Of a DNA stretch of 34,495 nt, positions 1 through 34,495 are shown piece after piece. The notes under the pieces are model-generated. The model saw nothing but the letters and a program-made list of their open reading frames with translations, was not told the origin of the DNA and did no database searches. A program made the translations under genes and the position numbers. The stretch's first letter is position 1. The number at the start of each line of letters is the position of its first letter. This DNA comes from Chloroflexota bacterium (lineage in GTDB: Bacteria > Chloroflexota > Dehalococcoidia > UBA2979), in NCBI GenBank assembly GCA_009840945.1, contig VXMU01000020.1, positions 1 to 34,495 of the forward strand, written 5' to 3'.

Positions 1-601
1 GCCCGCCCCCCCCCCCCCCCACCCCGCATCCCGGACCCCAGCCTCCACCCACCCGCCCCCGGGCGCCCCCCGCTCCCGGCGCGGCGCCCACGCCGTTGGC
101 GTACGCGGCGACCACCGCCATGTGGTTGTCGCCGCCGATGGCGACCAGGAAGTGCGTCGCGAGGTTCGCCCACGGCACGGCGAGGGAGCGCCCGGAGAGC
201 GTCCCGTCCGCCACGCGGGGGTGGTCCTCCGGGTGGCTCGTGAGCGCCGGGATCACGGTCGCCTCGCCGGCGGCTACCCGCGCGGCGAGGTCGGGTGAAG
301 CGTCGACGAGGGCGAGGCCTGCTGCCACGGTGGAGTGGAGGAACGGGCTGGCTGCGCAGCCCTTCCCCATCTCCTCGATCACCTGAGCGACGTCGAGCAG
401 TCCCCCGCCGCTGCCGCCCATCGATTCGGGGAAGGCCGCGCCGCTCCAGCCCAGCTCCTGCAGGGCGGGCCAGAGCGCCTCGTCGTACCCGGCGTCGGAG
501 CGATGGGCGTCGCGGATGCGGTCCATGGGGAAGTCGCGCGAGAAGAAGTCGCGCGCGGTCTGGGCGAGCAACTCCTGGACCTCGTTGAACTCATGATCCA
601 T
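1..601 (-). CDS. Acyl-CoA dehydrogenase, N-terminal part (3' end truncated by contig edge)
   Basis: Hand translation from ATG at 601 reads MDHEFNEVQELLAQTARDFFSRDFPMDRIRDAHRSDAGYDEALWPALQELGWSGAAFPESMGGSGGGLLDVAQVIEEMGKGCAASPFLHSTVAAG..., typical of the acyl-CoA dehydrogenase N-terminal helical domain. Runs off the edge; sequence below ~90 is low complexity and doubtful. Confidence 0.8.
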   Translation of the reverse strand, partial: MDHEFNEVQELLAQTARDFFSRDFPMDRIRDAHRSDAGYDEALWPALQELGWSGAAFPESMGGSGGGLLDVAQVIEEMGKGCAASPFLHSTVAAGLALVDASPDLAARVAAGEATVIPALTSHPEDHPRVADGTLSGRSLAVPWANLATHFLVAIGGDNHMAVVAAYANGVGAAPGAGGARGRVGGGWGPGCGVGGGGGG

Positions 602-725
602 GCGCGCCCTCCTCGCTCGTCCGGCTCGGCCGCACTATAGCGAACCGCGACTGCAGACTGCCGACGATGCAACGAGCCCGGCGCGCAGGCCGGGCTCGGA
701 CGTAGTCAACGCGACGGGCGGGTCG

Positions 726-1604
726 TTAGCCTGCGCCGATGTGCTCCGTCACCAGTGCGGCCAGTGCGTCTGGCTGCTCGAAGTCCGCGAAGTGGCCGCA
801 GTTCTCGAGGGTCACGAGGCGCGCGTTCGGCATCGACCGCTCGTAGACGTGCGCCGAGCTGATCGGCACCACGCGGTCATCGTCGCCCCAGACGACGAGC
901 GTCGGCGTCTGCACCTCCTGCAGGAGGTGCGAGAGCTGGCGGCTGTACATGTACGGCTTCCACGAGAGGCGGGCGGTCATCTCGCGGCTGAAGTCCCACA
1001 GCTCCTTCAGCTCCAGCGAGGGCTCCGCGCCGAACTCTTCCTCGTAGCGGGTCTCGTCGTGGAACCCCGCCTTCACGTACTCGTGGTAGTCGATGAGCAT
1101 CTGGTCCAGGATCTCGCCCTCATCGGGCTGGATCCCCGGGGCGCCGACAAGCACCAGCGAGGAGAGCCGCGCCTGGTGCATCGTCGCCATCTCGGCGGCG
1201 ATCCAGCCGCCGAGGCCGAGCCCGACGACCGCCACCTGGTCGTCGCCGGTGTTCTTCTGCAGAAGCTGGTGGAACAGGATCGCCAGGTCGCGGGGGTGAG
1301 CGGCCCACTCGGGGCGCTCGGACTGGCCGTAGCCCGGGAGGTCGGGGACGAAGACGTCGTGCGACCGGGCGAGGTTTTCGTAGAACGGCGTCCACCCGAC
1401 GTTCCCGATCGAGTGGTGCAGGACGACCACGGGCGAGCCGCTGCCGCCTCGCAGGTACTGGACGCTGCCGCCGGCTATCTCGGTGGTCTCGACGCTGTGC
1501 GAGTCGGTCGTCGTCACGGTGCTCCCGCCTTCGTTCGCGGCCATCACCCGCCCGCTGGCGCCGGGGAGCTGGCTCGGCTGCTGGTCCAGGACCGCGCGAA
1601 TCAT
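726..1604 (-). CDS. Alpha/beta-fold hydrolase with non-canonical nucleophile elbow
   Basis: VVLHHSIGNVGWTPFYENLARSHDVFVPDLPGYGQSERPEW...VVGLGLGGWIAAEMAT...TPTLVVWGDDDRVVP...ENCGHFADFEQP. An internal Met start (~1544) is possible. Confidence 0.85.
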   Translation of the reverse strand: MIRAVLDQQPSQLPGASGRVMAANEGGSTVTTTDSHSVETTEIAGGSVQYLRGGSGSPVVVLHHSIGNVGWTPFYENLARSHDVFVPDLPGYGQSERPEWAAHPRDLAILFHQLLQKNTGDDQVAVVGLGLGGWIAAEMATMHQARLSSLVLVGAPGIQPDEGEILDQMLIDYHEYVKAGFHDETRYEEEFGAEPSLELKELWDFSREMTARLSWKPYMYSRQLSHLLQEVQTPTLVVWGDDDRVVPISSAHVYERSMPNARLVTLENCGHFADFEQPDALAALVTEHIGAG

Positions 1605-1661
1605 AGCAGCGCGCGCGGCAGCGGCGACTCTCGAGGTCGGGTGGCGAGCGGGCGTCGAGGG

Positions 1662-1850
1662 CTACGCGGGCTGGCGCATGCGCCCGACGTGCGCGTCTTC
1701 GTAGCGGCGCTGCAGCTCCAGCGCGAGGTCGCGTCGGAGGCTCAGCCCGCGCAGCGTGTCGCGGACCTGGTCGGGGTAGGGGCGCTGGTCGGGTGGGGCC
1801 TGTCGTACGTCCTCGATGAAGGCGTCGAAGCGCGCGTGGAGGTCGTCCAT
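1662..1850 (-). CDS. Small hypothetical protein
   Basis: 62 aa ORF MDDLHARFDAFIEDVRQAPPDQRPYPDQVRDTLRGLSLRRDLALELQRRYEDAHVGRMRQPA; frame stays open upstream (...TLDRTFRKALYKLARDVSD-M) but without an ATG/GTG/TTG. Confidence 0.4.
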   Translation of the reverse strand: MDDLHARFDAFIEDVRQAPPDQRPYPDQVRDTLRGLSLRRDLALELQRRYEDAHVGRMRQPA

Positions 1851-2006
1851 GTCGGAGACATCGCGGGCGAGCTTGTAGAGGGCCTTGCGGAATGTGCGGT
1901 CCAGGGTCGGGCTCCCGGTCGGTGGGCACTCGCGGCTCGCGGCGACGATACCACCGCGTGGCTCGCGCGCTCAACGCTCGACGCGACCCGCGGATGTACC
2001 GTGCGG

Positions 2007-2444
2007 CTACGAGGCTGTGGCGCCGAGGAGCCGGATCCGGTCGACAACCGGCGCGGCCGCGCGATAGAAGCGCGCGTCGGCCGTCCAGAAATCGCAGTCG
2101 AGCTCTTCGGCGAGTGCGAGGTAGTGTGCGTCGTAGGCGGCACGCTGGTTGAACTCGCTTGCGATGGCGAGGGCGCGAACGTGTAACGAGGGCGTCTCGA
2201 TCAGCTGCACACCCGATGCCAGTAGGAGCTCGACCTGGTGGGAAGCCGCAGCTACGGAAAGCTCCTCACTGACCACACGCTTGTGCAGGGCATTGGAGAC
2301 CTCCGCGGGCATGAGGTACGGAGCAACCAGGGTGACGCCTCCCGCCGCCCAGGAGGTGACCAGCTCCAGTGCCTCGTATGAGTCCGACTCCCTGACCAGC
2401 CACTTCACTGCCACGCTCGCGTCGATGACGACGAAGTCGCTCAC
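2007..2444 (-). CDS. PIN-domain toxin, VapC-like
   Basis: MSDFVVIDASVAVKWLVRESDSYEALELV...PAEVSNAL...SLHVRALAIASEFNQRAAYDAHYLALAEELDCDFWTADARFY: PIN acidic residues D8, E, D, D. Confidence 0.88.
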   Translation of the reverse strand: MSDFVVIDASVAVKWLVRESDSYEALELVTSWAAGGVTLVAPYLMPAEVSNALHKRVVSEELSVAAASHQVELLLASGVQLIETPSLHVRALAIASEFNQRAAYDAHYLALAEELDCDFWTADARFYRAAAPVVDRIRLLGATAS

Positions 2445-2719
2445 CGCTCCTCGCGCGCCTCGCGGATGAAGTCAGTGGAATCACCCTCGAACATGCCGCC
2501 GTCCGGGGGTCGCGCCTGAAGTGCGATGAGCCGTTCGACAGCCTCGGGACCAAACGGGAGCTTCGGGATGCGCCCCTCCTCGTCCCGTGCAAGCTCGCGT
2601 TCGATCGCGGTCTCGCAGTACTCGCGCATGCTGACGCCCCGGAGTGCTGCGACGACCTTGAGGCGCTGCTGCAGCGATGCGTCGACGTCGAGCGTGAGCC
2701 GCTTCTTCCCGGCTACCAT
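2441..2719 (-). CDS. RHH-type antitoxin-like protein paired with the PIN toxin
   Basis: MVAGKKRLTLDVDASLQQRLKVVAALRGVSMREYCETAIERELARDEEG...; ribbon-helix-helix-like; stop overlaps toxin ATG by 4 nt (2441-2444). ORF track also allows a GTG start at 2740. Confidence 0.75.
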   Translation of the reverse strand: MVAGKKRLTLDVDASLQQRLKVVAALRGVSMREYCETAIERELARDEEGRIPKLPFGPEAVERLIALQARPPDGGMFEGDSTDFIREAREER

Positions 2720-2803
2720 CGGTCTGCCTTCCGTTGACACTGAATTCCGTATTTGCAGAGTACCACGGCCGGTGACTCCGCCCGGTACGAGGTCGTCCCT
2801 CGT

Positions 2804-3550
2804 CTAGTGCCGCTCGCGCGGCGTGTACTGCGGCGGCTCGGCGAGGTGCGGGAGACCGTGCGCGCCGCCCGGGCGGAAGTCGAGGGGGGCGTGGCGGTGC
2901 GCCTTGAGCAGCCGCACGATGGTCTCGACGTCCGGCACGGGCTCCGGGAAGCCGGTCGCCACTCGCCCCACCGCCGGCAGGGAGTGGACATCCGAGCCCG
3001 CCGTGCGGCCCACGCCCAGCTCCTCGGCCAGCGTCGCCCAGTAGCCGTCGACCTGGTCCGAGTGGTCGCCGTTGACCACCTCGATCGCCTCGAAGAGGTC
3101 GGGGACGTCCCTCCACGCGGGGGGCGATCCGTCGCCCAGGCGCATCGGATGCGCCCAGACCATCGCGCCGCCCTCGGACACGACGGCCTCGCGGAGCCGG
3201 TGGATGTCGGACAGCGCCGGCCGGTAGCGGTCGAGGCCGAACACCAGCACGTGGCCGACCTGCGTGTTGACCTCCATGCCGCGGATGACCGACACCCCGT
3301 AGAGGTCGGCGAGCGCGCGCACGTCGGCCTCCGGCCAGATCGCGTTGTGCTCGGTCAGGCACACCCCATCGAGCCCGCGCGCTACGGCCTGCGCGACGAG
3401 CACCTCGGCCCGCACGCCGCTGTCGAGCGAGCGCTCCGAGCTGTGGCAGTGCAGGTCGAGCACGGCGCCGCCCGGCAGCCGAGCCTCGGCGACGTCGCCG
3501 AGTTCGGAGCCGGGCCCGCCCGCCCCGTCGTGGTTGGCGCCTCCGGGCAA
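2804..3550 (-). CDS. PHP-domain metal-dependent phosphoesterase
   Basis: VLDLHCHSSERSLDSG...GLDGVCLTEHNAIWPE...GMEVNTQVGHVLVFG...WAHPMRLGD...AGSDVHSLPAVGRVAT: PHP motifs. Start at 3550 is TTG, so the N-terminus is uncertain. Confidence 0.85.
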   Translation of the reverse strand: MPGGANHDGAGGPGSELGDVAEARLPGGAVLDLHCHSSERSLDSGVRAEVLVAQAVARGLDGVCLTEHNAIWPEADVRALADLYGVSVIRGMEVNTQVGHVLVFGLDRYRPALSDIHRLREAVVSEGGAMVWAHPMRLGDGSPPAWRDVPDLFEAIEVVNGDHSDQVDGYWATLAEELGVGRTAGSDVHSLPAVGRVATGFPEPVPDVETIVRLLKAHRHAPLDFRPGGAHGLPHLAEPPQYTPRERH

Positions 3551-3562
3551 CCCGCCTCCGCC

Positions 3563-4543
3563 CTAGCCGCCCGCGCGCTCGCGGGTCAGGCGGATCAGCT
3601 CGGGGAGCACCTCGAGCGCGTCGCCGTTGATGCCGTAGCGGGCGTAGCGGAAGATCGGCGCGTCCCGGTCGGTGTTGATCCCCACCAGCACGCGCGAGGT
3701 CGAGCAGCCCATCATGTGCTGGCTCGCGCCGGAGATCCCCGCCGCCACGTAGAGGTCCGGGCTCACGATCTTGCCCGTCAGACCCACCTGCTCCTCCGAC
3801 GGCGCCCAGCCCTCGTCCACGATCGCGCGCGAGGCGCCCGGCATGCCGCCGAGGTTCGCCGCGAGCTCGCGGATGAGCGCGAAGTTGTCCCCGCGCTGCA
3901 GCCCGCGTCCGCCGGAGACGACGACGTTCGCCTCCTCGAGCCGCGGGCCGGTGGCCTCGGCCGGCTGGTCGACGACCACGCGCTCCTCGGCCGAGGCCGG
4001 CGCGTCGACGGCGACGACCTCGGCGCTGCGACCGGCGTCGCGGTCGGGCGCGGGCGCGAGGCCGGGCGAGAGCCCGATCACGCGCGGGGTGGCCGCGAGC
4101 CGGTAGACCGCGCGCGCCGAGCCGCCGTAGACGGAGGCGACGACGGCGAAGCCGCCGTCCGCGTCCGGGCGGACCTCGGTCACGCCCATGACGCACCCGC
4201 CGCCGAGGCGCGCGCCGAGCCGGGGTGCGAACTCGAGCGTGTTCGTGCCGCGCCCGATGACGACGGTGCTCACCTCGGACGCCGCGACGGCGCTCTCGGC
4301 CGCGTCGACGACTGCATCACCGGAGAAGGCGGCGAGGTGCTCGGCGTCGGCGACGTAGACGCGCTCCGCGCCGCGCTCGCCGGCCTCGGCGACCGCGTCG
4401 CTGACGCTGTGGCCGATGACGGCGGCGAGCACGGGCTCGCCGGTCTGCGCGGCCAGCGCGGCCGCGCCGCCGAGTGCTTCGAGGTCGCCGCCGGTCAGTC
4501 CCTCGGCCGGCGGCTGGGAGATGATCGCGATGATGCCGCTCAC
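3563..4543 (-). CDS. etfA: Electron transfer flavoprotein subunit alpha
   Basis: (V)SGIIAIISQPPAEGLTGGDLEALGGAAALAAQTGEPVLAAVIG...VVSGGRGLQRGDNFALIRELAANLGGMPGASRAIVDEGWAPSEEQVGLTGKIVSPDLYVAAGISGASQHMMGCSTSRVLVGINTDRDAPIFRYARYGINGD: EtfA FAD-binding signature. GTG start at 4543 overlaps the etfB stop; the 568 aa ORF in the track is over-extended. Confidence 0.93.
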   Translation of the reverse strand: MSGIIAIISQPPAEGLTGGDLEALGGAAALAAQTGEPVLAAVIGHSVSDAVAEAGERGAERVYVADAEHLAAFSGDAVVDAAESAVAASEVSTVVIGRGTNTLEFAPRLGARLGGGCVMGVTEVRPDADGGFAVVASVYGGSARAVYRLAATPRVIGLSPGLAPAPDRDAGRSAEVVAVDAPASAEERVVVDQPAEATGPRLEEANVVVSGGRGLQRGDNFALIRELAANLGGMPGASRAIVDEGWAPSEEQVGLTGKIVSPDLYVAAGISGASQHMMGCSTSRVLVGINTDRDAPIFRYARYGINGDALEVLPELIRLTRERAGG

Positions 4544-5331
4544 AGCACGCCCTCCGCTTCCAGCTTGCCCAGCAGCGCTGCCGCCTGCGCGGCGGGGTCG
4601 TCGCCCTCGATGAACTCGCACTCGCCGGCGACCTCGTGGATGTAGAGCTCGAGCAGCTCCGCGCCGTCGCCGTCCTCGACGCCGAGCTCCTCCAGCGTCT
4701 TCACGGTGGCCGGGTGGCGGCGCGCGGCGATCATGCCGCGGCCGGTCGGGTAGCGCGGGATGCCCAGCTCGTTGCTGATCGTCACGACCGTCGGCATCGA
4801 GGCGAGGACCTGCTCCTCGCCTAGCGGCGTGGCTCGCTTGATGCGCAGCCGTTCGCCCTCGACGCGCACGTCGAAGGCGACGGTGACGTAGGCGTAGCCG
4901 AGCATCTCCGCGAGCGCCGCCGGCGTCGTGCCCTGGTCGTAGTCCGAGGACTGCCTGCCGCAGAGCACGAGGTCCACGTCGCCCAGGTCGCGGATGGCGG
5001 CGGCCAGCAGGCGAGCGGTGCGGAACGCGTCCGGCGGTCCGTCCGGGTCGTCGACGCGCACGATCTCGTCGCAGCCCATCGCCTTGCAGTGGCGGAGGAG
5101 CTGGTTGACGTCCTCGCCGCCGGCCGAGAGTGCGGTGATGGTCACGTCGTGGCCGTCGTCGCGGAGGCGCAGGGCCGCCTCGATGGCCTGGTCGTCGTAG
5201 GCGTTGATGATCAGCGGAAGCTCGGTGCTGAACGCCCGGCCGGACTCGTCGACCTCCAGCTGGCCCCACAGCGCGTAGCTGTTGACGCCGTCGGGGTCGA
5301 TGACCTGTTTCGCGCAGATCACGATGTGCAT
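4540..5331 (-). CDS. etfB: Electron transfer flavoprotein subunit beta
   Basis: MHIVICAKQVIDPDGVNSY...ELPLIINAYDDQAIEAALRLRD...DLVLCGRQSSDYDQGTTPAALAEMLGYAYVT...: EtfB features; adjacent to etfA. Confidence 0.93.
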   Translation of the reverse strand: MHIVICAKQVIDPDGVNSYALWGQLEVDESGRAFSTELPLIINAYDDQAIEAALRLRDDGHDVTITALSAGGEDVNQLLRHCKAMGCDEIVRVDDPDGPPDAFRTARLLAAAIRDLGDVDLVLCGRQSSDYDQGTTPAALAEMLGYAYVTVAFDVRVEGERLRIKRATPLGEEQVLASMPTVVTISNELGIPRYPTGRGMIAARRHPATVKTLEELGVEDGDGAELLELYIHEVAGECEFIEGDDPAAQAAALLGKLEAEGVL

Positions 5332-5371
5332 GCGGTCCTCCTTCGAGGCGCCGGTGTCGTCGTTGCCCTGT

Positions 5372-5710
5372 CTAGTAGTCCTCGCCTTCGAGGAAGATGA
5401 AGCTCTCCTCGCACCACACGAGCTGGTTGGTGGCGGCGGCGGGGTCGTCGTCGCTGCGGCCGATCATCTCGACCCACTTCCAGGGCGGGTCGCCGTGGTC
5501 GAAGCGGCGGCCAGTGAGCACGCCGGTGTAGGTCGCGCGGCCGCCGACGGGCGTGCCCTCGACGGCTGCGCCGCCCTCGCAGGTGCAGTTTCGGCCGGCG
5601 AGGTCCTCGTCGAAGTAGTAGCGAACGTCCTGGTGCGGTCCGATCTCCGAGGCAGCGCGTGCGTCCTCGGGGGTCGGTGCAGCGTCCGCGTCGGTCTCAG
5701 GCGGGGTCAC
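5372..5710 (-). CDS. Conserved-looking hypothetical protein
   Basis: From GTG 5710: VTPPETDADAAPTPEDARAASEIGPHQDVRYYFDEDLAGRNCTCEGGAAVEGTPVGGRATYTGVLTGRRFDHGDPPWKWVEMIGRSDDDPAAATNQLVWCEESFIFLEGEDY; same strand, just upstream of etfB. Confidence 0.6.
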   Translation of the reverse strand: MTPPETDADAAPTPEDARAASEIGPHQDVRYYFDEDLAGRNCTCEGGAAVEGTPVGGRATYTGVLTGRRFDHGDPPWKWVEMIGRSDDDPAAATNQLVWCEESFIFLEGEDY

Positions 5711-5820
5711 TGCTCCGTCCCTTCTGCCGCGGGTCAGGGCGCGGCGGTGGTCGGTGATGCCGCGCCGTGCGCGGCGCGCCGAGTGTGACGCGCGCGGCGT
5801 AGGCTCGTCAAAGCCCCGGC

Positions 5821-6567
5821 ATGATTCGTGGCGAGGAGGACAAGGTGAGCACGACACAGGAGCGCCGCACGGAGCAGCTGGAACGCTTCGAGCGGGCGGA
5901 CGAGATCCCCATGTTGGTCCTCGCACTGGTGATGGTCCCGGTGCTGCTTGCACCGTTCCTCTACGACCTCACCGCGGAGGCGGAGCGGATACTCCTGGCC
6001 GCCAACCGGCTCATCTGGGCCGCGTTTGCGGCCGAACTCCTGGCGCGCGTGTACCTCGCACCACGCAGATTGGCGTACCTCAGTCAGTACTGGTTTGACG
6101 TCGTCATCGTGGTCCTGCCGATCCTGCGGCCTCTCCGCCTCATCCGAGCGATGCGGCTCATCATGGTGCGGCGCGGCGTGGAGGGGTCGCTCCTCTTCGC
6201 CCTGATAGCCGTGGCTGCGTCGGCGATCGTTGTCACCTTCGCCGAGCAGGACGCAGGTGGGGCGATCGACGGGTTTGACGTCGCTGCATGGTGGGCCATC
6301 ACCACGATCACCACGGTCGGGTATGGAGACACCTATCCGGTCACAGCCGTCGGCCGGAGCGTCGCGGCGGCACTGATGCTCGTCGGCATCGGGCTCTTCG
6401 GCGTGCTCACGGCCAGTGTCGCCGCCTATTTCGTCGAGTCCGCGCAGGAGGAGCCGGGAACAGTCGAAAGTTCGCTCGACGAGGTGCTCGGTGAGCTGCG
6501 CCGGCTGCACGACCGCCTCGACGCCGCGGGGATCGCCGAAGGAGGAGCCGCTACCCGCGACGCATGA
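5821..6567 (+). CDS. Voltage-gated-type potassium channel / ion transporter
   Basis: Hydrophobic segments, Arg-rich S4-like RPLRLIRAMRLIMVRRG, selectivity filter TITTVGYGDTYP followed by a hydrophobic helix. Confidence 0.9.
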   Translation: MIRGEEDKVSTTQERRTEQLERFERADEIPMLVLALVMVPVLLAPFLYDLTAEAERILLAANRLIWAAFAAELLARVYLAPRRLAYLSQYWFDVVIVVLPILRPLRLIRAMRLIMVRRGVEGSLLFALIAVAASAIVVTFAEQDAGGAIDGFDVAAWWAITTITTVGYGDTYPVTAVGRSVAAALMLVGIGLFGVLTASVAAYFVESAQEEPGTVESSLDEVLGELRRLHDRLDAAGIAEGGAATRDA

Positions 6568-6597
6568 ACTCGCGGAGCAGCGGCGCAGGCGGCAGGG

Positions 6598-6831
6598 TCA
6601 GACGTCCCACGACGCCTTCTCGTTCTCCAAATGCTCGCGCACCTCTTCGGCGTTCTGGAACAGCCGCTGGTCAGGCCCGCCGTTGAGGATATCCAAAATG
6701 GCTGGGCGTTCCCCAGCGGATTCGTGCAGCACCACGACGTCCACCTGCTGCCCCGCCTCTAACTCCTGGTGGGTGAACTCCACCTTGCCGCCCGGCAACA
6801 CCGTCACCTTCTGGTGGATCACCTTCTGCAT
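6598..6831 (-). CDS. Small antitoxin-like hypothetical protein
   Basis: MQKVIHQKVTVLPGGKVEFTHQELEAGQQVDVVVLHESAGERPAILDILNGGPDQRLFQNAEEVREHLENEKASWDV; size and beta-rich N-terminus resemble solitary VapB/AbrB-like antitoxins; no toxin ORF adjacent. Upstream TTG start at 6852 possible. Confidence 0.55.
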   Translation of the reverse strand: MQKVIHQKVTVLPGGKVEFTHQELEAGQQVDVVVLHESAGERPAILDILNGGPDQRLFQNAEEVREHLENEKASWDV

Positions 6832-6870
6832 AGCCTCGTCCTCTGCCGGCAACCGCCCGGATCCGCGCCG

Positions 6871-8064
6871 CTAGGTTACCCGGATCGGGTGCGGCACGGG
6901 CTGGTTGAAGAGGTAGCCCTTCTCGTTGAACGGCACCGCGTCCGGCTGCGTGTTGCCGGCGACGTCGGTCGCGCGCGTCGTCAGCGTGTGCTCACCGGGG
7001 CGCGCCTCCCACTCGAACTCGAACCGCGCCCACCCGTACTGCACCTGCGGCTCCACGAGGCGTGCGAGTTGCCAACTCGTGCCACCGTCCGCACTCCACT
7101 CGACCCGCGCGATGTCGCCGTGCGGCGAGTGCGCAAAGCCGTGCATGCGGTGCGTGCCCGCCCCGAGCTCCGCCGGCCATGGCAGGCCGAGCGCGCTCTT
7201 GATCGACTGCACGGTGACCGCCTGGCCGTCCGCCTCCCCCTCGGGCGGGTAGTCGTCGCCGATGAGCACGTACGAGGTGGTGTTGTTGCGCGTCCACAGC
7301 TGCTCGCGCGAGACGACGATGCGGCCGAGCCACTTGATGCTCGTGCTGCCGACCCAGCCCGGCATGAACGCACGCAGCGGGTAGCCGTGGTCGCGCGGCA
7401 GCACCTCGCCGTTGAGGCCGTAGGCGAGGAGCGTGTCGGGGTGCATCGCCTTCCCGGCGGTGACGACGCGGCGGAACCCGCCCTCGGGCGCCCCTTCGTC
7501 GAGGCCGACGAGGAGCACGCTCACCGCGTCGTCCGTGATCCCGGCCAGCGTGAGCACGTCGGCGAGCGCGACGCCGAGCCACACGCCGTTGCCCACGGCG
7601 CCCGTCCCCCACTGCGTACCCTTCGCCCCGCGCCCCTGCAGGCGGTCGAACATCACGCGGTGGTTCCCGGCGCACTCGAGGTAGGAGACGAGGGTCCGCG
7701 CGGGCAGGCGGCGCAGCTCCTCGTACGTCAGCTCCAGCGGCTGCGCGACGGCGTCGCCCTCGACGACGAGCCGCCACGCGGCCGGGTCGACCTCGGGGCT
7801 CTCCGGCGAGTTGTTGCGGACGAAGAAGAGCCGGTTCGGCGTGATCACCCCGTCCATCAGCTCGAGGCGCGACTCGAGGCCGGCCTCGCCGTGCGCGATG
7901 AACGGCTCCGGATCCTTGGCCAGTCCCGACGACTCGTCGAGTCGGTCGTCCGGGAAGCACGCCGCGAGCACCGCCGCGGCGCCCCCGGCTGCGAGCAGGC
8001 CGAGGAAGCGGCGGCGCGTCACGCCGCGCTCCCGCGCGAGCTGCCAGAGCGGGTCGCTGATCAT
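6871..8064 (-). CDS. Sulfite oxidase-like molybdopterin-dependent oxidoreductase, Tat-exported
   Basis: Tat motif VTRRRFLGLLAAGGAAAVLAAC; LVSYLECAGNHRVMFDRLQGRGAKGTQWGTGAVGNGVWLGVALADVL (Moco cysteine region); C-terminal dimerisation-type domain (GDIARVEWSADGGTSWQLARL...W.FEWEARPGEHTLTTRATDVAGNTQP). Confidence 0.9.
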   Translation of the reverse strand: MISDPLWQLARERGVTRRRFLGLLAAGGAAAVLAACFPDDRLDESSGLAKDPEPFIAHGEAGLESRLELMDGVITPNRLFFVRNNSPESPEVDPAAWRLVVEGDAVAQPLELTYEELRRLPARTLVSYLECAGNHRVMFDRLQGRGAKGTQWGTGAVGNGVWLGVALADVLTLAGITDDAVSVLLVGLDEGAPEGGFRRVVTAGKAMHPDTLLAYGLNGEVLPRDHGYPLRAFMPGWVGSTSIKWLGRIVVSREQLWTRNNTTSYVLIGDDYPPEGEADGQAVTVQSIKSALGLPWPAELGAGTHRMHGFAHSPHGDIARVEWSADGGTSWQLARLVEPQVQYGWARFEFEWEARPGEHTLTTRATDVAGNTQPDAVPFNEKGYLFNQPVPHPIRVT

Positions 8065-8080
8065 CGCGTCGTCCGAGGGT

Positions 8081-9262
8081 TCAGACCGCCTCGACGCCGT
8101 CGCGGATGCGCCACTCGCCGTCCTGCAGCAGGTGGCGGATGCGCCGCGTCGCGCCGATGTCCTCGAGGGGGTCGCCGTCCAGCACCAGCAGGTCGGCGCG
8201 GCGTCCCGGCCGCACGGTGCCGAGGTCGTCCTCGACGCCGATGGCGCGCGCGCCCTGCAGGGTGGCCGACTGGATCGCCTCGTGGTTCGACATGCCGATG
8301 CCGGTCATCAGCTCGATCTCACGGTGGAGGGCTTCGGGGCCGGTGAACGGGCTGCCCATGTCCGTGCCCGCCACGATCGGCACGCCCGCGCGCCACGCCG
8401 CCGTGATGTTGGCGTGGTGCACCTCGGCGACCTCGCGTGCGCGTTGCAGCGTCTCCTCGCCGAGCGCCTCCGAGGCGCTCTCGATGACGAAGTGGATCAC
8501 CGCCAGCGTCGGCACGATGAACGTCCCGCGCTCCAGCATCTCCTCGATCAGCTCGGCAGTGACGAACGAGGCGTGCTCGACGGTGTCGACGCCGCCGCGG
8601 ACGGCGTTGCGGATGCTCGGCTCGCCGTGGGCGTGCGCGGCGACGCGCTTGCCCTCGGCGTGCGCCATCGAGGTGACGATCGAGACCTCCTCCTCGCTGT
8701 ACTGCTCGGTGCCCGGCCCGTGCCCGGTGCCGATCACGCCGCCGGAGACCATCATCTTGAGCAGGTCCGCGCCGTCGTCGAGCTGCTGCCGGGCGGCGCG
8801 GCGGACGGACTCGGGGTCGTCGGCGTGCAGGCCGACGTGCCAGCCGTGGCCGTCGGGGCCCGTCATCCACGCGCCCGCCGTGAAGATGCGCGGCCCCGGC
8901 GCCGAGCCCGAGGCAATTGAGTCGCGCAAGTCGAGGCTGAGCGGCCCCACCCCGCCGACCTCGCGTGCCGTCGTGACGCCGTTGCCGAGCAGCGCGGCGG
9001 CGCGGCGCGCGGCGCCCCCCGCCTGCTCGCCGTGCGGCAGGTCGAGCGCGTTGTCCAGCGCCTCGGGCGTCGCGTCCATGGTGAGGTGCGTGTGGGCGTC
9101 GATGAGCCCGGGCATCGCCGTCGCGCCGCCCCCGTCGATCTCCTCGCCGTCCCCGTCGAGCCCCGGACCGATCTCTGCGAAGCGTCCGTCGCGGATGCGC
9201 ACATCGACGCCGTCGCGAATGTCGCCGGCGCCGTCGATGAGGCGCAGGTTGCGGATCAGCAT
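8081..9262 (-). CDS. Amidohydrolase family protein (copy A)
   Basis: MPGLIDAHTHLTMD, LLKMMVSGG (carbamylated Lys region), VAAHAHG, DTVEHASF, IVAGTDMGSP, RRADLLVLDGDPLEDI. Confidence 0.9.
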   Translation of the reverse strand: MLIRNLRLIDGAGDIRDGVDVRIRDGRFAEIGPGLDGDGEEIDGGGATAMPGLIDAHTHLTMDATPEALDNALDLPHGEQAGGAARRAAALLGNGVTTAREVGGVGPLSLDLRDSIASGSAPGPRIFTAGAWMTGPDGHGWHVGLHADDPESVRRAARQQLDDGADLLKMMVSGGVIGTGHGPGTEQYSEEEVSIVTSMAHAEGKRVAAHAHGEPSIRNAVRGGVDTVEHASFVTAELIEEMLERGTFIVPTLAVIHFVIESASEALGEETLQRAREVAEVHHANITAAWRAGVPIVAGTDMGSPFTGPEALHREIELMTGIGMSNHEAIQSATLQGARAIGVEDDLGTVRPGRRADLLVLDGDPLEDIGATRRIRHLLQDGEWRIRDGVEAV

Positions 9263-9386
9263 CTTGAGTACCTCGCTGCAGTCCCTCGCGTCCGGCTCAT
9301 GCTATCGCGCGCATCGTCGGACAGAAGGGGCGGCGCCGTTCGCGTGCTGGGACCACACCACAAGGGCCGGTCATCCGCGCTGCGGC

Positions 9387-10559
9387 TCAGGCCACCTGGA
9401 CGCCGTCGCGGATGCGCCATTCGCCGTCCTGCAGCAGGTGGCGGGCGCTCCGCGTCGCGGCGATGTCGTCGAGCGGGTCGCCATCGAGGATTAACAGGTC
9501 GGCGCGAAGACCGGGCCGCACCGTACCAAGGTCGTCCTCGACGCCGATGGCACGCGCGCCCTGCAGCGTCGCGGCCTGGATCGCCTCATGGTTCGACATG
9601 CCGATGCCGGTCAGGTGCTCGATCTCGGCATGGATGGTATCGGGGCCCGTGAGCGGCGCCCCTCCCATGTCGGTGCCGGCGGCGATCGGCACGCCCGCGC
9701 GCCACGCGGCCGTGATGCCGGCGTGGTGCCGGTCGGCGAGCTCGGCTGTGCGTTCCAGCATCTCCCCGCGGAGGATCGCGAGCACGAGGCGGATGACGGC
9801 GAGTGTCGGCACGATGAACGTACCCCGCTCCAGCATCTCCTCGATCAGCTCGGCGGTGACGAACGAGGCGTGCTCGACAGTGTCGATGCCGCCGCGCACA
9901 GCGTTGCGGATGCTCGGCTCCCCGTGGGCGTGGGCGGCGACACGCTTGCCCTCGGCGTGCGCCACCGAGGTGACGATCGCCACCTCCTCTTCGCTGTACT
10001 GCTGGGGATCCGGCTGGCCGTCCGGGCGGAGAGCCGCGCCCGAGACCATCATCTTGAGCAGATCGGCGCCGTCGTCGAGCTGCTGGTGCGCGGCCCGGCG
10101 GAGGGAATCACGGTCATCGGCCGGCAGCCCGACCTGCCAGCCGTGGCCGTCTGGCAGCGTGATCCACGCCCCCGCGCTGAAGATCCGCGGCCCGGACGCG
10201 GATCCCGATGCAACCCGGTCGCGCAGGCCGAGGCTGAGTTCCGCGACGCCGCCGACCTCGCGCACGGTCGTGACACCGAGGCCCAGCATGGCGGCGGCGC
10301 GGCCCGCGGTCTCGCCGGCCTGTTCGGCGTGGGGGCGGGTGGCGGCGTTCTCGATCGCCCGGGTCGTCGCGTCGAGGGTGAGGTGCGTGTGCGCGTCGAT
10401 CAGCCCCGGGATCGCCGTCGCGCCACCCGCGTCGATCTCCTCGCCGTCGCCGTCGAGTCCCGGCCCGACCTCGGCGAAGCGCCCGTCGCGGATGCGCACG
10501 TCGACGCCGTCGCAGATGTCGCCGGCGCCGTCGATGAGGCGCAGGTTGCGGATCAGCAT
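9387..10559 (-). CDS. Amidohydrolase family protein (copy B, tandem paralogue of copy A)
   Basis: IPGLIDAHTHLTLD, LLKMMVSGA, VAAHAHG, DTVEHASF, IAAGTDMGGAP, LRADLLILDGDPLDDI; start and C-terminus near-identical to the 8081..9262 product. Confidence 0.9.
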   Translation of the reverse strand: MLIRNLRLIDGAGDICDGVDVRIRDGRFAEVGPGLDGDGEEIDAGGATAIPGLIDAHTHLTLDATTRAIENAATRPHAEQAGETAGRAAAMLGLGVTTVREVGGVAELSLGLRDRVASGSASGPRIFSAGAWITLPDGHGWQVGLPADDRDSLRRAAHQQLDDGADLLKMMVSGAALRPDGQPDPQQYSEEEVAIVTSVAHAEGKRVAAHAHGEPSIRNAVRGGIDTVEHASFVTAELIEEMLERGTFIVPTLAVIRLVLAILRGEMLERTAELADRHHAGITAAWRAGVPIAAGTDMGGAPLTGPDTIHAEIEHLTGIGMSNHEAIQAATLQGARAIGVEDDLGTVRPGLRADLLILDGDPLDDIAATRSARHLLQDGEWRIRDGVQVA

Positions 10560-10709
10560 GGCGCGTCCCTCTCGACAGCCCCGCCCGGCTCATGCTAGCG
10601 CTCATGCGCGGATGGGGGATCGGTGGACGCCGCGACCTCTGCTAACATGGATTTGCGGGCGTGAGGCGTCCGGCCCGGACCGCCCGCCTGTCGAGGAACG
10701 GTCGGGACT

Positions 10710-11534
10710 ATGCAGAACTTCAAGACCGTCGTCCTGCTTGCCGCCATCAGTGGCCTGCTCATCGCCATCGGCGGCGCGATGGGCGGCTACGCCGGCGTTG
10801 CCATCGCCTTCGTCATCGCCCTCGGGCTGAACGTCGGCTCGTACTGGTTCTCCGCCGACATCGTGCTCAGGACCTCGCACGCCCACGAGATCGAGCACGG
10901 CGACGACCCCGACCTCTTCCGCATGATCGAGACCGTCGCGAACGCGGCGAACATGCCGATGCCGCGCGTCTACATCATCGACTCGCCGCAGCCGAACGCC
11001 TTCGCCACTGGCCGCAGCCCGAAGCACGCCGCCGTCGCGGTGACCACCGGCATCCGCCGCATCCTCACGGACCGCGAGCTGCGAGGAGTCCTCGGCCACG
11101 AGATGGCGCACGTAGCGAACCGCGACATCCTCACGTCCTCGGTCGTCGCCACGATCGCGTCGGCGATCTCGATGATCTCGTTCTTCGCGCTGTGGTTCGG
11201 GGACCGCCGCAACGGACTCGTGCTGCTGGTCGTTGCCATCGTCGCGCCAATCGCGGCGAGCGTGATCCAGCTCGCGATCAGCCGCGCGCGTGAGTACCAG
11301 GCGGACACGGACGGCGCGAACTACGTCAGCGACCCCGAGGCGCTCGCCTCGGCGCTGTCGAAGCTGGAGCGCGGCGCGCAGGTGATCCCGATGGAGGTGC
11401 CGGACGCGACCGCGCACCTGTTCATCGTGAACCCGCTGGCCGGGCACAGCTTCTCCGGCATGTTCGCGACGCACCCGCCCATCGAGCAGCGCATCGAGCG
11501 TCTGCGCCGGATGTCGGGGTACGGCGGGCAATAG
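10710..11534 (+). CDS. htpX: HtpX-like zinc metalloprotease (M48)
   Basis: FATGRSPKHAAVAVTTGIRRILTDRELRGVLGHEMAHVANRDILTSSVVATIASAISM...SRAREYQADTDGANYVSDPEALASALSKLE...THPPIEQRIERL. Confidence 0.95.
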   Translation: MQNFKTVVLLAAISGLLIAIGGAMGGYAGVAIAFVIALGLNVGSYWFSADIVLRTSHAHEIEHGDDPDLFRMIETVANAANMPMPRVYIIDSPQPNAFATGRSPKHAAVAVTTGIRRILTDRELRGVLGHEMAHVANRDILTSSVVATIASAISMISFFALWFGDRRNGLVLLVVAIVAPIAASVIQLAISRAREYQADTDGANYVSDPEALASALSKLERGAQVIPMEVPDATAHLFIVNPLAGHSFSGMFATHPPIEQRIERLRRMSGYGGQ

Positions 11535-11578
11535 CGCTCGCCCGGAGCCCCCGCCCAGGCGCCGCTCCCACTCGACTC

Positions 11579-11622
11579 TGATCCCCTCTCCCTGGAGGGA
11601 GAGGGCTAGGGTGAGGGGGTCC
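11579..11622. repeat. Dispersed-type GC hairpin repeat, copy 1
   Basis: ATCCCCTCTCCCTGGAGGGAGAGGGCTAGGGTGAGGGGGTCC; perfect stem CCCTCTCCCT/AGGGAGAGGG (11584-11605) plus GGGTGAGGGGGT tail. Confidence 0.75.
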
Positions 11623-11670
11623 GGTTTCGCCCGAGCACGCCCGCGGCGCAGAGGCATCGAGGAGTCCGCC

Positions 11671-11715
11671 AGACCCTCACCCCAACCCTCTCCCGCAAGC
11701 GGGAGAGGGAGCCGG
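11671..11715. repeat. Dispersed-type GC hairpin repeat, copy 2 (inverted relative to copy 1)
   Basis: AGACCCTCACCCCAACCCTCTCCCGCAAGCGGGAGAGGGAGCC; stem CCCTCTCCCGC/GCGGGAGAGGG (11686-11709) preceded by ACCCTCACCCCAA, the reverse complement type of copy 1. Confidence 0.75.
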
Positions 11716-11738
11716 ATGCAGAGGGATGTGGCCTTGAG

Positions 11739-12839
11739 TCAGTCCCCGATCAGCCTCAGCGCGCCGAGGTCCACGGCGGCCTGGCCGGCGTTGCGAACGA
11801 ACCTGGAGAGCACCGTGGACGGGCGGTCCGTGCCCTTGTCGGCGTGGCCGCGCATGAGCAGGAAGAACATGCGCGTGAACGGCTCGCAGAACGACAGCCG
11901 GTAGGTGTCGAAGCACTCCTCGAACGTCACGCCCTCGACGCCGGCGGCCGCGAGGGCGTCGACGTAGCGGCGGAGCAGCGCCTGCTCGTGCTCGCGGCGC
12001 CCGGCCGGGTCGAAGGCGACGCACATGAAGTACGCCACGTCGTACGGACCGGGGCCGCGCGAGGCGTTCGACCAGTCGACGGCGACGACCCCGCCGGGCG
12101 GGTCGTCGGGGAAGAACAGGTTGTCGAGCCGCAGGTCGCCGTGCAGCAGCGTGCGCGGCAGCTCGCCCAGCCGCGTCACCGCCGTGCCGAGATGCCGTGT
12201 CATCGCCTCGCCCAGCGGGGCGAGGTCGGGCGGCACGAGGTCTCCGAGGTCGTCGCGATGCTCGCGCCATGCGGTGGCGAACATGCGCTGCCACATGCGC
12301 GCGTGCTCATCGATCGCCGGCATCCAGTCGAGTGCGCCGAGGCCCGGCGAGCGCCACCACGCCGCGTGCTGCGTGGCGATGGCGTCGATCACTCGCTCGG
12401 CCTGTTCTCGCGTCGCGCCCTGCACGTCGTCGCCGGAGGGGAGCGCACCGAGATCCTCGATCAGCAGCACGAAGGCGTCGCCTTCGTCGTCGATGGCGGC
12501 GTAGTAGCACGCGGGCGTGCGCGTCGGCACACGGTCCGCGAGGGCGCGGTAGAAGCGCACCTCGCGCTCCGGCAGGCGCAGGAAGCGCCCGCCGCCGCGC
12601 GTCAGCTCGATGGCGCTCGGGAGCTTGGCGATGATCGAGGCGGGCGCACCCGCCGCCGCACCCTCGTAGCCGAGGCGGATGCGCGCGACCGTGCCGCCGA
12701 TGCCACGGTCGACCGCGACCAGCTCCGCGCGCGCCTCGGCGATGCGGGCGCCGCCGAGGATGCCCGAGTCCTCGAGGGCGTCGTTGAGCCACGCGGGCGT
12801 GAACTCGTCGAGGCCGGCGGGCGTCGCAGGTACAGTCAT
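11739..12839 (-). CDS. Aminoglycoside/choline-kinase-like phosphotransferase
   Basis: From internal Met 12839: MTVPATPAGLDEFTPAWLNDALEDSG...ASIIAKLPS...EVRFYRALADRVPTRTPACYYAAID...LIEDLGALPSGDDV...TLLHGDLRLDNLFF...GVVAVDWSNASRGPGPYDVAYFM: Brenner-type HGDLRLDN and DW motifs. Confidence 0.87.
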   Translation of the reverse strand: MTVPATPAGLDEFTPAWLNDALEDSGILGGARIAEARAELVAVDRGIGGTVARIRLGYEGAAAGAPASIIAKLPSAIELTRGGGRFLRLPEREVRFYRALADRVPTRTPACYYAAIDDEGDAFVLLIEDLGALPSGDDVQGATREQAERVIDAIATQHAAWWRSPGLGALDWMPAIDEHARMWQRMFATAWREHRDDLGDLVPPDLAPLGEAMTRHLGTAVTRLGELPRTLLHGDLRLDNLFFPDDPPGGVVAVDWSNASRGPGPYDVAYFMCVAFDPAGRREHEQALLRRYVDALAAAGVEGVTFEECFDTYRLSFCEPFTRMFFLLMRGHADKGTDRPSTVLSRFVRNAGQAAVDLGALRLIGD

Positions 12840-12921
12840 GGGGTGCGATAGTATCGCGCGGACCATGACACCCCGTCTCACGCCTGTGTACAACGAAACG
12901 CCGATACGGAGAGATGACGAC

Positions 12922-14781
12922 ATGCCTGCTTTGAGAACGTGGCTCCTCGTGCTCGTAGCCGCGTCCGCGACCCTCCTGCTGGCGGCCTGCGCCGACGACT
13001 CCGATGACGCCGAGGAGGCGACCGCCGTCCCCGCCACGGACACTACCCCCGCGGCGGCGCCCGTCGTCGAGGCATCGGTCGTCGAGCAGCTGCGCGCGAA
13101 CGCCGACGCGTTCAGCTATGAGATCGGGACGTACGGCGGCACGATCACGACCGCCACCATCGGCAAGCCGCTGACGTTCAACCTCGCCCTCGCCAACGAC
13201 GCCTACTCGTCTGGACTACTGAGCTACCTGTTCGAGGGGCTCACCGAGACGTCGTGGCTCACCGACGAGGTCGAGCCGCTGCTCGCCGAGTCGTGGGAGC
13301 ACTCGGACGACGGCCTCACCTGGACCTTCCACCTCCGCGACGACGTGCGCTGGCACGACGGCGAGCCGTTCACGGCGCAGGACGTGGAGTTCACGTTCAA
13401 CCGCATCATCTACAACGAAGACATCCCCACCAGCACCCGCGCCGCGTTCCAGTTCCGCTACCTCGATGCCGCAGGCGAGTGGCAGGTCGAGCCGATGACC
13501 GTGACGACGATCGATGACCAGACCGTCCAGTTTGTGCTGCCGACGCCGTTCGCGCCGTTCCTGCGCTCGATGGGCACCGCGATCTACCCACGGCACATCC
13601 TCGAGCCACACGTCGAGGAGGGAACCTTCAACGATGTGTGGGGCGTCGACTCCGACCCGTCCGAGGTGATCGGCACCGGCCCGTACACCATCGAGAGCTA
13701 CACGCCGGAGGATCGCGTGGTGCTGGTCCGCAACCCGGACTACTGGCTCCACGACGCCGAGGGCAACGCGCTGCCGTACATCGAGCGCATCGTGAACCTG
13801 CTCGTCCCGACCATCGAGGACGACTTCGAGAAGTTCCGGGCCGGCGAGGTCGACGCGTACGGGATGCGCGGCCAGGACTTCGCGGTCCTGGAGCCCGAGC
13901 AGGAGTCGGGCAACTTCACGGTCCACCGCCGCGGCCCGGCCTTCGGGACGGTGTTCCTCGGCTTCAACCTCAACACGGGCTCGAACCCCGAGACCGGCGA
14001 CCCCTACGTCGCGCCCGAGCAGCTCGCGTGGTTCAGCAACGTCGAGTTCCGCCGCGCCGTAGCGCACAGCATCGACAAGGCGCGGATCATCGAGGAGGTC
14101 CAGCACGGGCTCGGCTACCCGCAGGCGTCCTCGATCAGCCCGGCGGCAGGCGACTTCCACAACCCCGACGTGCGCCGCTACGACTACGACATCGAAGGCG
14201 CCAACGCGATCCTCGACGGGCTCGGCTGGATGGACGGCGACGGCGACGGCTTCCGCGAGGACGCCGACGGCAACCCGATCACCTTCAAGCTCGTCACCAA
14301 CGTCGACAACGACGTGCGCGCGCGCGTCGCGGCGATCATCGACGAAGGGCTCGACCTGATCGGCATCGATGCGCAGTTCGAGCCGATCGAGTTCGGGGAC
14401 CTCGTGGGGCAGCTGACCACGACGTTCGACTGGGAGGCGATGATCGTCGGGCTCACCGGCGGCACGGAGCCCCACTTCGGGATGGCCGTGTGGCACAGCA
14501 GCGAGTCGCTGCACCTGTGGCACCCCAACCAGGAGCAGCCGGCCACCGAGTGGGAGGCGGAGATCGACGCGCTCTACGTTCAGGGCTACCAGGAGCTCAA
14601 CCACGAGCGACGCGTCGAGCACTATCATCGCGCGCAGGAGATCGTGGCCGAGCAGCTCCCGCTCATCTACACGACGCTCTCGGAGCGTCTGAGCGCGGTA
14701 CGCAACGTCTTCGGCAACACGACGCCGACCCTGTACGGGCTGTGGGACGTGCGGTACGTGTACCGTACGGACGTGAACTAG
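12922..14781 (+). CDS. ABC transporter substrate-binding protein, family 5 (lipoprotein)
   Basis: MPALRTWLLVLVAASATLLLAAC lipobox; LAESWEHSDDGLTWTFHLRDDVRWHDGEPFTAQDVEFTFNRI...GTGPYTIESYTPEDRVVLVRNPDYW: SBP_bac_5 signatures. The 700 aa ORF start (12679) is over-extended. Confidence 0.92.
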   Translation: MPALRTWLLVLVAASATLLLAACADDSDDAEEATAVPATDTTPAAAPVVEASVVEQLRANADAFSYEIGTYGGTITTATIGKPLTFNLALANDAYSSGLLSYLFEGLTETSWLTDEVEPLLAESWEHSDDGLTWTFHLRDDVRWHDGEPFTAQDVEFTFNRIIYNEDIPTSTRAAFQFRYLDAAGEWQVEPMTVTTIDDQTVQFVLPTPFAPFLRSMGTAIYPRHILEPHVEEGTFNDVWGVDSDPSEVIGTGPYTIESYTPEDRVVLVRNPDYWLHDAEGNALPYIERIVNLLVPTIEDDFEKFRAGEVDAYGMRGQDFAVLEPEQESGNFTVHRRGPAFGTVFLGFNLNTGSNPETGDPYVAPEQLAWFSNVEFRRAVAHSIDKARIIEEVQHGLGYPQASSISPAAGDFHNPDVRRYDYDIEGANAILDGLGWMDGDGDGFREDADGNPITFKLVTNVDNDVRARVAAIIDEGLDLIGIDAQFEPIEFGDLVGQLTTTFDWEAMIVGLTGGTEPHFGMAVWHSSESLHLWHPNQEQPATEWEAEIDALYVQGYQELNHERRVEHYHRAQEIVAEQLPLIYTTLSERLSAVRNVFGNTTPTLYGLWDVRYVYRTDVN

Positions 14782-14812
14782 CAACACGAGGCAGCAGCGA
14801 AGGAGCAACCAG

Positions 14813-15652
14813 ATGGCGACTGCGAACATCAACGGCGTCGAGCTGTACTACGAGGAGCACGGCTCCGGGCCGCCGATCCTCTTCCACCACGGCTTCACCG
14901 GCTCGCACGACGGCTGGGTGCCGATCGCCGAGCGGCTGCAGGACCGCTTCCGTTGCATCCTCATGGACAGCCGCGGCGCCGGCGACAGCGAGCACCCCGC
15001 AGACGGCTACACCATCGAGCAGTACGCGTTGGACGTGGTCGGCATGCTCGACCACCTCGGGCTCGACCAGGTGGCGTACGTCGGCCACAGCATGGGCGGC
15101 GGCATCGGCTTCCAGCTCGGCATCGAGCACGGCGAGCGCTTCACGCACATCATGCTCGTCACGCCGATCTCGGCCGACGGCTATGAGCCGGACCCGGTGG
15201 TGTCGGCCCGCGGCCGCCAGCTCCGCGTCGACGGCGACCGCGAGACGCTGATCCGCGAGCGCCGGACCGGTATCGCCCGCGAGGAGTTGATCGACGACGA
15301 CGAGGTCGCGGAGGCCGTCGACCGCTCGCTCTCGACCTCGGACGGCCACTACGACGACGGCATGGTGGCGATGGCCACGCTGCGCGTCGGCGACCGCCTC
15401 GACGAGATGACGACGCCGACGCTGATGATCACGGCCGGGGCGGACGCCCTGCTGCCCGCGAACCTCGCCGACTTCCTGCGCCTGCCGAACGCATCGCTGC
15501 ACGTCTTCAACCGCGTCGCGCACGGCGTCCAGGGCGAGGTCCCGGACGAGTTCGCCGACGTGGTCGCGGACTTCGCGACGCACGGCGTGGTGAACGCGGA
15601 GACGCTCGCGGACCGCCTCGCGTCGGTGCAGGCGGAGGCCGCCGCCGTCTAG
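14813..15652 (+). CDS. Alpha/beta-fold hydrolase
   Basis: GSGPPILFHHGFTGSHDGW...RCILMDSRGAGDSEHP...VAYVGHSMGGGIGFQLG...TLMITAGADALLP; canonical GHSMGG elbow. Confidence 0.9.
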   Translation: MATANINGVELYYEEHGSGPPILFHHGFTGSHDGWVPIAERLQDRFRCILMDSRGAGDSEHPADGYTIEQYALDVVGMLDHLGLDQVAYVGHSMGGGIGFQLGIEHGERFTHIMLVTPISADGYEPDPVVSARGRQLRVDGDRETLIRERRTGIAREELIDDDEVAEAVDRSLSTSDGHYDDGMVAMATLRVGDRLDEMTTPTLMITAGADALLPANLADFLRLPNASLHVFNRVAHGVQGEVPDEFADVVADFATHGVVNAETLADRLASVQAEAAAV

Positions 15653-15694
15653 CCCGACCGCGCGGGCGACCCGCCCGCGAGCCGCAGACCGCTA

Positions 15695-15732
15695 CGACCC
15701 CTCGGCCTCCCGCGCAGGGCGCCGAGGGGTCG
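15695..15732. terminator. Candidate hairpin terminator
   Basis: Perfect 12-bp stem CGACCCCTCGGC / GCCGAGGGGTCG with 14-nt loop, 43 bp after the hydrolase stop; no U-tract. Confidence 0.5.
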
Positions 15733-15788
15733 CGCGTTGACGTGGCGGCGCCCGCGTGCTGGCACGGTCGCTACAAGGCTGCTCTCCG

Positions 15789-15820
15789 TATACAATGTAT
15801 CCAGCGATGCGCATTGTATA
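15789..15820. promoter_or_regulatory. Inverted-repeat operator candidate for the downstream TA operon
   Basis: Perfect 9-bp arms TATACAATG (15789-15797) and CATTGTATA (15812-15820), 26 bp before the antitoxin ATG. Confidence 0.65.
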
Positions 15821-15846
15821 TCGGATGATGCGTTGAGGAGACGCCA

Positions 15847-16116
15847 GTGAAAGAGATCATCGCGGCTACAACACAACGTAACCAGGTGACGATCCCGGCC
15901 GAGGTGCGGCGCCTGCTCGGGCTGAAGCCGCGAGACAAGGTTGCCTTCACCCTCGACGACCACGGCGCGGTACGGCTGACGGCAGCGCCGTTCACGCTGG
16001 AGTCGGTGTTTCGTTCTGTCCGCCCCGCAACTCCGGTCGACGACATCGAGGCGCTCATCCGCGATGCGAAGGACGAGAAGGCAGACCAGACCGCCCGGGA
16101 GTTGCGTGGCGAGTGA
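15847..16116 (+). CDS. AbrB/MazE-type antitoxin (SpoVT-AbrB domain)
   Basis: MKEIIAATTQRNQVTIPAEVRRLLGLKPRDKVAFTLDDHGAVRLTAAPFTLESVFRSVRP. Confidence 0.9.
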   Translation: MKEIIAATTQRNQVTIPAEVRRLLGLKPRDKVAFTLDDHGAVRLTAAPFTLESVFRSVRPATPVDDIEALIRDAKDEKADQTARELRGE

Positions 16117-16529
16117 GGTTCCTCGATACGAACGTCATCATCCGCTACCTGACCGGGGACGACGAAGCGAAGGCCGAGGCGTGTTACGAGCTGTTCCAGC
16201 GCGTGCAGCGCGGCGAGGAGGAGCTGTTCACGTCGGAGGCTGTCGTGGCCGAGGTCACGTTCGTCCTTTCCTCGCGGCGCGGGCCATACGGGCTGACCCA
16301 CGACGAGGTCCGGAGCCGGCTTCTCCCCATCCTGTCGCTGCGAGGCCTGCACCTGCCGCAGAAGAACGTGTGCCTCGGCGCGCTCGACCTCTACGGGGCG
16401 TCACCGTTCCTCGACTTCGAAGACGCGCTCGCCGTGGCGCACTTGGAGCGGCAAGGCCTCACCGAGATCGTGAGCTACGACCGGGACTTCGACCGCGTGC
16501 CGGGGATTGAGCGAATCGAGCCTTCGTGA
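16113..16529 (+). CDS. PIN-domain toxin, VapC-like
   Basis: MRFLDTNVIIRYLTGDDEAKAEACYELFQRVQRGEEELFTSEAVVAEVTFVLSS...FLDFEDALAVAHLERQGLTEIVSYDRDFDRVPGIERIEP; overlaps antitoxin end by 4 nt. Confidence 0.92.
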   Translation: MRFLDTNVIIRYLTGDDEAKAEACYELFQRVQRGEEELFTSEAVVAEVTFVLSSRRGPYGLTHDEVRSRLLPILSLRGLHLPQKNVCLGALDLYGASPFLDFEDALAVAHLERQGLTEIVSYDRDFDRVPGIERIEPS

Positions 16530-16601
16530 CGCACGGCGTGGTGCACCCTCGGCCGCCCACGCAGATCGCGGAAGGGTCGCGCTCGTTTTGGTGATCCGGC
16601 C

Positions 16602-16677
16602 GCAGCCTGTATCCGTGAGGGCGAGTTACAGGCTGCAACCTGAGATCGACCCATCGACTTACAGGCTGTGGCCTGTA
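16602..16677. repeat. Cluster of TACAGGCTG/CAGCCTGTA repeats forming inverted repeats
   Basis: GCAGCCTGTA (16602-16611) is the exact reverse complement of TACAGGCTGC (16627-16636); third copy TACAGGCTGTGGCCTGTA (16660-16677) is itself a 7-bp-stem hairpin. Confidence 0.65.
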
Positions 16678-16698
16678 GTCTCCACCCTCGCCGCCCAC

Positions 16699-19215
16699 TC
16701 ACGGCACGGAGGGGTCGTACGTGTCGCCGATGTGGCCGAGGTCCTCGAAGCGGCGGTAGTCGGCGTCGCTGAAGCCGAGCAGCTCCTTGTAGACGTACTC
16801 GTTGTCCTGGCCCAGCAGCGGCGCATGGCGCGGCGCGAACTCCGGCATCGCGCTGCCCCGCCATGAGCGGCCGACGTGGCGGTACGTGTCCGTCTCCGGG
16901 TGCGGGATCTCGACGAAGAAGTCGCGCGCCTGGTGGTGCGGGTCCTCGTAGATGTCGCCCTCGGTCAGCACCGGCGCCGCCGGGACGCCGACGCGCTGCA
17001 GGCGGTGCGCGATCCAGTGGCGGTCGCGCGTCGACGTCCACTCCGTGACGATCGCGTCCAGCTCCGCGCGGTTCGCGAGGCGGCTCGCCATGTCGGCGAA
17101 GCGCGGGTCGCCGGCCAGGTCCTCGCGGCGCATCACCTCGCACAGGCGCCGCCACTCCTCCTCGCTGCGCACGGCGATGGTGACCCAGCGGTCCAGGCCC
17201 TGGCAGCGGTACGCGTTATGCGGGGCCATCCAGACGTCGTTGTTGCCCATCTGCTCCCAGATGCGGCCGTTCATCGAGTAGTCCAGCACGAACTCGCCGA
17301 TCAGCGGGACGAAGTTCTCCGTCGTCGCCTGCTCGATGAACAGGCCGCGGCCGGTGCGGTCGCGGTAGCGCAGGCCCATCGTGAACGAGAACGCCGCGCC
17401 GGCCCCGCCCGCCGCGTCCGAGGGCACCCCGAGCGGGATGTACTCGAGGCTGAGGCCGGGGTACGAGCGGATCGCGGGGTGGCCGGAGAACGCCTCCATG
17501 TGCATCCCCATGCTGCGCAGGCTGCGGTACGGCCCCTCCAGGCCGTATCCGGGCATGCGTAGCAGGATGAATCGAGGGTTGATCGCGGAGACCCGCTCCC
17601 AGTTGATGTCCAGGCGTTCCAGGTTCTGCGGCAGGTTGTTCTCGATCAGCCCGTCCGAGACCTCGACGAGACGGTCGAAGACCTCCTGCCCGTCAGGCCG
17701 GGAGAGATCCACGGTCATCGAGCGCTTGTTGCGGCTGTGGTGGTTGAAGGCCGAGGAGCGGTTCCACGGCCGCTCGCCCGCCTCGGCGTTCGGGTAGCCG
17801 AGGCCGGCGGTGCTCAGCATCTGCGCCGCCACGATCTCCGGCGACGGGCGCGCCATCAGCCCGCGGGTGGCGTTGGCGAAGTGCTGCAGCGACTCCACGC
17901 GGATCACCTCCGCGCCCCACTCCGCGAGGTGCATCGTCGAGTAGGGGCCGGCGAGGACCACCGTGAAGTCGAGGATGCGCACGCCCTCGAGGGGGAGGCG
18001 GGCCGTCGCGCCCGCGGGCGGGACGGTCGGGGCCTCGCTGGGCGCCGGGTCGAGCTCGGCGAGCACCTCGTCGGTGTGCTCGCCGAGCAGGGGCGCGCGG
18101 CGGCGCGGCGGCATCGGCTCGTCGGGGCGGTACAGCGTCGCCGAGTAGCCCGGGTAGTGGAGCGGGCCGGTCTCGGGGTGGTCGATCTCCTGGAAGAAGC
18201 CGCGGTGGCGGAAGTTCTGGTCCGACAGCATGTCGGCCACGGTGTTGATCGGCCCGCCGAGCACGCCCGCCTCGATGCACGCCTCCGTGATCTCGGCCTT
18301 GGTGTGGGAGACCATCCACGGGATCAGGTACTGGTTGAACTGGTCGATGCGCTCCGGCTGCGCGCGCGACTCGACGGTGGCCCACTCGGGCTGCTCCAGC
18401 AGCTCCGGCTGGCCGATCATGCGGATGACGGCCTCGAGGCGGACCGGGCCGCCGCTCAGCATGAAAAAGCCGTCGCCGCACGGGAACGTGCCGCTCGCCA
18501 CGGCCGAGGCGAGGGGCGGCCTGGTGCCGTAGAAGCCGGTGTACTCGTACATCATCAGCCGCGCCAGCCGCAGGTCGATGGAGTGCGTCGCGGTCTCCAT
18601 GAGCGAGAGGTCGATGTGCTGCCCCTCGCCGGTCGCCTCGGCGGCGCGAAGCGAGAGCGACGTGGCGAGCGCGCCGACGATCCCCCCGTGGAACAGCGTC
18701 ATGTGCCCGGCGTTCTTGAGGGGCTCGTGGTCGATGTCGCCCGAGGCGATCATCGGGCCGCCCAGCGCGTAGAGCGTGAGGTCCGTGAGCTCGTAGTCGC
18801 GGTACGGCCCGTCCTGCCCGAAGTTCGTCATCGAGGTCAGCACGATGCGCGGGTTCACCGCGCGCAGCGCCTCGTAACCGAGGCCGAGGCGCTCCATCGT
18901 CCCCGGCGGGAAGCTCTCCACCACCGCGTCGGCGGTAGCGACCAGGCTAAGCAGCCGCTCGCGGTCCTCGGCACGTTCGAGGTCGAGCACGACGCCGCGC
19001 TTGTTCGTGTTGAGGAACAGGAACACGGCCGAGCGGTCCGGGCCCGGCGTGTCCTCCAGGAACGGGGGCTGCGTGCGCGCCGTGTCGCCCTCGGGCGGCT
19101 CGATCTTGATCACATTCGCGCCGTAGTCGCCGAGCAGCCGCGTGGCGAAGGGGCCGGCCTCCCCCTGCGTGAGATCGATCACGGTCACGTCGTCGAGCGG
19201 CATCACGTCGGCCAT
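16699..19215 (-). CDS. Double-domain CaiB/BaiF family III CoA-transferase
   Basis: Two full CoA-transferase III repeats: VIDLTQGEAGPFATRLLGDYGANVIKIEPPEGD...GEGQHIDLSLMETATH... and RILDFTVVLAGPYSTMHLAEWGAEVIRVES...GRGLFIEQATTENFVPLIGEFVLDYSMNGR...HHQARDFFVEIPHPETDTYRHVG. Start MADVMPLDDVTVIDL at 19215; the 960 aa ORF start is over-extended. Confidence 0.92.
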   Translation of the reverse strand: MADVMPLDDVTVIDLTQGEAGPFATRLLGDYGANVIKIEPPEGDTARTQPPFLEDTPGPDRSAVFLFLNTNKRGVVLDLERAEDRERLLSLVATADAVVESFPPGTMERLGLGYEALRAVNPRIVLTSMTNFGQDGPYRDYELTDLTLYALGGPMIASGDIDHEPLKNAGHMTLFHGGIVGALATSLSLRAAEATGEGQHIDLSLMETATHSIDLRLARLMMYEYTGFYGTRPPLASAVASGTFPCGDGFFMLSGGPVRLEAVIRMIGQPELLEQPEWATVESRAQPERIDQFNQYLIPWMVSHTKAEITEACIEAGVLGGPINTVADMLSDQNFRHRGFFQEIDHPETGPLHYPGYSATLYRPDEPMPPRRRAPLLGEHTDEVLAELDPAPSEAPTVPPAGATARLPLEGVRILDFTVVLAGPYSTMHLAEWGAEVIRVESLQHFANATRGLMARPSPEIVAAQMLSTAGLGYPNAEAGERPWNRSSAFNHHSRNKRSMTVDLSRPDGQEVFDRLVEVSDGLIENNLPQNLERLDINWERVSAINPRFILLRMPGYGLEGPYRSLRSMGMHMEAFSGHPAIRSYPGLSLEYIPLGVPSDAAGGAGAAFSFTMGLRYRDRTGRGLFIEQATTENFVPLIGEFVLDYSMNGRIWEQMGNNDVWMAPHNAYRCQGLDRWVTIAVRSEEEWRRLCEVMRREDLAGDPRFADMASRLANRAELDAIVTEWTSTRDRHWIAHRLQRVGVPAAPVLTEGDIYEDPHHQARDFFVEIPHPETDTYRHVGRSWRGSAMPEFAPRHAPLLGQDNEYVYKELLGFSDADYRRFEDLGHIGDTYDPSVP

Positions 19216-19360
19216 GGCGGCACCCCCGCGCGGCAGTGTAGCGACGCGAGCGAGGGCGTGGCGACGCGCGGCACGCTCCCGGCGCCCGATGCGTTGCCGC
19301 GGCACCGCCGCGAGCGCTACGGTCGCCGCGCAATCCGACGGGCGCGCGAGGAGGTCCAAG

Positions 19361-20080
19361 ATGGCGGGACGGTTCGAGGGCAAGGTGGCGATCGTGACCG
19401 GCGGGGCGTCGGGGATCGGCCGGGCGACCTCGCTCCGGCTCGCCTCCGAGGGCGCCAGCGTCCTGGTCGCCGACCGCGACGAGCCGATGGGGACCGAGAC
19501 GGTCGAGCTCATCGAGGCGGCCGGCGGCACGGCGAGCTTCGAGCGCGTCGACGTGCGCAGCGAGGAGTCGGTCGCCGGCATGGTCGCGACGGCCGTCGAG
19601 CGCTACGGCGGGCTGGACGTGGCGCACAACAACGCGGGTGTCGTCGACCGGGTGATGCGCATCACGGAGATGGCCGCGGACCGCTGGGACCGCATGATCG
19701 CGACGAACCTGAGCAGCGTCTTCTACTGCCTCAAGCACGAGGTCCCCGCGATGCTTGAGCGGGGCGGCGGCGCAATCGTGAACACCTCGTCGGGCGCGGG
19801 ACTGCACGGCGGGGCCGGGCTCGCGCACTACAGCGCGGCGAAGCACGGAGTCATCGGCCTGACGCGGTCGGCCTCGGACGAGTTCGCGCGCGAGGGTGTC
19901 CGCGTGAACGCCGTCTGTCCGGGGCTGGTCGACACGCCGCTGGTGCAGGGCAGCGTCTTCGACGTGGACTTCAAAGCGGATCCCTCCCAGATCGCCGAGG
20001 TGGTCGCGTGGCTGCTCTCGGACGACTCCTCGTGGGTCTCGGGTCAGCCGATCGAGGTCAACGGGGGTGGTCGCGGCTGA
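19361..20080 (+). CDS. SDR family oxidoreductase
   Basis: MAGRFEGKVAIVTGGASGIGRATSLRLASEGASVLVADRD...LDVAHNNAGVVDR...YSAAKHGVIGLTRSASDEFAREGVRVNAVCPGLVDTPL...DDSSWVSGQPIEVNGGG. Start from internal Met of the 312 aa ORF. Confidence 0.93.
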   Translation: MAGRFEGKVAIVTGGASGIGRATSLRLASEGASVLVADRDEPMGTETVELIEAAGGTASFERVDVRSEESVAGMVATAVERYGGLDVAHNNAGVVDRVMRITEMAADRWDRMIATNLSSVFYCLKHEVPAMLERGGGAIVNTSSGAGLHGGAGLAHYSAAKHGVIGLTRSASDEFAREGVRVNAVCPGLVDTPLVQGSVFDVDFKADPSQIAEVVAWLLSDDSSWVSGQPIEVNGGGRG

Positions 20081-20163
20081 GCCTGCGGTCGAGGCGATGC
20101 GAGGCTCCTCGTGGCTCGACGGGGGGCGGGCATCCCTCCATCCGAACCCCGTCACACGACGTA

Positions 20164-20187
20164 GCGGGCGGCCCAAGGGCCGCCCGC
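20164..20187. terminator. Array hairpin 1
   Basis: GCGGGCGGCCC-AA-GGGCCGCCCGC, perfect 11-bp stem; ends 141 bp before the first array SBP start. Confidence 0.65.
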
Positions 20188-20233
20188 CGCACGTTCGGCG
20201 TCGGTCTTTGCGCGGGGCTGCATGCATCCGCGG

Positions 20234-20273
20234 CTACAACGAATGCGTATCACCTATAACGAATATGTATGAT
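20234..20273 (+). promoter_or_regulatory. Tandem 20-bp direct repeat in the upstream region of the first array SBP
   Basis: CTACAACGAATGCGTATCAC / CTATAACGAATATGTATGAT, 15 of 20 identical; contains -10-like TATAAC and TATGAT. Confidence 0.55.
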
Positions 20274-20327
20274 GCGGGCAGTGACGTGTCAGGCACGGCA
20301 CGAGTGCCAACGGAGTGGAGCAGAGTC

Positions 20328-22218
20328 ATGACGGAACCCGAGAGCATCCGACGCTTCTGGTCGCTGGAACTGAACCGGCGCGCCCTGCTGCGAGGCGGTG
20401 CTCTCGGCGGGGTGGGCCTCGCCGCCGCCGCGCTCATCGGCTGCGGCGGTGACGACGATGACGACGACACCACGAGCACGGCGCCGGCCTCAGGCGCCAC
20501 CTCCGGGTCGTCGACCACCGCGACGACCTCGACATCGACGGATACGTCGAACGGCGACGACGACTCGGCGGACAGCACCAAGCCGAGCGGTGACAGCGAG
20601 GACGCCTCCGAGCAGGTCGAGGCGCTCGGGGAGTGGATCAAGGACCCGGACCTCCCGTACCCGTTCAACTACCCGGAGCCGAACAAGGTGCCCAAGCCGG
20701 GCGGCGTCATGAAGGTCGCCACCAGTTGGGACTACCAGACCATCGACCCGGTCACCTCGGCCGCGGGCGGCACGGTCACCGTCCCCAACGTCACCTACAA
20801 CCGCCTGCTCGGCATCGTGCGCGGGCCCGCGGCGGACCCGTACAAGCTCGAGCTGGAGCCGGAGCTTGCCCAGTCATGGGAGCGCTCACCGGACGGGCTG
20901 ACGTTCACGTTCAACATCACCCCGGGGATCACGTGGCAGAACGTCCCGCCGCTGAGTGGGCGGGCGTTCACGGCGGACGACGCGAAGTTCGCGATCGAGC
21001 GCTACGCCAACGAGGGCGTGCACCAGGCGTACTACAACAACGCCGCCACGTATGAGGCCGCGGACGACCTGACGTTCAAGATCGGCATGGCGAACCCGAC
21101 GGCGGACTTCCTCAACCCGCTCGGCAGCAACAAGCAGACGATCTTCCCGCGCGAGCTCGTGGACGACGGGACGATCGAGACCAGGGCCATCGGCACCGGC
21201 GGGTTCATCCTGACCGACGCCGCCCCGGCGCAGCACGTGATCTTCGAGAAGAACCCGGACTACTGGGAGCGCGAGGTCCTGATGGACGGCTTCGAGTTCC
21301 GGATCATCCTGGACGGCGCGGCCCGCACCGCGGCATTCCGCGTCGGCCAGATCGACTACGCGTACTCGCTGGCCCCGAACCTGGCGACGCTCGAGAAGAT
21401 CCTCGAGACCAACCCGGACGTGCAGGTCAACCTGCTCGTGGTCACGTACAACGGGACCACGTTCGGGATGAACCTCACGCTCCCGAAGTACGCCGACGAG
21501 CGCGTGCGGCGCGCCATCTCGCTGGCGTTCGACCGCGAGCTGATGGTGGACCTGGTCTACGACGGGCTGGCCAAGATCTTCCACGTCATCCCGTGGACCT
21601 ACCTGTACGACGAGGAGCCGACGCTGGAGTCGGGCGGGCTGGGCAACTGGATCCGCCACGACCCGGCAGAGGCCCGGAAGCTGCTCGCGGCCGCGGGCGC
21701 CGAAGGCCTCACGATGGTGAACATGTACTACCCGTACTCCGGCCTGCAGGACCAGACGGCCGAGATCGCACAGGCCAACCTCAAGGACGCCGGCATCACC
21801 ATGACCGGCGGCGCCGTCGACTACACCGAGTTCAACTCGGCGTGGGTGCCGGCCAAGCTGCCGGACGTCTCCACGGTGGCGTGGAGCACCAGCGGCTTCG
21901 ACGCCGACAACTGGTTCCACGGCCAGATCCACTCGGAGTCGCCGGGCAACCGCTGGCGCATCAACGACCCGCAGCTGGACGCGTGGGCGGAGGAGCAGCA
22001 GCTGGAGCTCGACCCCGACGCGCGGCGCGACATCTGGCAGAAGATCTACGACCGCGACCTGGACATGATGTACCGGCCCGGCCTTCCCCAGCGGGAACTA
22101 CCCGGAGGTGCTCCAGCCGTGGGTGCGCGGTATCCGCTGGGGCGCCAGCTCGCCGAACGACAACAGCTCCTACTACGACTGGGGCGACGTCATCCCGGCG
22201 GCCTGGCTGGACAAGTAG
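20328..22218 (+). pseudogene. ABC transporter substrate-binding protein, family 5, Tat lipoprotein; 1-nt frameshift near 3' end
   Basis: MTEPESIRRFWSLELNRRALLRGGALGGVGLAAAALIGCGGDDDDDD...KPGGVMKVATSWDYQTIDPVTSAAGGTVTVPNVTYNRLLG...; reading frame changes at ~22077-22079, after which another frame reads SGNYPEVLQPWVRGIRWGASSPNDNSSYYDWGDVIPAAWLDK* matching the paralogue C-termini. May be a sequencing error rather than a true pseudogene. Confidence 0.85.
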
Positions 22219-22255
22219 GGAGCGAGACGCGGCACGCACCCCTCGACGCGGGTGT

Positions 22256-22279
22256 GCGGGTGGCCTTCGGGCCGCCCGC
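22256..22279. terminator. Array hairpin 2
   Basis: GCGGGTGGCC-TTCG-GGCCGCCCGC, 10-bp stem with one G-U type pair. Confidence 0.65.
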
Positions 22280-22415
22280 TCCGCGTCCGGATCGGGGCGA
22301 GGCGCGAGATCCGCGACCGGCGGGCATGGCGTATTCCTGTTGCCGGGCCATGTATAGTGCCCCGCATAACGGCACGGTATATCGCGCCGGGAGCACGTAG
22401 AGAGAAGAGGAACCC

Positions 22416-24308
22416 ATGACGGACACCGAGCGTCTTGAGCGCTGGTTCTCGCCTGCGGTCAGCAGGAGAACCCTATTGCGAGGCAGCCTGCTCGGCGGAG
22501 TGGGCCTCGCCGCGGCCGCACTGATCGGCTGCGGCGGCGACGACGATGATGACGATGACGACACCGCCGCCACCACCTCCGGCACCACGTCGGGCAGCGG
22601 GACCACCAGCGGCGGCTCCGGCAGTTCGGACGCAAGCGCGTCGGCGGACGACAGCGACGACGCCGCGGACGACGCGGCGACATCCGACGACACCGACGAG
22701 GAGCCGGTGGGCGAGGGGATGCTGGTCCAGGATCCGGACCTGCCGTACCCGTACCAGTTCCCGGAGCCGGCAGGGCTGACGCCGAAGGCCGGCGGCACCC
22801 TGCGCGTCGCGGCCACGTGGGACGTCGGGTCGATGGACCCGACCGTGTCCGCCGCCGGCGGCACCATCACGGTGCCGAACATGGTCTACGACAAGCTGCT
22901 CGGCATGGTCGGTGGGCCGTCCAAGAACCCGTTCAGCATCGAGATCAAGCCGGAGATCGCCTCGTCCTGGGAGCGCACGCCGGACGGGACCGTCTTCTCG
23001 TTCGAGCTGCGCGACGACGTGAAGTGGCAGAACCTCCCGCCGCTCAACGGGCGGGCGCTGAACGCCGAAGACGTCAGGTACGCCTTCGACCTCTACTCCC
23101 AGACGGGGGTGCACCAGTCCTACTGGACCAACATCGGATCGATCGATGCGGTCGACGACCAGCACCTCACGATCACGATGTCGAAGGTCACGGCGGACTT
23201 CATCCTGCCGCTGGCCAGCCGGTACCAGCTGATCTTCCCGAAGGAGCTCGTCGACGAGGGCACGATCGACCAGAAGGTGATCGGGACCGGCGCGATGATC
23301 CTCGATGAGGCGTCTCAGGGCAGCCACGCGACGTTCACCAAGAACCCGGACTACTGGGCGGGCGAGGTCTACCTGGACGGTGTCGAGTTCCGGCTCCGCC
23401 AGGACTACGCAACGCGCCTCGCCGGGTTCCGCGTCGGCCAGTTCGACTACTGCTACGGGCTGGTGCCGGACATCCGGGCGATGGAGAAGCTGCTCGAGAC
23501 CAACCCGGAAGTGCAGGTGAACTTCAACACCAACGTGCGTGGTAACCCGTTCGGCCTGAACCTCTCGAACCCGAAGTTCGCGGACGAGCGCGTGCGGCAG
23601 GCGATCAGCCTCGCCATCGACACGGAGTTCATGGAGGACGTCCAGTACGACGGCCTCGCGAAGTCCAACGCGCTCCAGGTGTGGACCTTCGTCTTCGACG
23701 ACGAGCCCAGCGCCGCGGCCGGCGACTACGGCCGGTGGCATGGGCGCCACGACATCGACGAGGCGAAGAAGCTGATCGCGGCCGCGGGTGCGGAAGGGCT
23801 CGAGTTCGAGAACTTCTACCACAACTACGGATCGCCCACCGGCGACCAGCGCTCCGACATCGTCAAGGAGCAGCTGGCGGCCGTCGGGCTGACGTTGAAC
23901 CCGCGGCACGTCGACTACACCGAGTTCAACTCGACGTGGGTGCCGGGCAAGCTGGAAGAGGCAAGCACGTCGGCGTGGGCCACAGTGGGCTTCGACGCGG
24001 ACAACTACTTCTACAGCGTGCTGCACTCGCAGTCCTCGGGGAACCGCTGGCAGCTCAACGACCCGCAGGTCGACGCCCTGGCGGAGGCCCAGCAGGTCGA
24101 GCTGGACCCGGACGCGCGGCGGGACATCCTCCGCGAGATCTGGGACTACGTCATGGACAAGGCGTACCACCCGCCGCTCCCGACGCAGTTCAGCTTCGAG
24201 GTGTACCAGCCGTGGGTGCGCGGCCTGCGCTTCGGCGGGGTCATGTACTCCAACGGCTCGTACTACGACTGGGGCCACCAGATGGGGACGGCCTGGCTCG
24301 ACAAGTAG
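22416..24308 (+). CDS. ABC transporter substrate-binding protein, family 5, Tat lipoprotein
   Basis: SRRTLLRGSLLGGVGLAAAALIGCGGDDDDDDDD; Asp/Ser/Thr-rich linker; LRVAATWDVGSMDPTVSAAGGTITVPNMVYDKLLG...SWERTPDGTVFSFELRDDVKWQNLPPLNGRALNAEDVRYAFD...; YYDWGHQMGTAWLDK C-terminus. Confidence 0.93.
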   Translation: MTDTERLERWFSPAVSRRTLLRGSLLGGVGLAAAALIGCGGDDDDDDDDTAATTSGTTSGSGTTSGGSGSSDASASADDSDDAADDAATSDDTDEEPVGEGMLVQDPDLPYPYQFPEPAGLTPKAGGTLRVAATWDVGSMDPTVSAAGGTITVPNMVYDKLLGMVGGPSKNPFSIEIKPEIASSWERTPDGTVFSFELRDDVKWQNLPPLNGRALNAEDVRYAFDLYSQTGVHQSYWTNIGSIDAVDDQHLTITMSKVTADFILPLASRYQLIFPKELVDEGTIDQKVIGTGAMILDEASQGSHATFTKNPDYWAGEVYLDGVEFRLRQDYATRLAGFRVGQFDYCYGLVPDIRAMEKLLETNPEVQVNFNTNVRGNPFGLNLSNPKFADERVRQAISLAIDTEFMEDVQYDGLAKSNALQVWTFVFDDEPSAAAGDYGRWHGRHDIDEAKKLIAAAGAEGLEFENFYHNYGSPTGDQRSDIVKEQLAAVGLTLNPRHVDYTEFNSTWVPGKLEEASTSAWATVGFDADNYFYSVLHSQSSGNRWQLNDPQVDALAEAQQVELDPDARRDILREIWDYVMDKAYHPPLPTQFSFEVYQPWVRGLRFGGVMYSNGSYYDWGHQMGTAWLDK

Positions 24309-24329
24309 CGAGCACTCCTCGGTGCACAC

Positions 24330-24374
24330 CCCCTCGATGCGAGGGGACGGGCGGGCGGCCTTCGGGCCGCCCGC
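24330..24374. terminator. Array hairpin 3 (double hairpin)
   Basis: CCCCTCG-ATG-CGAGGGG (24330-24346) and GCGGGCGGCC-TTCG-GGCCGCCCGC (24351-24374), just after the previous SBP stop. Confidence 0.7.
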
Positions 24375-24497
24375 TCCGCGTCCGGCGAGGCGTCATCACG
24401 CCTGCTCCCGCCCGGATCCCGCAATAACGATTGCGCATAACGGTATGATCTCCGGGACCGGCGGCGTAGCTGCGCCGTCAGAACCAGGAGCAGAGTC

Positions 24498-26381
24498 ATG
24501 ACCGAACCCGAGAGCACCCAGCACTGGTGGGCGCCGGAGCTGACCCGGCGGAGCTTATTGCGAGGTGGCCTGCTCGGAGGGGTGGGCCTCGCCGCGGCCG
24601 CGCTGATCGGCTGCGGTGGGGATGACGACGACGATGACGACGACGGCGCCAGCACCGGCGCCGCCACGGGCGGCACGAGCGGCAGCTCGACGACCGCCAC
24701 GACGTCGACGACAGGCGACGACTCCGCCGACGGCGACGCCGCCGACACCGGGGGCGACGACGCCGAAGAGGCTGTCGGCGAGGGATACGGGTTCGTCCGG
24801 GACGAGACCCTGCCCTACCCGTACCAGTTCCCGGAGCCCGCGGGGGCGATCCCCAAGGCGGGCGGGATCATGCGCATCGCCGCCACGTGGAACGTCGCCA
24901 CCATGGACCCCACGGCCTCGGCCGCGGGCGGCACCATCACCGCGCCGAACATGGTCTACAACCGCCTGCTCGGCATGGTCGGCGGGGTCAACAAGAACCC
25001 GTTCACCATCGAGCTCGAGCCCGAGCTTGCCGCGTCGTGGGAGCGCACGCCGGACGGCTCGCTGTTCTCGTTCGGGATCCGCGACGACATCAAGTGGCAG
25101 AACGTGGCCCCGCTCAACGGCCGCGCGTTCACGTCCGGGGACGCCAAGTACGCGTTCGACCGCTACGCGGCCGAGGGCGTGCACAAGTCGTACTGGGCTA
25201 ACGTGAGCGAGATCGCGACGCCCGACGACACCACGATGACCATCGAGATGTCGAAGGTGACGGCGGACTTCATCCTGCCGCTGGCGAGCCGCTACCAGAC
25301 GATCTTCCCGAAGGAGCTCGTCGACGACGGCACGATCGCGGACAAGGTCGTGGGCACCGGCCCGATGATCCTCGACGAGGCGGAGGCCGGCAGCCACGCC
25401 ACTTTCAACAAGAACCCGGACTACTTCGAACGGGAGGTGCTGCTCGACGGCGTCGAGTTCCGTCTGCGCCAGGACTACACGGCGCGGCTCGCCGGCTTCC
25501 GAGTCGGCCAGTTCGACTATGTCTACGGCCTGGCGCCGAGCATCGACCAGCTGGGGAAGGTCCTCGAGACCAACCCGGACATTCAGGTCAACCTCACGCC
25601 GGTGGTGAACGGCACCTCGCCGTTCGGGATGAACCTCTCGAACCCGAAGTTCGCCGACGAGCGTGTCCGCCAGGCGCTCACGCTCGGCATCGACACAGCG
25701 CTGATCGCCGAGCTGCTCTACGACAACATCTCCAAGACGTTGCCGCTGCAGCCGTGGACGTTCGTGCGCGACGACGAGCCTACGGCCGAGAACGGCGGCC
25801 TCGGCCGTTTCGCGGGGCGCTACGACCCCGATGAGGCGATCAAGCTGCTCAAGGCCGCGGGCGCGGAAGACCTGGAGTTCGAGAACTTCTACCACAACTA
25901 CTCGAACCCCGGCTCGGACCAGCGGGCGGAGATCATCGCCGAAAACCTCGAGCAGATCGGGGTGAAGATGACCCAGCGCCACGTCGACTACACGGAGTTC
26001 AACTCCACGTGGGTGCCGGGCAAGCTGGAGGAAGGCTGCACGAGCTGCTGGCTGACGGTCGGGTTCGACGCGGACAACTTCTTCTACAACTCGGTGCACT
26101 CGGAGTCGCTCGGCAACCGCTGGCGGCTTAACGACCCGCAGGTCGACGAGTGGGCGGAGGCGCAGCAGGTCGAGCTGGACCCGGAGGCGCGGAAGGAGAT
26201 CCACACGACGATGTGGGACTACTTCCTGGAGAAGATGTACTGGCCGCCGCAGCCGGCCTCGATCGGCATCGAGGTCTACCAGCCGTGGGTGCGGGGCATC
26301 CGCTTCGGCGGGGTGTTCCTCACGAACATCTCGTACTACGACTGGGGCGACCAGATCGCGGGAGCCTGGCTCGACAAGTAA
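24498..26381 (+). CDS. ABC transporter substrate-binding protein, family 5, Tat lipoprotein
   Basis: TRRSLLRGGLLGGVGLAAAALIGCGGDDDDDDDD; MRIAATWNVATMDPTASAAGGTITAPNMVYNRLLG...; YYDWGDQIAGAWLDK C-terminus. Confidence 0.93.
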   Translation: MTEPESTQHWWAPELTRRSLLRGGLLGGVGLAAAALIGCGGDDDDDDDDGASTGAATGGTSGSSTTATTSTTGDDSADGDAADTGGDDAEEAVGEGYGFVRDETLPYPYQFPEPAGAIPKAGGIMRIAATWNVATMDPTASAAGGTITAPNMVYNRLLGMVGGVNKNPFTIELEPELAASWERTPDGSLFSFGIRDDIKWQNVAPLNGRAFTSGDAKYAFDRYAAEGVHKSYWANVSEIATPDDTTMTIEMSKVTADFILPLASRYQTIFPKELVDDGTIADKVVGTGPMILDEAEAGSHATFNKNPDYFEREVLLDGVEFRLRQDYTARLAGFRVGQFDYVYGLAPSIDQLGKVLETNPDIQVNLTPVVNGTSPFGMNLSNPKFADERVRQALTLGIDTALIAELLYDNISKTLPLQPWTFVRDDEPTAENGGLGRFAGRYDPDEAIKLLKAAGAEDLEFENFYHNYSNPGSDQRAEIIAENLEQIGVKMTQRHVDYTEFNSTWVPGKLEEGCTSCWLTVGFDADNFFYNSVHSESLGNRWRLNDPQVDEWAEAQQVELDPEARKEIHTTMWDYFLEKMYWPPQPASIGIEVYQPWVRGIRFGGVFLTNISYYDWGDQIAGAWLDK

Positions 26382-26402
26382 CGAGCACTCCTCGGCGCAC
26401 AT

Positions 26403-26446
26403 CCCTCGATTCGAGGGCACGGGCGGGCGGCCTGCGGGCCGCCCGC
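26403..26446. terminator. Array hairpin 4 (double hairpin)
   Basis: CCCTCGA-T-TCGAGGG (26403-26417) and GCGGGCGGCC-TGCG-GGCCGCCCGC (26423-26446). Confidence 0.7.
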
Positions 26447-26586
26447 TCCGCGTCCGGTGTCCCGCATCCCCGGCGCATCACGTCCACTGGGAACCGACCG
26501 ACGTGCGGGAACGTACTGCTATACAGGGATGGATGGTCGGCGCATCGACACGCCCGCGCGCACTATCACCACCAGGGGGCGCAGCC

Positions 26587-28452
26587 ATGACCGAGCCTGA
26601 GGCCAGCGCGCACCGACGGCCGCTCGAGTTGAGCCGGCGCAGCCTGCTGCGAGGCGGCTTGCTCAGCGGGGTCGGCCTCGCGGCCGCGGCGCTCCTCGGC
26701 TGCACACAGGACGAGGACCCCGCGCCGCAGCCAGTCGCCGGCGCTGACGCGGACCCGACGCCCAGTCCGTCGCCAACCCCGCTGGTTGCGCCAACCGCGA
26801 CTCCTCGCCCGCGTCTTGCCCGAACCGAGCCGGACGATCTGGGGATGTTGGTCTGGGATCGGGACCTGCCGTACCCGTACCAGTTCCCGGAACCAGGCTG
26901 GCCGCTTGAACGAGGCCAGACCCTGAAGATCGCCGCCACGTTCTCCGTCGACACCATGGATCCGGTGATGGCGGCCGCCGGCGGCGCCATCACCGTGCCG
27001 AACATGGTCTACAACCGGCTCCTCGGCATGGTTGGGGGTGTGAACAAGGACCCGTTCGCCATCGAGCTGGAACCTGAGTTGGCGGAGGCCTGGGAACGCA
27101 CCCCGGATGGGGTGACGTTCACCTTCTATCTGCGCGGCGACGTGCACTGGCAAAACGTCGCGCCGCTGAACGGCCGCAGGTTCGTGGCCGATGACGCCCG
27201 CTTCGCGTTCGAGCGCTATCGCTACGAGAGCGTCCACAGGTCCTACTGGGCGGACATCGGCTCGCTCGACACGCCCGACGACACCACGCTCAACATCCAC
27301 ATGTCCAGGGTGACGGCGGACTTCATCCTGCCGCTCGCCAGCCGTTACCAGCCGATCTTCCCGAAGGAACTCGTCGACAGCGGCGAGATCGAGTCGAGGG
27401 CGGTCGGCACCGGGCCCATGATCCTGACCGAACCCCTGGAGGAGGACCGTGTCGCGTTCACGAGGAACCCGGACTATTTCGAGCGCGAGGTGCTGCTGGA
27501 CGGGGTCGAGTTCCGCTTCATGCACGACCCTGCCGCCAGGCTCGCCGCCTTCCGCGTGGGGCAGGTCGACTACGCGTACGGAATTGCCGACAACGTCGAG
27601 CAGCTGAACGCTGTGCTGGAGACCAATCCGGATACCCAGGTCAACTTGCAGGTGGTCGACTCCGGCAGGATGCCGCTCAGCCTGAACCTCTCGAACCCGA
27701 AGTTTGCGGATGAGCGTGTGCGGCGGGCGATGACGCTCGCGTTGGACACGCAGCTCATAGCGGACACCGTCTATCCCGACCTGGCAAGACACTTGCCGCT
27801 GCACCCGTGGGTGTTCGTGGAAGACGAAGAACCGGGGCCGGAGTCGGGCCTGCTCGGGCGGTGGTTCGGACGCTACGACCCGCCTGAGGCGAGGCGGCTC
27901 CTTGCGGCGTCCGGCGCTGAGGGCCTGAGGTTTGGGTGCGTGTACCACAACCACGGCACGCGGGTGTTGGACCGTCTCACTGACATGATCCTCGGCGCGC
28001 TCCCCGGGGTGGGCATCACCATGGACTCGAGGCATGTCGGCGAGTCCGAGTTCGACGCGATCTGGACGTCGGGTAACCTCGCCGAGGCCAGCACATCGGC
28101 GGTCGCGCCGGGAGGGTTTCAGGCCGACCACTTCTTCCATGACCTGGTCCACTCGGGGTCTCCGAAGAACCTGTGGAACCTCAACGACCCGCGAGTCGAC
28201 GCCTGGGCCGAAGCGCAGCAGGTCGAGCTCAATTCCGACGCACGGAGGGAGATCCATCGCACGATGTGGGAGTACTTCCTCGACAAGGTGTTCTGGCCAC
28301 CGCTGCCCGCCCCGGTAGGCTTCGAGGTCTACCACCTGTGGCTGCGCGGGATCCGCTTCGGCGGAATCCTCGGCACCAACAGCTCCGACTACGACTGGGG
28401 TGACCAGATCGCGGAGGCCTGGATCCTCGACCCCGAGGGTTGGCGCCGATAA
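26587..28452 (+). CDS. ABC transporter substrate-binding protein, family 5, Tat lipoprotein
   Basis: MTEPEASAHRRPLELSRRSLLRGGLLSGVGLAAAALLGCTQDEDP; LKIAATFSVDTMDPVMAAAGGAITVPNMVYNRLLG...; DYDWGDQIAEAWILDPEGWRR C-terminus. Confidence 0.92.
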   Translation: MTEPEASAHRRPLELSRRSLLRGGLLSGVGLAAAALLGCTQDEDPAPQPVAGADADPTPSPSPTPLVAPTATPRPRLARTEPDDLGMLVWDRDLPYPYQFPEPGWPLERGQTLKIAATFSVDTMDPVMAAAGGAITVPNMVYNRLLGMVGGVNKDPFAIELEPELAEAWERTPDGVTFTFYLRGDVHWQNVAPLNGRRFVADDARFAFERYRYESVHRSYWADIGSLDTPDDTTLNIHMSRVTADFILPLASRYQPIFPKELVDSGEIESRAVGTGPMILTEPLEEDRVAFTRNPDYFEREVLLDGVEFRFMHDPAARLAAFRVGQVDYAYGIADNVEQLNAVLETNPDTQVNLQVVDSGRMPLSLNLSNPKFADERVRRAMTLALDTQLIADTVYPDLARHLPLHPWVFVEDEEPGPESGLLGRWFGRYDPPEARRLLAASGAEGLRFGCVYHNHGTRVLDRLTDMILGALPGVGITMDSRHVGESEFDAIWTSGNLAEASTSAVAPGGFQADHFFHDLVHSGSPKNLWNLNDPRVDAWAEAQQVELNSDARREIHRTMWEYFLDKVFWPPLPAPVGFEVYHLWLRGIRFGGILGTNSSDYDWGDQIAEAWILDPEGWRR

Positions 28453-28520
28453 CCGCCCGCCACCGCCCCACGCGAGGAGCGCCGCAGGCTCCATAGCCGC
28501 ACGACCCGTAGACTCGGTCC

Positions 28521-29435
28521 ATGTCGCCGGGGAACGACCTCGCCATCCAGACGCAGAGCCTGCGCAAGGCGTACGGCGCTGTCGAGGCGGTGCGCGGGGT
28601 TGACCTCGCCATCGGGCACGGCGAGGTGTACGCGCTGCTCGGGCCGAACGGCGCGGGGAAGACGACGACCGTCGAGATTCTCGAGGGCCACCGCGAGCGA
28701 GACGGCGGCGAGGTCAGCGTGCTCGGCCACGACCCCGCGCGGCGCGAGCCCGCGCTGCTGCGGCGCATCGGCATCGTGCTGCAGACGCCGGGCGTCGAGC
28801 CCTACCTGAACGTCGCCGAGGCGATCGAGCAGTACCGCGGCTTCTACCCGCACCCGCGCCCGCTCGACGAAATCATCGAGATCGTCGGGCTGACCGAGCA
28901 GCGCGGGCAGCGCATCCGCAAGCTCTCCGGCGGCCAGCAGCGCCGCCTGGACGTGGCGATCGCCCTCGCAGGCGACCCCGAGCTGCTCTTCCTGGACGAG
29001 CCGACCACGGGCTTCGACCCGGCGGCGCGGCGGCAGGCGTGGGACATGGTGCGCAACCTGCGCTCCTCGGGCGCGACGGTGCTCCTCACCACGCACTACA
29101 TGGACGAGGCCGAGCACCTCGCCGACCGCGTCGGCGTCATCGTCGATGGGGCGATGGTGGCGGAAGGCACGCCCGAGGACCTGATGGCGAGCAGCCCGGC
29201 CGCCGTGGTCTCGTTCCGGTTGCCGCCTGACCACTCGCACCTCCTCGACGGCGTCGAGGGCGCGCGCGCCTCCGGTGACGGGCGGTACGAGGTGCGGACC
29301 GAGTCGCCGACCGCCCTCCTGCATGACCTCACCGGCCGCGCGCTCGAAGCCGGGTCCGAGCTCGCCGAGCTCCGCGTCGAGCGCGCCACGCTCGAGGACG
29401 TCTACCTGGACCTCACCTCGGAGGCCTCGTCGTGA
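28521..29435 (+). CDS. ABC transporter ATP-binding protein (ABC-2 / DrrA type)
   Basis: Walker A GPNGAGKTTTVEILEG, signature LSGGQQRRLDVAIAL, Walker B LLFLDEPTTGFD, H-loop TTHYMDEAE. Confidence 0.95.
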   Translation: MSPGNDLAIQTQSLRKAYGAVEAVRGVDLAIGHGEVYALLGPNGAGKTTTVEILEGHRERDGGEVSVLGHDPARREPALLRRIGIVLQTPGVEPYLNVAEAIEQYRGFYPHPRPLDEIIEIVGLTEQRGQRIRKLSGGQQRRLDVAIALAGDPELLFLDEPTTGFDPAARRQAWDMVRNLRSSGATVLLTTHYMDEAEHLADRVGVIVDGAMVAEGTPEDLMASSPAAVVSFRLPPDHSHLLDGVEGARASGDGRYEVRTESPTALLHDLTGRALEAGSELAELRVERATLEDVYLDLTSEASS

Positions 29436-30208
29436 CGGGGGCGCGGCTGCTCGCGCGGCAGATGCGCTACGAGTTCCTCGCGTTCCGGCGGAACCCGGCA
29501 GCGGCGTTCTTCACGTTCTTTTTCCCGCTCATCTTCCTCGTCGTCTTCAACCTCATCTTCGGCAACGACACCATCAGCATCCCGGGCGGCGATACGAACA
29601 CCTCGACGTTCTACATCCCGGCGATCGCGGCGTTCTCGGTCATCAACGCCTGCTACACAGGCTTGGCGATGTCGATCTCGTTCGCGCGCGACCAGGGCCA
29701 GCTCAAGCGCGTGGCCGGCACGCCGCTGCCGAAGGGCGCGTACCTGGGCGCGAAGGTGCTGTTCATGACGATCATCGGCATCGTCCTCGTCGCGGTGGTC
29801 ACGGCGTTTGGCTGGGTGTTCTACAGCGTCGACGTGCCGACGGGCACGCTGCCGGCGTTCCTGCTCACACTCGCGGTGGGCGCGGCGGCGTTCGCGATGC
29901 TCGGGCTGGCGATGACGGCGTTCATCCCCAACGCCGAGGCGGCCCCGGCGGTGGTGAACGCGGTCATCCTGCCGCTGCTGTTCATCTCCGACGTCTTCAT
30001 CCCGCTGCGGGACAACGCGCCGGTCTGGCTCGGACTCGTCGGCGACGTGTTCCCGGTGAAGCACCTCTCGCTCGCCCTGCAGGCCGCGTTCAACCCGTTC
30101 GAGGATGGCTCCGGGCTCCGGCTCGGGCACCTCGCGGTGATGGCGGCGTGGGGCGCCGGGGGCGCGGTGGTGGCGCTGCTGCGGTTCCGATGGGAGCCGA
30201 AGCGCTAG
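29432..30208 (+). CDS. ABC-2 type transporter permease
   Basis: GTG start overlapping the ATPase stop (GTGA); LARQMRYEFLAFRRNPAAAFFTFFFPLIFLVVFNLIFG, further hydrophobic helices, ISDVFIPLRDNAPVWLGLVGDVFPVKHLSLAL. Confidence 0.92.
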   Translation: MTGARLLARQMRYEFLAFRRNPAAAFFTFFFPLIFLVVFNLIFGNDTISIPGGDTNTSTFYIPAIAAFSVINACYTGLAMSISFARDQGQLKRVAGTPLPKGAYLGAKVLFMTIIGIVLVAVVTAFGWVFYSVDVPTGTLPAFLLTLAVGAAAFAMLGLAMTAFIPNAEAAPAVVNAVILPLLFISDVFIPLRDNAPVWLGLVGDVFPVKHLSLALQAAFNPFEDGSGLRLGHLAVMAAWGAGGAVVALLRFRWEPKR

Positions 30209-30232
30209 GTCGGAGAGTCAGTCGCGCGTCGA

Positions 30233-30493
30233 TTAGTCCCGGTCGACGCCCACGACGGTGACGCCAGCGACCGACTCAACATCCGCGATCGCCGAGCGGA
30301 TGGCCTCCTCGATGGTCTGTGCGGTGCGGGTGAAGTCCAGGTACTGGGCCCCGTCGGCGCTGCCTGCGAGCGCGTCGTCGCATCCGCTCTCGTAGAGGGC
30401 GTCGAGCAAGGGCGTCTCGTGGACGTCGCGCCCCTCGACTATCAGCCTGAAGCCAGAGTCGGCATCGAGTCCTCCGCCCCGCTGCCACAGCAG
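30233..30493 (-). pseudogene. Fragment or start-less small protein
   Basis: Open frame reading LLWQRGGGLDADSGFRLIVEGRDVHETPLLDALYESGCDDALAGSADGAQYLDFTRTAQTIEEAIRSAIADVESVAGVTVVGVDRD*; in-frame TGA at 30494-30496 and no ATG/GTG/TTG before the protein-like part. Confidence 0.5.
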
Positions 30494-30569
30494 TCACGAA
30501 TCGTCTCGCTCCCCGAAACGACACGCGGTGGGATGTGGTTAACAGGCAGGGGGGTCGACCTTCTGACCT

Positions 30570-31937
30570 CTACCCGATCGCGTCCACGAGCAACGTCGCG
30601 AGGCTGAGGAAGACTAGGAAGCCGAGCACGTCCGTCGCGGTCGTGAGCCAGATGCCGGCGGACAGCGCCGGATCCTGTCGGAACCACTGTAGGCCCATGG
30701 GGATCAGCACGCCGGCGATCACGCCGACGAGCATGTTGACCGCGAGCGCGATACCGACGACGAGGCCGAGCGTCGTGTTGCCCTGCCACGCCCACGCCGC
30801 CGCACCGACCGCCACGCCAATCACGACCCCGTTGACGAGGCCTGTGGTGACCTCGTGCAGCACCACGCGCCACAGGTTGCGGCCGGCGAGGCGGCCGACG
30901 GCGAGCGAGCGGACCACGACGGTGAGCGTCTGGATGCCGGCGTTGCCGCCCTGTCCCGCCACCACCGGGAGGAACGCCGCGAGCAGGGCGACCTGCGCCA
31001 CGGTGTCCTCGAACGTCGCGACGACGACGGCCGCCATCAGCACGGTGAGCAGGTTCACCATCAGCCACGGCAGCCGGAAGCGGATCGAGCGGCGCACGCT
31101 GCGCAGGTCCTCGTCCTCGTGGACGCCGACCTGGCGGAACATGTCCTCGGTCGCCTCGTCCTCGAGCACGTCGATGAGGTCGTCGGCGGTGAGCGCGCCG
31201 AGGAGGTGACCGTCGTCGTCGACGACGGGGAGCGAGAGCAGCTTGTAGCGCTTGAGCAGGCGCGCGGCCTCCTCCTGGTCGGTCGAGGCGGCGACGGACA
31301 CCACGTCGGCGACGGCCAACTCGGCGATCGGCGTCTCGGGCGGCGCGAGCAGCAGCGACCGCAGGTTCACCACGCCGCCGAGGCGCCCGTCGGTGTCGCG
31401 GATGTAGACGTAGAACGGCTGGGTCGCGTCGGGCTGGATCGAGCGCAGCTCCTCGATCGCCTCGCCCGCCAGGCGGTCGGGCAGGATGGCGATGAGCTGG
31501 CCGGTCATGCGCCCGCCCGCGCTCTCCTCGTCGTGCTCCATGAGCGCGCCGATGGCGTGCTGCTGCCGGACCGGGATGGCGTCGAGGACCTCGCGTCCGA
31601 TGTCGTCCGGCAGCTCCTGCACGATGTCCGTGGCGACGTCGTCCGCGACGTGCTCCAGCACGCTCGCGATGCGGTCCGGATCGAGGCCGACGAGCAGGTC
31701 ATCGCGATAGTGCGGCTCGAGGTACGTGAGCGAGGCACCGAGTTCGCGCGGCGTCAGCCGCTGCACCAGGAGCTCCGTGACCTCCTGGTCGACACCCGCG
31801 AAGGCTTCCGCGAGCTGCGCCGGGTGCAGTTCACGGGCGAGCGTGAGCGCGCCGAGCTGGTCGCCGGCCTCGATCCGCGACGCCATGGCCGCGGCGGGGT
31901 CGAAGGAGGTGGCGCGCTCGTCGGGGGCGGTCGTCAT
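30570..31937 (-). CDS. mgtE: MgtE-type magnesium transporter with CBS domains
   Basis: N-terminal MgtE_N repeats, DEESAGGRMTGQ, two CBS segments, membrane domain RLPWLMVNLLTVLMAAVVVATFEDTVAQVALLAAFLPVVAGQGGNAGIQTLTVVVRSLA. Confidence 0.96.
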   Translation of the reverse strand: MTTAPDERATSFDPAAAMASRIEAGDQLGALTLARELHPAQLAEAFAGVDQEVTELLVQRLTPRELGASLTYLEPHYRDDLLVGLDPDRIASVLEHVADDVATDIVQELPDDIGREVLDAIPVRQQHAIGALMEHDEESAGGRMTGQLIAILPDRLAGEAIEELRSIQPDATQPFYVYIRDTDGRLGGVVNLRSLLLAPPETPIAELAVADVVSVAASTDQEEAARLLKRYKLLSLPVVDDDGHLLGALTADDLIDVLEDEATEDMFRQVGVHEDEDLRSVRRSIRFRLPWLMVNLLTVLMAAVVVATFEDTVAQVALLAAFLPVVAGQGGNAGIQTLTVVVRSLAVGRLAGRNLWRVVLHEVTTGLVNGVVIGVAVGAAAWAWQGNTTLGLVVGIALAVNMLVGVIAGVLIPMGLQWFRQDPALSAGIWLTTATDVLGFLVFLSLATLLVDAIG

Positions 31938-32003
31938 GCGCGTTGCCTCATCGGGCGATTCTACGCAGCGCCTCGGGCCCGCCAGCGAGGTGGTCGGGTG
32001 GAG

Positions 32004-32459
32004 TCAGCGGCGCCCGCCGCCGAAGAATCGACGGACGGAGTCCCACGCCCCGCCGCCGCCGCGCCCGCCCAGGCCGTTGAGGAAGTCGCCCCACGCCACC
32101 TCGGCGGAGGCGGAGCGCTTCAGGTCGCGCACGCGCTCGTCGATGATGTCGCGCACCTGGCCCTCCTCGCCGGCGTCGAGCCAGAAGCCGTGCTCGGCGC
32201 GGCACGTGTCGAGCTCCAGGTCGTACGCGCGGTAGTTGAAGGCGGCCATCTGCTCGCCGCAGACGGGGCAGCGCAGCTCGGAGTCGCGCTCGGAGAAGCG
32301 GATCGTGCCGCGGCGCTCGTCCTCGTCGCCCTTCGTGGCCTCGAGCTCATCAAGCTCGTGGTGGTCGAGCCAACGGCCGTTGCAGGTGTGGCAGTGGTCG
32401 ACCTCGATGCCGTGCATGCGCTCCTCGACCAGGTCCGTACCGTCCCGCGGGCATTGCAT
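32004..32459 (-). CDS. Zinc-ribbon (TFIIB-type) protein
   Basis: MQCPRDGTDLVEERMHGIEVDHCHTCNGRWLDHHELDEL...RCPVCGEQM...LDTCRAEHGFWLDAGE: CPxD/CxxCxGxWLD zf-TFIIB pattern twice. Confidence 0.85.
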   Translation of the reverse strand: MQCPRDGTDLVEERMHGIEVDHCHTCNGRWLDHHELDELEATKGDEDERRGTIRFSERDSELRCPVCGEQMAAFNYRAYDLELDTCRAEHGFWLDAGEEGQVRDIIDERVRDLKRSASAEVAWGDFLNGLGGRGGGGAWDSVRRFFGGGRR

Positions 32460-32591
32460 CGATGTGGCCTCGAATCAGGGTGTCGCGTCGCCGGAATCGC
32501 GCGGCAGGGGCGCTGCCCGCCCGCGATCCAAGTGTACCAGCGCGCCGATCCGGGGCCCGGTCACAAGAGGGGTGCGTGGTAGGATTCCGCC

Positions 32592-33104
32592 ATGACCAGC
32601 GACCCCCCGGCCATCGATCCCCGGCACTTCCGCGACGTCGCCGGCTCGTTCGCCACGGGCGTCACCGTCGTCACCACCCACGACGACGAGCACGGCGCGC
32701 ACGGCATGACGGCGAACGCCGTCTCCTCCCTCTCCCTCGACCCCACGCTGTTCCTCGTATGCGTCGAGACGGACGCGGGATCGTTCGAGGCGATGGAGCG
32801 CGCGGGCGGGTTCGCGGTCAACATGCTGGCCGCCGACCAGGAGGACGTCTCGCGCTTCTTCGCGCAGCGCAACGACCCCGGCGACCCGATGGGGCCGCAT
32901 GGCTGGGCGATGAGCGACGGCGGATCGCCGCTCCTCGACGGCGTGCTCGCGTGGGTGGACTGCCGGACGCACTCGGTGCTCGACGGCGGCGACCACAAGA
33001 TCTTCGTCGGGGAGGTGACGGGCTGCGAGGTGGCGCGCCCGGACGCCGAGCCGCTGCTGTTCTTCCGCGGCCGCTACCGCGCGATCGAGGCCGAAGCCGG
33101 GTAG
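32592..33104 (+). CDS. Flavin reductase family protein
   Basis: HFRDVAGSFATGVTVVTTHDDEHGAHGMTANAVSSLSLDPTLFLVCVETDAGSFEAMERAGGFAVNMLAADQEDVSRFFA...FFRGRYRAIE. Confidence 0.93.
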   Translation: MTSDPPAIDPRHFRDVAGSFATGVTVVTTHDDEHGAHGMTANAVSSLSLDPTLFLVCVETDAGSFEAMERAGGFAVNMLAADQEDVSRFFAQRNDPGDPMGPHGWAMSDGGSPLLDGVLAWVDCRTHSVLDGGDHKIFVGEVTGCEVARPDAEPLLFFRGRYRAIEAEAG

Positions 33105-33177
33105 TTGCCTGGGGCGCGGATCCGCGATCCCGTCAGTCGTTATCAAGAGTCACCAGCCGCTCTTGCCGTGGGTTCAG

Positions 33178-33414
33178 TCAGGCCGCGGAGTACATGACCG
33201 ACCGCGGCAGCGTTAGCGGAGGGGCGCCAACTCTGCGAATGAGGTACGGCCCACGACCGAAGCGCCGGACCGCCTCGGCCGCCGCTTCCTGGAAGTCCCG
33301 GAAGACGCCCACCAGACGCTCGTCGTGGACGATGACCCACTCGCCGAAGTGATCGGTTTCGAGTTGATGGCGGAGGCGGTCGTACGCTGCGATGTCCTTC
33401 GAAAGCTCTGCCAT
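33178..33414 (-). CDS. Small hypothetical protein, DUF5678-like
   Basis: MAELSKDIAAYDRLRHQLETDHFGEWVIVHDERLVGVFRDFQEAAAEAVRRFGRGPYLIRRVGAPPLTLPRSVMYSAA: GEWVIVHDERLVGVF..F..A...A..RFG..P.LIR pattern. Confidence 0.65.
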   Translation of the reverse strand: MAELSKDIAAYDRLRHQLETDHFGEWVIVHDERLVGVFRDFQEAAAEAVRRFGRGPYLIRRVGAPPLTLPRSVMYSAA

Positions 33415-33529
33415 CGAACGGCGTCTCCCACTCGTCAGCCCATGGTAGATCAGCAGTGTTCCGCCAGTTTGCGCATCCCCGGAGCCTGTTACACTCGATC
33501 CCAGCGGCCGTAGGCCGCGTTCTCCGCGT

Positions 33530-33607
33530 GGTGGGTGTCGCCTAGCGGTCTAAGGCGCCAGGTTGTGGCCCTGGAGAGCGGGGGTTCAAATCCCCTCACC
33601 CACCCCA
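33530..33607 (+). tRNA. tRNA-His (anticodon GTG), genomically encoded G-1 and CCA
   Basis: Acceptor GTGGGTG/CACCCAC; anticodon stem CCAGG/CCTGG with loop TTGTGGC; T-arm GGGGG-TTCAAAT-CCCCT; G(-1) at 33530 opposite C73 at 33604; CCA at 33605-33607. Confidence 0.95.
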
Positions 33608-33672
33608 TCCCGTTCCCTCTACCCGCACGCGACCGTGCTACGATCGTAGTGCTCCACCACCCGGGAGGCACC

Positions 33673-34386
33673 ATGCACGTTCGACTCGCGCGCTCCGCGG
33701 CCGTCCTCGTCGCGTTGCTCGCGCTGCTCGCCGCCGCCTGCCGCGGGGGCGATGACGACACGACCGTCGAGGAACCCGTCGACCCCAGGAACGACTTCGC
33801 GTCCCGCGTCCTGCAGCTCGGCGAACCGCTCGACACCACCATCGACGTCCGGGACGGCGAGCTTGTCCCGGGCCTGCAGGCCGTCCTCAACCCCGAGGCG
33901 GTCATGGTCATCGACAGCGCCGTCGATGGCGGCGGCGAGGCACTCACCCTCATCGCCGAGACGGCCGGGATGACCACCGCCGAGGAGTTCCGGGCCGCGT
34001 GGGAGGCGAGCACCGTCGAGGCGTTCGCCCGCTTCGCCTCCGGGCTGCGGGCCGCCGACGACCCGCAGGCCATCCGCGACGAGCTGTTCCTCCCGAACAT
34101 CGCGTCGCTCCCGGTCCACCCCGACGGCGTCCTCGTCGGCAGCGGACGCATCGCGAACCCGGACGGCTCGCAACGCTACTTCCTGGTCTTCGACCTCGTC
34201 GACACGCCGTCGGAGATCGAGCAGACTGTCGCCAGGCAGCTCGACCAGTCGCCGTGGCAGGCGACCGGCGGGCAGTCGTCCGAGGAGATCGCGATCGTGC
34301 AGTTCCAGAGCACGATGAGCGCGGACGTGCAGGGCGTCGCGTGGGTGCAGCCCATCCTCGCGAGCGCCACGCTCGAGGCGGCCGCC
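33673..34386 (+). CDS. Putative lipoprotein of unknown function (3' truncated)
   Basis: MHVRLARSAAVLVALLALLAAACRGGDDDTTVEEPVDPRNDFASRVLQLGEPLDTTIDVRDGELVPGLQAVLNPEAVMVIDSAVDGGGEALTLIAETAG...; lipobox LAAAC. Sequence after ~34386 is homopolymer-rich and unreliable. Confidence 0.7.
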
Positions 34387-34495
34387 GGGGGGGGCCCCCC
34401 CCCCCCCGGCGGCCGCGGCGGCCCCGCGCCCCCCCCCCCGCCCCACCCCCCCCACCCCACACCCCCCCACAAGAAAAAACAAAGCCAGCCGCCCC

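Follow-up and report, generated by a model that had tools for sequence, protein, structure and literature searches.

Tandem Tat-lipoprotein solute-binding proteins in a Chloroflexota genome as probable receptors for dipeptide-type permeases encoded elsewhere

In the genome of an uncultured Dehalococcoidia bacterium (Chloroflexota), four SBP_bac_5 solute-binding protein (SBP) genes follow each other in tandem without any permease or ATPase gene among them, raising the question of which transporter these receptors serve and what they bind. The stretch analyzed here (the window, 34,495 nucleotides) comprises bases 1-34495 of contig C136 (41,850 bp) from G000, a 2.53-Mb MAG of 136 contigs and 92.5% completeness. 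The array, its genes being referred to as W1 to W4, and its upstream neighbors are made up as follows.

16699..19602, reverse strand: fused double class III CoA-transferase (open frame), array neighbor; PF02515 in two stretches, E 1e-187
19361..20080, forward strand: short-chain dehydrogenase (SDR) between CoA-transferase and W1, start estimated; PF00106
20164..20187, forward strand: 3' hairpin GCGGGCGGCC-CAAG-GGCCGCCCGC between the SDR gene and W1
20328..22400, forward strand: W1, predicted Tat-lipoprotein SBP_bac_5, C-terminally frameshifted; PF00496, E 4e-68, leader
22254..22281, forward strand: 3' hairpin following W1, one G-U pair in its core
22416..24308, forward strand: W2, predicted Tat-lipoprotein SBP_bac_5; PF00496 match, orthologue at C74 of G002
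24351..24374, forward strand: 3' hairpin following W2
24498..26381, forward strand: W3, predicted Tat-lipoprotein SBP_bac_5; PF00496 match, orthologue in G002, DppA-like modeled fold
26423..26446, forward strand: 3' hairpin following W3
26587..28452, forward strand: W4, divergent predicted Tat-lipoprotein SBP_bac_5 without poly-Asp linker; PF00496 match

Recomputing the gene starts (20328, 22416, 24498, and 26587) and their spacings (2088, 2082, and 2089 bp) gave values identical to those of the initial annotation. All four proteins score between 173 and 233 bits against PF00496 (SBP_bac_5, cluster C solute-binding proteins), well above the curated cut-off of 32.4, with matches covering most of the domain. 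The twin-Arg and lipobox leader previously ascribed to all of them is present throughout, as direct reading finds a twin-Arg followed by a lipobox Cys (RRxLLRG...LIGC or LLGC) in each of W1 to W4, which are predicted to be Tat-exported and membrane-anchored lipoproteins. In W1 to W3, the leader reads RRxLLRGxLLGGVGLAAAALIGC and is followed by an Asp run, while W4 bears the leader but not this poly-Asp linker behind the lipid Cys. Pairwise identity among the four copies is 47-65%. The constant period of about 2.08 kb was rejected as a mechanism in its own right, since it follows from the length of the genes and of the short spacers between them, and other SBP arrays in the genome have periods of about 2.06-2.19 kb.

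The frameshift near the C-terminus of the first SBP, likewise noticed at the outset, was traced to a C-run at about 22076-22079, which is longer by one C than in the intact orthologue from G002 (97% identical); the conserved YYDWGDVIPAAWLDK tail of W1 sits in another frame, with the stop TAG at 22218. A sequence error is as likely here as a real mutation, because the contig end is rich in homopolymers and an N-gap is found elsewhere in the MAG. The same features, together with the fragmentation into 136 contigs and the single-base indel itself, might be taken to mean that the whole array is a misassembly or a collapsed repeat. This is, however, practically ruled out by the separate genome G002, which has the array in equal order and with equal flanks, and the copies are too divergent to collapse.

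G002 is a sister species from the genus of G000, and the synteny check on related genomes proposed in the initial annotation recovered the four-gene array together with its context there, in a block of CoA-transferase, SDR, four SBPs, ABC-2 exporter, and MgtE. Both the CoA-transferase and the SDR listed above are conserved beside the array in G002. The first three SBPs are under purifying selection, with orthologues being 97% (W1, dN/dS 0.07), 91% (W2, dN/dS 0.27) and 93% (W3, dN/dS 0.16) identical, and these dN/dS values resemble those of neighboring genes. W4, on the other hand, shows only 61% identity to the protein in slot 4 of G002 at a dS of 0.84, about three times background, and the spacer preceding it cannot be aligned to G002 past the W3 hairpin. 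A fast-evolving orthologue was rejected on account of this dS (0.2-0.4 elsewhere) and the non-alignable upstream DNA; the difference most likely arose because an additional paralogue was lost differentially or because the gene in the slot was replaced.

The array belongs to a larger family. Among 20 SBP_bac_5 genes in G000, 15 are of the array's Tat-lipoprotein subfamily, distributed over eight loci (four in the window, three at C94, two each at C79, C73, and C23, the last two not being adjacent to each other, and one each at C58 and C132). Identity within the other arrays is higher, reaching 72-76% at C94, 83% at C79, and 88% at C73. In the phylogenetic tree, W1 clusters with the C94 triple array (SH-aLRT 99) and W2 to W4 with the C73 and C79 pairs (SH-aLRT 100). 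As W1 and W2 to W4 fall into different sub-lineages, an old array is indicated, whose members do not stem from one recent local duplication. Hence, from the duplicated receptor cassette envisaged initially, the paralogy stands, the copies being true paralogues in the tree and not unrelated acquisitions, whereas one simple local duplication does not, given the grouping of W1 with C94 and the non-orthologous slot 4.

The hairpins before W1 and after W1, W2, and W3 are GC hairpins sharing the core GGGCGGCC-N4-GGCCGCCC (with one G-U in the copy following W1). In the 2.53 Mb of G000, this pattern is matched exactly at 12 sites, nine of which are at SBP arrays (three in the window, three at C94, two at C73, and one at C79), a low number and a distribution leading us to reject a mobile REP-like element; in G002, seven of ten copies are at SBP arrays. 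Loops vary, and arrays differ in whether the core is flanked by a C-G or a G-C pair, as would be expected of a conserved stem. A simple terminator scan did not call the array hairpin because it has no T-run. Since other SBP genes and one dppC bear different strong 3' hairpins, the element is best read as a putative inherited terminator or 3'-end stabilizer. TATGAT/TATAGT boxes are found about 60 bases upstream of W1, W2, and W3 and are conserved in G002. Each of these three genes thereby looks like a transcription unit of its own, with promoter-like box, gene, and 3' hairpin, while W4 has neither the 3' hairpin nor the box.

No importer permease or oligo_HPY ATPase is encoded on the whole 41,850-bp contig, including the part beyond the window, so that the lack of such genes reported for the array extends to the full 41.85 kb and a permease just past the window edge is ruled out. 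The ABC genes adjoining the array at 28521-30208 encode an ABC-2 type exporter and were rejected as its partner, not being SBP-dependent. Searching the parent MAG for dppBCDF, as suggested in the initial annotation, revealed dipeptide-type DppB domains at C92 (two, with one DppC), C23, C10, and C16 by Pfam. The C23 DppB is accompanied by DppC and lies beside one of the 15 subfamily SBPs; the C10 DppB is in an operon with its own, different SBP. The DppBC of C92 and C23 are of one type, which is found at no other locus in G000. Because this type directly adjoins SBPs of the array's clade in G001 (three loci), G003 (two loci), G013, and G044, the C92 and C23 proteins are the putative cognate permeases of the subfamily; in G020, the type sits beside a more distant SBP. 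The G000 MAG being 92.5% complete, permeases could be missing from these counts.

Of the three oligo_HPY ATPase genes in G000, two form a dppF-dppD pair adjacent to lepA at C131, and the third adjoins the C73 SBP pair. The lone dppF-dppD-lepA locus holds the only DppDF pair in the genome and is kept in every relative inspected, at 71-99% identity. The third gene, beside the C73 SBPs, weighs against receptors sharing one ATPase pair. Both the two matching DppBC loci and the DppDF pair are thus located off the array's contig, and 15 SBPs are set against two DppBC loci. Similar ratios are seen in G005, with 15 subfamily SBPs, two DppB genes, and one ATPase pair, and in G003, with 18 SBP_bac_5 and 11 DppB genes and again one pair. 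Across 44 family members, oligo_HPY counts range from 0 to 8, and SBP counts, taken in a subset, go up to 34. Throughout the family, SBPs consistently outnumber DppB and ATPases, single counts being uncertain due to gaps in the MAGs.

What these receptors bind was approached via fold, alignment, and gene neighborhood. The W3 model (pLDDT 93.1) shows a three-domain fold of the DppA/OppA/NikA type, with DppA, AapF, GbpA, and NikA as best PDB matches (TM 0.7-0.8). NCBIfam equivalog cut-offs for DppA (57-67 bits versus 1005) and OppA (at most 60 versus 947) were not reached, and ligand assignment by this route was rejected with all equivalog scores far below cut-off. In DppA and OppA, an Asp (D408 and D419, respectively) binds the peptide alpha-amino group. 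In an alignment with both E. coli proteins at about 20% identity, none of the 47 homologues has Asp in this column, which is among the 3% most variable, while nearby columns are conserved. The per-site divergence analysis recommended for the array was carried out as an alignment-based mapping. Besides the variable peptide-Asp column, it revealed 27 columns that are fixed between G000 and G002 orthologues, yet hold at least five residues among paralogues. The missing Asp, the variability of its column and these 27 columns suggest that SBP specificity has diversified and is of a non-peptide type.

Class III CoA-transferase genes lie within 1.5 kb of four of the eight SBP loci in G000 (P 0.005). 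For G005 the proportion is six of 14 (P 6e-5) and for G002 three of seven (P 0.03), the latter value not being independent of the G000 one. With about 50 such genes in G000, some of these neighbors are due to chance, and extending the distance to 5 kb still leaves half of the SBP loci lacking one. Other neighbors of SBP loci are genes for acyl-CoA dehydrogenases, SDRs, and a luciferase-like monooxygenase. SAR202 Chloroflexi also have expanded CaiB/BaiF transferases, read as evidence of carboxylate catabolism (PMC5395668), and cultured Tepidiforma, members of the class Dehalococcoidia, use fatty acids and aromatics (PMC10284905). Based on the absence of the peptide Asp from 47 homologues, the linkage to CoA-transferases above expectation and these metabolic precedents, we infer with moderate confidence that many subfamily SBPs have carboxylates, not peptides, as ligands.

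We therefore regard it as probable that many diversified receptors share a few DppBC permeases and one DppDF pair, many of the ligands being carboxylates. As paralogues from a genomic family of 15, W1 to W4 would be receptors for dipeptide-type ABC importers, catching different small organic solutes, which they would pass to the shared DppBC at C92 and/or C23. The DppD/DppF pair of the dppF-dppD-lepA locus would power this permease, and the class III CoA-transferases and acyl-CoA dehydrogenases beside several SBP loci may then activate and oxidize the carboxylates. The idea from the initial annotation that diversified receptors feed a single permease or a few of them from other loci is, with 15 SBPs, two DppBC loci, and one DppDF pair, its best-supported reading.

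The main competitor would have the array encode ordinary di- or oligopeptide receptors, which split peptide ranges like DppA1-5 of Pseudomonas aeruginosa and share a permease, with incidental CoA-transferase neighbors. The proteins share fold and family with DppA/OppA, the abundance of CoA-transferases would make chance adjacency easy, and sharing is proven precisely for peptides; however, the lack of the amino-end-binding Asp in 47 of 47 homologues and CoA-transferase adjacency above expectation in two genera render this account rather unlikely. A sensory or scavenging role without delivery to a permease, offered as an alternative from the beginning, is still less probable. It has been proposed for orphan SBPs of tripartite tricarboxylate transporters (TTT; PMC5994714) and would fit the unlinked permease, and one of the 15 SBPs, at C132, adjoins a hybrid histidine kinase/response regulator gene. 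This weak hint is the one such neighbor, though, while relatives occur in SBP-DppB-DppC clusters and matching permeases exist in the genome. It is very improbable that near-redundant copies merely raise receptor number and not the specificity range; such a dosage effect would be compatible with the C79 and C73 pairs, still 83-88% identical, but not with window copies of 47-65% identity whose differences are fixed between species.

Compared with known systems, the proposed sharing is best read, by analogy, as resembling that of P. aeruginosa DppA1-5, with diverged specificity. There, one DppBCDF importer is served by several SBP_bac_5 paralogues that differ in ligand range and include four encoded by clustered genes (PMC4206461, PMC12728205). 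Unlike in the array, those four genes are near dppBCDF and their products bind peptides, whereas here the permease is unlinked, the ATPase pair stands at a separate locus, the 15 SBPs are distributed over eight others, and the peptide Asp is absent. In pneumococci, the importer's own ATPases, AmiE and AmiF, are encoded with the permease. The pneumococcal receptors AmiA, AliA, AliB, AliC, and AliD, for which sharing of AmiCDEF has been proposed, are likewise SBP_bac_5 lipoproteins encoded partly away from the permease (PMC11192437), but are oligopeptide receptors in fewer copies. Orphan SBP expansions with few membrane components are also known from TctC/Bug proteins of the TTT, with as many as nine genes in tandem and many members binding carboxylates (PMC5994714, PMC5812351). 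This likeness is limited to genome organization, as these SBPs are an unrelated family working with ATP-independent transporters; no TctC-family sequence was matched among the subfamily SBPs, all of which belong to PF00496. SAR202 bacteria, from the same phylum, share many paralogues of class III CoA-transferases, SDRs, and flavin monooxygenases, while the portion of their description consulted includes neither an SBP_bac_5 expansion nor SBP/CoA-transferase pairing (PMC5395668). Hence, several SBP_bac_5 on one Dpp importer and orphan tandem SBP expansions (TTT) are already known. In a limited search of the open-access literature, no match was found for an SBP expansion in Chloroflexota, nor for the combination of numerous Tat-lipoprotein SBPs without peptide Asp, a lone ATPase pair throughout the family, and siting next to CoA-transferases.

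A bolder and more doubtful proposition, which we put forward tentatively, is that this Chloroflexota family has rebuilt a peptide importer into a system for general carboxylate capture. The one chromosomal DppDF pair, encoded beside lepA, would then energize all or most DppBC, and the many Tat-lipoprotein receptors, in which the peptide-Asp site would now be a specificity position, would be deployed singly beside the CoA-transferase activating their ligand. SBP_bac_5 proteins are often annotated as peptide receptors by default, and, if our reading is right, the type of CoA-transferase beside an SBP would provide a testable guess at the ligand for a large number of uncharacterized members. The paralogue series, fixed between species and mutually different, would lend itself to studying how a binding pocket shifts in specificity under one permease interface. 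If true, the known expansion of CoA-transferases in Chloroflexota would be linked to an uptake route for the acids.

Near-identical GC hairpins with a variable loop lie 3' of most tandem genes for solute-binding proteins (SBPs) in the Chloroflexota genome, and nine of the twelve exact copies found genome-wide are located at SBP arrays. The hairpins are at the following positions:

20164-20187 (window), GC hairpin
22254-22281 (window), GC hairpin
24351-24374 (window), GC hairpin
26423-26446 (window), GC hairpin
6035, 8116 and 10234 (locus L002), GC hairpins
2425 and 4480 (locus L004), GC hairpins
8689 (locus L003), GC hairpin

Upstream of W1, the first gene of the window array, a direct repeat AACGAATnnGTAT is present (20233-20275), and a related element precedes the third gene, W3. 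Both are kept in the sister species G002 and might represent an operator. At the place of the fourth gene, W4, the spacer and coding sequence (26445-28520) are not orthologous between the two species, with orthologous flanks on both sides, probably through gene replacement or differential paralogue loss.

The window encodes a fifth SBP_bac_5 protein, W0 (12922-14781), which is non-Tat, belongs to a different subfamily and has no linked permease; G002 carries two tandem copies at this position. Elsewhere, a hybrid histidine kinase/response regulator gene adjoins one SBP of the Tat-lipoprotein subfamily (L012 2236-7242, contig C132). G/C homopolymer-rich runs at the contig start (window 1-70) and around the N-gap of L003 (6397-6530) are likely assembly or sequencing artefacts.

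Among metabolic genes, the genome (2.5 Mb) has about 50 for class III CoA-transferases, and in many of these two domains are fused into one protein (for example, window 16699-19602). Two tandem amidohydrolases (window 8084-10559) share 78% identity, the first having Xaa-Pro dipeptidase as closest model.

Finally, the gene order dppF-dppD-lepA (L008 303-4338, contig C131) is kept in six genomes of the family, possibly reflecting a functional or historical link between the peptide-importer ATPase pair and LepA.
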